Source of the DNA: Stropharia rugosoannulata
Taxonomy: Eukaryota > Basidiomycota > Agaricomycetes > Agaricales > Strophariaceae
DNA length: 64,000 nucleotides
Direction of reading: 5' to 3'
Assembly: GCA_028532985.1 (NCBI GenBank)
Contig: JANCIK010000006.1
Span: forward strand, 2,108,001 to 2,172,000
A program made the position numbers and the translations under genes. Below are positions 1 through 64,000 of this stretch, one piece after another (positions within the stretch are counted from its first letter, which is position 1; every line of letters begins with the position of its first letter). The notes below the pieces were generated by a model. It saw only the letters and a list, made by a program, of their open reading frames with translations, searched no databases and was not told the origin of the DNA.

Positions 1-2
1 AG

Positions 3-404
3 CGCGTACTTGTTTTTGTCCAATTCCCTGACCTGATGAAGAAGGTTACCGAAGCTTTCGATGCCCACAAGATCCAGTACCTCGAAATAAAAGGCTCAGC
101 ATCAGCGAAAAGTAAAGCGCTCGAGCAATTCCAGAACAATAGCAAAGAACGTGTACTGTTGTTAAACGTCATGGATGAGAGTGCTAGCGGTGCCAACTTG
201 ACGTCGGCCAACCACGCGATCTTCCTTTCCCCACTCTTGGCTCCTTCTCAAGAGATCTATACGGCCTGTGAAACCCAAGCTGTCGGTAGGTTGGTGCGCT
301 ACGGGCAGACGAAGCATGTGAAAGTTTGGAGGTACCTGACGAAGGATACGATTGATGAGGAGATTTACGAGCAGAGGAAGTTGGCTCTGGCCCATGCTGC
401 ATAG
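3..404 (+). CDS. SNF2-family helicase, C-terminal end (partial)
   Basis: This is the last 133 residues of a gene entering from the left edge; the frame is open from base 3 with no start, so the 5' part lies outside. It is the end of a helicase C-terminal (RecA2) lobe: a VLVFVQFPDLM strand, a motif V region (NVMDESASGANLTSA) and a motif VI region (ETQAVGRLVRYGQ), followed by VWRYLTKDTIDEEIYEQR, the usual tail of SNF2/Rad5/SHPRH-like ATPases, where a Q-x2-GR-x3-GQ element contacts ATP. Such enzymes translocate on DNA to remodel chromatin or act in repair. The exact subfamily (SHPRH-like or other RING-SNF2) cannot be told from this end. The stop is TAG at 402-404, soon after the conserved domain, so the C-terminus is probably native. 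Confidence 0.85.
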   Translation, partial: RVLVFVQFPDLMKKVTEAFDAHKIQYLEIKGSASAKSKALEQFQNNSKERVLLLNVMDESASGANLTSANHAIFLSPLLAPSQEIYTACETQAVGRLVRYGQTKHVKVWRYLTKDTIDEEIYEQRKLALAHAA

Positions 405-1706
405 GAGATGTTTTAGGTGGATTTAGATACTTTGCTTCAGCTTTGGATATCATGTTATCTGTATTTCGCACGTACACACACAATTATAATATTACAACTC
501 GATGTGGCCCCGCCATCCCATCGGAGTCCTTGACTAAATATTTCAGGCGCCGTAGCTTTTCGAGAACATGTGTCACGACTTGTTCATTTACTCGACATGA
601 CGTAGCCCGATGTATCCAGGATTTGTTTGCCGCATATTGAGCATAGGCCCTTCTTGTAAGCACAACCTGAGGAAGCGTTTAGCTGAGCAAGGAGTAATGC
701 TGAATGATAACATACTTACCATGACAATACTTGGCCTTATTCTGAGTTACTGGCTGCTTACAGTCTTTGCATTTCCCCTGATATGGCTTTTGTGTATATC
801 AATTGCATCAGTAATAGTGCCAGGTAGAAAGGAGGACCTGCCTGGAAACGGTTTTTGGAGCTACCGGGTCGAGACAACAGCTTGTTCTCGCCTACTTTCC
901 TCGATCCTTCCTTGATGCTTGTTGAACTAGAAGTGAAAGGGTCGGGCGCGGCGACTTTAGACAGTTTCTATGGATATAGATGATAAGGCTAGCTGTGTAT
1001 GGCAGGAGAACAAAAGACATACGGATTCACACTTTTTACATACCATGATGTAGGGCGCCTAAGGGCAAGGAGTAAGCAGCGATACTGGTGACGGGAGGCG
1101 ATGATACGGGCCCGATGCTGAGTCAGCCAATCGTGAATCTAATCTCGCGACAGGGGGCTGGGGGCGGCTGCTTCTCCACCTCCTTCGTTGCCTACTATAA
1201 CAATCAAATCATCCATCTATTCTTTCATGCTCTATGAAAATTTGTCTGTCCCGCCCTTCGGGTCCTGGCTGCCGTATGGGTATGTGACCAGTTAGGCAAC
1301 TCCCGCCCCGACGTATGGCTCTTATTGTTGTGTGCTCTACGCTTCTCTGCCCACCCGACGCACGACTCCCCCATCGCTGAACTCTCTACTCGAAGGCTTA
1401 AACTCAAATCCGTTGACATGGCACCGTTTACAAGAACCTGTGAGCCTCTATGTATTCCGTTACAAAAGACTTGCACCGTACACAATATGCTTCGCCTGCC
1501 GACGACACACTATCCAACCGTTTCCTGGTGTTTCGATCGCAATGAGGATAATACGAATTCTGTCAATCTGGTCTAACAAAGATGAACGCCGACCATTCGA
1601 TAACTCAGCAACCGTTTTTTCTCCTTTTTCTTCTTTTTTTTCTCCGTTGACGAAAGGATCGAGTATAAAATGTTCGACGGCGCAAGGATGAGAGTATCAT
1701 CTCAAG
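405..1706. other. Intergenic, no supported gene
   Basis: No open frame here shows a recognisable domain or convincing splice structure. A short hydrophobic reading frame on the + strand (610-915) has no supporting exons. CT-rich stretches near 1615-1650 sit shortly upstream of the next gene and may be part of its promoter, as is common in fungi. Confidence 0.5.
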
Positions 1707-3491
1707 ATGCCCCATAAATTCAATACTGCAAGGCGCTACAAAATCTCCAACGATGTCTTATTAGTGATCTTGGACAAGCTGACTCCGGTCGCCTTGTACA
1801 AGACCTGTCAGGTTAGTATGTAACCGTATTTCTACACTTCACCATGCTAATTCACCGCACTCATCCAACAGGCATTCCAGAGGGTTTGGATGCTTGTCAT
1901 GGAGTACCAACACCTCCGATATAAGTTCGAGCTGGCCGTGGTCGGAATGAAAGACGGGCCGGCTTCGTACCTGACCCGCTCACCGCTGCTTCGCCTCCAA
2001 CTTCTGACCGCCTATAAAAAGGACTGGCCCCGACTTACCTGGAGTGATGAGCTGAAACTCAGAATCCCCTTGGACGCCACTCATATTAAACTTTCCGGAT
2101 CTTTCCTCTATCACACTGGAACTCAGAGTTTGGACCTCTTGGAGCTTCCCTCCTATCGCACTGCGAAGCCGCCTTCTCAGACACACCATCTGAAATACAT
2201 AACCTCTCAGGTTGACTGCGTTGCTGTTGATCCGTTGCAGTCGCTTATTGTGGCCAGCAGCTTGACCTCGTAAGTTATTTCATGTTCTACTTTCTCGGCA
2301 TTCAAATATTTACTTGCATTTATATAGAGCTGCAAATGGACAAGTTATCTTACGCTTGAAGATTCGGGACCTTTGGACATTCGACAAGCACGCGAGAGCA
2401 TCCTCTGCTATTTATGAATGTTCTACACACGTAACCCAGCCAATCACCAATGTCGGGATTGTTATTTCTGGAAATCGCATGGTGGTCTCACTCGAATTCA
2501 TTGGAGGAGTGACGAGGCATCTTCTCATGGATTGGTGCAGTCTTCAGGGAATGGTATACACGCATTTAATTACTGTATTGATCGCTTACGCTGACATTCT
2601 ATTCTGCCAGTGGCTTGATGAGCAAGACGTTATACTCTTAAACTCCCATTACCTTCTCGGCGTTAGAAAGGTCGCCGGTCATGGCCCGGCTCTCTACCTG
2701 TATAACGTCTCAGATATGCGTACCGTCGCAATTGAACGCGAATATGAATTGCCTCCCATCTGGGCAAAGTCACACATACGCTTTGGAAGGAACACAGCTC
2801 CTGCCAGTGATAATGCAGTATCCTCCTCTGCGATGTTCTATGCTGATCCATCTGCCCGTGTCCTCCTTCTCATGGCTAAACAAACAGGGTCCAACGCTAT
2901 CGGGATGCACTGGATGTTCGTTAATGAAGCATTTTTTCGGCCTACTACCCACCCCGATCGGCGTATCGTTCCATGGATTTTTTGGAGCCAATTCTGTCTT
3001 ATCAAGGAACTTCAGATTAACCAGGTGGTCGGAAACCCCAATATAGTCGGAAGCCGTGTCATTTATCTTGAGAAGGACAGCACAAGGACTTCTCGCGGCC
3101 CTGAACGAAATCATTTGAGTATCATCGATTTTACACCTTACCCTGACGTTGCAATCCCTCCTCCCACCAAGGCCTGGTCTCTTATTGGAAGACAATCAAT
3201 TCTCCGGCCTAGCGAGTCTTATCGCGACCTCCCCTTTGCAACAACCACAGGACTACAGGTAGAGGGTATTCATGCCACGGAAGATAACATAATTCTTGTA
3301 TTGGTACGTCTTCTTACCGTTTTTAATTTTTTTAATTTTTTTTTATTACGCATTTTACTGATGATTCAACTTCCATAATTTTCGTTAATTAGCAATCTAC
3401 TGGTGACTTTAAACCAGTTAATATACTCACATTCGGCCCTCCTCGTGCCCCTAGGCCACATGAAATACAGTATCATCACCCATCCCTATGA
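1707..3491 (+). CDS. F-box-like protein, five exons
   Basis: Read as exons 1707-1811, 1872-2269, 2328-2553, 2611-3303 and 3393-3491, giving 506 residues; all introns are GT-AG, 57-89 nt, and phases agree. The first 45 residues hold an F-box-like helix bundle (ISNDVLLVILDKLTPVALYKTCQ followed by AFQRVW), which in known proteins binds SKP1 and recruits targets to an SCF ubiquitin ligase. The remainder has alternating beta-rich segments typical of the long C-termini of agaricomycete F-box proteins, but no WD40 or LRR repeat I can define, so the substrate is unknown. The ATG at 1707 was chosen because it directly precedes the F-box. The final exon (QSTGDFKPVNILTFG onward) is short; its acceptor at 3392 follows a T-rich tract. 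Confidence 0.75.
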
Positions 3492-3804
3492 ACGACCCGA
3501 AGAAACAAAGCTAAACTAAACTGAAAAGACAATTGAAAGACATCAAATTATCAACCAACTTGTATTTTGTATCGAGATTTATAAACTAACTGATTGTATA
3601 CTATCTAGCACCAAATTAGTACCTACTACCGCAAACCTCCTTTATCCTGTTTCTTTACTCTCCCCGTTCCTGCGTTTCCCGAAGAGGACACTCACTAGAA
3701 TGGAAGTAGATATATATTCGCAGTCCTTACGTTTTCCTTGCGTTCAATTCCCGTACATACAATTTACACAAAACCCAAAAATATATCGCTCTCTACAGTT
3801 CTAC

Positions 3805-4698
3805 TTATGTCGTAGTCCATTTCAATTGTATCCATATGATCCACCGTCTTCTCTCTTGGTCATCTTCTCCATCTCGATTGATATCCCATTTACTTTCCAA
3901 ACCAGAGCCCTTCAATTCACGCTCGATGATACTTTCTACGTCAAATCCGGATTCCGAAACTTGCTTCAAAAAGGACCCAATAGTGTATCGACCGGTGTGC
4001 AGACCAACAACGAGATGAGCACGAGACTCGGCCGATTTCTTTAAGGTCAACTGCAAAGCGTGGATGAAGATGCCGTGCAGATCAGGGTTCCACAGCGTAT
4101 CTGCTGCAATCACGATGTCGAATTTTTCTGAGCTGTTCAATTCAGAGATCCATTCTGGCACTGTTCCCCAGCCAAAGGGTAGGGCCTTGCATATATCCGT
4201 TACACCATTTCGTTGCACGTTTTCTGATAATGTTTTCATGAGCATCTCGTCAGGATAATCTGTCACCGTTACCGCAACCTGTGTCGAGTGCAGTTTTGCG
4301 ATCAATATGCTTGGCAGCCCCGCAGAGGCGCCCAGCTCCAGTATACGGCACGGCCGCCCCAAAGCAGACTCAACGCGGATGTGATCATTCAGACGCAGTT
4401 CCGATACATGGTCGGCCAGGTAGATAGACGAAGCCCAAATCGACGACGCTTGTAATGCCCAATTGGCCGCGGCTGTATCAGGCGTGCGGAGTGCTATTAC
4501 AAGAGGCTTATCGCAGTATGAGGGCTGGCCGGTTTCGTGGTGTGTGCAGAGAAGATGGGATTTGTATTCGAAGAATTTGCCTGCGGCGGTTAATGTGATT
4601 GGCTGGTAATTGTAGAGAATTTGTAGAGCATCAGATAAAAGATCTTCCGGGTCGAGCGGTTCCTCGGGAAGTTGTCGAGTCGCGTCTTGATCAGCCAT
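3805..4698 (-). CDS. EFM7: EFM7/NNT1-type protein lysine (and N-terminal) methyltransferase
   Basis: Single-exon gene of 297 residues starting at MADQDATRQLPEEP; an upstream in-frame ATG at 4725 is possible but less likely. It has a class I SAM-dependent methyltransferase fold of the METTL21/family-16 type: motif I RILELGASAGLPSI, post-I acidic turn VTDYPDE, and motif DIVIAADTLWNPDLH. The C-terminal ERRRWIIWIQLKW closely resembles the end of fungal EFM7 (NNT1) proteins. Yeast EFM7 methylates the N-terminal glycine and adjacent lysine of translation elongation factor eEF1A in the cytosol. Length fits the family. Convergent with the F-box gene upstream, with about 310 bp between the two stops. 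Other family-16 methyltransferases are the main alternative. Confidence 0.8.
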   Translation of the reverse strand: MADQDATRQLPEEPLDPEDLLSDALQILYNYQPITLTAAGKFFEYKSHLLCTHHETGQPSYCDKPLVIALRTPDTAAANWALQASSIWASSIYLADHVSELRLNDHIRVESALGRPCRILELGASAGLPSILIAKLHSTQVAVTVTDYPDEMLMKTLSENVQRNGVTDICKALPFGWGTVPEWISELNSSEKFDIVIAADTLWNPDLHGIFIHALQLTLKKSAESRAHLVVGLHTGRYTIGSFLKQVSESGFDVESIIERELKGSGLESKWDINRDGEDDQERRRWIIWIQLKWTTT

Positions 4699-4944
4699 AG
4701 ATGGTGCTACTATACTATACTGCATCTGCTATAAAATCGCAAGGCTGGTGCTGTATAAGCATATTGGCTTGCAGTATTGGTCAAGCCCAAGAAGGGATGA
4801 ACGGAACAGACTCACAAGATTCCAAGGACAAGATGATGGGCAAGAACGTGAATCAAACGCTAATCACATACGCGGGTTGCTTAAGGCAGCAATCAATATC
4901 CCACAGATCCCACAGAAGATGACGTATGTAGAGTATGTACATAT

Positions 4945-4968
4945 AAACAGATCAACTGTGATCTGTTT
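4945..4968. repeat. Perfect 10-bp inverted repeat, 4-nt loop
   Basis: Arms AAACAGATCA and TGATCTGTTT flank ACTG; the pairing continues imperfectly into AT-rich flanks on both sides. It lies between the methyltransferase and PEX7 genes. It could form a hairpin, but no transcript context is visible; function unknown. Confidence 0.6.
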
Positions 4969-5404
4969 ACATATATAAGCACATATACTCTGTATGAAAC
5001 CTACAGAAAATCGACTGATGCAGTGATATGAAAGCTTGGTCAATAGAATAAGCGTCTGATTCCGTTCAGCCCAAACAAGGAATTCCCATTTTGAAGTGTG
5101 GGTCCATCGCTTGCTATTACATAACTTATTCCCGAGTCCCGACTCTTCCGAGTCTTGTGCCTGTCAAATTGGAGATAGACATGGTCGATAGAACTTAGTT
5201 CTCAGTTGAGGTATTGGTATTTTGTGTTGATTTTGTGCATTATCACTGAGCAGGGATAATGGCCTTCTGGAAGGTCGAGAATTATATCTACACTGTAAGA
5301 GGTTGACCGACGAGTAACCGCCGTGTTGTACTGCGACATTTGCAATCAAATAATATCTTAACAACGCGATACATAACTTTCATTTGACTTTCATTGGCTA
5401 AAAG

Positions 5405-6657
5405 CTAAGGTCTAAACACGTTCACTCTTCCATCCCATCCGCAGCTTGCAAGAACGCCTTCGTCGTACAGAGACCAACTAACTCCAACGACGAATTCCGT
5501 ATGTGGATCGTGGATATGAAGGAGTTGGGGCCTACCCTGAGCAGGGGTTGTCGTCCATCTATAAAAGACGCGATTAGAAAGATATCACGACAGTAGCACA
5601 AGCACTAACACTCTGCATGTCATGTCATAGCTGGCCGTAGCTAGTATATCCGGACGATGGGGACTCCACTGAACTTTACGAACAGCATATTCATGTCCCA
5701 ACAACTGTGTTTCACAGATACCGCCGACTTGAATATCGCCTGATTTGACCATACGGCAATCCCAGATTTTAACGTTTTTATCGACACCAGCGCTTGCGAT
5801 AACCATCGGTCGATATTTGTTCCAATCTAGAGACAGTACCTCCGTAGCACAAGCAGGTATAGTCAAAGCAGCAGCCGAGAGAGGACTTGTGAAAGTATTT
5901 ACACCAGGACCGCTGTTGACGTAGGAAGGTGTCCGCAGGTCAAATATCTTCACGGTGCCGTCTGTTGAGCAAGTAGCCAAAAGATCCGCTTGATGAGGAG
6001 AAAACATTGCTTGGTAAACACACGACTGATGTGCTTGCAAAGTGGCTACCGATCGAGGTCTGTCGGGTGTCCACTGTAAAACAGTGATTATCTAGGGGTA
6101 GCGGGTATGAACAAAAAGGGTGTACCAGTTTCACAGTTCCATCCCAGGACGATGAAGCAAAAGTATCCTTTTTCAGGTTTGACCAGTCGACTGAGAATAC
6201 TTCGCGCGTATGTTCTTGCCAAGCTCTGATCGGGAGATCCTTGAGAATATTGGATAGTGAATATCGTCAAGTCGCGATTCAACGTATCACATACATTTAG
6301 CATAACGTCCCATAACCGGATTGATCCATCTCCCGAAGCAGTGACCAGTTGATTTTCGTGAACTTCTGACCAGGCTACATCGTAAAGGCCATCCTGTGTT
6401 TCATATCTGACGCCTTAGACATTCAGTCAGAAATGCGACGCAAACAAGGTAGTGCCGCACTGTTTCTCAACGGCTAAACGCTGCATGCTACCGAGAGTTG
6501 GGTTGAGCGTGATGAGATGCAGCCGGCCGTTGCCCACAAGCCCGAAGTTGGCTGCAGAAGCGACCGCTAGTCTTGAAGTGTGAAATGGCGACCACGCTAC
6601 GCCATAGTGCGCGAACCCTGGAGTTTGAACTGCACTGGGTTGTGGAAGGATATTCAT
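5405..6657 (-). CDS. PEX7: Peroxin-7, WD40 receptor for PTS2 peroxisomal import
   Basis: Five exons on the minus strand: 6657-6461, 6406-6295, 6239-6126, 6073-5610 and 5558-5405, giving 346 residues, close to the normal PEX7 length. The start [17 protein letters not shown] and [18 protein letters not shown] are hallmark PEX7 sequence. Repeated WD blades follow ([42 protein letters not shown], then [11 protein letters not shown] at the end). PEX7 binds cargo carrying an N-terminal PTS2 signal in the cytosol and brings it to the peroxisomal docking complex. Each intron has a GT donor, an internal CTGAC/CTAAT-like branch site and an AG acceptor, and joining restores a continuous frame. I chose the ATG at 6657 ([10 protein letters not shown]) over one at 6717. 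The gene is head-to-head with the sirtuin. Confidence 0.9.
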
Positions 6658-6751
6658 AGGAAACAGGTGATGGTTTGTTGAAAGCAGGGGGTAATTACGA
6701 GGCGGCGGCAATAACAAGTATGGTAGCCGGTCTTTCCTTCTCTACAGTCAC
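6658..6751. promoter_or_regulatory. Short bidirectional promoter between PEX7 and sirtuin gene
   Basis: Only 94 bp separate the chosen start codons of PEX7 (-) and the sirtuin (+). If PEX7 instead starts at 6717 the gap shrinks to 34 bp. The interval must contain at least the start sites of both genes. No clear TATA box is seen. Confidence 0.5.
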
Positions 6752-8444
6752 ATGCGAGTTTCTGTACCTGGCATTCCCCAGGCTATCCTCAACGCGTCCC
6801 CGGTTTTTTCGTTGAGATCGGTACCAGAGGTAGTTCAGCGTTTAACAGAATTTCTAGGAGCAGGGAATGCTGCTGTTTTGACCGGTGCTGGAGTCAGTGT
6901 CGACTCTGGCATTCGTGCTTATCGTGGAGAAGACGGTAGATATATGAACCCAAACTATAAGTACTGCTACATGAATCGAACCACGTCTTCGTTTTTGCTA
7001 AGATGCATCGATTGAAGACCTATATTCTACCATGAACTCGTTGATAAGACTGCGCTAGGCCATGCTTTTAGGTGAGTCACTAAAATATGTTATTACTAAC
7101 GCTTGACTCACGCACAATGAACACTATTTAATGCGTAGGCAACGATACTGGTAATTATTTGAACAGTTAGAAACTTTGAGAGCAGCAAAACGAATAATCT
7201 CTTTACTTATAGGCTGCGTTCCTATCTAGGCTATCCTCCAGTCCGTGACGCCCAACCAAATACTACGCATTTTGCACTTGCTACATTGCAGTATGCGTCC
7301 TGTATATCCCGTATCATCACGCAGGTAAATTATGCGCCTGATCTTTACTACCACCGTTCATAAACTTGGCTCGAAGAATGTCGACGGTCTACATCATAAG
7401 GCCTTACGAAATACACCGGGATTGGGTTGGTCGCCTGATTTTATCCAACAAAACATACTGCAACTGCATGGCACTCTCCACGTAAAGCACGTTCCATGCA
7501 TCTACAACATTGGCTAACGACAAATAGCGTGTACATTGCAATCATGGGCATACCTTAGACCGTGGAACGTTTCAGGAGTGGCTTTCCCTTGCGAACCCAC
7601 AATGGAACAGTTATGCCCAAGAACTCGAAAGAACAAATACTCAGCCTAGAACAAACCCCGATGGCGACGTTAGCATTTCCGCTATACTCCCCACCTTGTT
7701 CATCTCATGAGGGCGTCTATATCTCCAGGTCGCAGTGGAGCATCTCGAAATTTCTTACAATGAATTTGTAGTTCCAGAATGTCCTGAATGCTTGAAAAAT
7801 AACCTCCATAATTCGATTGTACGTATATGCCAAGCACCTTCCCAACCTCTGTCCTCTAAATTATATGACTTTTGATACTATAGTATAAACCTGAAGTCAT
7901 ATTCTTTGGAGAATCAATACCTGGACCTATAAAAAAGCAGTCGTGCGCGGACTCTTATTGATGCAGAAACTATTTCTGTTAATCCTTGCTTGCATATTAG
8001 TTATAAGGTGATCGAAGAGGCAGACAGACTCCTCTTAATAGGCACAACGCTCGCTACCTATTCAGCTTTCAGGTATTTCCGCTACGTCACGTCAACGTTC
8101 TAGCTAATTCTCATATGTTAACATAGATTACTCAAACACGCAATTGAACTAAAGAAACCCGTAATGCTGCTAAATGTCGGGCCAACTCGTGCCGATGGCA
8201 TGCCAAATGTCGAAAAAGTCGACGTCCCTAGCGGGGCAGTCATGAGAGATGTGGCGAGAGCTGTCATGTAAGCCTTCTTTTGCTAACCTCTGTTCTAGTA
8301 CGGTCAGTTTATGTCCTTGGCTTCTCTTTTCTCAGCGGAACACGAGCAGAAGAAGACCCTGTCATTTCTGGGATGCTGACTAGTGGCATTGATAGGCCTC
8401 CTTTGCCAGATAATGATGATCGCGCCCCAAGGGCGGCTGGTTAA
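6752..8444 (+). CDS. SIRT4-like NAD-dependent protein deacylase (sirtuin)
   Basis: A highly interrupted gene with about ten short introns that restore one frame. The Rossmann signature VLTGAGVSVDSGIRAYRGEDG, the NAD-site ITQNVDGLHHK and the catalytic histidine in LQLHGTLH are all present, then VIFFGESIPGP, LLLIGTTLATYSAFR and LLNVGPTRAD. This order and spacing match class II (SIRT4-type) sirtuins, which in eukaryotes are usually mitochondrial and remove acyl groups from lysine or ADP-ribosylate proteins. The first 20 residues (MRVSVPGIPQAILNASPVF) could be a targeting peptide, but are short. The second zinc pair CPEC is present; the first is the atypical CNHGH form. One intron (after GPIKK) needs a weak GTCGTG donor, so that junction is uncertain. 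Confidence 0.85.
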
Positions 8445-8884
8445 GTCGGCTTGGACCCGAAGCTGAGGCGCGAACACTATGGAATGGCAGGAATGAGTCC
8501 AGAGTAACCTTATCAAATTATTCTAGTTGCTATGTTGCAGCAAGAACGCCAGATACTTTCACATTTGGGTAGATTGTCGGTCTATAAATACTGAGTTGAA
8601 GCCGATGGAGTAGAATGGATGATAGTTAGGAACATAGAAAATGTGTACATGGTTCAGTAATGGGGTGATTCGGAAAACAAGCTACACGTAAAAATATGAA
8701 GAGCATGGAATGTAAATATTGCAGAGATGGTGCATGTAAGGGTACAGCAGGGTATATACCGTATAAATGCGGGTTTGAAACACTTGAGCTTTGATCATCG
8801 TTGGTGAGATTGCAAAGAGCTCGAAATCAGAACGATGGTCATAGTTGAACGGTATGTATACGGGGTAGTGGCGGCGATTATGTT

Positions 8885-9779
8885 TCAGCGACTCCGGAAC
8901 AAGGTGGAGAGGGTTTGGGCGGCTTCTTGCTCTCGCTCGTCCGCACCAACGACGCCGCGGCCAGTTGAGTGCGACGTGAAGGTTCCTTCGCCGTCATTTC
9001 CATCATCGCCGTCATCATAGTATACAGGAGCTGCAAAGTGGGGCCGTTGCTTCAGCTGCGCCCAACTCCAATTGTGGCCATGGCTGATGCGCGGCATTGT
9101 TTGCACACATTCAGGGTACGGTCGCAGCATGTATTCCTCGAGGCTCGGCTCTTCACATACAACATATGTTTTGAGAGGGGGAGGGAAGCACAGTGTACTA
9201 GGGCTCCTGAGCGCTGCCGAGGACTCCACTTTGGGAGATAAGTCGGAGAGCCGGTCGTCCTCGCTGTCCGTGACAAGGGGGGATGTGGGCGTTTTCGGAT
9301 GTTTCGCCTGCCGCACCCTCTTGCGCGTTACAGTTCTGGCAGAAAGAGCAGAAAGATGCGGAGAACGCTTCTAATGAATAAATGGCATTGAGTGAAACAT
9401 ATGGATAATTTGTTGGGAGAGTAATTACCACAGCTTCTGATGTTTTGAGTTTCTTTTTCATAGCCCTCAAACATCGAGCACGATGGTTTCGCCAGTGGAA
9501 AAGATCATAATTGCTCTTGGTGGAGAGCTTAATATTTTTGTGGCATAGTAGGCATTGAACGTTATGGGGATCGAGAATCCGCACGTATCCATCCTTCAAA
9601 AGCGTCTCTTGTCGTTCCCTCTCCGCAGGGGTTAGTGGCTGTTCTGTTCTTATGTCGGGGGACAAGCCGGGCATGCTATACGGTGTAGATGAAGATGATG
9701 GTAGTGGGATATCTGGAAGGGAGGGAGGGAGCTGTGGCACGCCATGTGCCATCCATTTTTGTCTTCTACTCACTGCCAC
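8885..9779 (-). CDS. Unknown protein with one C-x2-C-x19-H-x3-C motif
   Basis: Two exons, 9779-9429 and 9370-8885, around a 58-nt intron, giving 278 residues from MAVSRRQK; a start further downstream (MPGLSPD) is possible. The central part VQCLLCHKNIKLSTKSNYDL continues to a WRNH and a final RARC, making C-x2-C-x19-H-x3-C with Trp three residues before His. This looks like a compact zinc-binding finger, and the same pattern occurs three times in the neighbouring gene at 10.6-12.5 kb. A basic stretch follows, then an acidic/serine segment and a GHNWSW motif near the C-terminus. I do not recognise a named family; nucleic-acid binding is a guess from the finger and basic residues. Confidence 0.6.
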
Positions 9780-10570
9780 TGGTGCGAACTGCTAAGTACA
9801 AAATGGGCTTCCACCCGCTGAAGCCACTCGCTCTGCTGCGATCAGTAACCCGCACTCTGACTCGCTTATTGACGAGGAAGAAGAGGAAAGATCCGAATCA
9901 CAGTGCAATGGAAGGGTGGTTGGTCTCGTAAGCAGATAACGGCGGACCTGAGCGGGAACATCGATCCAAATAACTCCTCTACTCGGAATTTCTGGTGAAC
10001 CTTGACTGGGTGTGCCGAGCCTGAGAGCTGTTACCGAGTCATAAATCAAAGGTTTTTAATAAAAACACACGGATCGGACATAGAGAAACGGAAGAGAATT
10101 CACCGCATATAGAAAGGAAGTGTTGTACGGCATTGCGCAACCCCGTATTAATTACTGTTAGTCGAGTCAGTATATCATCATCTTTCCTCCCTCGCTAATG
10201 TCCCAGCTTGTCTAAAACCCAATATCCTGTTGAAGCCCACAGGTTAGAAAGGCAATATACTGATCCTAAGGAATGACTTACGGCATGTCCCGTCCCTTCG
10301 CCGGTGTGCAGTCTACGCACCATTCATTACTGTTTTTAAACCTACATAAGTGCAGTGCACCCACAGAGCATGTTTGGTGCGTGTCCACGCAGCTAATCCA
10401 AATGTAAGTAAGGTAGTGAATGAGCAGGATCGTTTTAAAATAAAGACTCCGGGGTTCCAGGGCAACAGAATATTTAAAAAAAAGATAAATTCACATTTAA
10501 GGTGAGAGAACAGAGGTCAATAAAATCAATGAATCTAAGTGGAGAAAATGGGGAGTTTATATTCCTTGCT

Positions 10571-12533
10571 TTAAGACCCATCCCTCAGACTCTCCTTGAA
10601 GCCTCGAACAAAGGAGTTGAAAGGCAGCATGAACCATCCTAACAAAGAAGGAGGTTCAGCTTCTGGTTGAATGGGGGTATCCAACTTCTGGCGGATGATA
10701 GGTCGCTCCGCTTCAAGTGCTTCATCGACCTCATCGATAGGGCGCTTAACACCTAACAAAGTAGAGCATTCAGGAGAGACGGGAACAGCGCTTGAAGATC
10801 CAATTGGCCTCGAAAACCGATTGGAAGGTATGATGCTGTTTGTTGCTTCATTTCTAGGAATAGGGATGGATCTGGAAAAGAAGAGCTGAAGTTTACGCAG
10901 GGCAATGTGAGAGAAACAAAAACTTACTTGGTGCATTGCTCTTTATGAGCACTCCAGGCAGCGAGATTGAAATCACCTTCACCCACCAGTGGTACAGTAG
11001 AACCGCAATTATTGCAGTCAACTGTGCGCGTTGTGAAGGACTTCGCTTGACTATCGTTAACCAGCAGCAATTTGCGCTTAGCAGCAGCTACGCGATTACT
11101 AGGGCTATAGGATAGCATTAGTTAAGGAGCAGTCAAATAACCTTAGATTCGTACACAATATCGAAGCACTTATTCTTGTGCTTCATCCAGTTACTAGATG
11201 AGTAAGCCATTGTTTCAGACAAAGTAATCCACTGCTCGCATTTGGCACACAAGGCCCGGTTCTTTTCCAGCTCTTTTATTTGTTTCTCCGCTTCCAGGAA
11301 TATCTTCCGGTCTTGTTCGGACGGCAGACGGGATGTAGGGTGGGGGGTGGAAGGCGCTGTATCTTTTGCAACAGGTGCATTGACTACTTCGGGAGCTTGA
11401 GGGACCGGAGGTCGAGGGAGAGAAGCAAGCCTACAAGTCAATCAGGGTGCGTAACAGGCAAGAAACCACAAATATTTACTGAATAGTCTGAGCCGGCTTC
11501 TGGTCACAGCGAGTGCGGTGCAGCTCCCACGGCCGGACAGCATAAGTTTGTTTTCTACCAAGTTTGACTGACTTGCCGCATCGCGTGCATTGTGCAGAAT
11601 GAGGCTCGAAATTGCCGCATTCAGGCTGATTCTTGTAATATTCAACGCGCTCAGCTTCACTACGGCGAGTTCTTGTCACACCAATGACGGAGTCGGCAAC
11701 GGACGCGTTATCATCGAATTCTTCTTCCGCTACAACAGATTTACTACAGCAGAGAAAAGTTAAAGGTGTACAGGACAATGGGTATGAAAACTTACGCCCG
11801 AGATTTTGGCTTGCGAGTCGAGACAGAAGTTGCGGAGTCGGGCTTCTGTGTAGATGGTGAGCCTGCTACCAATTGATCCACTTCTTTCAGCGACGGGCCA
11901 GTAACGGTAGATGCACGAGCGCGTCGCCTGGTTAATATCTTGGGTGACTTCTCCACTTCGTCAGTGTTCTGTTGAGTGAGCTTGACAGGCGAAGGCCCCG
12001 GAAGGCTACATGACAGCTAAGATTTACAAACAGACAGGTCAAGTTAATTACGCACTCAGCCTCAACTTTTTTGGGGACTCTCTGTAGACCCCACAGATGA
12101 GATGAATAAGTTTAACTGTGATCTAACCATCAGATGCATACTTTGCGCTGTTCAGACTTCTTTGGTCCAGGAGTAGACATTGCGGATGATTTGACCGACT
12201 TGGACGCAGAGCTGCAATCAGAGTCGGAACTAACGTTGACAGAATTAGCCTACGGCGATAAATTGTAGCAGCACAGCACGAACTCAACCTGTTGACTGGG
12301 GGTATTACGGTTGCGCTGTGGCATCACATTGATTAGTGCACAAATGAAGACATACAAGCACATGAACATGCCTTTCTCGATGCCGAATAGGTGACCTTAC
12401 GGGCTGGTCGTTTTATGCTATGTACGAACCAACAAAAGTATTCATGAGCAACGTATATTGGCTTCTGTTGTTGTTAAATGATGGAAATTTGGAATTATTA
12501 CCGATCATCGGGTGAGGACAACAAAGAATCCAT
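10571..12533 (-). CDS. Unknown protein with three C-x2-C-x19-H-x3-C motifs
   Basis: Multi-exon minus-strand gene. It probably starts at 12533 (MDSLLSSPDDR, followed at once by a GTAATA donor) and ends at TAA 10571-10573; the small exons between 11.8 and 12.5 kb are not fully resolved. The N-terminal part is Ser/Pro/Lys-rich (SSDSDCSSASKSVKSS, TPGPKKSEQRK) and looks disordered. Three finger-like units follow, each in its own exon: AQCTRCGKSVKL...WELHRTRC, ALCAKCEQWITL...WMKHKNKC and VDCNNCGSTVPL...WSAHKEQC. All have exactly 19 residues between the second Cys and His, a Leu at +6, an aromatic residue at +12 and W-x2-H. The tail (SLLGWFMLPFNSFVRGF) is hydrophobic and aromatic. The pattern suggests a zinc-binding repeat; function unknown. 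Probably related to the gene at 8.9-9.8 kb. Confidence 0.55.
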
Positions 12534-14400
12534 AGTCAAGCAATAGTCAAGCAGAAAGTAGTATTGACACAAGAAAGGGTATTGGCAGGGACGTGTATAG
12601 ACAGAGAGCGTATTGGATAACAACGAACGCAAAAAGTGAATGAAGAGACCGTGCTACCAACGACTCCTGTTGTCTTCGGATGTCAACAAAGCAGGCAAAC
12701 TCCGATCGTGATCCCTATAAACAACGCGTGAACCAAATAAGACTTGAGTTCAACTTGAGTCGGACTACTACATCAGTAAAAAAATCAAAACTTGGTATTA
12801 ACTTTCAACTTCTATAATCAAGAAAGCGGAATTAAGAGAGCATACGCACAATTATGTAACGCGGAAAGGATAGTTTATATTGTGAATATGTAATAATGTC
12901 TTGAAGGACTGTCTTAGGAATGTCATATTTTGTATTGACTTCTTTGTTGAGTTTCTACGTTGTAATATGCTGTCTTAAATTTTTGTAACAGAAATCGGAT
13001 ATCATCGTGTTAGGTGAATTCGGTCTCTACGTAATACTATGTCGTACATTAGGCAGTTTGATAATAGACTATATGTAGAATATCGCACTTGTTCAGAACG
13101 AGGAAGGACCGTGTTAGGGTCCCAGCACTAACAGGTGGCTGCAAAGAGGCGTCCAAATTACCAAGAATGTTTTAGTGTTGCACCAACCTTATCAGCATCC
13201 CTAAACATTGTATGTAAATTGAATTCGATGACCTACACTATTCAAATGCTATACTTGCGATCTCTAATTTAGTAGATTATCTCAGGCTCCCATACATATG
13301 GGTCGTGATATTGGAGTTACAGCACTGTTAGTAGTTAAATGTGTTATACCTACTCTATGGAGTACGATGATCCAACAATAATCGACTGAGTAAATAATTT
13401 CGAGAGAGTTTTGCCCGCAATTAGTAGTAACTTCCCTAAGTTCTTCCTGCTTTCGATGCCGTCTTCAAGACAAATTCTGCCTTAGTATATATATATATGT
13501 TTGCAGTCAGATATTCTGTGTTAGCCTAATGTAAAGAATATACAGGTTGAAGTCACCAACATGTACTAACGATCCGGCAGTGGTAGCACCGTACTATCTA
13601 CTACTAAGGCTGTCCCCTGGAAGGACAGAACATTCAAGGCGGCGACAATGGACGTGAAATTCGAAATAATGGACTCAAACAAAACATAGACGCAGTCACT
13701 ACATTACATCCATCCTCCTTCCTCCAGCTTTTGAAAGCGTCTTCAAGATGAGTCCTTCAGTAGTACGATTGGTCTGTAGTAGAAGGCTACGTATTTAGTT
13801 TTTGACTCGGAAATATGGATAGAATGTACACTTTTGAACTCACCAAAGCGCAATAATTCGTCCTCTGCATCGGGAGTGGAAGGTGGAGCCCCGCCACTTA
13901 CTGTAGGCGACATCGAGTTTGCTCAGCTGGAAGGTTGGCGCCTCCGAGGAACGACTTCTTGCGGAACGTCGGCGACGATAAACGTGAATTCCCCCAACGT
14001 ATTTCCCGTGTCGCCCGCGCTTGAACAAGCGGGCTGTCCAGTGGGTATGGTTCCGATGGTAGGGCTGGCTGGATATGATGTTCTCTTGTCGTCAGTAAGA
14101 GAAAATAGAAGATATTAGGAGGATGTAAGTATATTGAGTACGCACGTTATAACAACTGACCCGCCTCCCATTTTAATCTTCCCCATGATTCGCAGTTCTC
14201 TTATCGAGTTCTTGAATAAGTGCTTGAGATCTTCCTTTTCCGTTTCTACTAATTTATAGTATTGTTCCAATATGAAGATCTTGAACGAAACCCTCTTGAA
14301 CATGGCGTCGATAGGTTGTAGAACAACGAGGAAAGGGAGAACAACGAAGATGTAGAGCAACGAGGAAAGGAAGAGCGACAAGGAGAGCAGGAGTGAAGAG
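12534..14400. other. AT-rich region, no gene seen
   Basis: No reading frame with domain similarity or plausible splice structure. A short TA dinucleotide run lies near 13486-13498. From about 14310 to 14420 the + strand becomes purine-rich with imperfect repeats of the unit AACGAGGAAAG. Confidence 0.5.
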
Positions 14401-16450
14401 GAAGTGCAACAAGGAAGTGAGGCGAAGTGGTCGTGAATGCGCGCGCGTGGTCAGGTAAGCGTCGCCCGCATCATCGTAACGCGCGGTGAGCTCCGCGCAT
14501 ACTTCCGCCTCACAGGGCGGACGCCGACGCTCTCGGACGGTGACGCTCTGTCAGGCGCATGTGGCAATGTCCCAATTGGCCTTTCACGCAGGTCGCCGTT
14601 TAAGCAGTCCCTCTGCCAGGCCGAATGTCGACGATGAAGTTGCCCAGGCTACGCAAGATGGTAGCGCCGACATTAGGCGTCGTAGCGAACGCGGACCACG
14701 TCGGACATGCTTCACGAAGGCACGAAGGATGCACGACGGATGGGGGGGAGGGAGGGGGAGGGGGGGGGGGGGGGCGGGGAGGTACCAATTTTAATGGTTT
14801 ATGAACGGCAATCGATAGGGTTCGAGGCCCCGCAGCGAGCGGGAGCACGGCCCTCTGAGTATATTTCGTGCGAGCTTTGACTCAAACATGTGTAAGTACC
14901 AATTTTTTCTCTTTTGTCTTATTACTGATGTTTCTGTTCACTTCGCAGGCAGCGTAACCCGCGGGGTACGCTTCTTACGCCCCTCCAGTTGACATTGCAG
15001 GGTATCCTCTGGAGGCGCAGCCGTTCATGTGCCCTCGGCCGCGCATTACGCAGCCGCCATGTGCCACAGCTCGTGTTTGAGCGCCACGCCCGGTACTTCA
15101 TGTTGCACTTCAAAGAACGGGACGAAGGCGGTGCGGTGCAGAGTGATGTGCGCATCGACAAGGATCGTAAGGATAAGTACACTGGCGCTGTAGCTCACAG
15201 CATACCCTGACATAGAATCGTTGTATCGGAGATGGCCCAAACGCGGCGCTCCGTCTGTGGGTCTTTGGTCAGTAAGTTGCACTTGCGGCTCCGAGGTAAC
15301 AACTGACTCTCCGTGAGTATCCTCCAGGCTTACTATTGGCGTTGTCCGGACTCCGAGTGCGTGCGCGCCCGTATGAGCTGTGAAGATGGAGCGCGCACGG
15401 TCTGCCGTCATTTTGTGTTGTCGAAGCGCGCGCGCTGCGATATACGCACGTACCTCCCGCGCGTGCAGGAGCAGGGGGCCGTCCGCGTGTGAGAATGTTG
15501 TGGCAAGCCCGGGACACCTGGATTCCCGTCGCATCATAGCCTATTGGTGGTGCGCTCGAGTTATGCCCCTGACTGAGTCCGCGGGAGCAGTTTGTGAGAA
15601 GACGCGCGTTGCAGACGCGTCGGAGTTGGGGCTATTACAACTGCGCTTGGGCCCGGGCGCGCTCTGATCGTTCACAGAGCTCTACGTGCGAGTCTCCCGC
15701 GCGTTGTTCCTCCCATTGTCCCGATATGTCCCTCGTGCCTTGCAGACGGGCGCATGCGCTCAAGTTCGGGCTACAGCTGTGCAAGGGCGTGGACGTTGCA
15801 TTGTCCTAAGTTCCCGGGCAGAGACGGCGCAATCGCTGAATGCTGGTCAGAGGCGGTGCGTCCAGCTGCGCGAGCAGACATCGAAATCGGTTCCTCGTGA
15901 AACGACATGCCGCGTGTAGGACAATATCAGAGAAGAGTTGTCGGCATGGCGGAGTGCGTATCCATCCGCCACGCCTTGCTCGTCTCGTCCTCATTTTCGC
16001 CTACAACTCTTCTCGAAGGAGTGGTAGCGGCGACCTCGACCACCAGAGCGCGGAGCGCGGCCCGACCCACGATGCGCCTCGGGTGCGGGATGCGGGTCAG
16101 AGCCAGCCTGCCGCTCAGTTCGTCGTGATGAAAGGATGATTTTCTACAGGCAGGCGTGAGGTGACAGAGCCATACTCGGCAATTGCAGGTGCGCGGAACA
16201 CAGAAGCAAATGCTAATGCAAATTCGGGAGAGCGGAGTAACACTGGCAGTTGCATATGCAGGTGCAGGTGTAGGTCGTTCGTCATGGCGAGCGCCCAGTT
16301 GCCCCGGTCAGAAAACCATCACTCCATTCTGCGTTCCTGCGTATCGGCTCTTCATGTCATCTGGATCGGCGGCGTCGTCCTGACTCTTGTAGTCGTACTG
16401 AGAAAAGCTGCCCAGGTCGCTCTGACCATCGACTGATGCACTCCCGAATA
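14400..16450. other. GC-rich island without a recognised gene
   Basis: Base composition rises sharply relative to both flanks, with many CG dinucleotides. Several overlapping open frames exist on both strands, the longest on the minus strand at 15046-15537, but none shows a domain I recognise, and GC-rich DNA produces chance open frames. It may be a decayed mobile element or a horizontally distinct segment. A 12-bp inverted repeat (GAGAAGAGTTGT at 15930 and its complement at 16003) is present and could be chance. Confidence 0.4.
14742..14782 (+). repeat. Long G-rich tract (G-quadruplex potential)
   Basis: About 41 bases containing almost only G, broken by single A or C, with many runs of three or more G. 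On RNA or single-stranded DNA of this strand, G-quadruplex formation is expected from sequence alone. Homopolymer length here may be imprecise in the assembly. Confidence 0.8.
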
Positions 16451-16503
16451 AAGTGCGGCGACGGAGTCGATCACTTTGAAAGTAAGCAATGTTCGTGTTT
16501 CTG

Positions 16504-19500
16504 TTAGTTGAGAGTTATTTCCCATTCCAACCTTGTATCAGTGGTACCACCCCCAACATCTTGAGACACAATAGACGAGGCATAGCTATATGTGCCGCGC
16601 TTGGAAGCCCCAGCGGCGCTGCGTGGGCCACCGGGAACGCCGAACGGACCTGGCGCGTTAAACATAGGTAGGCCAGAAGTTCTGTAGAAGCTAGCATCGA
16701 AACGACTTGGAGTTCCAGAACGACGACTGAGAGCTGAAAGATCATCAGCAAACGCGGGGGTTGGTTTCGTGCCTGCGGAACTGTTCTATCGACTTTCCGA
16801 GGGAACGGCGGGGCTTGCTGAATTGTATCAAGTTGCTCAAAGGGCCTTCGACAAGGCAATTTTTCTCTTTGTAATGAGTGAGGAGGTAATGCCAAAGCGG
16901 GTGATAACGACACCATACTTGGCACGAGTAAGAGCTACGTTGAGACGCCTGAGATCATTCAGGAAACCGATGCCTTGATGTTCATTGCTACGAACGCAGA
17001 TCAGGATGATGTAGTCCTTCTCTCGGCCCTGGAACGCATCAACGCTGGCGACTTCAATCTCCTTGTACAGATCTTTCTTCAAGGAGCCGTTGAACTGAAT
17101 ATAGTTTACGATGTAAGAACGTTGACCTTCGTAAGGGGTAACAACGCCACTCTGGCTGGGAACCACGCCAGACTTGAAGAACTTAGTAACAATTTTCTCC
17201 ACATTTGATGCTTCAGTTCGGTTAAGGAATGAAGTTCCGCTGCTAGAGATTTCCTCTTGACCCAGATTCTGATAGGAGAACATAGGCGTGTCAGGGACCC
17301 GCCAGGGAAATCAACATTCTTGCACAAACGTTCAGGAGCTGTAACATCGTTCTGCAGAGTTCCCTCATAAAACGTGTTGGACGGGAACTCGGACAGGCAT
17401 GGATGCATGCGGTACTGGACCTGTAGACGGATGGGCCTATTTCCAAGGACAACAAGACGTTCAAAGAGAGATTGGGTAAGACCCGCGCGTGCTGCTTTCT
17501 TATTTGTGGTGACTGGGCCAAGTTGCTACATATACCGTATTAGAAACTTATTATTATAGGGTAGTCGAATTGCATACCTGATGGTCCCCAACTAAAACTA
17601 CTTGTTTACAGCCGAGCACGAGAGGAATCATACATCCTAACATAGGAGGCGTCAGTATCATCGTTGAGATCTCAGTTTATGAACATACCAGGCTCCGCTG
17701 CTTGGGTCGCTTCATCAATCAACACGGTCCTAAACTTGAGCTTGCTCAATCTAGGGTCCCCAGCACCAACGCAACTGCAGCAAATGACATCTGCGGCGTT
17801 CAGGATCTCCTCGCATTGGCGAATCAGCGTTTTGTACTTCCTTTCATCATTGCTACTTAGTTCTTCTTGCTCGTTTTCAACATAATCAATTTCTGTAACT
17901 CGATATGTGTGGTGTTGTTATTGACTTGCTGATGGAGAGTCAAAAACGATACACTAGAGTCCAAAGCTTCACGAGATTTAGCTGTCAGCCTAACGACTTT
18001 CAACCCAGTGGCGTGAATTTTCTCCGTGAGTTGATTGACGGCAACATTGGACGGCGCACAGACAAGGACTTGACCGGGGTTCATTTTCGCGAGATGGTAG
18101 ACAATGGATGCCGATGTGACTGTCTTACCAGTACCGGGCGGTCCTTGAATCAAGCTAATAGGCTTCTGTAATACGCTTTTGGCTGCGAACATCTGCGAGT
18201 GATTGAGTTCAGGAAGACCTGGAGCGGAAAATCGCTTTGGCATCTGTGTACGCAGAACTTGGGGCTCCAGTTCGTGGCCAAGGAGTTTGTGGTACTGTCG
18301 AGAAAATAATCAGGGTGCATACATCATAGCAATGGGAGTAGAAGACATACAATGTAACCCGTAACACTCTTTTCGTCAACAGCAAATGTTTTCATGGCAA
18401 GTTGTATCCTGTCGAAGCTTGTAGACTTCCAAACAAAGTCGGCTGCGAAATTATGCGTGCACTCTGCCGGGACACCGTCGGTGCGTCGAAGTTCCAAGCC
18501 AATTTCGTCGGAGACGTTGTTGGGGATCTATATGATATGTCCAACGCCCTCCCAAGCTGTGCAGCTCGCCTGCGTGGCAGAGCCTCAACTCATCACCCAC
18601 GGCCAGCCTAACCTCTCCGCTTTCCAACTTGGGAAGACAAAACCATGCTACACGCTTTTGATTCAGGCCCAAGTCCCAACGAACGGTAATATCTGTTTGG
18701 GTCTGGCTCTCTTTGAGGCGCTTGTCATAATCGGCTTCAATCTTGACTAGAGGTCCGAAGATGTTTTGATATTGGTAAGCGTCCTCATAGCGCAAGAGTA
18801 TGGGTTGTGGCTCGTCGTCAACACCTAGTTTCTGGAGATCTTCAAGTGTTGCATTTGCATTCTCGCGCCACAAGTCTTCGAGGCAGTTAATTTGGTTGAA
18901 CGAGATCTGGCGGGATCGTAATTGTTCAGTCTCGCTGGGCGGCTTGACGAGCCACAACAAAAAGGAGCGATCATCGATGAGCGGTGCCCACAAGCTAGCA
19001 TTCCAGGAAATATCTTTAGAAATTGCGGCGCAACATCAGCAAATCTGATCATTTTCTCATAGCGTGTCATAATAATAGCACTTGATGTCATAGTGTCACA
19101 TAATACTTAGGCTAAGCTCATAATAGCTCATAGTATCATAACACTATATAGTAAAGTATACTAGTTATATAGTATGTTATATTACTTCATAATTCATAAA
19201 AACCCTTAGGCTTAGCACTATTGAATTTAGTATACCAGTAGAGCAACAATAGAGTCAATCTGATACAGGTGGAAGGGTGTTTATCTGAGCTTTGAAAGTT
19301 GTGCAATTCAGTATCCATATAATTAAGCATTACAATGCCAAAATTTCTAGATTATTGGTTGAAAATTGACTGAGATACAGGGAAAATACTGTCATTGTAC
19401 CTTAGTAGTGAATTGACTTAGAGTCGACTGCTCCGGAATTATCACGTGACTTGTCAAAGCTCGCAAATCCTAAGTCCCCTTCGGACTTCACTTGCACTTC

Positions 19501-22090
19501 ACTCTCATGTTCCCCAACCCCCTCCCTCAGCTTTACTTGTATGCTTAGGCTCCACTCTACTCAGGCATTACTTTGTGGATGCTACCTTGTTAGATCATGA
19601 ATAGGGCTTGGCTTTATGTCAGGAGGGCAAATGTGGATAGAATGAGTGTATACTCCTATAGAGATCGCTTCATATCATTGAAACTATTTACCGCATTATC
19701 AAACGGTTTCTTTGTACGTCTTCAGCTCATTTATACGTTTCTAACGCACCCAACAACGTCCCAAATAGACCTGTATTCAATCCGCAAACTGATCATCATT
19801 TTGCGACCCCTATTGGAACATTTCACCACTTTATATCTTGTCTGTTTCCTCCGAGCCCTCGGTCACCGCATATTCATATTGTGGGCAATTATGCGGTTCT
19901 AACGAGCTCAAGACCGATGGATTTGGTCGGCTGGAAGGCGAGAACCGGCTATGTTGCCCTCCTTCCCCCAATTTCCGATGTTTTATCAATTCTAAAGGTA
20001 TGTGTTGGGTTTATTGTGTCGTTCTTTTCACATATGAGCTCCTGGGCATTAGGAGATTCCATCGAGCCCTTAAACGTTCGACTCTGACGCCTGGAAGCCG
20101 TCCAACCGTGATGTGCTCCTCCTGCCCCTGGACTGCCTCTGCTTGAAAGTGCCATAACTCCGGACACTGGCCACCTCTATCCTCAATTCCTTTTGAATCT
20201 TTAAGACCTATTTATTCCTCTGCTAACCGTCTGCAAGATCACTGTAATTCATCCTGTACTTGTTATGTACCATCTTATAGATATCAAGTGCCCCTAGGAC
20301 GCATTTTCCCTCATATATTCGTCAATACTCGGCCAAACAGTATGATTTTTACATTTCCTGATTCTTCTTATTAATACCTATCCAACAGTACCATTCATTG
20401 CGCGATTTGACGAGTTTAAGGGTGATCTTAATCTGGGTGTTCTCCTTCCCCTAGGTGTGACAAATTAATTCATAGGTGCGGTTCTAGTTGTCCTGAGCAC
20501 TTCAAACTTTGGGAAATCCTACTTAACGTTATTAGCTACCTGCCCCGGCAACGGCTTGATTTATGGAGCAACGAAGCGTCCTCCATCTCAAGTTATTGGT
20601 CAACTTCGGAGTTCTGATGTATTTCAGTGATTCTGACATAGGTTTGTCTCGCATCTTTTCAATTCTTGGAATGCTGAATTCACCTTGATTGTAGCTTTCC
20701 AATGAGCCCTCAAACGCTCCATATTGCTGCTTGAAATCCAAAAAACCTCCATGTGGTCCTCCTCCCCCTTCCCCCTCTAGGTAAAGTACTTCATATCTTG
20801 GGTTCCTGTTCGTATTTTTGCCTGATTTTTTTTGGAGTCTTCTACTACAGATAGTAATAAACTAATCGTCCAGTTTGCGGCGTCTGATACGCCCTCAATA
20901 TCCGACCTCCCTGATGACCATATAACTGCTGTTGAAGACTTGAATATCATCTCCCCCCTTCAGTTTTCAACAGAAACTTTCGTAACTTTGCATGCTTATG
21001 CACCCTTCAATTGGTCTTTGAACGCGTCCCTCACACAAATTTTGGGATTTCTGGATGCCTGTGAGTAGTCATGTCCTCCTCCATCTCTTTGTCTTGGACT
21101 AATTTGGCTCTAAGTCCGAACGACTCCTGCAATTGCCTCGCGGTTTTTTGGAGTGTCTTCGCGTCAATTCAAGCTTTCTAACAAGCCCTTAAACGCGTCA
21201 TTCCGAGCAGATTTTCCATCTTCCTAAGCGTCCTATCATTAAGTACTTTCTTGATTACTCAACTAGTATGTATCCTGTATTAGTTTGGTAGTATGTCATA
21301 TACATTATGTTCTCTGATATGAAAACAAATGAGGACTACTTGCTCTAATCAGCCATGGCAAGTACTCCTATTATGCTTGCATTATATAGAATATAGCCTA
21401 ATGTATGTAGTACTACAGAGTGTTATACAATACTATGTAGAGTAGCCTGGATACTATATAGTGATGGGCCTATTCTATGGAGTATTAAATAGACAAGAAC
21501 CCTTACTATGGTGCTATGGTGCTATATAATACTACATAACAGTGTATAGTAAGGTCCAGATTTGCTGATGAAGGTTGTCTATTGCAGGAATACATCAGTA
21601 AAAAGAGTTGCCAATACTTTGCGAATACTGACCGACAGAGCAAAACGACGACCGTGTCACTCTTGGCGGGGATAAACCCCGACATAAAGACATTTTTGCT
21701 ACCGCAGTTGTAACATTCTGGGGTTGTCTCACCCAAAGGACTCTCAGCATGGAGAATAACCTCCTTGTGCTTTGCGCGCACGAGATGGTTGACTATGTGA
21801 GATGCCTCGAGAGTTGCAGAACCACTTGGAGCAGATGAGGCATTTCACCACAGATGCGGGCGAGTGAATACCGCAATAACTGACTAAGAGTTAGAATCAT
21901 GTAGGGGAAAAGGTTCATTGTACTAACCTGCAGGCATGGGGCGGGGGATCAACAGCGGACTCGTCCTTGAGGTCGTCCAATACGGCGTCAAAGTCTTCAT
22001 CTAAGGAGCCCCCGTCCTGGTTCTGGGCATGATGATGGCGTGGCCGTTGGGTGTGGATTCGCCATTGTACTCGGAGAGCGCCAAGTTATG
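16504..22090 (-). pseudogene. UPF1: UPF1 (NAM7) RNA helicase pseudogene, split by an insertion
   Basis: UPF1 is the ATP-dependent SF1 RNA helicase of nonsense-mediated decay. The N-terminal CH zinc domain is at 22090-21571 ([46 protein letters not shown]). The rest is at 19033-16504: [15 protein letters not shown], the Walker A loop [52 protein letters not shown] and [15 protein letters not shown]. It is not functional. Between the halves lies an inserted element (19034-21570). There is an in-frame TAG where glutamine is expected in the HII-QIP region, and single-base or small frame lesions near 22060, 21790, 18580, 17850 and 17310. About 30 bp are lost after the KYGVVI motif near 16920. The true start codon and 5' end are also missing. 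A working copy should exist elsewhere in the genome. Confidence 0.9.
19034..21570. mobile_element. 2.5-kb element with 14-bp terminal inverted repeats inside UPF1
   Basis: The left end begins CATCAGCAAATCTG and the right end finishes with its exact reverse complement. Removing the 2,537 bp and one copy of the flanking AA/TT rejoins the UPF1 exon perfectly in frame (reading [13 protein letters not shown]), so AA is a 2-bp target duplication. The interior is AT-rich and has no transposase-like reading frame. It contains several degenerate copies of a GAGCCCT(T/C)AAACG-containing segment near 20064, 20704 and 21185. It is therefore best read as a non-autonomous DNA transposon. The superfamily is uncertain: a 2-bp duplication recalls Tc1/mariner, but those duplicate TA. 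Confidence 0.75.
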
Positions 22091-22099
22091 TACTAGTGA

Positions 22100-24430
22100 C
22101 GATGGGCGCTTAACTTGACATACGCGGCCTTGTACGATTCTCCCTTTGAAGTTGGATACCGGGCCAGCCTTGTGACCAGCAAACCTTGTTTAGAACTTCG
22201 TCATCGAAAACAAGATGCAGCTCGAGCGCCACACGGAGAATATCAATGAGCATCTTCTGCGCGTCCTCAGCTGAGCGCTTGGCCTTAACGTTTTTGTGAT
22301 GCGGAACCAGTAGGGGAAGAAAGTAGAGGAGCGAAGAAGGGGTCTCTACTGTCCATGCGCGCAATGATCTGTAGGGGAATGGGAGCCACCATCGCCTTCA
22401 GGATCAGGGGAAATCTGTCTTCGTTCCTCACGAGGAGCGCGAAGCTGTTGTCCATGTTGACGTCGCTGATCAAGCGCGATTCCCAGGTGCCAAGTTGGAG
22501 CGATGTTCCAGGCATTCCTACGTTATGGCGGAAAGCCGCGAGCGAGTCCATGAAGGGGTTGACGGTCACGTACGAAATCTGGCCGGGGTTATCAACGATG
22601 ACGCTAAAAGGGATATGAGAAACATTTTAATTGTAGAAACAGGATCATATCTCACTTTGTGCTGCTGCAAATGACGAAGGCCTCCAGAGGCCCAAGGTTA
22701 AGTTCCTGGCTGGCAATGTGAAGATCCATGATCCAGTCACTTTAGGGCGGAGAACAGCTTCGAAATCGGAAGGTCAGCGACAATCGCAGAAGGGTGGATG
22801 GTATTCTACATGCCGCTTTGGTTCACGTTGATTTTGGTCAATACCTTCTTTGGCAGAGCAGCCATATCGTAAACATCGACTTGATGATATTGAATTTGGC
22901 TCTTAACTGCTTCGAGAAGAGCAGAGAGAAGTTGTTTCATAACCTATCGAGATATCAGAACATTATCTGAGGAAAGCAGGCATGTGCTCACCATCTGCTC
23001 AGACTGGGGCTTGCGACCGAAGAAAATGACAGGCTTGCAACCAGCTTCGACAAGGGACAACTGCCTATACCAACGATAACAGTCGTCCCAGAGGGGGACC
23101 AAGCGGAAACTTGTTCAAGAGTCGAGAGAGAGGGAACAAGACGCAGGAGGGATTTGTTAGTGGCACCGTGTTCGCAGTATGAGACGAAAGTAGCCATATA
23201 CTCCGAGCGGTAACAAGCTTGAATCTCGCTGGTGAGTAGACTGCGGAGTCCTCAGGAAGATTGTCGACGTTGGCGAGATCCAAGCACAAGGCATGGAAGC
23301 GTCTCGCAACGGAACACCCGAATCATACCGCAGCCTTGTAGGCAACATCTCGAGGCAAGTGAGGCATTTCAACAGAGATGCAGTCCTTCGCGGAATACGA
23401 AAGGGCGTTCAGGACATGTGAAGTTTCTCCGTTACCCACGTAGAGGATCCCATCGAACTGATGAACTAGAGTAACTGAAGATGCAGGGAAGTCCAGCCGT
23501 TGCAGAGCCAGGTGTTCGTCTCGGCTGCTTGAGATTTTTGTTCTTTGTGGACTACACCGCGAGGAACCCAGGCGACCGAATACTTCTTGCAGGACACGAG
23601 CAGAATGCCAGCATCCGAGAAGACTTCGAAGGAAAAGCTCAGGACACGAGCGTTACGTCCGACGTCAAGTAGAAGGTGGTAGCGGCAAGTGGAGTGGTAA
23701 GAAATGTCGTCGTTTTGGAGCGTGAAATCTTCCAGCGAAGCGGGAAGGTATGCGCCGGCGCTGTCGTCCATGGGAGGAGCTAACCTAGAAGAGACCGCCC
23801 CAAACAAATGGAGACAGGCATCCAACTTGCGAATGCGACCATGAGCAGGATTTGCTGTGACCTCGAGCTTGATATCGGCATCTGCGTGGCCGGCCCAGAT
23901 TCGGACTTCTTGGACGGTGCGGAAAGGATCACCGAACTGAACGTTCTTGAAGCACTCGTAGACCTGAGCCTTCGACATCATCTGCAGAGGGGCCATCTCA
24001 GGCTCCTTGACGACCTTCTTCCTAGGCGACGAGCCAGGCTTGTCTGACATGGTACCAGAGCAGATGAACATGTCTGCACCGTCTTCCTGAACCAGCTTGT
24101 ATGCACCCTGCTCGTCAACCTCGGCGCGTACTTGAGTCTCGGGGGTCTCCAAGACCAAGGCGTGTGGAACTTGATGTTCTTGACCGACTTGGTGCTGGTA
24201 GCGCGAGCGAAGAAGTCTACCATGGCCATCCCAGGAAGAACACGGCGGCCCTCAATACGGTGGAGGTCAAGGAAGTTGCATAAGGGCTGATCGACGACAA
24301 ACTTTGGAGTGGGAGCTTTTTGTGGGGAAGAAGCCTCGACTGTGTTGAGAATGGAGGCGACAGTGGTGGAGCCAGAACAAATGTAAGCAGGGTAGTTATA
24401 CAGGCGTTAAAAAGGGTATGTCGGGACGTC
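22100..24430 (-). pseudogene. Broken polyketide synthase fragment (DH-KR-carrier region)
   Basis: In minus-strand order the fragment shows a dehydratase domain (FLDLHRIEGRRVLPGMAMVDFF with the catalytic His, then RKLDACLHLFG with the Asp and SAGAYLPASLEDFTL). A linker follows (VGNGETSHVLNALSYSAKDC). Next comes a ketoreductase-type segment (ACKPVIFFGRKPQSEQ, LEAFVICSST, NPGQISYVTVNPFMDSLAAFR, TSLQLGTWESRLI), and last the start of an acyl-carrier-like helix (SAEDAQKMLIDILRVALEL). These are modules of a fungal type I iterative polyketide synthase. Ketosynthase and acyltransferase are absent, at least one frameshift breaks the DH (near 24170), and the carrier Ser motif is not found, so it is a remnant. 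Some introns are still recognisable (for example after PQSEQM). It abuts the UPF1 fragment with almost no spacer. Confidence 0.75.
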
Positions 24431-25400
24431 AGTCATCGCAAATTGATAAGGCATCTAGTTGGAAAGAGCTTCAAAGCAACCTCAAAGTCGACGTTTGTTC
24501 TCCGAGCACACGTGAGATATCCCCATGATGCCGACAGCGATTGCATATCTGGGAATCTTCGTGTGCTTGCAGGGCGGAGTACGGAAAGGGCGAAATGGTG
24601 AAATGTACGGATCGGAAGTTCGGTTCCAGCGCTGTGTGAACAAAAATTTATCATCAAAGTGACGAATGAAGAAATTTAAACATAACCGTACACCTGAACC
24701 GAGAGCACGGACCACTAGTAATGCATTCTCAAGAACTGTTGAAGTATTTTCTGCGCTCTGGATGAGTTGTAGAATAAAGGTCATGATGCAATCGGCGAGG
24801 TTTTGGATTCCACAAGTTACCTGCATGCCTAACGGATGCTCGGACAGATACAAGTATTTTTCCCTCTGCCTCCCGACGTCTCACTCCCTCATCCACGAGC
24901 CTGGTTAATGCGAATATATCTTCTTCGCTCGTAACATGCTGATATCCAAGCCTTGACTCCGGTTTCTACATCGACTGACGCCTCCCACATGACGGCATGG
25001 TCAGGCCCTAGGCGTCGCAGAAAGATAGGGATAGGTCCGCTGGCTATTGATATTGTAGATTGAGGTAAGCGCGGATGGCGATGCAGAAAGATAATAGTCC
25101 GCGTTCCGCGTAGGATCATGGATGGCGCGCAGGAGTGTCCAGATTTTATTATTGAATTTAGGACATGCAGGCGGTGAAATGCGCTCGTTCTTCGCCCTAC
25201 CGACGTGGACTCCCCAAAACTCAGTTCTGCAGGAATGTTTCCACCCAGTGCCATTCTCCAGCCTTTTCGGATGACATGGATCCTAATGCTGGCAACACCC
25301 AATCAGAAAAATGCTTGACATGATAGTGTTCATTTGAATGATCAAGGACGTAATTTCTGGCTAAGTTATGGAGCTTTTAGTGGCAGAACGGTTCGAAGTA
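24431..25400. other. Decayed or intergenic sequence
   Basis: Short minus-strand frames here have protein-like composition (for example around 24900-25300), but I could not assign a domain or a consistent exon chain. It may contain more of the degraded polyketide synthase or the terminal region of the Plavaka transposon; no terminal repeat was identified by eye. Confidence 0.35.
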
Positions 25401-25416
25401 TTAATGATAATGATAT

Positions 25417-28400
25417 CTATAGACCATCGTATTCCCTATCTGAGAATTCCGAAGCTATCTCGTCGTCCGTTTCAATTTCGTCCGATTCATTCTCGCTCGA
25501 AAAAATGTCAGGGTCCTCTTCAATTTCACTTTCTGAATCAGACAGAACATGCATAATGTCTGGCTCTGAGTCCGGCTGAGTAGATGTCTTTTTGTGGTGG
25601 CTAATACCCATCTCACAAAACCGCATGAACATATCTCGGTCAACAAAGCTAGTAGTAACTTGCCGTTAGAGTGATTGAGTATCATCTTCACAGACTGGCA
25701 ACTTACATTCCAACGTAGTAATTTATCCAATCTGATGAATTTCCACATGGCCGAGCTTCCGTTGGCAGTTCTGTACTCAGCAGTGTATTTGTATGGCCAT
25801 TGACAAATGTCGGTATTAAGTGGCAGCCTCGGATGACGAGACTAGGGTCCAGAAAGCCAAACGCAAGGTCATCCTCTTCTGGTACATATCCAATCATAGG
25901 AAGTTTTGCTCCTTTTGGACCATGTAATGCCCCTGGTTCAGCACCAAGCCATCTTACCCACAGAAAATCCATTTGGTGCCACGTAAACCCGGTAATAGAT
26001 TGATGCCCAATATGTTGAACATCAGTGTGGAAAATGCCCAGAACTTGAGCATACCAAAACATATGATTGTCGGATTCAGAACCTTGGGTAGGGCGAGCCA
26101 TCATGACATACGGGCGAGTTTTTGGATTTATGGTGTCAAAGTCGCGGCGTACATCATATGTAGTATAGTTGATTCTTGCAGTACAGTGTCGGTATATCAA
26201 CGAATTGCGTAAGCGTATTGTGTTCCGTTCTTCGTGAGTGAAAATGTCAGGATCATCTCCATCAAAGTCAAGTTTAAGTATTCGCCCAAGTAAATGATCT
26301 TGTAACTTTGGGATGAAGTTCTGTAGGAGTAAAATTAAACGGTGTTTCAAAGAGTCGCAGAGATTGATACCTTTTTTGCGGGATCGCAGTCTTGAACAAA
26401 TGTAAAAATATTCAAAGGGTCATTTCGTGAATGCGAGATCACAGAATGCCTGGATAAATGTTCTGGTTTGCTGGCTTCTTCGTACTCTTGAAGCTCTACC
26501 TGACTTTTGAGGACTTGTTGCCGCATATGTATGTTGCTCATTTGCTTTAATGCATTTCGTTTGTTTGTCATCGCATAGGCCTTTTTGACAGGGCCATGAG
26601 CGACTTCACCCTAAGCGCAACTGAATTGTGAGTGATTTGTATCAAAATCGACATCATAAACTACTAACCAATTGTGTGGTATACGAGTCAGTGGTGCCAT
26701 ACTTGCGTATGTACTGAACGTAGTCCCCCAATGCGTGAAATTTTGGAGTGGTCAAATTGAGTCGTTTTGTTCTGCCTGTTCGTATTTTGTCTGTTGATGT
26801 TGATTTGACGGCTGGCCCCGTCTTTGCTCCCTCCCTACGAATACGTGCTGCTTTCTCTTTTGGAAGCTCCATTGTTTGAAATTCCTTGCATGTTATATTG
26901 CGGAATTGTCGCATGAGTTTTCCAAACTGAATGATGACCTGATCAGTTCGTTCAAGCGTGTCATCAGTGTGCAAGCGCAGTTTGAGCAAACAGTGTAGCT
27001 CGGCTGTTCGGTAAAGCAGCGTCATCAACTGCGTATTGTGTGGAGGATCAAGGAGACCTTCAAAAACTGGAATGGCGCACTTTTGACATACAAATATCAG
27101 CTTGTTGGCGCACCTTGATGCGAGAACCTTTTACCTGTAGAATGTCTTCAAAATCACGGGCTGCAAGTCTCTTCATATCGGAGACGTTGTCCGAGAATCT
27201 TCGTATAGTATCGCGTCCGAAAGGTAGTATTTCCCTGAACCTGACATTTACGGGGTTACGGGGTCTTTAGATTAAGATATCTTTGCAATATTGTACGCCA
27301 AACCTTCTATCTAATTCAACCACGCGATCATTAGTACCCTTTCCTGCAGCGTGGAGAAGGCGGATAAGATGCATGAACAGAGTTTTCCAAACACCAAGTT
27401 CGAATTCATGCATGAGATCCGGGACAAGCATTTCTGATGGATTAAAATCAGTGCCCAAACGATCTACAAAAGCGTTCTAATATAATAGAGAGTAAGACCG
27501 TGCTTGTTCGTAATACCATATGAATACTTACAATAGTAGGAACACCAGAAAAAACCTTTAAGAGATTTTCTACGGCCTGACTCCGGATTCCACGAGCAGA
27601 TTTATATATGGCTTCACGGGCAGCAGTAACATTCGAGAGCATGTACTTCCTGAATTGCGAGAGCCGTGTCATAGCATCTGCCTTCGTTCCCAGGCGATCC
27701 ATATGAAGTTTGGGTACTAGACATCTTGGACAAGGACACAATCCTGCACCCCGAATGGTTGCAAGTAGGACTCTGTAAAAAGGAGTAAGCTTTTTGGATC
27801 ATTGTAATCGTGTATTTATGCCTCACTTCTCAGGATAGTCGGCGGAATACGTGAAAAAGCGGGGGTATATTCTTCTCTCTGTTCCGTCGTTGCATTTTAT
27901 AACTATTCCGTAATGATATGCATGAATAAATTCGTCGTCAAGAAGCTTTTTCCAAATAGCATGAATCAGCTCCCGACGACAGTGCCTCAATATGTCATCT
28001 CTTTGGGTTCTCCATTTCACATGAAATTTTGAAGCCATGTCGTGAAACGAGTCAGGGAGCTAAGCTGATTATTAGTTTCTTGAAGATAAAAAAATTATTA
28101 ATGCCGCACCGATGGTATGTATGCCAGGTGGTACATAGCTCCGGACTTGGGCTTACACCGAATATACTTGGAGAGATTTCCAAGCATTAGATAAATAGGC
28201 CAGGCTTTGGCGTTCCCAAATTGAGTCAAATGTGTTCCATCCGACGACATCATCAACGCTGCCACCACTTTTTCAAGCTTACAATTTGTATCGTCTGGAG
28301 ATAGCTTGCCACTATTTTGTAGCCATTCATGCTCCGAAAGGAAGGCATCTGTGGTAAATAGCTCGCCATAGACACGCTGCACACGAGCAGTATGCACATT

Positions 28401-29513
28401 GCGGTAAAATAGTTTGAAAGGTGTGTAATGCAGCATGTGGGACAGACGGTCTTGAAATGCTTCGACAATTGTTGCAGTAAGGTTACGATGAAGTAAGCCT
28501 GGCACCGTAAATGTTTGAGGTTCAATTCTAGTACTGCCTGATGGTACCAGAATATCGACTGACGACTCCATAAATTGACTCTTGATAGAGTCGGTATTAG
28601 CTAGAGCATTGTCGAACCGACAGTTTTCTCTATGAGCGTCAAAGTTATCGAAATGGCGCACGTCGAAGTCGGGTTGCTGAATGACATTCCTCACGAAAGA
28701 AGTGACTTCCCCTTCCGATTTTGTCATAGTCCCATTATTCATCCAGGACAATGTTCGCCAGATAGTGATGTTAGGGAATGGCCAGTACGATGAACGTATC
28801 TCGTGGTGAGTGTCAGAGTTACAAGCAGCAGGCAGAGATTCAGGTACATTTGCTAGATCTTCCAATGACAGCTGGCCACTTGGATCATGAGTTGGGCGCC
28901 ATTCGTAGTCTCTGAAGAGACCAAATTGATTGGCCGATGTAATCAACTGGTTACGCACAATCGGCAAGACCCGTTGGATACTAGCCATCGGCTCATTAGG
29001 TTCAGATCCATCAACAGGGGCAAGCGGTTCCGGGGGAGTGTCTATAAATCGTGCCGGGATTCTATACCTCGGGCGGTCAGACTGAGTGAATAAGGGTGAA
29101 GGCGCTGGTGCGTTGTCAACATCCTTATCAGATGCGGGAGTAAAAAACATTGGAGTATTCAACGTGTCTCTAGAATTGGACGCTGCGACTGCAACATTTT
29201 GCTCAGGTGCCCGGTGCTGACCAACCTCATGAATGGTTAGACTCTGTTCGATAAAAGAACGTCAGAAAATATTGCAAAGAATGCAGAATGTTTAACATAC
29301 GGAGAAATGCCTACGTCGAAGATCTGCAGGAGACGCATATTCAAATCTGGAAGAGCGCGCTTCAAGAGCCTTTTTGCGAGTTGCAAGCACTTCAACACAC
29401 CCGAGTTTATGCTTGGATAGTGAAGCTGCCCTTGAAAAAGTTTTTCCGCAATCAGGGATGCAAGAAAATTGCTGGGGCATATAGCAGAAACGAATGAGCG
29501 CGGACGGCGGCAC
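25417..29513 (-). CDS. Plavaka-type transposase (CACTA-like DNA transposon), nearly complete
   Basis: A long spliced minus-strand gene. Clear exons are 29513-29301, 29243-28110 and from 28059 down, with further exons to the stop at 25417. The N-terminus has a C2H2 finger (FSCIPDCGKTFSRAASLSKHKLGC), typical of these transposases. The core includes VPGLLHRNLTATIVEAF, FTPFKLFYRNV, KVVAALMMSSDGTHLTQFG, WPIYLMLGNLSKYIRCKP, CPCPRCLVPK and MLVPDLMHEFELGVWK. The C-terminal part (NHMFWYAQVLGIFH) ends in a Ser/Glu/Asp-rich tail. Plavaka elements are abundant cut-and-paste transposons of Agaricomycetes. The frame is continuous when the introns are removed wherever I checked, so it may be intact. An upstream start at 29480 (MPQQFSC) is equally plausible. 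Confidence 0.8.
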
Positions 29514-30035
29514 AGGCGATCGTTTAATGTCAATACCATGGTAGAATCACGTCAACTCGGTCATGAGTAACAGGCCAGATGAGTCAACAACCAAAGTACG
29601 TTTTAGGTCATAAAAAGGTAAGGCCTCTTCTACTGACTTAGTCCGGGATCACTACGGCTGAGAAGTTTTATTGACGTGATTGTGATAAGCACATGCAATA
29701 TTGACAGTAGCACCATACATGACTCGAGGCGATCTTAAAGCACCTAGCACCATACGCCGTCATGAATATTGGCTTGCGCAGCGTCTTCAGGGTTTGAACA
29801 AGCCGGGCAAGGTGCAGGCGCATTGCACAGCAAAGCTATCAACGTGACAACGCATTTCTGGACTAGCATATAAGCTTCAATCGTCAATGGGAAAGTTAAT
29901 TTTTCAGACCTACGTGTAACAGTTGTCTGTGCTGCCAGTTGGTACGAGCCAATTTCCCGTATATTTCCAGCGCAAATATCCATGATCTCAGCAGTGATGG
30001 ACGAAACACTTTTCACATATGAAACAGCAGATGTT

Positions 30036-30744
30036 ATGATATTCGGTTGGTCTGCCGTTCAACGATGGGCAGATTCTCTGTCTTCACAGAGTCGTGTTGA
30101 TGATGTAGGTGGTTAAAATGTTGTTTTAAAACCAAATCTAATATCTAATGGCAGGTGTGGCTTTGGGAGTGTTTTCTATGGCACTTGACAGACGAAGCCA
30201 CGCTGGCTGTTATCAAGGTCCAAGGGAAAGAAATCAATTGTAGAAAACTACTGCAGTTGATGTATTGGCAGTTTTTAGGCTCAAACCTGGCCGATTCGAC
30301 AGTACGTGGAGTCGGAGAAGAGTGGTCATTGCTCAGGAATAGCGAGAATCTGGCAACTTCCAGAACGTTGTTGGTTCAAATCTTGCAGATTTCATTTGAA
30401 ACACGCGATGAAGATGATGTCCACAAAATCCATTTCATAGTCTCGGATGGCGGCCAACCAGTCAGGGCACATGCTCGCGCGCCCTTTCCAGAAGGCTTGG
30501 ACGCAGAACACGTCAGGCTTGGAACAAAAGTACGTACTCTCAAGCAGATAAATCAAGCAATGATTAAAAATCGATAAATTATTAGTTGATTTTATCCAGG
30601 CCTTTTGTTGAGAACAATTCGTTACTTCTTGAAGCGCGCAGTGCCAAGGTACTATACTTCCCGAGGAATATGAAGAGTAATTTAGAGTGCGGATTATCTA
30701 GGAAGTGTGTTATAGCTTGTGATCCAAGTTACTGGCAAGGATAA
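30036..30744 (+). pseudogene. Tandem paralogue A of unknown family, probably decayed
   Basis: Exons 30036-30104 and 30155-30529 join in frame. The sequence LLVQILQISFE...HFIVSDGGQPVRAHARAPFPEGLDAEHVRLGTKV aligns clearly with LVQIMQMTYE...FFLSDGCTVVHAHSYAPFPDGLNIEKIRIGDKV of the next gene. The expected third exon (PFVENNSLLLEARSAKVLYF, to TAA 30742-30744) matches that gene's final exon, but is out of frame with the only good donor. A 2-nt loss or an unusual splice is therefore implied. I do not recognise the family; no catalytic motif is visible. A tandem duplication followed by decay of this copy is the likely history. Confidence 0.55.
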
Positions 30745-31033
30745 ACATCTATTTCTATGTCGAAATAGCGTTAGGGCTCTCCTTATTACATGCCAAATGC
30801 TATATAAGATTTCATTATGCTGCTCTAGACCCTTCGGCGCGCAGTGAGCCTTCGGATCCGGCTCCCGATATGATTCTGTTGTCGTGCTGAGTCTTGCTTG
30901 TTAGCCGGTACACAGTTGTACCCCTTACGCGGCACAGTTGAGGGCTAGACAGGGAATCATCATCTATACCTATAAGTTTGCATATTTTCTTTAAAAAGAG
31001 CATGCGTACCAGATAATTAAGTCACCCCATAGT

Positions 31034-31828
31034 ATGGCTCAGCAAATGGAAATGTACGGAATAGAGCACCAGGTCTCAATGCCAGAACACGAAAGACAGT
31101 CCCTTCTATTTTGGTTGAATAATCAAAGAATTAGGCAACTCTCCACCGATATAACATTCCCCATCGCTTTGCTGCAATGGGTAGCGGCAAAATTTCCTTG
31201 CCTTGTAGTTGATCAGGTAAATAGTTCCATGTGTTGCTTTAAGCCATACGGTACTGATTACTACGGATTGTATTCAGCAATGGCTAGCTCAGCGTTACAG
31301 AGAGGCTTATGTAGACGAAGACCAATTCACCACAGACTTGCAATACACAATATACGAAGAACTCATGGCTTCCGATCTTGCCGAATCGGTGGTAGCAGGG
31401 ACAGGTTTCAATCCAGAATGGCCGTTACTTCCGGGTTGTCAGCGGCTTGAAGACCCAGCAAGAATACTGGTACAGATCATGCAAATGACCTACGAAGTAT
31501 GCGGGGGCGACAAGATTAATAGTGCAACTTTTTTCCTGTCTGACGGCTGTACTGTTGTTCATGCGCACTCATATGCGCCATTTCCCGATGGTTTGAATAT
31601 CGAGAAAATAAGGATTGGTGACAAAGTAGGTTTCAGGCCAGCGTTAGAGGTTTGCTTACTGACGTTGGAAAGCAGTTACTTCTAAAGGTTCCCCGCGTGG
31701 AGAAAGGGTCCATTATCCTGGAGCGGGGGACTGTTCAACTACTCCAAACGCGTCTGAAGGGTAAACTGGAAAGAGAATCGATCAAAAAAGTTACGATGAC
31801 ATGTGCCCCAAAGCAGTGGCCATCTTGA
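31034..31828 (+). CDS. Tandem paralogue B of unknown family, intact
   Basis: Three exons, 31034-31216, 31278-31625 and 31688-31828, give 223 residues with all introns in phase 0. The protein starts MAQQMEMYGIEHQ. Its best conserved core, shared with the neighbour upstream, is ILVQIMQMTYEVCGGDKINS then FFLSDGCTVVHAHSYAPFP and IEKIRIGDKVPRVEKGSIIL. The core is probably beta-rich; the regular hydrophobic spacing suggests a small folded domain rather than an enzyme with a known signature. No signal peptide or membrane segment. Function unknown. Confidence 0.6.
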
Positions 31829-32540
31829 AGAGATGCGACTGTAGGCTTCGAATGACTCCGATGTGCCCCGCTTCTAGGCATAGCTCTGTGTTGTATTCGA
31901 GGTTGAATTATGTGATTGTAGATTTCTGCTATAACGTGCCCACAGAAAGCTAATTTCCAAGTGTGATTGTCCGTTCTTTGACTTCGTTAGGCGGAACGGT
32001 AGAGTTCCAAAAGGCGCAGCAAACAGATTTGGGCTTGAAACCCCAAGGACAAGCCAAAGTATCCTGACAAACCAGAGATAAATTGGTTGCGTAGAAGCAG
32101 CCTAGGGGTTGAGAGTTATGCCACAAGCAAGCGCTCATCTCTGCGCGTTGGACTTCTGACAGACAAGATCATAGCAAGATGAAGTCGATATTCATTTAGA
32201 CTGATTGATCTATACATGGTACAGCTACATAGGGAGACGCTCCAATGATATCCCAGAAGCCAGGATATGTAATGGAATAAGCCCTCTGTGGTGCCCTGGA
32301 TGCCAGGGACACCACGGCTTACATGCAGAGAGTCACGACGCAACGAGTGAGAAATCTCAATGCTTTTTGGACTCCGATTGAATTAAAGCGCGGAGCTCAA
32401 ATAATCACGCAGCCCAAGCACAAGCTTTGTTCTTCGGATAACGCAATCATTTGACAACCACTGCTGCCATTTACCTTTCATCAACCTCAGTTCATTTACC
32501 CTTTACTTAAGTTATATCTATATATCTACTTTTTATCTAC
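31829..32540. other. Intergenic, no gene seen
   Basis: No domain-bearing reading frame or convincing exon chain was found between the paralogue pair and the tandem repeats. Confidence 0.4.
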
Positions 32541-32541
32541 T

Positions 32542-32860
32542 CTTGGCTTCCAAGGTAGACTCAAGATACAACAACTCTTGAACTGGTCTCTTCAAACGTG
32601 ATCAAGCTTTCCCCAGAGGCTCGATCGTCGTGCACGTTCTATCTACTTTGTATCTATTCTTGGCTTCCAAGGTAGACTCTACAGCAATTCGTAAACTCTT
32701 GAACTGGTCTCTTCAAACGTGATCAAGCTTTCCCCAGAGGCTCGATCGTCGTGCACGTTCCATCTACTTTGTATCTATTCTTGGCTTCCAAGGTAGATTC
32801 TACAGCAATTCGTAAACTCTTGAACTGGTCGTTTCAAACATGGGCAGGCTTTGTATAGCC
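32542..32860. repeat. Tandem repeat, about 2.7 copies of a 117-121-bp unit
   Basis: The landmark CTTGGCTTCCAAGGTAGA recurs at 32542, 32659 and 32780, giving periods of 117 and 121 bp. The first two copies are near-identical through CAAGCTTTCCCCAGAGGC; the third diverges and fades after about 32840. It lies just downstream of the 3' end of the minus-strand gene that follows. Confidence 0.85.
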
Positions 32861-32967
32861 TCGGTCGCAGTCGAAGATACTGTAAGCCCCATTGCATAAT
32901 TATATACCTACTAATTGTACCGCTAACTCGGACGTTACAGTCCGTAGTGTATATCAGTGAAAGCCCC

Positions 32968-33878
32968 TCAAATATCTTTCGTCGCACCCCCTCCTATCGA
33001 CCGGTCTTGCACGACTATGCAAGGACTTGAACTGTCTAGCGAGTCACTGTTGTCGAAATCGACTTCGTAATGGTCTCTGGCAATTCTCCGCGTCATATAC
33101 CGACCGCAGTGTTCGCAAATATGGAATACATCCTTAAAAATATGTATCGGAACCCCAGCAGCATTAGCGGGGTCGTGAGCGTCGAGCAATCTCATTGGAA
33201 TTTGGTCCGTTTTCCTGATGTCGGCGAAAACATCCCTAGAACCTATGTGTTATCAAGATAAATGATTCTAATGCAAAAAGCCTTGCGCATTGTAAAGTAC
33301 TGACCGTTTCTATCGGCACATTTATGGTAAGGGACAGTCCTGGCCGTCACAAAGTTGGAACACCCTTGACACCTCATAAATAACGTCCAAAATTCTTCTT
33401 CGGGTAGCCCATAGGCAGGCAAGAAATCTAGCCTTAACAGTTGCGAAAATGATGTTTTATACTCCAGTGAAGGGTTGAACCACTGTGCTGTCTGTGCATC
33501 GAGAACACCGGCCTGTTTTGTAGGCGTGTCCGACGATGCGTCTATTTGGAAGGGCTCGGCATCCAGTCGGGAGTTTTCTGCAGGGCCTGTTTCAGACAGC
33601 ACCGTCAGTGAAGGCGAACATAAACTCTTACCTGGAGTTTTCGTTAATAGTGGACTATTTACCGGCGGCCTTGTTACTCCCTTTGTCCCCCCCCTTTTTT
33701 TGATAGGACTTGGGGACGGTGCTAAAGGTGGAATCACATAGTACTCTCCTTTTCTTTTCTTTGTCCGGCGTTGACGGAGAGGCATTCCGCGCTTGACGCC
33801 AGAAGAAGGGGTGAAAATTTGCTCTGTCACGGCATTCTCAGGAGTGATGTCCTCGACTACCAACGGTGTGGTAGGCAT
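32968..33878 (-). CDS. Unknown protein with paired C-x2-C-x11-H motifs
   Basis: Two exons, 33878-33305 and 33242-32968, give 282 residues. The N-terminal half is basic and proline-rich (LRQRRTKKRKGEYYVIPPL, PSPSPIKKRGGTKG) and contains candidate nuclear-localisation basic clusters. The C-terminal half holds two similar cysteine units, CQGCSNFVTARTVPYHKC and CEHCGRYMTRRIARDHYE, both C-x2-C-x2-[FY]-x-T-x-R-x5-H, split between the two exons. They probably bind zinc as a pair. No family recognised; a nuclear, perhaps DNA-associated role is a guess from the basic clusters and fingers. Confidence 0.6.
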
Positions 33879-34909
33879 TATTGAAGCTTGACTGAAGCGA
33901 TACCACTATCGAAGTTTCGGATGGTAACAAGATCGTAGGCAGGTATATGGGATATTTGTCTCGCCAGTATTGCCGCCTATCTTACTTATGTATGCTACAT
34001 CATGATCGCTACAATTCAAGACACAGAATTCTTTCTAACCCGCAGCTGCAGCGCTCCCGGTGCTCGGAGGGTACTGTCCCAGTCATCGGTTCCGCCTGAT
34101 ACTGGACAAGGTACACACTTTATGATTCTGTTAGTAATGTGCTAACTGCACTTCCGCAGAGCACCCATTACTACTATCTTGGCGGCATTAAAGTGATATT
34201 GTAATTTAGCGTGGTACGAGAAATATCAATATACTTGTCTCTACAACGGTCCGAGGTCTACAGCGTGCTAGTACACCTCTCAACTGCGGTGCGGTGCCGC
34301 GTTCACTACTCCAAAGTTAAACTTCAACTTCTTTCTTGAAGCTGCAGAGCTCGGACGCTCCCTGCCTTGAAAGTAGTCATATCTACAGGCTCCCGCGTCA
34401 AGCTCCTCATCACCCGCGCTCGGCCTGCCCCCACGAGCGCGGATCGGCACGCAAACATGCCCGCCCCCACTCCCTACAGCCCACGCTCACTCCCCTTGTA
34501 CTCCCCTTGTCCACCCGCTGTCATCTCCCTCATATAGGCCTGTTCGGGCTACGTACTGAGGCTCCCGCACTGCGGCACATCTCGAGTCGGTGTACCCCCT
34601 GGGCCCTTCATGATCCGGGTACCGTTTATCCCGAGTCCGTAACCCAGAGCCTGTCTCCGGGTCCTGATTTGCGCTCCGTAGTACACACTCCTCACCCTCG
34701 ACACAACCGTCACAAAACCGTGATTGCCCGCCGCAGACGGCATGGACCTTGGAGTATGGAGGTGGGAGCGTGGAGGTCAAGCATGACCACAAAGGAATGC
34801 TAATGTACCGCTTGTAATTTTGCACGCAATATCAGAGATATCAAAGCAAACAGTAGCTGTTGTCATTTTATTGCTGTCCAAAGGTTATACACAAAAATAC
34901 GAGATATTG
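33879..34909. other. Intergenic, no gene seen
   Basis: Pyrimidine-rich and proline/serine-coding chance frames (34336-34803) but no splice-supported gene or known domain. Confidence 0.4.
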
Positions 34910-36837
34910 CTACAAGTTGTCCACCGGGATAGGCTTTGGCTCACTCGGGACGGGACTGCCCTGCAACAAGAGATCCACAGTGTCTGTGTCATCGGTGGCC
35001 CCCCCGGAAGTAGTCAACGACTGAAAATAATACAAAAGACTGTTGGGGTCGACTTCCGCCCTCGGCGGTGCGGGAAAGGTTGTCGCGGAAGGCACATGAA
35101 ATGAGTCCAACTGGCCCTGCACAAAAGAGTGGATCAAACTAGGCCTTGCTTGGCCTGTGGGAAGCGGCGCCCTAGCCTCGGACACCATATTGCGAATAAT
35201 CTGTAGATGGATCTTGCAGGCCTTAGTCACTGAGCTACGTAACTTGATGGGCATTGCTACTGCCCTGAGGCCTTGTGGGAGGTTCGCGTAACTCGCAAGT
35301 ACTCGGTCCGCCTGCGCGCGTTTGGAAATGGTATAGAAAGTCAGACATTTTGAACAGATAATATCAAGAATTTCTGTTACTCACCAAAGCGACGGCCAAG
35401 ACTAATACCTCACTGATAACACTTTGGGAAGTCCTGTTGATCTCGAAGAGGGTTTCCGGGCCCCAAAAATTAACCAAGGACCGAAAAATGCTCTCAGTCC
35501 ATGGCGAAATATAAAACATCATCAAGGTACCCTTGGAAGTGGGGGGTAAGCGCGCGCACGCGGTAGACCAGCTCTCTACTTTGTGCCACTTCTTGTAGCA
35601 CTCCTCGGCACCTGCCAGGTGCAGATAATCATAAAGGTGAATGGCTTGTCGAATCGAGCCAATGGTATCGCCATGCCCCAAAACTACGGAGGAATCACCG
35701 GCGAAGAGGCTGAGCAGTCGTTCATTCAGTCCTTGACGAGCAATGTTGATGGCTTCAACAATGGACAAATCCATGAGTTCTCGCAGCTGCAATAAACCAT
35801 GGTCAAGCGGCGATACATTGCTCAAAGTCAAAGCAGCAATCACTTACACTTTTGGTGACATCTGCAGAAATGCGGATAAAGAATGAGTCCTTCGATGCGG
35901 CGGAATCGTCGCCGAGGCTGTTGTCGGGCCACCGTTGGCGCGGCGGCTGAGAGGACTCCTCGTCGGAGCCGGAGTCCTCGATGTTAATCAGCCGTTTCAT
36001 CAAATCCGAATCTCTTACTCTTTTCCACAGTGCACCGAATGCGGTGTCCATGTTCACCATACTAGTCAACTCTCCCGTCACGGTTGACTGTCGTGATGTA
36101 CCGTTTGGGCCACGATGGTGAGTGTTACTGGCTGCAATGCTTAAATTATGTAAAACCGCACTCACGAGTATAGACAATATAGGAATCCCGATCCATATAG
36201 CTGTAGTGAGCTTGCATCGCGACGAGTTAAATGTTAACGAGTAAACTGTTGCGAGCTCGATCGATTCTCCGATAGTTCCGTAAATGTTCTTCCGAAGGAC
36301 CCAGTAAGGGTCAAATCTGCTTTGCATCGCAAACATGTTTGTAGCGCGACCTCCACCCTGTCTTCTGATACCTTCCCACAAGTATGTTAGAGACAGGGGA
36401 TATTTCTCTTGCTTTTCCACTGGTAGCTCAAGCTGTTCCTGAAGGGGTATGAAATGTAGTAAGTGATTAACTTGAATGATCGTGTATCATGTACTAAACA
36501 TACGTACATTCGTTTTGAACATAACTAAGAAAGATATGCCACCTTCGTTTGCATAATATAAACCAACTGTGGTTATGGACTGCGCCGTCTCCGAAGGAGG
36601 GAAACGGTCGTCCCCTGTCGTTGCTGGATTAAGTGTACCATTATCGGGAGCATGAAGGTCTATCAAGGGCACATAACTCTGAAGGTCGATATCATCGATG
36701 TTGGAAATATCTCTAGGACTTAAGATGTTGTTCTCGACAAGTGTCATCACTGTGAAATGACGAGCCATATCAGTGACCTGCATGGGAGCATTTCTGCGGT
36801 CCGATGCGGATGGCTGACGCTGGAGTTGAGGGGGCAT
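34910..36837 (-). CDS. Unknown protein with one membrane segment, four or more exons
   Basis: Exons 36837-36508, 36438-35848, 35786-35385 and 35311-34910 join in phase 0 to 574 residues from MPPQLQRQ. Around residues 187-205 lies one convincing transmembrane helix (TAIWIGIPILSILVSAVL). It is preceded by a conserved-looking block (YLWEGIRRQGGG, FDPYWVLRKNIYG) and followed by an acidic, Ser-rich segment (INIEDSGSDEESSQPP) and a helical region. A possible additional upstream exon (YKTLRYYEDCFGIHIATSP at about 36950-36890) suggests that the real start lies further right, but its join could not be put in frame. The architecture resembles large lineage-specific membrane protein families of agaricomycetes; no function can be assigned. 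Confidence 0.6.
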
Positions 36838-37887
36838 ACTGTCACCAGCAGTGGTTCAAGAACGGTGGAGTGGCAGTGAACCTAGCTAACCTACCACGAT
36901 GATAGGGCTAGTAGCGATGTGGATTCCGAAGCAATCTTCATAGTATCTCAACGTCTTATATACCTATGGACAATGAAATAAAAATTTCTTGTGAAGGAAA
37001 GCACTCTCTCAAAGAAGCCTCATCCTTGTGGCTTGAATCGCTGTCCAATCATCCGAACGAATGCTTTGTGAATGCATCGAATTTATTAATAAATCATTAT
37101 CAACTCGTTCAAATTTGCAATCAAGTTACACTTGGCTAGTAAGTACTAGTAATGACAGCGAGCTGTCTGACCTTTTTTGGAGCAAACACTGGCCGGAACT
37201 TGATTACCTCGATTAGTGCTGCAAGTTCTCATCCTCCAGGCTTCCAGTGAGTTCTCGACTGTCGCGTGTTGGTTGTACGAAGACAACTACGGTTGTTCTT
37301 TGTAGCGACGGCGCCCTTGGAACAGATTGCTGGCAACTCTTGCCACACTGGGTTGATAATATGATCGGGCTGTGAGGCTTTGAGGTCAACTGACTACTGA
37401 ACAACTTCAACCGAAGTACCAGTCAGTTTCTTGATCTACTCACTGACATGTGGTTGCTGTTCGGGAAAAGTTGAAGATGTGCTAATGATTTTGTTTCGCG
37501 GATAACATGAATAGTTTGATGAACTTTCGACTGAAGAGAAAGACAGGAAGTCATGATCAATAGCAGGTCATAGGTGAAGACACTGACGCACACCATATTT
37601 TTCGCCTTATGAGTCAAACTTTGAATAACAGGCTAAGTTGCTTGAAAGGAGTCACAGTACGGTAGCCATGCGCAGTACGCTGTATAAGGCGGCTGAAGTC
37701 GACTCGTCGAGTCACCTGCCAGCTAATAGTAACTTGAAATGGCCGACGTTTAATGTGGCTAGTATAAATATTGAAAGGCTGTTGCGGGCAGCCCAGTGAG
37801 GGACTAGGTAAATTTAAACAGTCGACCACCTCAAGTCTTTGAAGTATTCCCATTTCAATACTTTAGTAATATGACACGCAGTTCGAG

Positions 37888-38139
37888 ATGACACCTATAA
37901 TAATAGATGGAACAGCACCTGACGGTAGGCTGGCAAGAAATCATAATCTCAATTACACATGGCCATTCACTGCGGGAAGCGGGCCCGAGTACATATTTTT
38001 GTCAGTCGGAAGCAAATCGTGCGGAGGTAAACCTGTATTCAATGGACGTGTTCAATTACTGACCGGGGAACCCCGACTGGGCCACCGTTGGCAGCTTGAC
38101 AGGAATGAGATCTCTCCAGTAGTGGTGACATTCCCATGA
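37888..38139 (+). CDS. Small hypothetical protein
   Basis: A single 83-residue frame, MTPIIIDGTAPDG to VVVTFP, with beta-rich composition (EYIFLSVGSKSCGGKPVFNGRVQLL). Two properties support it: an ATG start and a stop at a natural-looking C-terminus. No signal peptide and no family recognised. It could be the last exon of a longer gene or a chance frame. Confidence 0.3.
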   Translation: MTPIIIDGTAPDGRLARNHNLNYTWPFTAGSGPEYIFLSVGSKSCGGKPVFNGRVQLLTGEPRLGHRWQLDRNEISPVVVTFP

Positions 38140-38223
38140 TTACGTGTATGGTTTCTCACTGTTTGCGGGGCCTTCTGCTCGTCCATTGTTGGTCCACTGC
38201 TTACCTTGCTAAACCCACCAGCT

Positions 38224-39304
38224 ATGCCCGCACATACCTCGCCCCTCCGACCTCCTGCATACCAAGTCACTGACTCCCACCCAAGAGATGAAATACCTTC
38301 ATTTGCGGATGGAGCTCGGCCATGGCTCCTGACTGCCATGGAGAACCAAAGTATTACTGCTAATTTTCCTACCACCCGGGCCAACACCAAACTGACGAGG
38401 AGCCTTACAGATGATAACATTGATCTCCCACTATGCGCTTCTCCATTTTTCGACAGGAATCGCATTCATGTATGGAGCTCAAGTACACTACCTGCCGATG
38501 ATATGGATGTCAAGAATTTCTCCAAGGGGTCTGACTCCGCTACATTGTGTAGTGGGGATGAACCAGGGCCGCAGATTGACCATGTCAGCTCTTAGTGCTT
38601 CCCACTTTTTTCATACTGACAAAATACATATTTTTTGAAGGAGAATGAAGACGGTTGGGACTGGGAATCCTATGATAGCGATGAAGATCCAGATGAGGCC
38701 GAAGACAATGCTTTATGCCTCACCCAGGGACTCATGAAAAGTACAAGCAGCGCCCTAGCGTTATATCATGCGCATGTGGAAGGGCGAAACTTAACTAGCG
38801 AAGAGACTGTAAGTTCTCCTTTTCTCTATCCGCCTGTGATAGGTAATTATATTAACACATCATTAGCTTCAAGATTTTTTTTCTCAGTGTTCTGTCGAGG
38901 TCTTGGAAGAGTTCTTCGTTGCTGCCACAGACGCCAAAAATGCGCTATCGCTTCGTCGATCTGCTGCATTGCTCGATCTGGACTACTGGTTGCATCTGAA
39001 ATTACTGCCCCTAATACGTATCTACCAAAAGGACGCAATTGTTCTGCAGGAAATCGGAAAGACAATCCACTGTTTACAACAGGAATGCGCTAAGAGTAAA
39101 CATCGTTCCATCGATCTTTGCGGGCTCGATACTCGACTTCCAGGTAGCTCTCGTTTTTATCCCTCCTTCAAATACCTCCAGCGGGCCAAGCGGGAAAACA
39201 TTCAACGTCTTACACAGTCTAGACTGCATTCTATCTCCTATACTCATCATATCGTCGATGAAATCAATGGTAAGACCGCACGGTCGCAATCGTTGGCAGT
39301 GTGA
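38224..39304 (+). CDS. Acidic hypothetical protein, three to four exons
   Basis: Read from MPAHTSPLRPPAYQ at 38224. Introns begin after IDH (GTCAGC donor, CTGAC branch, ending AAG before 38641), after SEET (GTAAGT) and probably after ECAK near 39092. The joined protein has a Ser/Pro-rich N-terminus, a strongly acidic middle (WDWESYDSDEDPDEAEDN), and an alpha-helical C-terminal half (CSVEVLEEFFVAATDAKNALSLRRS, LQEIGKTIHCLQQECA). The two well-supported introns restore frame exactly, which argues for a real gene. No known domain recognised. Confidence 0.5.
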
Positions 39305-40044
39305 ACAGGGGCTCTTTCATTCGTATTACCGAGTTCTTTGAATCATCTTTCTTCGTTTTTGGCCTGGCAATCGGGACATTTGATACAGGTGGTCGATGTT
39401 AGTATTGTAATTTTATTTATTGGTATGGGCTTTTTGTGCATGTATGTATATTGTATGTGTGTATGTATGTCAGCCTCAATACATTGCTATTTATTATACA
39501 CTGTCCAGGAATTTACTTCCTTTTTAGCTCTAGTATGTAATAAGTAATGATTAATGAAGCTTTTGTTGCCAGCAAATATCTGAACCGAAAAAATGACTAA
39601 AAAGGAAAATATCTAACTTTCGTCAAGTAGTGTCACTTGAATGTCGAAAATTCGATTAGGTAATGTTGTCAATGTTGAGCTAAGCACTTGAGCGCCGACT
39701 TCACTTCAAGCTTTATGACTGGTCTATCTTTGGCACTTCCTACTCACTGGCCTTGGATTCCTCAGTTTCAACACCCACCAAGAAAAGTTGCAGGACGATT
39801 GACTCTGGACATCTCCATTGCTTCTCCAAGTTATATTCCACCGACGTTCGCAGGACGTTAAGCTGTCTTCGCCCACTTCCAAGACTTCCTGTGAAGGACT
39901 AAGAAAGGTTGACTCTGGTTTCCAGGTCACACCGTAGCGTAGTCATCGTTCTTTGACCATTCTACGCTGTCGTGGTTGCTGGGGCAATCGCTTAGAGGTC
40001 TAAATCAGTGGCACCGTCATTGCTATCACTACATAACACACACT
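39305..40044. other. Intergenic region upstream of the 888-residue gene
   Basis: AT-rich, with TGTATG repeats near 39440-39475 and no supported reading frame. Confidence 0.4.
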
Positions 40045-40104
40045 GTAAGTATAACTGTCTCTAATTATTCATCTGGCTGATGTTAATGACTGAAATTTGA
40101 ATAG
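40045..40104 (+). other. Likely 5'-UTR intron
   Basis: A GTAAGTATA donor at 40045, a TTAATGAC/CTGA branch-like element and an AATAG acceptor at 40104 lie 16 bases before the start codon of the next gene. An intron in the leader is the simplest reading. Confidence 0.5.
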
Positions 40105-40120
40105 GTTTGGAGATATCACC

Positions 40121-42857
40121 ATGCCCTTGAAACCAGTGACACACGAATCCATCAAACCGGATTTTATACCTAGTAAATACCACATTGCAATACGAAAGCG
40201 ACTCAGCCAGGGGGAAAATATTCATACAGAACACGGGAGGGCAATTACTTTGGGAGGCGACATTTACTACTCCCCGAATAGTTCATATGTTCCCTCTTTA
40301 CCAGACAATGATGGCAAATCATTTTTTCGAAATGCTAGCCAAGGCGACGTTGCTGAGATACAGAAACCTCTCTGGTGGGTCAAAGAAATGGCGTATCTCG
40401 CCTTTGTGCCCCAACAACCCAATTTTCACGTTGTTCCATTTGACCGACTCTACTCGAATCCGATCATAGTAAAATCCAAGACGGGTTTCAAGCAGAAAGC
40501 CAATCCTCACGACATCATGAACTGGACAATCACCGAAAAAACGATGCAAGATATATTCGAATGTTTCCAATCAGCGTACGGCATACCCACAATGGATTAC
40601 GTCGTGTCAACTTCGGTTGTATTTGCTGCTGAGTACCAGTACTCAAGTCAATTTAAGTCAGCGGAAAAGCGCTGTCGCAACTGGTTCGCCATCTGGATGG
40701 GTCTAGTTTCCTTCGCAATCGCAGTTGCACAAACTTACGACGAAGAAAACTATGCTACTCCAGTACCCCAATGGATGTTTTCCCTACTTCGCTTTTACGA
40801 CGCTCCCGTTGCTGCAGGCATCCGACAAGAACTGGCTTTCTTTTCTGACCATAGTCCCAGAGCGGGCATTTTTCTACAGATCATGGGCGAAACATTTCAG
40901 CACCCAGCAATCGATTTTTTTGTCAGATGGAATATACCTATCTGGTATCCTTGGGGAGATAGGGAGGAGTATCATCTTCGATGTAATCCAGCAGGTTGGG
41001 GTAGCTGGAAACCACCGACGCACCTACTACAGAAGGCGAAGTCGTTTCTTGTCAAAGCACTGCCGTTGTTGCAAACAAGCAGTCAGTCGTCCTCCATCAA
41101 TGAGCCCGCCTGGAAACTGTTCATAGAGAAGAAGCGAAGTAAACAGTTGGAAAAATCTGGTGCCAAAGCAGTCAAATTGCCGAAGAAAGTCTTTGTTTGG
41201 GAGAAGGAAGATGGCGAGTGGAAACGAGTTGCCGTTCATAAAAAGGATCACGATGAAACCTTACTTGAATTCGGCATGGCCCAAAAGTACTACGACAAAC
41301 TTACGAATGAGTGGGATTGCTGCGAGGCTATGGGAAGCAAGACGGCCGAAGAATTACAGCAGGAATCTTGGAGCGATGAAGATGATCTGATAACTGACCT
41401 TGTGCCTATTTCAGCAGCCACGTTACCTGGAAATAGCGGTGTCGAAAGCGCTAATGAACCTGTAGTATCTGAGGAACACGTATACTCACCACGGTCGGCT
41501 TCGTACAATCCATCATTCGATATCAGTACGCACGAGAGAGTGCCGACGCAGCTGCATGCAAGTCTCTCTAGACATGACAGCACGACTAACATACATAACC
41601 AACTGGGCTACTCGTATTCTCCTGCTACGGAAACACCAAGTTTGACGCAGAATGTAAAAGTGCATTGCCCAGACGAGAAGTGCCAACCTGAGACATATTC
41701 CCCGGAAGAAACATTGTATCTTCTCTATGGGTTTACGCACCCTACATCCAGGTCTAATCTACGCCTACCCAATTATATAGTGGAGTCGGAAGCGAACATA
41801 GTGCGACATGTCTGTGGGGCACCTTCGGTCCCTGACAGCTACTTCAAGTCTCCAATGGGTCAGGCGGCCATTGATTTCATAAAATATCTTTTGCAAGCAG
41901 ACTCATCTCCTCGAAACCAACTTTACGATTTGTCGTGTTCCAACGACAAATACGTCAAGAATTTGTGGCGTTTCAGCTCAATTCACAAGCTACCCGGAGA
42001 TCTTTATGTTTTCAAGCCCAGTGGCGGACATGTAGTAGCGCCATGGCTACTGGCAGTGCAAGGCCCCGTTTCAGCGCTGTTGGTCGTGCGCCTAGACCAA
42101 GATTGGGATGAATACAGAATAGCATACGAGCTTCTAAACCGTGGAATGAAATTTTTCACCTTGAAATTAATGTCTGGCCCGGGGGACTCTCAAATGATAA
42201 GCAACGTACCACCATATATTCCTCGGACCAGGACAGTTGTGTACAAGTTTACAAAAGAAGACTATGAACTTCATAAGCAAGAACGCGCCAAACTAATATG
42301 CAATCCCAGAATCGGTCGTGCTGCTCTCAAAGAAGGTGGAATCGTGTGGCGTTTATCGATTGAATTGAACGTAAGCTATAGCCAAGTATTAGACGGACCA
42401 ACGGCCAGCGCGACTCTAAGTAGAATCTGTCAAGCATTCAATTCTGGTCAAACGCAAATACGAGTGGATGACTATCTGCATGACTCTGAAAAGGACATAA
42501 TTTGCGGCGTCTACAAGGTGTCCACAGGTACGCATGATGTCAACTCATATTTGGATGTAAGAGGACATTTGCGATGCTCTCATACTATCACCCACAGGCC
42601 ATGGTCCTCAGCAATCGGTATTATCCTGGTGGCCAACGGCCTCCTTGTGGGAGGAGCTCGTTGTTTTTCCCACCTGGAATGATCACCTTGAGTGCATGTA
42701 TCAGACACGGTTGAAAGAGTTAGAATCAGGCTCTGCGAACCCTCGCACTGCCTCTGAATGGCGAAAAATCTTGAGGGCTCATTCCCTCCTTCGACGCGCC
42801 GTCACCAACTCAGCAAAGAAAGCCACTGTAATACTGACGTCCGCAAGTAAATCATGA
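40121..42857 (+). CDS. Large unknown basidiomycete protein (888 residues)
   Basis: Exon 40121-42527 joins exon 42598-42857 across a 70-nt intron (GTACGC...CCCACAG). The join was chosen because it continues with HGPQQSVLSWWPTASLWEELVVFPTWNDHLE in frame; reading through instead stops at 42682. The N-terminal 300 residues are rich in aromatic residues (PLWWVKEMAYLAFVPQQP, FYDAPVAAGIRQELAFF, NIPIWYPWGDREEYHL). A charged middle region follows, with Lys/Glu helices and a Ser-rich linker. A second folded region comes after it (GHVVAPWLLAVQGPVSALLVVRLDQDWDEYRIAYEL), then the C-terminal exon. No named domain recognised. Similar long proteins are common as lineage-specific families in agaricomycetes. 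No membrane segment. Confidence 0.7.
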
Positions 42858-42929
42858 AATAAGTTGCACTAGTCTTGTCCCATCATTTATCGGAGCCGGA
42901 GAAACCAAGCTCAATAACGTCTTGTAGGT

Positions 42930-43065
42930 GGTTTGAAATTATCTAATCGGGCTGAAGGGATTAGAATCAGGATCTTCCAGTGGGTTGAAACCTCTGACTG
43001 CCTCCAATGAATGGATGGCACAAATTCTCCGAAGAGCCTCTCGTTCTGTTATTCGATGACTCGCC
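42930..43065 (+). pseudogene. Decayed duplicate of the preceding gene's last exon
   Basis: The stretch reading LKGLESGSSSGLKPLTASNEWMAQILRRASRSVIR then stop mirrors LKELESGSANPRTASEWRKILRAHSLLRRAV of the true last exon, about 240 bp upstream. DNA similarity is visible (for example TTAGAATCAGG and ACTGCCTC in both). It ends early at a TGA and lacks the upstream WEEL part, so it is a relic of an exon or gene-end duplication. Confidence 0.6.
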
Positions 43066-43512
43066 TGCGCTAACTACTTACACAAAGATGGCAGGTTCAA
43101 TATCCAATCTTGGCGAACGTGAGCAAACATAGATTTTCTTGTACATAGTTCATTGAATACCTTTTGTACTCTCATGATGGCGGCTGCTACTTGCCAACTT
43201 TCGGACGTTCTTGAATCTTATCGGAATCAAGTCTTGCTGTTGGAGATCCGAATCCTATATATTCCTCCAAATATGCCTTCTCAATACTACGCACTACCAT
43301 GTATGACAAATTCATAATGCTTGTCCTTTCAATTGGTGAATTTGAACAACTGGCAAGTACTAGTAGTAGTAGCCTTGACTTCCGAGGACCTCGGATTCAA
43401 GCTAAACAAGTTTGCAAAAACTTTGAGACGCGGACCCGGCCCGGTTGAGTCTGCCACGCGCTTCGGAGATTGAATTACAGCCCCTCGACGTCGGTCTACT
43501 ATTGTCACCATG

Positions 43513-44140
43513 ATACTCTTAGTATAACAGTCGCTGAACGTCAGACTAATAGCCAGTCCGGGCCCTAGAGCCTCTTCCCAGATGTCGCGGCCAAGGATAT
43601 TTTTGTTTGTCTTTTCTTAACAGGATCATTACAGAGTCAAAGGATCAACAAAGAATGATACCTCTGGGATCCAGGGTATTATCGAAGAATTGACAAAGTT
43701 TAGTACTTCTGGGACTCAGGGTACTATTTCTATTGCGTTATCTCAATATCATCTCTATCTGCTTTGGAACCCACAAATCAAAACTAGGCGTAAACGAGGA
43801 GTAACGCCCCAAGCTCGGCCTATACTCTTAGTATAACAGTCGCTGAACGTCAGACTTATAGCCAGTCCGGGCCTTAGAGCCTCTTCCCAGATGTCGCGGC
43901 CATGGATATTTTTGTTTGTCTTCTATTAACAGGATCGTTACAGAGTCAAGGGATCAACAAAGAATGATACCTCTGGGATCCAGGGTATTATCGAAGAATT
44001 GACAAAGTTTAGTACTTCTGGGACTCAGGGTACTATTTCTTTTGCGTTATCTCAATATCATCTCTATCTGCTTTGGAAACCACAAATCAAAACTAGGCGT
44101 AAACCAAGCGTAAATGAGGAGTAACGCCCCAAGCTCGGCC
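43513..44140. repeat. Two tandem direct copies of a ~310-bp unit
   Basis: Copy 1 at 43513-43821 and copy 2 at 43822-44140 both begin ATACTCTTAGTATAACAGTCG and end at AAGCTCGGCC. They differ by a few substitutions and a 10-bp duplication near the end of copy 2. High identity implies recent duplication. No coding potential or element ends recognised; it could be a satellite unit or a tandem MITE. Confidence 0.85.
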
Positions 44141-44902
44141 TTGGTTCGCCTTACATCTTTATAAGCGCTTCAAGGCAGTATTCTCATTTGTTATGCGGCT
44201 CGATCGATAGACCGAAGTACAGGTCTTTATCTAGTACTATGTACGGCACGATGTACTTGCAATCCATTGAAGAAATACCACTCTGGGATTGATACTCTGT
44301 CAGACGCTTTATGACTGCGAGGACAATCGCATAGGGTTGGACTGCTCCTGTAGTATGAAGCTATTCCCTCCCGACGCCTCCTGGTCACGATATTTACCGG
44401 TTCCGAGTCTTTGAACCTCCAGATACCTCTGTCCTTTTGACTTCCTGCGTATCTCAAGTACATGGGCACGGTGTGCCGTGACAACCCTGTATTATGCTTC
44501 TCCATAACAATGTGGCATGTCCGATTCTTTGACTACACCCCTTGAATTTATCCATTACGCAAACATCAAAACAACTTGCTCACTGGGAGCTATATCATAT
44601 TCCATAACATATTACATGAGCGACTGCCTAGGGCACTCCTACATTTGCACCTCATCTTGCGCCTGAATCGGAAACAATGACTAGACAACGGTCGGCAAAC
44701 ACTTCGTCAACTTCTTTACCTAGCAGTACCAGCCCTACTAAAAAATCTCTCGCAGCACGGCGCGCAGTGGCTGCGGCGTGCTGCAGCCTGCGTTGCATTT
44801 GTCACCTTCCGGATCCGTATTAGCTCTAGATGTACCGAGCTATAAGGCTATATATTTCAACATATTAAGGCGGTATTTATCCTCACCCAGTGCCATTCCA
44901 AT

Positions 44903-46720
44903 ATGTCTTCGGATGCTCTGCAGCAGGCTGACATCGTTTTGCGGAGTCAAACGTCGCCCAGTGGATCATCGTCAACAGATACTAGTACTACTCGCGACTC
45001 CTCGTTTAATGATAGTCAAAATGAATCTGTTGATCCTGAGGCTGCAGCGGCGCAAATTAAATCCTTGAAACGACAGCTAGCCACCATGTCAGAGCAGATA
45101 AACGCGAGCAATAAGCGCTCTAGGAAAGTCCGGTACGAATGTTTTTTAATCATATGTTATACTCAAGCTCAAGTTTTTACCAGGACTACCATGAGTTTAG
45201 GACGCGGAATACGACGTTTAGCGACACTTTATGACAGTGTCTCTAGTGTACTCGATGAAGTGGACGCGCAAAACTCTGAGCCCGCTGGCACTGTATTTGA
45301 TCAAAGGTACATCGTTCTATCATTCACCAGAGTATTTTATTTGTACAACCTTGAGGTCACAGCCGACAGCGTTTGATCACTGCTTGGCCTATTATCTTAG
45401 ATCTTGTCCCATCTCTAAGGCAACTTCTCAAAGAAGAGGAAGATGTTGAAGTTATATTGGGCTACCTTAATGAAGTGTGTGCGTCTTCATACATAACTAT
45501 TTCCTCGATTTAATTTATATTGCGGCAGTTACAACACGGTGCCAATAGTGCACGTAGTGACGACGTTAATCGAATCAAAGCTGATATATGCTCACGAATA
45601 AATGGCCAGTACAAACCAGATATCCTTCTCCATAAAAACGACCGTTCGAACCGGGGTATTCAACATGACGTATGCGGAGCACTGTTATGCCCTGTCACCT
45701 TCGATTGGAATGATATTGAGTAGGTGATTTGTTAATCATGAACTAATCACTCTCACTTTCAAAAGGGTCAGAGCAAATATTCGGAACAGTAAAGAAGGAT
45801 TTGTTATCAACACCAATTATTACCTACGATGCTTGTATTCGACCCCACCTGTCAATCTAAAGCGTATTGAAGAAGGCTTTCTTCGTAGCAATCTACTTGT
45901 TCAGGTGTGTATGTGTCTTTACTGTAACATGCTTCCTCTATTAACAGTACAATACCGCTACTAGGTCTATGCTGCAATCTTTACATCCCCATCATCAGCC
46001 GACAATATTACAGTAGAACCAGAGCCGGGTAATCAATCCACTCGTCAATCGAAGTCAAGCAAATCGACAAAGTCTTCCGTATCTACTCTTTTGGGTATGA
46101 ATGGAACAGTCACTGGCCGGTCTATTGCGTACGCTGCGGTTATGGTCAGTAGCGCTGCTATCCACCTTTGTGTTTATCTGCTAACGTCTTATTTAGCTTG
46201 TATTCAATCTGACTGATGCATCCCAGTGGGTCTGCAGTCATAACAACTTTAGCTTTGTAGATTTCTATAACTTTGTGGTCGACTATTTTGAAGAACACCG
46301 CAGTGCAGCATCAACCCGTCGTGTTAAGGATCTCCTTCAATGGTGGAAGAAGTAAGCATTCCATCTGCCTAGAGGTCCAATTGCGCAGTATTGACACCAT
46401 TTCCATAGGAAAATATTCCCTCAGTTTGTCTCCGTGTCTAGTGATACAAGCGAATCACATAAAATACTATTGCAACAAGATGATGACTACTAGTATATAC
46501 ATTTTTGATATGTTCTAGCTTAACATTTCAATAGCCTTAGAGAGTGCCCCAACTAACGTTATGTTATTCAAATAATTGCAGAGTCGGGACAACAGCTCGC
46601 CAGAAGTCCAAACTGTTATCAAAAGCCAACTTGAAGTGTGATGTGCATCTTGACGCTATTGGTAGAGGAGCTCCCGTCACGGTGAAGAAACATGCAGCGG
46701 CGCAACAAGGCCATACTTAG
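44903..46720 (+). CDS. DUF6698-like basidiomycete protein of unknown function, about eight exons
   Basis: From MSSDALQQADIVLR the frame passes through about seven short introns to TAG at 46718-46720. A Ser/Thr-rich head with a short coiled segment (IKSLKRQLATMSEQI) precedes a conserved body. The body includes ITAWPIILDLVPSLRQLLKEEEDVE, LQHGANSARSDDVNRIKADI, NRGIQHDVCGALLCPVTFDW, IEEGFLRSNLLVQVYAAIFTSP and SIAYAAVMLVFNLTDASQW. The order of these blocks matches, as I recall it, the DUF6698 family found in agaricomycetes; this assignment is from memory and unverified. The tail (WWKKVGTTARQKSK) is basic. An additional 5' exon near 44677 (MTRQRSANTSSTS) is possible. No enzymatic motif is known. 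Confidence 0.6.
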
Positions 46721-46922
46721 TGGCACAATGCGGCGCGATCAGTGAGACGTCAAATATACTATCTTTACGGCTACTAAATAATACATAACGTCGTGCTTCT
46801 TGCTATGCCGTTCGGACGCGGCGCCCTGAAAAGGGACATCTAAGTTCCAACCCAGATTTATTTCTTGACTCCGACCACTCCCCGCCTCACTCTCTCTTCC
46901 AACACTATCAGACTTCAAGCTG

Positions 46923-47436
46923 ATGAAGGATTCAACTCATTCCAACTCGAAGTCACCAAGCAGCCGTTCGAGTTTCGGACTCTTGGAGTCGCCTACTGCA
47001 GGTAATGAGCCAATAGCTTTAAGTCTTGTCATAATATTACTAGTATCATTGACCGATTGTTTGTCTATAGTAGCAGCAGCCTGTCTCTTGGCTATTGCAA
47101 ATGCCCCCATCGAACCATCCAATGCAAATGCTACGAGGTCCAACTTACCCCAAGTCCGTCCTAAGTTTAGGCCGGCGCCTCCAAGAAATCAAGCGAATGC
47201 AGCAGGTACGTCCAGACTTATGATATTAATTAATACTACTGGTACTAATACTCAACCATTTGTCTATGGAAACAGCGGGCCCTTCGAGACTTACACATGT
47301 GGAGAATCATAACAACTTTGTTGACCACACCGAGCTCAACCCAATCCCGCAGCCTAACTCCTATGGATTTCAACTTCAATTCCTTTCGGAATCTAAGCGC
47401 CAGGAAATCGAAACATGGGTTGATGCCGTTGAACGT
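46923..47436 (+). pseudogene. 5' half of a small host gene interrupted by the retroelement
   Basis: Exons 46923-47001, 47074-47205 and 47276-47436 join in frame (124 codons) and end in ETWVDAVER, where the 5' LTR begins. Reading on into the LTR gives a stop almost at once. The missing 111 codons continue in the same frame after the 3' LTR, at 63282. The N-terminus is Ser-rich, followed by Pro/Asn-rich sequence. The second part is helical. Together they would form a 234-residue protein of no recognised family. The gene is broken by a single recent insertion and is otherwise open. Confidence 0.8.
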
Positions 47437-48648
47437 TGAGAGGGCTGCTTTTTGGCTATGGGTGTAAACAGTCTGAAGTCCCAGTGGCGGGACAGCTGCG
47501 CGCGGGAAACACAGAGGGACTAGAGTGGAGCCTGACTCATAGTCTATAGCTATCAGCGCGCTTTATGACTATAAGCGCCTGCGCGCACCGCATTGCGAGA
47601 GAGATCGGTCAGCGAGCTGCACAGCCTAAAGTGCATAGTCTGGTCATCCGTGCGAGCGATCGGAGAGGCGTAGAACGGTTAAGCACCAGCGAAGTGCGGT
47701 GTGAGTACAGCTGAGCGAGTACCAAGGGCGGTGTGAAGGGCTGTGCGCGCATCTCATGTGCGCGCATCGCAAAGGCAGAATTTGCCTAAGTCCACACATC
47801 ATGTGACCGTGGCGGCGCGCATCAAAAAGACGCGCAAAAGCCCGAGGGAACAAACGACATGCGTGCAGCGAATGCCAAGGGATCAGGACACTCGAAGGAC
47901 AGCCCGGATGCGATGCGCGGACCTTTGGCCGTGCATTGCTAGTATTTACTTTACCTTATTATTAGTACACATGCGCACATCGCATATAAACCTGTATCCT
48001 TGTCTATAGTAATTTAAGCAATTGTCTACCCACTAGATCTGTGTGCTGGGTTCTGTCCCAGGCCGTCAGCGGGCTGTGTTTAGCTTTTGTTAGGGTTTTA
48101 ACTGTGAAGTGTTTGTGAATCATAGGAGTTTTGGATAGCTTCTGGCCACCGGGTCATTTGGAGAGCTCAGTGAGGAGTCAGTACAAACGTGTACGGAAAC
48201 TCGCACTGTAGTGTTTAGACTGTGAGACTGCACCGCCGGGTGAAAGACTTTGGAGAGTCTTGGGATTGTTGGACTTTGGAGAGTCCGCGCATAGCACGAG
48301 GTCACCGGACCCGGAAGTGCGCGCAGCGAAGCCGTTCGCTAAAACAACTTATTTCATTCATCATTTTGCCTAGTGCACGCCACTAGCAACCGGGCTCTAT
48401 CCGAGAATTACTAGAATTAAACCCCTCCTTACAAACGAACTTGCAGGCACTACTTGCTGTTACAAAGACTAGAGGACACGAGGTGCGCGCATCGCACGCC
48501 CAGAACGGGAACCAGGGCAGAGCATAGATTATACTAGCCATTTAGTTGAGGGCGTTCACTCGATCTAAGGGATAGGATCTCGCTCCGCTGGGTGTGTGTG
48601 TGTGTTGTGTTTCGCGATTTCGAGTCTAGCTACGCAGTAGACCTCACA
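47437..48648 (+). repeat. 5' long terminal repeat
   Basis: It is 1,212 bp long with TG...CA ends. It differs from the 3' copy at roughly twenty positions, nearly all between about 47810 and 48055; the last ~590 bp are identical. Several differences are CG in the 3' LTR and TG or CA here. It carries five copies of TGCGCGCA (for example 47580, 47744, 47759). The promoter and polyadenylation site expected in an LTR cannot be pinned down by eye. Confidence 0.93.
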
Positions 48649-48650
48649 TC

Positions 48651-48668
48651 TGGAGCCCACCGCGAGGG
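48651..48668 (+). other. Primer-binding site (tRNA complementarity)
   Basis: TGGAGCCCACCGCGAGGG starts two bases after the 5' LTR. TGG is the complement of a tRNA CCA end. The implied tRNA would have U at position 73 and a GGTGGGC 3' acceptor strand; U73 is typical of tRNA-Cys, but the tRNA is not identified. Confidence 0.7.
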
Positions 48669-48946
48669 GAAGGTTCAGAAATCTCAATTAGTGTTTTCGA
48701 ACTACGGCTTGCGCCTATTACAATAAATTACAAAAATTTCAAATAAAACGGGACGAGTAACAAGCGAGGCAAATTTCCTGCGCCTTCATCGCTCGCCGAG
48801 CCAGAAGAAGCCAGACCATCCTTTGGAACGGTGCCTTCACGCGAGAGAACCACGAGGAGCAAGAAAAACGCTGAGCTGGTAGAGCCGTTGGTAATTACAC
48901 CGACGCGAGACAGAAAAGCAAAGAAAAGAGCGAGGAGGAAGCGCAG

Positions 48947-50491
48947 TTGCAGATCGAGACTCAGGGATTAGCGCAGCGCATCCCAGGTGCGCTCACCGAA
49001 AGCGACTCGGAATTAAGAGTAGGGACTAGTGGATTTTGGGGACCACCATCTGGCATTGAATCAGAAGACCAATTAGTGGACGGTGATATTACACTTGAAA
49101 CCGCACCATTCGGTACTTCTGATAGCCAAGCTACCCAAGACACCCCTCCTCCATTCTCGGAAGTATTTGGGACTGCTAAGACATCCGCGCAGCGCACGGC
49201 GGAAAATAGCGAAAGTGAGGCAGAGCGCGTAGCGAGAGATATATTTGAAGGAGACTTGTCAGATCTTTCAGAAAGCGAACGGAATTCACCCCCACGAGAA
49301 CCAGAAACTATGCCTAAGGATATGTCCATGCCAGTACGCGGTGCGCGCGGCGCGCCGAGCTTCGATCCTGCTGCAGAGCGCGATGAGCTGCCGCGGTACT
49401 TCGAGGACCTGGAGGATTGGTTTAAGCGCGCGGAGGTGACGGAGGACGATGAGAAGAGAGGATATGTAATCAAATATGTACCCATGCAGACGGCGGAGGA
49501 GTGGAAGAATCTACCAGGTTATGATACCAAAGGGTACGCTGAGCTCAAGAAAATGATTCTCAACGAGTACCCGGAGGTGATCAGCATTCAGACAGGGTCC
49601 ATCGCACGGCTCAAGAAGCTCTGCAAGGAGAATCAGCGCATCTCGGAGGAAGACCTCCAGGTGTTGCTGGACTTCAAGCGCGCGTTCTTGGCCGAGGCCG
49701 CTAAGCTCACGAAGGCGCCTACCCTGCTCGCGAATCATACCTTGGTGACTTACTTCACCAATAGTCTCACTGCGGGGTTCAGGGATCGATTGTTTAATAA
49801 ACTGGACATTGATTACACAACGCGCGCATTGTTCGACAAGTTCCTGACTGAGCGCAATATACAGTTCACTGCACCTACTGGGGTGACGGTAGAAGCGCGC
49901 ACTGAGGACATGTACCCTCTCAAACAGGTAGCCGAGATGGCGGAACAAATGGCCCGCACCAAGAACCCAAGCACTACGCTGAGCCTAGGGCGCGATAGCA
50001 CTGATGGACTCATGCCGGTGCCCGCCATCAAGACTGAGGCCGCGGATGTTGGTTCGCTGCGCGGAGAGATTGAGGACCTGAAAGGGTTCGTCGCTTCCTT
50101 CAAGGATACCTTGTCGCTAGTGGAGAAGACAGTGGCGAAGTCAAAGGAGTCGAGTAGGAAAGAGTTGGAGGACATTATCCGCAATGTCATGGCTGCGCGC
50201 GCCGCACCGATGTCGGTGCCTGTGCAACCAGTAGCCCCCATGATGCCCATGAGCGCACCGAGTTTTGGTGGAGCGCCGCCTAGGCCCTTCCAATACCAAC
50301 AACGCCCGGAGCCTCGCTGCTTCTACTGCAAGCAGACGGGACATGTGGTTGCTGAGTGCATCGTACGGCAGCAAGACTTGTCAGCGGGGAGGATTGTCAT
50401 TACTGAGGCGGGCGCTTACAGTTACCTGACGGGTCATCGATACCTTGGGACCCTTCGCCGCGATCAAAGAGCGCGTCGACGAATGGCATAA
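48947..50491 (+). CDS. gag: Gag polyprotein with zinc knuckle (frame-broken)
   Basis: The frame is 514 codons long. The first ATG in it is at 49311 (MPKDMSMPVRG), but the open frame and a related upstream frame suggest that the protein begins further left, across a 1-nt shift near 48935. A retrotransposon Gag-type helical domain lies at roughly residues 150-300 (YFEDLEDWFKRAE, ELKKMILNEYPEV, YFTNSLTAGFRDRLF). One CCHC knuckle, CFYCKQTGHVVAEC, stands near residue 457. Gag coats the element RNA and forms virus-like particles. The natural continuation (PFAAIKERVDEWHKK) is in another frame, so this frame ends prematurely. Confidence 0.8.
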   Translation: MQIETQGLAQRIPGALTESDSELRVGTSGFWGPPSGIESEDQLVDGDITLETAPFGTSDSQATQDTPPPFSEVFGTAKTSAQRTAENSESEAERVARDIFEGDLSDLSESERNSPPREPETMPKDMSMPVRGARGAPSFDPAAERDELPRYFEDLEDWFKRAEVTEDDEKRGYVIKYVPMQTAEEWKNLPGYDTKGYAELKKMILNEYPEVISIQTGSIARLKKLCKENQRISEEDLQVLLDFKRAFLAEAAKLTKAPTLLANHTLVTYFTNSLTAGFRDRLFNKLDIDYTTRALFDKFLTERNIQFTAPTGVTVEARTEDMYPLKQVAEMAEQMARTKNPSTTLSLGRDSTDGLMPVPAIKTEAADVGSLRGEIEDLKGFVASFKDTLSLVEKTVAKSKESSRKELEDIIRNVMAARAAPMSVPVQPVAPMMPMSAPSFGGAPPRPFQYQQRPEPRCFYCKQTGHVVAECIVRQQDLSAGRIVITEAGAYSYLTGHRYLGTLRRDQRARRRMA

Positions 50492-50777
50492 GAAGAATGG
50501 GCGCCAGCAGCAAGCGTATATGGCACCGGTCCATCCGTCATACATGGGTATGCCTCCTAGCATGGTATACTCGCAGATGTACCAACCGGCCAGTTCCTTG
50601 GACGAGACCTACGAGGAGCAGATACGCGCACTTCAACAAGAGTTGGAAAGTAAGAAGGCGTTCCTGAAGGAGCGCGCATCGGCAAAGACGCCTGAGGAGG
50701 TGATAGAGGAACAGCGTCAGTTAATAGCGACTATGAAAGCCGAACGTGACGCTGCGCTCAGTCAGGGTTTCGATTGA
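50445..50777 (+). CDS. Gag C-terminal segment in a shifted frame
   Basis: A 110-codon frame beginning in the overlap with gag (FAAIKERVDEWHKKNGRQQQ). It has Pro/Tyr-rich sequence followed by a coiled-coil-like Glu/Lys segment (TYEEQIRALQQELESKKAFLKERA). It appears to be the continuation of gag after one or two single-base shifts near 50410-50450. Whether these are true mutations, programmed shifts or indel errors cannot be told. Confidence 0.6.
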   Translation: MGPFAAIKERVDEWHKKNGRQQQAYMAPVHPSYMGMPPSMVYSQMYQPASSLDETYEEQIRALQQELESKKAFLKERASAKTPEEVIEEQRQLIATMKAERDAALSQGFD

Positions 50778-51363
50778 GTCTGATGAAGGGAAACGCGGGC
50801 AGAGTTATGCGTAGCGGCTCTGATAAACCCAAGAACCCGGAGGGCGCAAATAAGAAGTTACCAATCAGAAATATACCCAGAGCATCAGTTGAGGACGCGA
50901 GTGATGAGGAGGAAGATGAGTTGCGAGAAGTAGTGGAGGAGCAGCGCGCAGCGCACCAGTAAAGAAGAAAGTAGTATTTGAGGTTCCTGCAAAGGCTGGG
51001 CCTAGTGCACGACCAGCAGCAGTGCCATATGTAATGGTACCTCCGCTGCGCGTACCAGAGAAAGTAAAACCTAAGGTTAGGGAAGAACCCATACCTGTAG
51101 TAGAGAAGAGGAAACCTGCTTATAAGCTGCGCGCACCTATCGAAGATGAGGCGCAGGCTGACGCAGTCCTCAAGCACTTAGAAAATCAGAAAATTGAGAT
51201 CACGCAGGGCCAGTTGTTAGGCATCTCGACTGCAGGCTTCAGAAGAAAATTCGTTGAGCGCATAGTACCAAGAAAGGTACCATTGGATTTGAATACGATG
51301 CGCGTATTACAACTAGACTACGATGAAGAAGAGCGTGAAGTAGATGAGGCTATCGCGCGTTAG
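50774..51363 (+). CDS. Gag-protease linker region (two frames)
   Basis: Two adjoining frames, 50774-50962 and 51022-51363, encode charged, low-complexity sequence (VEDASDEEEDELREVVEEQR, then KVKPKVREEPIPVVEKRKPAYKLRAP). They probably form the spacer between Gag and protease in the polyprotein, broken by a further shift near 50960. The part LKHLENQKIEITQGQLLGIST resembles the helix preceding retroelement proteases in related fungal polyproteins. Confidence 0.5.
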
Positions 51364-51389
51364 CAGGGGAAGAAGAGGAAGAGGAGTTT

Positions 51390-52046
51390 ATGCAGATGGA
51401 CGAGCTACCAGTGGCCACTTTCCTTACTTGCTCAGATGAGCGCAGCGGACTGCAACCGGGGACCATCATCATGGAAGACCCGTACGAGCAGTACGTCTCG
51501 ACTCTGCAGCCAGGCGAAAAGCCTAAGGGACTTATTGTGGCGCGCGAATCGCACCATCTGAAGGCGGTATTTCCGCTCATCAACGGCAAGGGACACGCAG
51601 AGACGTTGCTCGACAGTGGGTCGCAGATTGTGTCAATGGCACAGGACACCGCTGAGCGCTTAGGACTTAGTTGGGACCCGGACTTCACTATACGAATGCA
51701 GAGCGCGAATAAGCAGGTGGAATCCACCAAGGGTTTAGCGCGCAATGTACCGTTTGTGTTTAACGGGCTGACAGTGTATTTACAAGTACATGTCATCAGC
51801 GCAGCGGCTTATGAGGTACTCTTGGGCAGGCCGTTCGAGATCCTCACGGAGAGCAATGTCAAGACGCGCGGTGATGGAACGGTTGAGCTTACGCTCACCG
51901 ATCCCAACACACAGCGCAAATTGGTCGTACCCACCTATAACCGAGGGTGCGGTCCCAAGATTGTGCAGCGCGAACCTAAGTTGCAGGACCCTGGCACGAT
52001 GGAAAACCCTAACGCAGATCAGGATTTTCAATCCTCGATGATTTGA
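51390..52046 (+). CDS. Retroelement aspartic protease region
   Basis: A 218-codon frame. The active-site loop ETLLDSGSQIVSM has the retropepsin D-S-G triad, and the flap/C-terminal part ends with YEVLLGRPFEIL, the usual second signature of gypsy proteases. It cleaves the Gag-Pol polyprotein. The frame overlaps pol by 1-4 bases (ATGATTTGATG), an arrangement expected either from a -1 shift or from one further indel in a formerly single polyprotein. Confidence 0.8.
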   Translation: MQMDELPVATFLTCSDERSGLQPGTIIMEDPYEQYVSTLQPGEKPKGLIVARESHHLKAVFPLINGKGHAETLLDSGSQIVSMAQDTAERLGLSWDPDFTIRMQSANKQVESTKGLARNVPFVFNGLTVYLQVHVISAAAYEVLLGRPFEILTESNVKTRGDGTVELTLTDPNTQRKLVVPTYNRGCGPKIVQREPKLQDPGTMENPNADQDFQSSMI

Positions 52047-55000
52047 TGCGTCAAGGAGAGGTCGCGTTGATGTTTGACAGAGATGATCGCACGGGGAAAA
52101 TAGAGATAGCGGGGTACGCGCCACCAAAGAATAAGAAGCGGTTTGGGAGCGCTGAGCTCAGGGATGTATACATGGCTCAAGCAGTACATGAGGCAAAGAT
52201 GGAGGATGATGAGAAAGAAAGAATATACAAGTATTTTCAGCAGCGCGAATGGCGCAAGGAGGAAGTAGTCAAAGGAGAACCTAGAGGACAGTTCCGCGCA
52301 TCGCACGAAGAACAGGTCCCTAGTAAGAAACAAGGAGTAACGCGTAAGCGCTTGACTGGCAAGAATGCCACAACAGTTACGGTGCTCGCAGGAAAGAAGT
52401 ATAAGCCAGTGGCTGAGAAAGTCAGGCCCGTCTATCAAGATTTACCAGAGAAGTTTAGGATAGTGAGGGAGATAAAAGGAGACCCACTAAAGGACATGCC
52501 GCAATTGTCACCACATCCGCCAGACTTCGTACCTACAGGTCGGTACACCGCTGAGCGCATGGAGGGAATTGACAAGGCGCATGAAGGGGATTTCCTGTGG
52601 CCCGAGGAGCGCAAGTTGGTGCATCAAGTTTTCATGCAGCAGAACGAGGCGTTCGCGTGGGATGACACAGAGAAGGGTAGATTCCGTACGGACTTCTTCC
52701 CTCCAGTAGACATTCCCACTGTAGAGCACACGCCTTGGGTATTGAAGAACATTCCGATACCACCTGGGATGTATGAGCGCGTATGTGAATTCATCGCCAC
52801 CAAGATTCGCGCAGGCACGTATGAGCCCTCGAGCTCATCGTACCGGTCGCGCTGGTTTACAGTAACTAAGAAAGACGGGGTCTCGTTCAGGATCGTGCAC
52901 AGTTTGGAGCCATTAAACGCGGTAACCATTGCACATTCAGGGCTACCTCCGGCAGCGGAGAGTCTAGCGGAACATTTTGCGGGGCGCGCATGTGGCGGCA
53001 TCCTGGACTTGTATGTTGGGTACGATGAGCGGCTGTTAGCTGAGTCCTCTAGAGACCTGACTACATTCCAGACACCGTTCGGTGCGCTGCGCTTAGTAAC
53101 CCTACCTATGGGATGGACGAACTCTGTGCCCATCTTTCACGAGGATGTCGCCTATATATTACGCGATGAAATACCTGAAGTTACAGAGCCCTATATAGAC
53201 GATGTACCTATTAGGGGACCTAAAACGCGCTATGAGTTAGAAGGAGGAGGATACGAGACGATACCGGAGAATAAAGGAATAAGGAGATTCGTATGGGAGC
53301 ACATGTTGAATGTCAACAGAATCGTGCAGCGCATGAAGTACTCGGGAGGAACATTTAGTGGAAAGAAGTCCATACTGTGCGCGGCTGAGATCGTAGTGGT
53401 GGGGCACTTGTGCACATACGAAGGGCGAAGGCCAGCACCTGATAAAGTGCATGCGATCCTCAATTGGGGGCCATGCAAGAACATCAGTGATGTGCGCGCA
53501 TTCATGGGTACAATGGGTCTGCTCCGTATTTACATCTCAGACTATGCGAAGCGAGCAGAGCACATACAGCGGCTATTGCGTGGGAAAGAGCCCTTTGAGT
53601 GGGGGCCCGCTCAGCAAGCTAGCATGGACTCGTTGAAAGACGGTGCGCGCAACGCACATTGCGTGAAACCACTGGATTACACATTGACAGGGCCGATTAC
53701 TTTGGCTGTAGACACATCATGGAGGGCAGTAGGATTCTATATTTACCAGCAGGACCCACAAGATTCGAAGAAGAGGGTATATGCGCGCTTCGGATCAATA
53801 CTGTTAACGGAACGCGAGCAGCGTTTCTCACAGCCCAAACGGGAGTTGTATGGACTCTTACGTGCGCTACAAGCCTGTTATTACTGGCTCATCGGTGCGC
53901 GCAAGCTGGTGGTGGAAACGGATGCCAAATACTTGAAGGGCATGTTGGAAAATCCGGGCATGGGCCCTAATGCGACTATTAATCGCTGGATAGATAAAAT
54001 ACTTATGTATCACTTCCAGTTGAAACATGTTGCGGGCAAAACCTTTGGTGCGGATGGTTTATCGCGTAGGGAAGGGCAACCTGGAGATGAGGCGTACGCG
54101 CACTCCGAAGAAGATGATGATCAGGAGGTGGGACCGCTCGAATACGAGAAAGTCTATGAAGATGACCCAGATCCCCTGGACTTTGAGGAATTCAAGGAAC
54201 AGATCGATGATCGCGGAGGGTATCTATATACAGGACTACTCAACGAGTTGTTTGAAGGTCCCACCACGCGCAAGTTACCAGAAGCGCGCTCTATAGGCTG
54301 TTTCCAGCAGGAGCTCGAGCGCGCACGGAAAGAGACGGAAGCGGAAAAGCGGGCCGTGCGGGACTTCATACAGAAAGAGAGTGTGCCGCTCGCGCAGCGC
54401 GAGTATTTAGAGAAATTCATACTAGCACATGCAATACCCGACTCCAAAATAGAGGATCTGGAGGATGAGGAGTACGATGAGCGCAACAGGACGTCTGCAG
54501 GAAAAGATATGGATGAGAAATTGCCGGTGATACGCTACTGGTTGCAGAATCCAACCACTAGGCCTAAAGGCATGACGGAGCGAGAATATCAGAACTTTAC
54601 GAGGAACGCTCGCAACTTCTTCTTAGACAGGGATGGGCGGATGTACCGGAGATCCATAGATGACGCGCATAAGTTGGTGATAGATCAGGCGCAGCGGACA
54701 CGCATGCTGCGCTCAGCGCATGACAGCTTGGGGCACAGAGGAGCGTACGCTACGCGCAAACTGCTAGCTGAGCGCTTCTGGTGGCCGGAGTTGGAAAGGG
54801 ATGTCTACTGGTATGTGAAAACATGTCATGTCTGTCAGTTAAGACAGAAGACTATCATCCAGATCCCGCGCACCGAGACACACACGCCGTCTATCTTCCA
54901 GCAACTACACGCAGACACTATGCACATGTCCCCGGCCTCCAATGGGTATAATTACATAGTGCACGGAAGATGTGCGCTGAGCTCATGGGCGGAAGGACGG

Positions 55001-55981
55001 CCATTAAAGAAAGAGAATGCCCGTGCAATAGCGCAGTGGATATTCGAGGACATTATCTGCCGTTGGGGCTGTCTGCAAGAAATCATCACAGATAACGGTG
55101 GACCGTTCCGCGCAGCGCTTAAGTACTTAGAAAAGAAGTATGGGATTACAGGGATTACTATCTCCGCGTACAACTCGCAAGCGAATGGAAAAATAGAGCG
55201 TCCCCATTGGGACATAAGACAGATGTTGTGGAAAGCGTGTGGAGGGACAGAGGGCGCGCACAAGCGTTGGAGTAGATTCTTCTACCATGTGTTGTGGGCT
55301 GACCGTATCACCGTACGACGAGGATTTGGGTGTTCCCCATTCTTCATGGTGACGGGCGCGCACCCCATACTACCCTTTGACATAGCGGAAGCGACTTGGC
55401 TGGTGAAACTACCAGATCGCGTACTGACTACAGAGGAGTTAGTAGGGTATCGCGCGCGCGCACTAGCCAAACATCGCGACACAGTAGAGGAGATGCGCGC
55501 ACGAGTATCAAAGACGAAAAGAGATGCGATCAGGGCATTTGAAAAGAAGCACTCGGCTAAAATCCGTGACTATGTGTTTAAGCCAGGAGATGTAGTGCTA
55601 ATGAGGAACTCGGGCATAGAATCCAGTCTGAACCGTAAGATGCTTGCACGATGGAATGGGCCTTACATCGTTATCGCACGAAAAGACGGTGGAGCATACT
55701 TAGTGGCAGAGATGGATGGCTCTGTGTTGAAGGATAAGGTGGCGGCGTTCCGCCTCATTCCTTACTTTGCACGAAGGCAGCTGCGCTTACCGGACGGTTT
55801 GGATGATATAATTGATCAGACCAAGGAGAACCTAGCTAAAATGTTAGAGGCGCCGGACTATGAGCCAGCTATTCCCAAAGATTATATCTTTGATGAGCCC
55901 GGTGTACCCTCGGGTAGCGGTGCGCTTACAGTGGAAGAAGATGAAGAAGACGAGGATGACTGGGGCGAAGAAGACACTTAG
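52046..55981 (+). CDS. pol: Pol: reverse transcriptase, RNase H, integrase
   Basis: A single open frame of 1,311 codons from ATG 52046. RT: LDLYVGYDERLLAE holds the first Asp and EPYIDDVPI (YIDD near residue 384) the catalytic pair. RNase H (about 545-675): AVDTSW, KRELYGLL, VETDAKYL and GADGLSRR supply D-E-D-D. Integrase: zinc finger HDSLGHRG...TCHVCQLRQ near 890-935, then the catalytic D in HADTMHM, D in ITDNGGPF and E in NGKIERP (near 955, 1016 and 1052). A GPY/F-type module (RWNGPYIVIARKDGG) follows, with an acidic tail EEDEEDEDDWGEEDT. All catalytic residues are present. The domain order is Ty3/gypsy. Pol copies the RNA to DNA and inserts it. Confidence 0.93.
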   Translation: MRQGEVALMFDRDDRTGKIEIAGYAPPKNKKRFGSAELRDVYMAQAVHEAKMEDDEKERIYKYFQQREWRKEEVVKGEPRGQFRASHEEQVPSKKQGVTRKRLTGKNATTVTVLAGKKYKPVAEKVRPVYQDLPEKFRIVREIKGDPLKDMPQLSPHPPDFVPTGRYTAERMEGIDKAHEGDFLWPEERKLVHQVFMQQNEAFAWDDTEKGRFRTDFFPPVDIPTVEHTPWVLKNIPIPPGMYERVCEFIATKIRAGTYEPSSSSYRSRWFTVTKKDGVSFRIVHSLEPLNAVTIAHSGLPPAAESLAEHFAGRACGGILDLYVGYDERLLAESSRDLTTFQTPFGALRLVTLPMGWTNSVPIFHEDVAYILRDEIPEVTEPYIDDVPIRGPKTRYELEGGGYETIPENKGIRRFVWEHMLNVNRIVQRMKYSGGTFSGKKSILCAAEIVVVGHLCTYEGRRPAPDKVHAILNWGPCKNISDVRAFMGTMGLLRIYISDYAKRAEHIQRLLRGKEPFEWGPAQQASMDSLKDGARNAHCVKPLDYTLTGPITLAVDTSWRAVGFYIYQQDPQDSKKRVYARFGSILLTEREQRFSQPKRELYGLLRALQACYYWLIGARKLVVETDAKYLKGMLENPGMGPNATINRWIDKILMYHFQLKHVAGKTFGADGLSRREGQPGDEAYAHSEEDDDQEVGPLEYEKVYEDDPDPLDFEEFKEQIDDRGGYLYTGLLNELFEGPTTRKLPEARSIGCFQQELERARKETEAEKRAVRDFIQKESVPLAQREYLEKFILAHAIPDSKIEDLEDEEYDERNRTSAGKDMDEKLPVIRYWLQNPTTRPKGMTEREYQNFTRNARNFFLDRDGRMYRRSIDDAHKLVIDQAQRTRMLRSAHDSLGHRGAYATRKLLAERFWWPELERDVYWYVKTCHVCQLRQKTIIQIPRTETHTPSIFQQLHADTMHMSPASNGYNYIVHGRCALSSWAEGRPLKKENARAIAQWIFEDIICRWGCLQEIITDNGGPFRAALKYLEKKYGITGITISAYNSQANGKIERPHWDIRQMLWKACGGTEGAHKRWSRFFYHVLWADRITVRRGFGCSPFFMVTGAHPILPFDIAEATWLVKLPDRVLTTEELVGYRARALAKHRDTVEEMRARVSKTKRDAIRAFEKKHSAKIRDYVFKPGDVVLMRNSGIESSLNRKMLARWNGPYIVIARKDGGAYLVAEMDGSVLKDKVAAFRLIPYFARRQLRLPDGLDDIIDQTKENLAKMLEAPDYEPAIPKDYIFDEPGVPSGSGALTVEEDEEDEDDWGEEDT

Positions 55982-56104
55982 ATGTGTGAGCACCGTAGGA
56001 AGAAAAGCGACCACAATATAATATATTGGGTAAAGAAGACGGGGAATACAGAGAGGGCTAGCTACAGATGCCCTTTAAGGCAGCGCATTATTGAGCCAGG
56101 CTAT

Positions 56105-57377
56105 CTACTGGGCCGGTTTGTCCTCGGTGGCAGTAACGCCAGTAACGTCGAGGCTGCGCTGCAGAATGACAAGCTGCTCGACGAGGAGCGCGCGGCGCTT
56201 GAGGATGAAGTCGACCTTGTGGAGATCACAAATGATCTCTGCTTGTAAATCACCAATGAGGCGGCGCGTCACCAACTCGGAAGGGTTACCCGTATTAAGG
56301 GGCTCCTTAAGGAGGTTAGCGGCGGCATCAAGACAAGCATTGACCTTGTCATTGTCCAAAACAAGAGAAGTGCCTGAGGGAGAAAGGTTAGAAAAGATTA
56401 GTAAGAGAACGGTGCGGTGCGCGCACCTTGCATAATAAAAGGAGAGTCGGGGAACGTAGGAACGCCCTCTGAGCCCAGCCTGGCTTTCTTAGGAGAGGCC
56501 TCACCTGCAGCGGCGTCACGGAATGAGCGACGAAGCTCGGTTTGACGATAAGTCATGCCTCGACCAAGGGGACGAGAGCGGTAACCAGGAGTGTCTCCGC
56601 GCTCGCGCTGGTATTTCTATAAGAATCTAAGTGCGCGCAGCGGAGACGGGTCAAACACACACCTGTTTAGGAGTATCAGGAGGCGCGGCGCGCTTCTTGT
56701 TAGGGCTCGGCTCGGGTGTATGCTGCCTGCTGGGAGGACCTCCCTCAGTCGCGGCTTCAACTTTATCGTCGAGGGCCATCTTTTTGAGGAGCATGTAAAG
56801 TTGCATGTTAGTGATGTCTGGTAAGAGACCAAGGTTAGCCACACCTTGTCATCGTCAGAGTCAGGAGATGTAGTACCTCCAGGCGCGGAGGCGGTTTCAA
56901 GGTCCGCAGTTGCGGAACGCGTAAGAACGCGAACGTTGCGCTGCGCGCACCAAAAAGGGGATTAAGTATAGAAAGGGTTAGGAGAGGAATATGAGCGCAC
57001 AGGTCCAGTAGGGGTATGGGTGCGCTGACGAGAAGCGGCAGCCTTAGCCTTGAGGACTTGTTCATGCAAGTTGATGAATGCGTTGGCAGGGGAAAAGGAG
57101 CGAATGTGGTGGTCAGCCTCGGCGGCGTATATATGGCGCGAGTCTCATTGAGTATCTCGATAGCTTCATTGTTGTTTATAACGCGAGTGATACCGCCGTC
57201 GCTGTCGCGCCAGCGGTTCTGCAATCGTGCCAGACGGAATCAGTAACATACAACAAAGGAACCGCGCGATGCGCGCACCAAATCGACAGCAAGCAGCTCC
57301 AGGCTGCCGGTATAATTCGCAGGAGTGGCAGAGGCCAACCCACGAATGTCCTGGATCAGCGAGCTGATGCTTGACAT
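56105..57377 (-). CDS. Antisense cargo gene 1 (spliced, unknown)
   Basis: It runs opposite to pol. It starts at MSSISSLIQDIRGLASATPANY (57377) and ends TEDKPAQ-stop at 56105. Predicted introns lie near 57281-57223, 57000-56942, 56666-56620 and 56430-56375. Each has GT-AG ends and restores or nearly restores frame; two small shifts remain (near 57130 and 56840). Exonic blocks include NRWRDSDGGITRVINNNEAIEILNE, AFINLHEQVLKAKAAASRQR, LYMLLKKMALDDKVEAATEGG and YRSRPLGRGMTYRQTELRRS, with a helical C-terminus (LIGDLQAEIICDLHKVDFILKRRALLVEQLVIL). Composition suggests an RNA- or protein-binding scaffold, but no family is recognised. Every predicted intron carries TGCGCGCA. Confidence 0.55.
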
Positions 57378-57916
57378 TGGTGAAGTTGAAAAGAGGAGCA
57401 TGAGTAGTAGCCATAGTGGTGGTTGAGAAAGTAGGAATAAGATGCGATGCGCTCATACAGAGACGGCGAGCGCTTATATAGCATTCACTGAGATGATCAG
57501 CGCTGCGCGCAGCTAGTGACTGAGCAGCAGGCCCAAGGAGTTAAGAAAAGAGGGACTCAACAAAAGGTCCAGATGGGTCATAGCACAAGGCTACACCTGT
57601 CTGACGTTACATTCACGGAGATTGAGTGGGATGGAGGGGACCTGAATACAAGAGCCCATATAGCGACAAGAGGTGGGAGGATCGTGCGCGCATCGCAGCA
57701 AAAGGGTGCGCGCATCAAAAGAGATGCAGGTCTTTCCCCGTTTGGGAAAATGATGTCTGCTTTGGGATTGATGCCGAAAGTGCATAACAATGTTACCCGA
57801 CAGTCTTATTTCAAATACAGGGTCATGACACATGTACCAAGGAATAGATGCTAGCTATGAGTATAGATAGTTATCAATGAAAAGACAGCAGAGTGTCAGT
57901 TCGGGAATTAAACATC

Positions 57917-59008
57917 CTAAGAAGTGATGGTCAGGGTCAGCGCAGCACATGAGAAGAAGAGGCCTACAGGAAAGAATTCCTCCTGATAAAAGACCTGGGC
58001 GGCATAGTGAAGTTGTTGGAAGTGTTCAGAGTGAGGGAGGGTGCCGTAGCGCTCTGCATCAGTGGTACCACACATGCGCAGGACGAGCTCGCTATAGTGA
58101 AGTTGAGCGCACAAGTGCGAGATGCGAGGCGAATGACTGGTAGCTTCGGTTAGCGCCAGTGCCCGCTACAAGGATGTCAGAGCTGTGCACGAGAAGGCTG
58201 GAAAAAGGGGACATGCGCGCACCGCATGGTCTTGAACATGACGCATCATGTCTAGGCAGACGGTCATGGGGAGCAGCGGTTCAGTCGCGGCCTCAAGAAT
58301 AAAATGAAGGGCGCCTATGTAGATGCGGCAGACGCGCTCATGGTCATCAAGAGGAATATCAGCTAGCGCCCGCTTGGGTAGAGCAGCTAAGCGCAAGAAG
58401 GAAGGATCGGACCTTGCGCGTTGAAGGAGATTACTTTCGGTATCGAAGGAGGGCATGATGATAAAAGACATGTTCATTTGAAGGATCATATATAGCACTA
58501 AACGATCCATCAGAGCCGCGCACGGGCTCAATCGTAGCTAATATCATCTACTACAAGGGCAGCGTCGGGATCTGTGTCTAAAATGGCGGTCCCTGTTGGT
58601 TTCGAGGGTGGGAGATTGTGAAAAGGCATGCCAAGATGGCTGTACCGATCGAGAATGTGAAGAGCGGCATTGCTGAGCATGCGCGCATCGAAATGATCAT
58701 CGCTGAATCTGCGCTGAGCGCGGCCTTCGTAAAACACGATCGTCATGACTAAAGACAGGTATTGGCGGTTGAAATCGATAAAGCGCAAAGGCAGTGTAAT
58801 GCGATCCTGGAGGAAAACGTCAGCAGAGGAAGCGCTTGCATGAACATAGGGACTTTACCAGTGCGCGCACGAGGGACTGAGCAGACTGTAGAGGAAAGTG
58901 AAAAGGGCCGTTGTCGCAGTCCTCTGCGAGCTCCGCATGAACGGCGAGTTGTCTCAGTAAAACAGTGAATTGGCGAGCAACAGCGGTGCGCTGATATCGG
59001 AGAGCCAT
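57917..59008 (-). CDS. Antisense cargo gene 2 (spliced, unknown)
   Basis: It starts MALRYQRTAVARQFTVLLRQLAVHAEL at 59008. A textbook intron (GTAAAG...CTGAC...CCAG, about 52 nt near 58855-58805) joins LVRAL to DRITLPLRFIDFNRQYLSLVMT. Further blocks are FDARMLSNAALHILDRYSHLG, SDPSFLRLAALPKRALADIPLDDHERVCRIYIGALHFIL and LHYSELVLRMCGTTDAERYG, ending at a stop at 57917. A GTGCGCGCA-led intron lies near 58215. Two junctions need an extra shift. The protein would be helical and soluble, of about 300 residues; no known domain. The overall gene structure, on the strand opposite to the element's genome RNA, matches its neighbours. Confidence 0.5.
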
Positions 59009-59051
59009 AACAGAGAGTAAAGAAACTCTCAACTGGGGACAGTTGAATTTA

Positions 59052-59067
59052 TAGTGGGGGGGAGAGA
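59052..59067 (+). other. Internal polypurine-tract copy
   Basis: ATAGTGGGGGGGAGAG, preceded by GGACAGTTGAATTT, closely matches the tract and its upstream context next to the 3' LTR (GGACAGTCAAGATTTTAGTGGGGGGGAGA, in two parts). It lies immediately upstream, in antisense terms, of cargo gene 2. It could act as a second plus-strand primer or mark a former element end. Confidence 0.6.
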
Positions 59068-59508
59068 TGGCCTAGCCAAGCAGAGATAAATCTAGCAGCT
59101 TAAGGAGATACGGCAGAAGGATCAGAAGTGCAGGGTAGAAGTAGCAGTGGGCTAGCGGATACGCATATGCACATCACTTCATATGCGCGCATCGCACTGA
59201 TACTCGCCCAAGTACTGTAGGAAAACCGGAACAGAAGTTGATGGGCACATACAAGCAAGCGTGCATTCCTAATGTGCGCATCGCACTTGTACTCGCTCAA
59301 AAGAAAGCTAGCTGTTAGGGATTACCTTAAGAAGAAATAAAAATGCTTAGGATCACACAGGAGGAAGATAAGAAGAGAATTGTAAATTCCAAAGCATATA
59401 ATACTAGACAAAGCTACTCTACATATGCTAGATAGAATAGTAAGGGAGGGCACAAGAAAGAAAGATAAAAAGAAAACAGGCGCCAAAATGCGCGTCCCGC
59501 AGCAAGAC

Positions 59509-61500
59509 TCAGGTCTCCATATTATCGCCCTCGTTAACAGCCTCTTCTTCAGCAGAGGCCTCGGGGCTTGAGTCGTCGACAACGACGGGAGAAGACTTGT
59601 AGGATCGAACAGGCGCCTTGCCTTTGCCTTTACCCTTGCCTTTATTTTTAGAAACCGAGGCGCGGACCTTGGAGGCTTTAGAAGGTTGGGGGGCGGGGAT
59701 GAAAGATGAAGGATCTTGACGAGGGTGCGCGGGATCGTAAAAGGAGGAAGAGGGAACGAAGTCGGTCGGATGGTCGGGGTCCAGAGGCTGGCAAAGCGCA
59801 TCGTATGACGCGCAGAGAGCAGGGAGATCCATATGACGCAAGGCGTCAAAGGTCTCGCAATCAGTGAAACGCGCGCCTATCACGACGTTCGTAGGGAGGG
59901 TCGCAGCCATGGCTTGCGCAAGCTGGACGAGCTGGATCAGCTCGGCGAAGTACAGGCGCTGAAGGCCTCGGCGGGACTCTTCCGCGGCGCGCGCCTGCTG
60001 ACCATAGGCCTCGAGACGAGCGAAGGAAGCTTGAAGTTCTGAAAAGAAGAGAAGTTAACAAAGTGGAAGGAAAAGTAAGATAAAGGATGCGCGCATACCA
60101 CGGGGAGAAGTCCGATGCCAGCCAGAAGTCCCCTCAAGGGCACTGTCGAGTTCGGTACTGGTCATCGTATGGAGACAAGGGCCCTGATTGCTCAAGCGAC
60201 AACTCGCGCATTTCCTGCCAGGGCCGCGCAGGAGACAAAATGTCTTGTGAGAAGCGGTATCGGAAGACTCGTCCTGAGGACGCCCGCAAAGAGAGCAAGA
60301 AAACCCGGGCTAGGGTTGGGAAAGAGTTAGCTAGATAAATACAAATTTTAAAAGGGAACACGAGACGTACGATCACGGCAGCGTTCAGCTGCTCCTCGGA
60401 AGGCAGTTGGCGCATCTGAATGGCGTCAGGCAAGGGCTTGCCCGCCAAGGCAAGCGACGCGGAATATACGCCGGGGAGGAGATTATAGATAGGATATGTA
60501 GACTGGTAGGCAACTTTTGAGTTGTCCACGCCTACCAGACGAGGAAGCTCGGGGAGGCCACTGGGGACCACCTCCAAAGGCACCACCTTAGTGCGCGACG
60601 CGCGTTTCTTGGAAGTGGGGGCAGAAGTGCGCGTACGAGAAGGACCGGCTACGGCCTCTTGGATCACTAGAAAAGCATCAAGAAGAAAGAAAAGGCCAGT
60701 GATTAAGGAAACGTTACCAGAAGTCTCGGGGGCGGAGCGCGTACGCTTAGCCAATGGAAGGTCGGGGACTGGCAGGGACGAAAGGGGTACATGAACAGTG
60801 CGCTTGCGCTTGGCAGGCGCAATGGGGGCAGGCGCAGTAGGGACTGGTGAGGTGCGCGCAGAAGGCACCGGGGAAGGGGAAGGGGGCGGTGGAGTGGATG
60901 ATGCGCGCGTTTGTTCGGGCGGGGGCGGGGGCGCGGCTGTTGTCTCGACAGTGCCAGAAGCCTCCGTTCCTGGCGCGGCCATTTCTATGTCGGATGGCGC
61001 CAGGGGGATGTACTGCAAACGGGGCTCTGGCTGAGCCCCCGGCGACCAAGACAGAGGGAAGGCGCTAGCGAAAGCGACCTTGTAAGAAGTCAGCTGTAGA
61101 GGATCTGTTAGCGCACATGATAAAGAAAATGAAAAAGGGGACTTACGGGTTTTAGCTCGGGGTCGGGCTCGGTGAACCATAAGGCGCGCTGGGTTATGTC
61201 CTCCGAGTTCCATCCAAAAATTGGGTCGTCGTCACCGGTGGCCAGGAGGGACAACAGGAGAACCAATTCGCGCGTTCCTGCGTGGTGAGTGGCGTCGATA
61301 GGAAATGCGCGCACATGGTTTTCGACTGCGAGGCGAAACGTTCGCGAAGGGACACGGGTGGTTAACTTCCTCGGGCTCAGCCGGTCACGGCCGCCCAAGT
61401 CCTCGAAAATGTCGTATTGGGCTAAGACGGGCGGAGTCGATGGAAATGATCCCGCGCGGTCAAGGCGCGCTCTTCCTGTTGAACCTTGAGTAGCTTGCTG
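59509..61500 (-). CDS. Antisense cargo gene 3 (spliced, Pro-rich, Cys cluster)
   Basis: Five exons with GT-AG introns: donors are after DPELKP (near 61146), after PETSG (60719), after NAAVI (60370) and after RTSPR (60100), with the stop at 59509; the 5' end near 61500 is uncertain. The first exon encodes VLAQYDIFEDLGGRDRL and FRLAVENHVRAFPIDATHHAG. The second encodes a very Pro/Ala/Thr-rich tract (TSPVPTAPAPIAPAKRKR). Then come KVVPLEVVPSGLPELPRLVG and a short cysteine cluster KCASCRLSNQGPC. A helical coiled segment follows (LQASFARLEAYGQQARAAEES), and last a Lys/Gly-rich tail (KNKGKGKGKGKAPVRS). The Cys cluster plus coil recalls fungal transposon-associated proteins with C-x2-C-x6/7-C motifs; function unknown. 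The last intron starts GTATGCGCGCAT. Confidence 0.6.
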
Positions 61501-62054
61501 ACGCCTCGGAAAGCCATGGAGCACTTGTGGTCTAGGATGGGAGAATAGAAAGGGAAGCAGTAAGGATAGGTAAAAAGAGGACGAGAAAGAAGAAGGAAAG
61601 GTAGCGTGAATGGCTGCTTTATATATGGCAGGGAGGAATAGCAAAAGAAAATTCTGGAGTATGAGAGAAGCGGAAGGCGGTGAGCGCATGTCGAGTAAAC
61701 TTACCGGCAATATGCTAGAACAGCGTAACGCCAAAAGAAGGTCCAGCAAGGATCAGAAAAGGAGAAGAAAAGACCTGACTAGGCAAATGACCCAAGAAGG
61801 AAGTCAGCGGGAGGTACGGTGCGCGTATGAGTGCGGTGGCGGTTGCCTAAAATAAACTAGTCGAGAAAAGTCGGGCTGGGGATACCTGAAAAGGAAGGAA
61901 AGAGGATGGATAGCGATAGTGACTCCGGCGGAGGCGCCGTAGTAGCCGCGTAAGGCAGTAGCTGAGCCGTAGGCAGGAAAACGGGATAATGGTGAACTGC
62001 TATCAAAGATGAGATGCGCGCATCTGAAGTTGACTGAGGACAGTCAAGATTTTA

Positions 62055-62066
62055 GTGGGGGGGAGA
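62055..62066 (+). other. Polypurine tract next to 3' LTR
   Basis: GTGGGGGGGAGA ends exactly where the 3' LTR starts (TGAGAGGG). It is the expected primer for plus-strand synthesis in LTR retroelements. Confidence 0.8.
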
Positions 62067-63277
62067 TGAGAGGGCTGCTTTTGGGCTATGGGTGTAAACA
62101 GTCTGAAGTCCCAGTGGCGGGACAGCTGCGCGCGGGAAACACAGAGGGACTAGAGTGGAGCCTGACTCATAGTCTATAGCTATCAGCGCGCTTTATGACT
62201 ATAAGCGCCTGCGCGCACCGCATTGCGAGAGAGATCGGTCAGCGAGCTGCACAGCCTAAAGTGCATAGTCTGGTCATCCGTGCGAGCGATCGGAGAGGCG
62301 TAGAACGGTTAAGCACCAGCGAAGTGCGGTGTGAGTACAGCTGAGCGAGTACCAAGGGCGGTGTGAAGGGCTGTGCGCGCATCTCATGTGCGCGCATCGC
62401 AAAGGCAGAATTTGCCTAAGTCCACACATCATGTGACCGTGGCGGCGCGCATCAAAAGACGCGCAAAAGCCCGAGGGAACGAACGACACGCGCGCAGCGA
62501 AATGCCAAGGGGCTGGAACACTAGAGGGAAGCCCGGATGCGATGCGCGGACCTTTGGCCACGCGTTGCTAGTATTTACTTTACCTTACGATTAGTACACA
62601 TGCGCGCATCGCATATAAACCTGTATCCTTGGCTATAGTAATTCAAGCAATTGTCTACCCACTAGATCTGTGTGCTGGGTTCCGTCCCAGGCCGTCAGCG
62701 GGCTGTGTTTAGCTTTTGTTAGGGTTTTAACTGTGAAGTGTTTGTGAATCATAGGAGTTTTGGATAGCTTCTGGCCACCGGGTCATTTGGAGAGCTCAGT
62801 GAGGAGTCAGTACAAACGTGTACGGAAACTCGCACTGTAGTGTTTAGACTGTGAGACTGCACCGCCGGGTGAAAGACTTTGGAGAGTCTTGGGATTGTTG
62901 GACTTTGGAGAGTCCGCGCATAGCACGAGGTCACCGGACCCGGAAGTGCGCGCAGCGAAGCCGTTCGCTAAAACAACTTATTTCATTCATCATTTTGCCT
63001 AGTGCACGCCACTAGCAACCGGGCTCTATCCGAGAATTACTAGAATTAAACCCCTCCTTACAAACGAACTTGCAGGCACTACTTGCTGTTACAAAGACTA
63101 GAGGACACGAGGTGCGCGCATCGCACGCCCAGAACGGGAACCAGGGCAGAGCATAGATTATACTAGCCATTTAGTTGAGGGCGTTCACTCGATCTAAGGG
63201 ATAGGATCTCGCTCCGCTGGGTGTGTGTGTGTGTTGTGTTTCGCGATTTCGAGTCTAGCTACGCAGTAGACCTCACA
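62067..63277 (+). repeat. 3' long terminal repeat
   Basis: It is 1,211 bp long, TG...CA, and matches the 5' LTR apart from about twenty mostly clustered differences. It keeps CG at several sites where the 5' copy has TG or CA (for example TGCGCGCA near 62600, TGCGCACA in the 5' LTR). Flanked on the right by ACGT and then host exon. Confidence 0.93.
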
Positions 63278-63281
63278 ACGT

Positions 63282-63614
63282 GCGCAGTTTGCGGTGAACC
63301 TTGTGTCAGATCAAGATGCCATGAAAGCTCTCCCTTTTATGGTACTCGACGTCACCGATTGGAGTATCGCTCGTGCGATAGCCAGACACGACCCAGTCGT
63401 GCGCAATGAGATTGAGCGCATCGAAAAGGAAGCTGACTTTTTGACGAACATGATTGATCATTCAAAATGCCCCCAGGATCCACAGGTAATTCAACACTTC
63501 GAGAACCTTATCGGAGATTTGGACGCGCTTTGCATGGCACAACTGCCCAGGATTCGACATTTCGTTCCGGACTATGAATTAAGGAAAGACAGAGCTGACC
63601 GTAAAGCGGCTTGA
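63282..63614 (+). pseudogene. 3' half of the host gene interrupted by the retroelement
   Basis: It begins AQFAVNLVSDQDAMKAL directly after the target duplication and is open for 110 codons to TGA. The frame continues that of the 5' half at 46923-47436. The content is helical and charged (NEIERIEKEADFLTNMI, HFENLIGDLDALCMAQL) and ends ELRKDRADRKAA. Separated from its promoter by 15.8 kb, it could be expressed only if the LTR drives it; in that case the first ATG in frame is at 63318 (MKAL). No family recognised. Confidence 0.8.
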
Positions 63615-64000
63615 ACATGGATTAGTGTAGGAGATTGGCCGCATTCCATGATCCATCTTCTTGATACATCTTGAAACAGCCCTTGTAAAATTTTCTCTAT
63701 GCCTTTCAAAATACAAATATTATGTTCAACTTCCACTGCAATGTTAAAAATCTGAAGGACCATTCTGCTAATTCCAATTAAAAGTGCTCTCATTCATTTT
63801 TAGGAATTACGTTGGAACACCGTAAGGGTGGGTCAGACTATTTATAGATTTGGTTTGCTGATACCATCACGTAGTGATATTGTTTGAACCTGGGAGTATG
63901 CCAAGTTCAGGTACTCACTACCTGATCAATTTGTGTTACCTTATGACAATGTCCGGTCAATTTTTTTTAGAAACTGTATACATCATATAAGAATATATTG
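63615..64000. other. Downstream flank, no gene seen
   Basis: AT-rich sequence after the host gene with no supported reading frame up to the window edge. Confidence 0.4.

What the first reader, a model, noticed from the sequence alone, without database searches (positions are those of the whole stretch)
56000..62066. LTR retroelement carrying about 6 kb of intron-containing genes on the antisense strand
Between pol and the 3' LTR there are at least three multi-exon genes on the strand opposite to gag-pol. Introns in the sense strand of a retroelement are lost when its RNA is copied, but antisense introns are invisible to splicing of the genomic RNA and can persist; this arrangement is what that logic predicts. 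Extra antisense ORFs between pol and the 3' LTR are known in some large plant Ty3/gypsy elements, but I know of no characterised fungal case with several spliced cargo genes. They could encode regulators, silencing suppressors or packaging factors.
Basis: partly seen in the sequence, partly recalled or inferred. Interest (0 to 1): 0.85.

Follow-up and report, generated by a model that had tools for sequence, protein, structure and literature searches.

The report
Fungal retrotransposon with spliced antisense genes
A large mobile element of what looks like a fungus carries, on the strand opposite to its replication genes, four small genes that still contain introns and are held to their reading frames by selection across copies, which points to an unstudied set of helper proteins in a retrotransposon.

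Summary
Window 47437-63277 is a 15.8 kb LTR retrotransposon (LTRs 98% alike, 4-bp target repeat). Between pol and the 3' LTR lie four, not three, antisense genes: A (61517-59509), B1, B2 and C (57414-56105), with 1 to 4 introns each. Among the copies fetched all four are under purifying selection in the antisense frame only (dN/dS A 0.22, B1 0.19, B2 0.21, C 0.09; pol end 0.085), splice sites are almost invariant, and no spliced junction was found in the genome for three introns tested. A second subfamily (pol 90-91% identical) keeps gene order and most intron positions compared. So these are element genes, not casual cargo. Beyond the finding: gene A lies in a hypervariable segment (synonymous difference 0.56 against 0.14-0.19 elsewhere) flanked by two conserved polypurine-tract-plus-hairpin motifs; each subfamily is peppered with its own short motif (TGCGCGCA; CAGCGG). 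No Pfam domain was found for any product and no homologue for A or C. Fungal precedent is a single antisense gene (Botrytis brtn); plants have antisense ORFs. The window copy has broken frames in A and C. Transcription is untested. Best functional guess: nuclear regulators, perhaps motif-specific anti-silencing or self-recognition.

The parts
47437..48648 (+). 5' LTR (TG...CA)
   Evidence: 98.2% identical to the 3' LTR over 1214 columns; ends
47433..47436 (.). target site duplication ACGT, left (right copy 63278-63281)
   Evidence: could also be read as 5 bp AACGT if the LTR ends one base earlier
48875..50491 (+). gag-type ORF with a CCHC-like knuckle (read by eye)
   Evidence: ORF; no Pfam hit
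51348..52046 (+). aspartic protease ORF
   Evidence: PF13975 E 3.5e-9, PF13650 E 3.6e-8
52013..55981 (+). RT - RNase H - integrase ORF, 1322 aa
   Evidence: PF17917, PF17919, PF17921; 1411 homologues in the protein collection
56105..57414 (-). antisense gene C, 365 aa in open copies such as L019, L021, L023, L024; exons 57414-57279, 57218-57001, 56940-56663, 56616-56427, 56373-56105
   Evidence: introns 60, 60, 46, 53 nt; dN/dS 0.093 over 12 copies, GT/AG 12 of 12 at all four introns; frame broken in the window copy in exons 1-3
57917..58456 (-). antisense gene B2, about 160 aa; exons 58456-58223 and 58165-57917
   Evidence: intron 57 nt; dN/dS 0.207, GT/AG 17 of 17; start put at MPS because similarity to family 2 begins there
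58528..59008 (-). antisense gene B1, 142 aa; exons 59008-58859 and 58806-58528
   Evidence: intron 52 nt; dN/dS 0.187, GT/AG 17 of 17; stop TGA in 17 of 17 copies; 140-141 aa with the intron at codon 49, phase 0, in family 2
59029..59064 (+). internal polypurine tract with 7-bp hairpin, overlapping the TATA box of B1
   Evidence: found in 23 of 25 sources
59509..61517 (-). antisense gene A, 592-612 aa in open copies (L010, L012, L023, L025); exons 61517-61147, 61093-60718, 60666-60371, 60309-60099, 60038-59509; six-cysteine cluster in exon 4
   Evidence: introns 53, 51 (in frame, doubtful), 61, 60 nt; models; dN/dS 0.22 over 19 copies; exon 1 frame broken in the window copy
59130..62025 (.). 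hypervariable segment around gene A; right edge sharp, left edge gradual (59.57 to 59.07 kb)
   Evidence: pairwise difference mostly 0.2-0.48 inside, with dips to 0.12-0.16 near 61.7 and 59.2-59.5 kb, against 0.02-0.18 in the bins shown on either side; pS 0.56 against 0.14-0.19 over the same copies
62030..62065 (+). 3' polypurine tract with 7-bp hairpin
   Evidence: 22 motifs in 21 of 25 sources
62067..63277 (+). 3' LTR
61618..61625 (-). TATATAAA, presumed promoter of A (B1: 59045-59053; C: 57473-57480)
   Evidence: TATA-like boxes also before B1 and C in 4 of 4, and before A in 2 of 3, family 2 loci looked at
47580..63120 (.). 31 dispersed copies of TGCGCGCA between these positions (the two LTRs hold 5 and 6)
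   Evidence: 33 in the window, 31 in the element; 100 shuffles of the window gave mean 1.2, largest 4

Best explanation
It is a Ty3/gypsy-type LTR retrotransposon whose genome carries, besides gag and pol, a conserved antisense module of four protein genes with their own promoters and spliceosomal introns. SHOWN by sequence: the frames are selected as protein-coding, they travel with the element, and splice sites are kept in nearly all copies examined. INFERRED: the introns survive because the genomic RNA runs the other way, so the spliceosome does not see them in the RNA that will be reverse-transcribed; the genes are transcribed from TATA promoters on the antisense strand after integration; the proteins serve the element. 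INFERRED, less certain: they are nuclear nucleic-acid-binding regulators, gene A being the fast-changing one (basic clusters, six-cysteine cluster, helical C-terminus), and the family-specific motif dispersed through each subfamily is what one of them recognises, to counter silencing or to mark the element's own RNA or DNA. Divergent versions of the gene A segment have been recombined onto similar backbones, probably by template switching during reverse transcription; the two polypurine-tract hairpins may help to bound the exchanged piece.
For: LTRs, target repeat, pol. In-frame purifying selection, A 0.22, B1 0.19, B2 0.21, C 0.093, against pol end 0.085. Splice sites kept; no spliced junction found against 58 unspliced at C intron 1. 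Second subfamily with pol 90-91% identical keeps A-B1-B2-C in order, B1 intron and C intron 1 at matching codon and phase. 84 of 98 A loci have C downstream on the same strand. TATA boxes. Mosaicism: W and L011 differ by 0.07 at synonymous sites of A but 0.24 in B and 0.18 in pol; W and L009, and L023 and L024, show 0.00 in A but 0.14 and 0.12 in pol. Motifs. Six cysteines kept in both subfamilies.
Against: No RNA data: antisense transcription and splicing are not shown. Gene models come from a simple splice predictor plus inspection. The window copy is broken in A and C. No domain, fold or homologue supports a function: Pfam none above cut-off, no hit in the protein collection for A or C (B1 and B2 not searched), poor models, no PDB match. 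The motif does not change with the A type within family 1, which speaks against A alone being its reader. A distances correlate with C distances (r 0.79; pol with A 0.19), so A and C often travel together; and break points vary (L011 near 59.8 kb, L018 near 59.3 kb), not fixed at the internal tract. One intron of A (codon 125) is absent in family 2; the 51-nt intron 2 of A is open in frame in all 19 copies and may be coding.
Confidence: 0.8

Rival explanations
1. The antisense block is passenger DNA: host genes, or a nested DNA transposon, once caught between pol and the 3' LTR and copied along without serving the element.
For: No known domain in the products; the window copy carries broken frames.
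Against: Selection on C as strong as on the pol end and on A, B1, B2 about half as strong; same block in two subfamilies; no inverted repeat of 60 nt or more in the window (shorter ones not excluded); the block contains a conserved polypurine-tract motif.
Confidence: 0.07
2. The antisense strand matters as RNA: antisense transcripts regulate gag-pol (copy-number control or small RNAs), and the reading frames are secondary.
For: Regulatory roles of antisense transcripts of retroelements are discussed in PMC7264820 (passages). TATA boxes face the antisense way.
Against: The constraint is codon-shaped: wrong frames give dN/dS 0.6-3.3, splice sites are kept, and short indels are rarer in exons than outside (B 3 against 11, C 4 against 17). 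The block lies beyond the end of pol.
Confidence: 0.08
3. The dispersed family-specific motifs are not recognition sites but a by-product of mutation, codon preference or CpG content.
For: Both motifs hold CpG; many family 1 half-sites lie in gag-pol codons (GCGCA 49 in 7.1 kb); family 1's full motif is rarest in gag-pol but present there (0.7 per kb).
Against: Density is highest in the C-B spacer and the LTRs (6.0, 4.1 and 5.0 per kb); 31 against 0.5 expected under a first-order model; C intron 1 carries the respective motif in each subfamily, other introns only in part; family 2's motif is on the sense strand in 58 of 69, 57 of 66 and 59 of 71 cases in three loci, over LTR, spacers and antisense genes.
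Confidence: 0.3

Closest known systems
Plant Retand-lineage Ty3/gypsy elements (also Grande, RIRE2)
   Same: Long pol-3' LTR region (2.9-6.6 kb) with conserved ORFs antisense to gag-pol, in many copies and species; own promoter reported for Grande gene23 (PMC11963269 and PMC7264820, passages).
   Different: Those are described as ORFs (the word 'intron' occurs 0 times in either main text); 97% of clusters encode TRP28, which no product here matches; here four spliced genes, a hypervariable segment and a second polypurine tract.
Boty-like / BcGypsy1 elements of Botrytis cinerea with antisense gene brtn
   Same: Fungal LTR element with an additional antisense gene (title of Zhao et al. 2011 seen in reference lists; PMC8365987 passages).
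   Different: One gene as reported; introns and conservation are not stated in what I saw; brtn was not available for comparison.
VANDAL transposons and their VANC anti-silencing proteins (Arabidopsis)
   Same: Element-encoded fast-changing protein; short family-specific motif at high density and in one orientation within the element, also in introns (PMC5735166 passages).
   Different: VANDALs are DNA transposons (recalled); VANC motifs are mainly in non-coding regions as tandem repeats, here dispersed and also in coding parts; no binding is shown here.
Retroviruses with central polypurine tracts or antisense genes (cPPT; HTLV-1 HBZ)
   Same: An internal second polypurine tract (recalled); an antisense-encoded nuclear protein (HBZ, passage of PMC11963269).
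   Different: The internal tract here lies in the antisense block, has a paired hairpin, and stands near one edge of a hypervariable segment; whether it primes is not known.

Membership tests
Ty3/gypsy LTR retrotransposon | two LTRs with target site duplication | tested here: met
Ty3/gypsy LTR retrotransposon | order protease - RT/RNase H - integrase | tested here: met
   protease in 51348-52046; RNase H at residues 530-666, integrase zinc domain 890-946 of the next ORF
Ty3/gypsy LTR retrotransposon | RT palm and integrase core domains recognised; place in a phylogeny | tested here: inconclusive
   RT_RNaseH models hit; RVT_1 and rve not reported at E 0.001 for this copy; rve (PF00665) is listed for 2 of the 120 homologues shown; no phylogeny made
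Plant Retand lineage | antisense ORF with TRP28 domain (PF04195) | tested here: not met
   Pfam scans of A, B1, B2, C and of family 2 A and B1 at E up to 5 gave no PF04195
Plant Retand lineage | antisense coding region between pol and 3' LTR | tested here: met
Boty-like elements with brtn | homology of an antisense gene to brtn | not tested
   brtn sequence not held
VANC-type sequence-specific anti-silencing | family-specific short motif at high density | tested here: met
VANC-type sequence-specific anti-silencing | element protein binds the motif and lowers DNA methylation | not testable with these tools
   needs binding and methylation assays
VANC-type sequence-specific anti-silencing | encoded by a VANDAL DNA transposon | tested here: not met
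   LTR element with pol
Zn2Cys6 fungal zinc cluster (gene A) | match to PF00172, spacing C-x2-C-x6-C-x5-12-C-x2-C-x6-8-C (spacing recalled) | tested here: not met
   gene A has C-x2-C-x14-16-C-x8-C-x2-C-x7-C in both subfamilies; no Pfam hit for A at E up to 5

The most novel reading that the evidence does not exclude
A retrotransposon with a built-in self-recognition system: antisense, intron-bearing genes make proteins that read a short motif peculiar to each subfamily, seeded over the whole element, so that only its own kin are freed from silencing or selected for copying; the fastest-changing protein gene is passed around between element backbones by recombination.
Probability: 0.27. Interest if true: 0.9.

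Novelty: new variant of a known kind. Interest (0 to 1): 0.72.

Why it matters
It shows by comparison of copies, not only by logic, that a retroelement can keep several intron-bearing genes if they lie antisense to its genomic RNA. That lifts a supposed limit on what an LTR element can carry and gives a natural test of how introns fare in retrotransposition. The hypervariable segment and the family-specific motifs would make an arms race over silencing in fungi directly testable, and suggest that VANC-like strategies may have arisen in retrotransposons independently.

Tried and rejected
Homologue searches with A and C in the 5.8-billion protein collection gave nothing, although pol has 1411 homologues there; the collection probably favours uninterrupted frames (inference), so the negative is weak. 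B1 and B2 were not searched there. Scans for pol relatives in viral contigs and genome contigs confirmed none (25 and 28 pattern matches), so conservation across species could not be tested. Structure models of A exon 1 (mean pLDDT 57) and of the cysteine cluster plus C-terminus (57; C-terminal helices about 70-92) were too poor to use; Foldseek against PDB with the second gave 0 matches below E 0.001; the first was not searched. A fused B1-B2 gene was considered and dropped: the B1 stop is kept in 17 of 17 copies and the candidate acceptor is missing in some. Gene A as a classical Zn2Cys6 factor was dropped for spacing and lack of a Pfam hit. The idea that the motif varies with the A type within family 1 was tested and failed. 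My first scan for the hairpin motif returned nothing because the expression was badly written; the corrected one is. Literature searches for fungal or internal-PPT precedents showed nothing closer. The host species was not identified.
Full report
WHAT IS THERE. The window lies at G000:C6:2108001-2172000 of a 47,968,167-base genome in 20 contigs. Window 47437-63277 is an LTR element: LTRs 47437-48648 and 62067-63277, 98.2% identical, ACGT on both sides. Sense ORFs give a gag-type protein (no Pfam hit), a protease, and a 1322-residue RT/RNase H/integrase ORF. I take it as Ty3/gypsy-type from domain order; no phylogeny was made. A Plavaka transposase fragment elsewhere in the window and introns of 46-61 nt fit a fungus, probably a basidiomycete (inference from recalled knowledge; species not identified).

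THE ANTISENSE GENES. The minus strand between the 3' LTR and pol holds four genes: A 61517-59509, B1 59008-58528, B2 58456-57917, C 57414-56105 (coordinates; models). In open copies A reads as 592-612 residues (L010, L012, L023, L025) and C as 365 (L019, L021, L023, L024); the predictor is sensitive to settings (L025 A became 647 under another penalty). B1 is 142 residues and B2 about 160 from the start I prefer. In the window copy the frames of A (exon 1) and C (exons 1-3) are broken; C exon 3 is also read around in L009 and L010. TATA boxes begin 108, 45 and 66 nt before the ATGs of A, B1 and C; B2 follows B1 by 71 nt and has only a TATATAT 38 nt before its start.

COPIES. A DNA search with 59000-61000 gave 57 matches, 40 of 82 candidates scored. 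I fetched the 20 best-scoring other places as 10-kb loci, not a random set. Protein searches of the whole genome gave 100, 94 and 99 matches for pieces of A, B2 and C; merged, 98 A and 94 C loci, 84 of 98 A loci with C downstream on the same strand within 9 kb, 3 with C upstream and 1 with C on the other strand nearby. Pol and B/C searches are capped at 40 scored candidates (of 137 and 133); 24 of 40 pol places have a B/C place 200-492 bp beyond, and no pair lies in opposite orientation; the misses are uninformative. Identities fall in two groups: family 1 (this element) and family 2 (for most members A piece 46-59% identical, B2 55-62%, C 81-89%, limits set by eye).

SELECTION. Counts by Nei-Gojobori on realigned copies, after a length filter: A 19 of 21 sequences (L019, L022 dropped), B 17 of 21 (L012, L014, L016, L017 dropped), C 12 of 21 (L012-L014, L016-L018, L020, L022, L027 dropped). 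Pooled dN/dS: A 0.22 (pS 0.56, pN 0.20), B1 0.187, B2 0.207, C 0.093; shifted frames A 1.2-1.7, B1 0.62 and 2.2, B2 0.97 and 1.7, C 1.5 and 3.3. The pol end, 13 of 21 sequences that cover it, gives 0.085. In register, stops occur in 3 of 19 A copies, 2 of 17 for B1 and 2 of 17 for B2, and 1 of 12 for C. Broken copies are included, so these values are likely upper bounds for live ones. Related copies are not independent, so I give no P-values. Indels of up to 30 nt: B 3 in exons and 11 outside, C 4 and 17, A 40 (18 in threes) and 64 (15 in threes); leaving out five copies (W, L009, L011, L015, L017), A 23 (17 in threes) and 57 (14 in threes).

INTRONS. GT and AG are kept in 18 and 18 of 19 (A intron 1), 17 and 19 of 19 (A intron 2), 19 and 19 of 19 (A introns 3, 4), 17 of 17 (B1, B2), 12 of 12 (all four of C), while introns differ by 0.31-0.49 (A), 0.13-0.15 (B) and 0.08 (C, four introns pooled) between copies, against pS of 0.56, 0.18-0.19 and 0.165. 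A intron 2 (51 nt) is open in frame in all 19 copies and may be coding. Spliced junctions of C intron 1, B1 and B2 were not found with up to 3 mismatches (0 hits each), against 58 hits to the unspliced C intron 1 (no such control was run for B1 and B2; family 2 is outside the reach of these patterns). So I see no sign of a copy derived from a spliced antisense message, as expected if antisense introns escape splicing in the genomic RNA.

SECOND SUBFAMILY. Four family 2 loci (L035-L038): the pol end is 90-91% identical in protein, in the same arrangement, with A 34-63%, B1 52-71%, B2 62-79% and C 42-78% by segment. B1's intron lies at codon 49 or 50, phase 0, in both; C intron 1 at codon 46, phase 0, in both; A introns 3 and 4 correspond in phase (0 and 1). 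A intron 1 of family 1 is absent in family 2. Automatic models failed or were short for A in 3 of 4 family 2 loci (one of them holds an inserted LTR) and went astray for B2 and parts of C, so family 2 intron positions rest on tblastn segments as well.

HYPERVARIABLE SEGMENT. Over 66 pairs (12 copies) mean synonymous difference is 0.156 in pol, 0.144 in C (pairs with data), 0.186 in B and 0.560 in A; A distances correlate 0.19 with pol, 0.42 with B and 0.79 with C. W and L011 differ by 0.07 in A but 0.24 in B; W and L009, and L023 and L024, show 0.00 in A but 0.14 and 0.12 in pol. So the element is mosaic, though A and C often travel together. The right edge of the variable stretch is sharp at the 3' polypurine tract (0.059 to 0.286 between neighbouring 50-nt bins); the left edge is gradual from 59.57 kb to the internal tract at 59.07 kb (0.058) (8 of the 11 aligned copies used), and break points against the window copy vary (L011 near 59.8 kb, L018 near 59.3 kb). 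Both tracts have a 7-bp hairpin just upstream in sense: TTGACTG/CAGTCAA at the 3' tract (22 found in 21 sources), TCAACTG/CAGTTGA at the internal one (23 found in 23 sources, two with one stem change), of 25 sources scanned with a filter of 6 or more pairs; the two stems differ by two paired changes. Three perfect 7-bp/4-nt hairpins occur in the element and two are these. Folding energies are not remarkable by themselves (z -2.0, -0.2, 0.3, -1.6). I read this as recombination by template switching; a special role of the tracts is a possibility only.

DISPERSED MOTIFS. TGCGCGCA occurs 33 times in the window, 31 in the element (shuffles: mean 1.2, largest 4), and 0 times in family 2 loci L035, L037 and L038; L036 has 6, probably from an inserted family 1 LTR. 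In the fetched family 1 stretches it occurs 2-25 times, fewest in CpG-poor copies among others. Family 2 has CCGCTG at 7.5-7.9 per kb in L035, L037 and L038 against 0.35 per kb in the window outside the element, 66 in L037 against 7.1 expected, reading CAGCGG on the sense strand in 58 of 69, 57 of 66 and 59 of 71 cases. Family 1's motif is palindromic and its flanks are only weakly oriented (GCGCATCG 12 against 5). C intron 1 carries the respective motif in each subfamily. Of eight copies, CpG observed/expected ranges 0.72-1.04 and 20% of differences are CpG transitions, which suggests that silenced copies are methylated (inference).

WHAT THE PROTEINS MAY DO. No Pfam match above cut-off (weak lines only, Stm1_N E 2 for C and TetR_C_30 E 0.12 for B2), no PDB sequence match for the gene A cysteine/C-terminal profile. 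A has basic clusters and a Pro-rich linker (by eye), six cysteines kept in both subfamilies and a helical C-terminus (partly confident). The best guess is nuclear nucleic-acid-binding regulators.

NOVELTY. Plant antisense ORFs and the single Botrytis gene are known (passages read). In nine searches of the held library (listings seen) I found no fungal element with several spliced antisense genes; two mushroom TE papers searched by word hold no 'antisense' in the main text. Most subscription papers are not held.

LIMITS. No RNA; gene models by a simple predictor; top-scoring copies only; no cross-species test; host unknown.

Noticed in passing
whole element and L035-L038: Each subfamily carries its own dense short motif (TGCGCGCA; CAGCGG on the sense strand), in LTRs, introns, spacers and codons.
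   Followed up: partly
59029-59064 and 62030-62065: Two polypurine tracts, each with a 7-bp hairpin whose stems differ by two paired changes; the internal one overlaps the TATA box of B1.
   Followed up: partly
61146-61094; L035-L038: Intron 1 of gene A is seen in family 1 only: an intron gain or loss inside a retroelement.
   Followed up: no
58528-58456: B1 stop and B2 start are only 71 nt apart with a conserved stop; possibly one message with two reading frames.
   Followed up: partly
L036:5914-7124: A family 1 LTR (95% identical) sits inside gene A of a family 2 copy; L020:9726-9989 and L021:8816-9166 also hold a family 2-like start of gene A, so elements cluster or nest.
   Followed up: no
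L018, L026, L027: Copies with CpG depletion (observed/expected 0.72, 0.73, 0.81), a sign of methylation and decay.
   Followed up: partly
48651-48669: TGGAGCCCACCGCGAGGGG just after the 5' LTR looks like a primer binding site; not matched to a tRNA.
   Followed up: no
28098-29258 (-): Plavaka transposase fragment (PF18759, E 2e-16).
   Followed up: no
23466-24251 (-) and 18451-19035 (-): Polyketide synthase dehydratase piece and UPF1 N-terminal domains.
   Followed up: no
40094-42682 (+): Open frame of 862 residues without Pfam match, with a 292-nt direct repeat nearby at 43513-44113.
   Followed up: no
G000:C9:2790150-2790371 and G000:C13:2204766-2207781: More distant relatives of C (73% and 70%) and, on C13, of the whole block, perhaps a third subfamily.
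   Followed up: no
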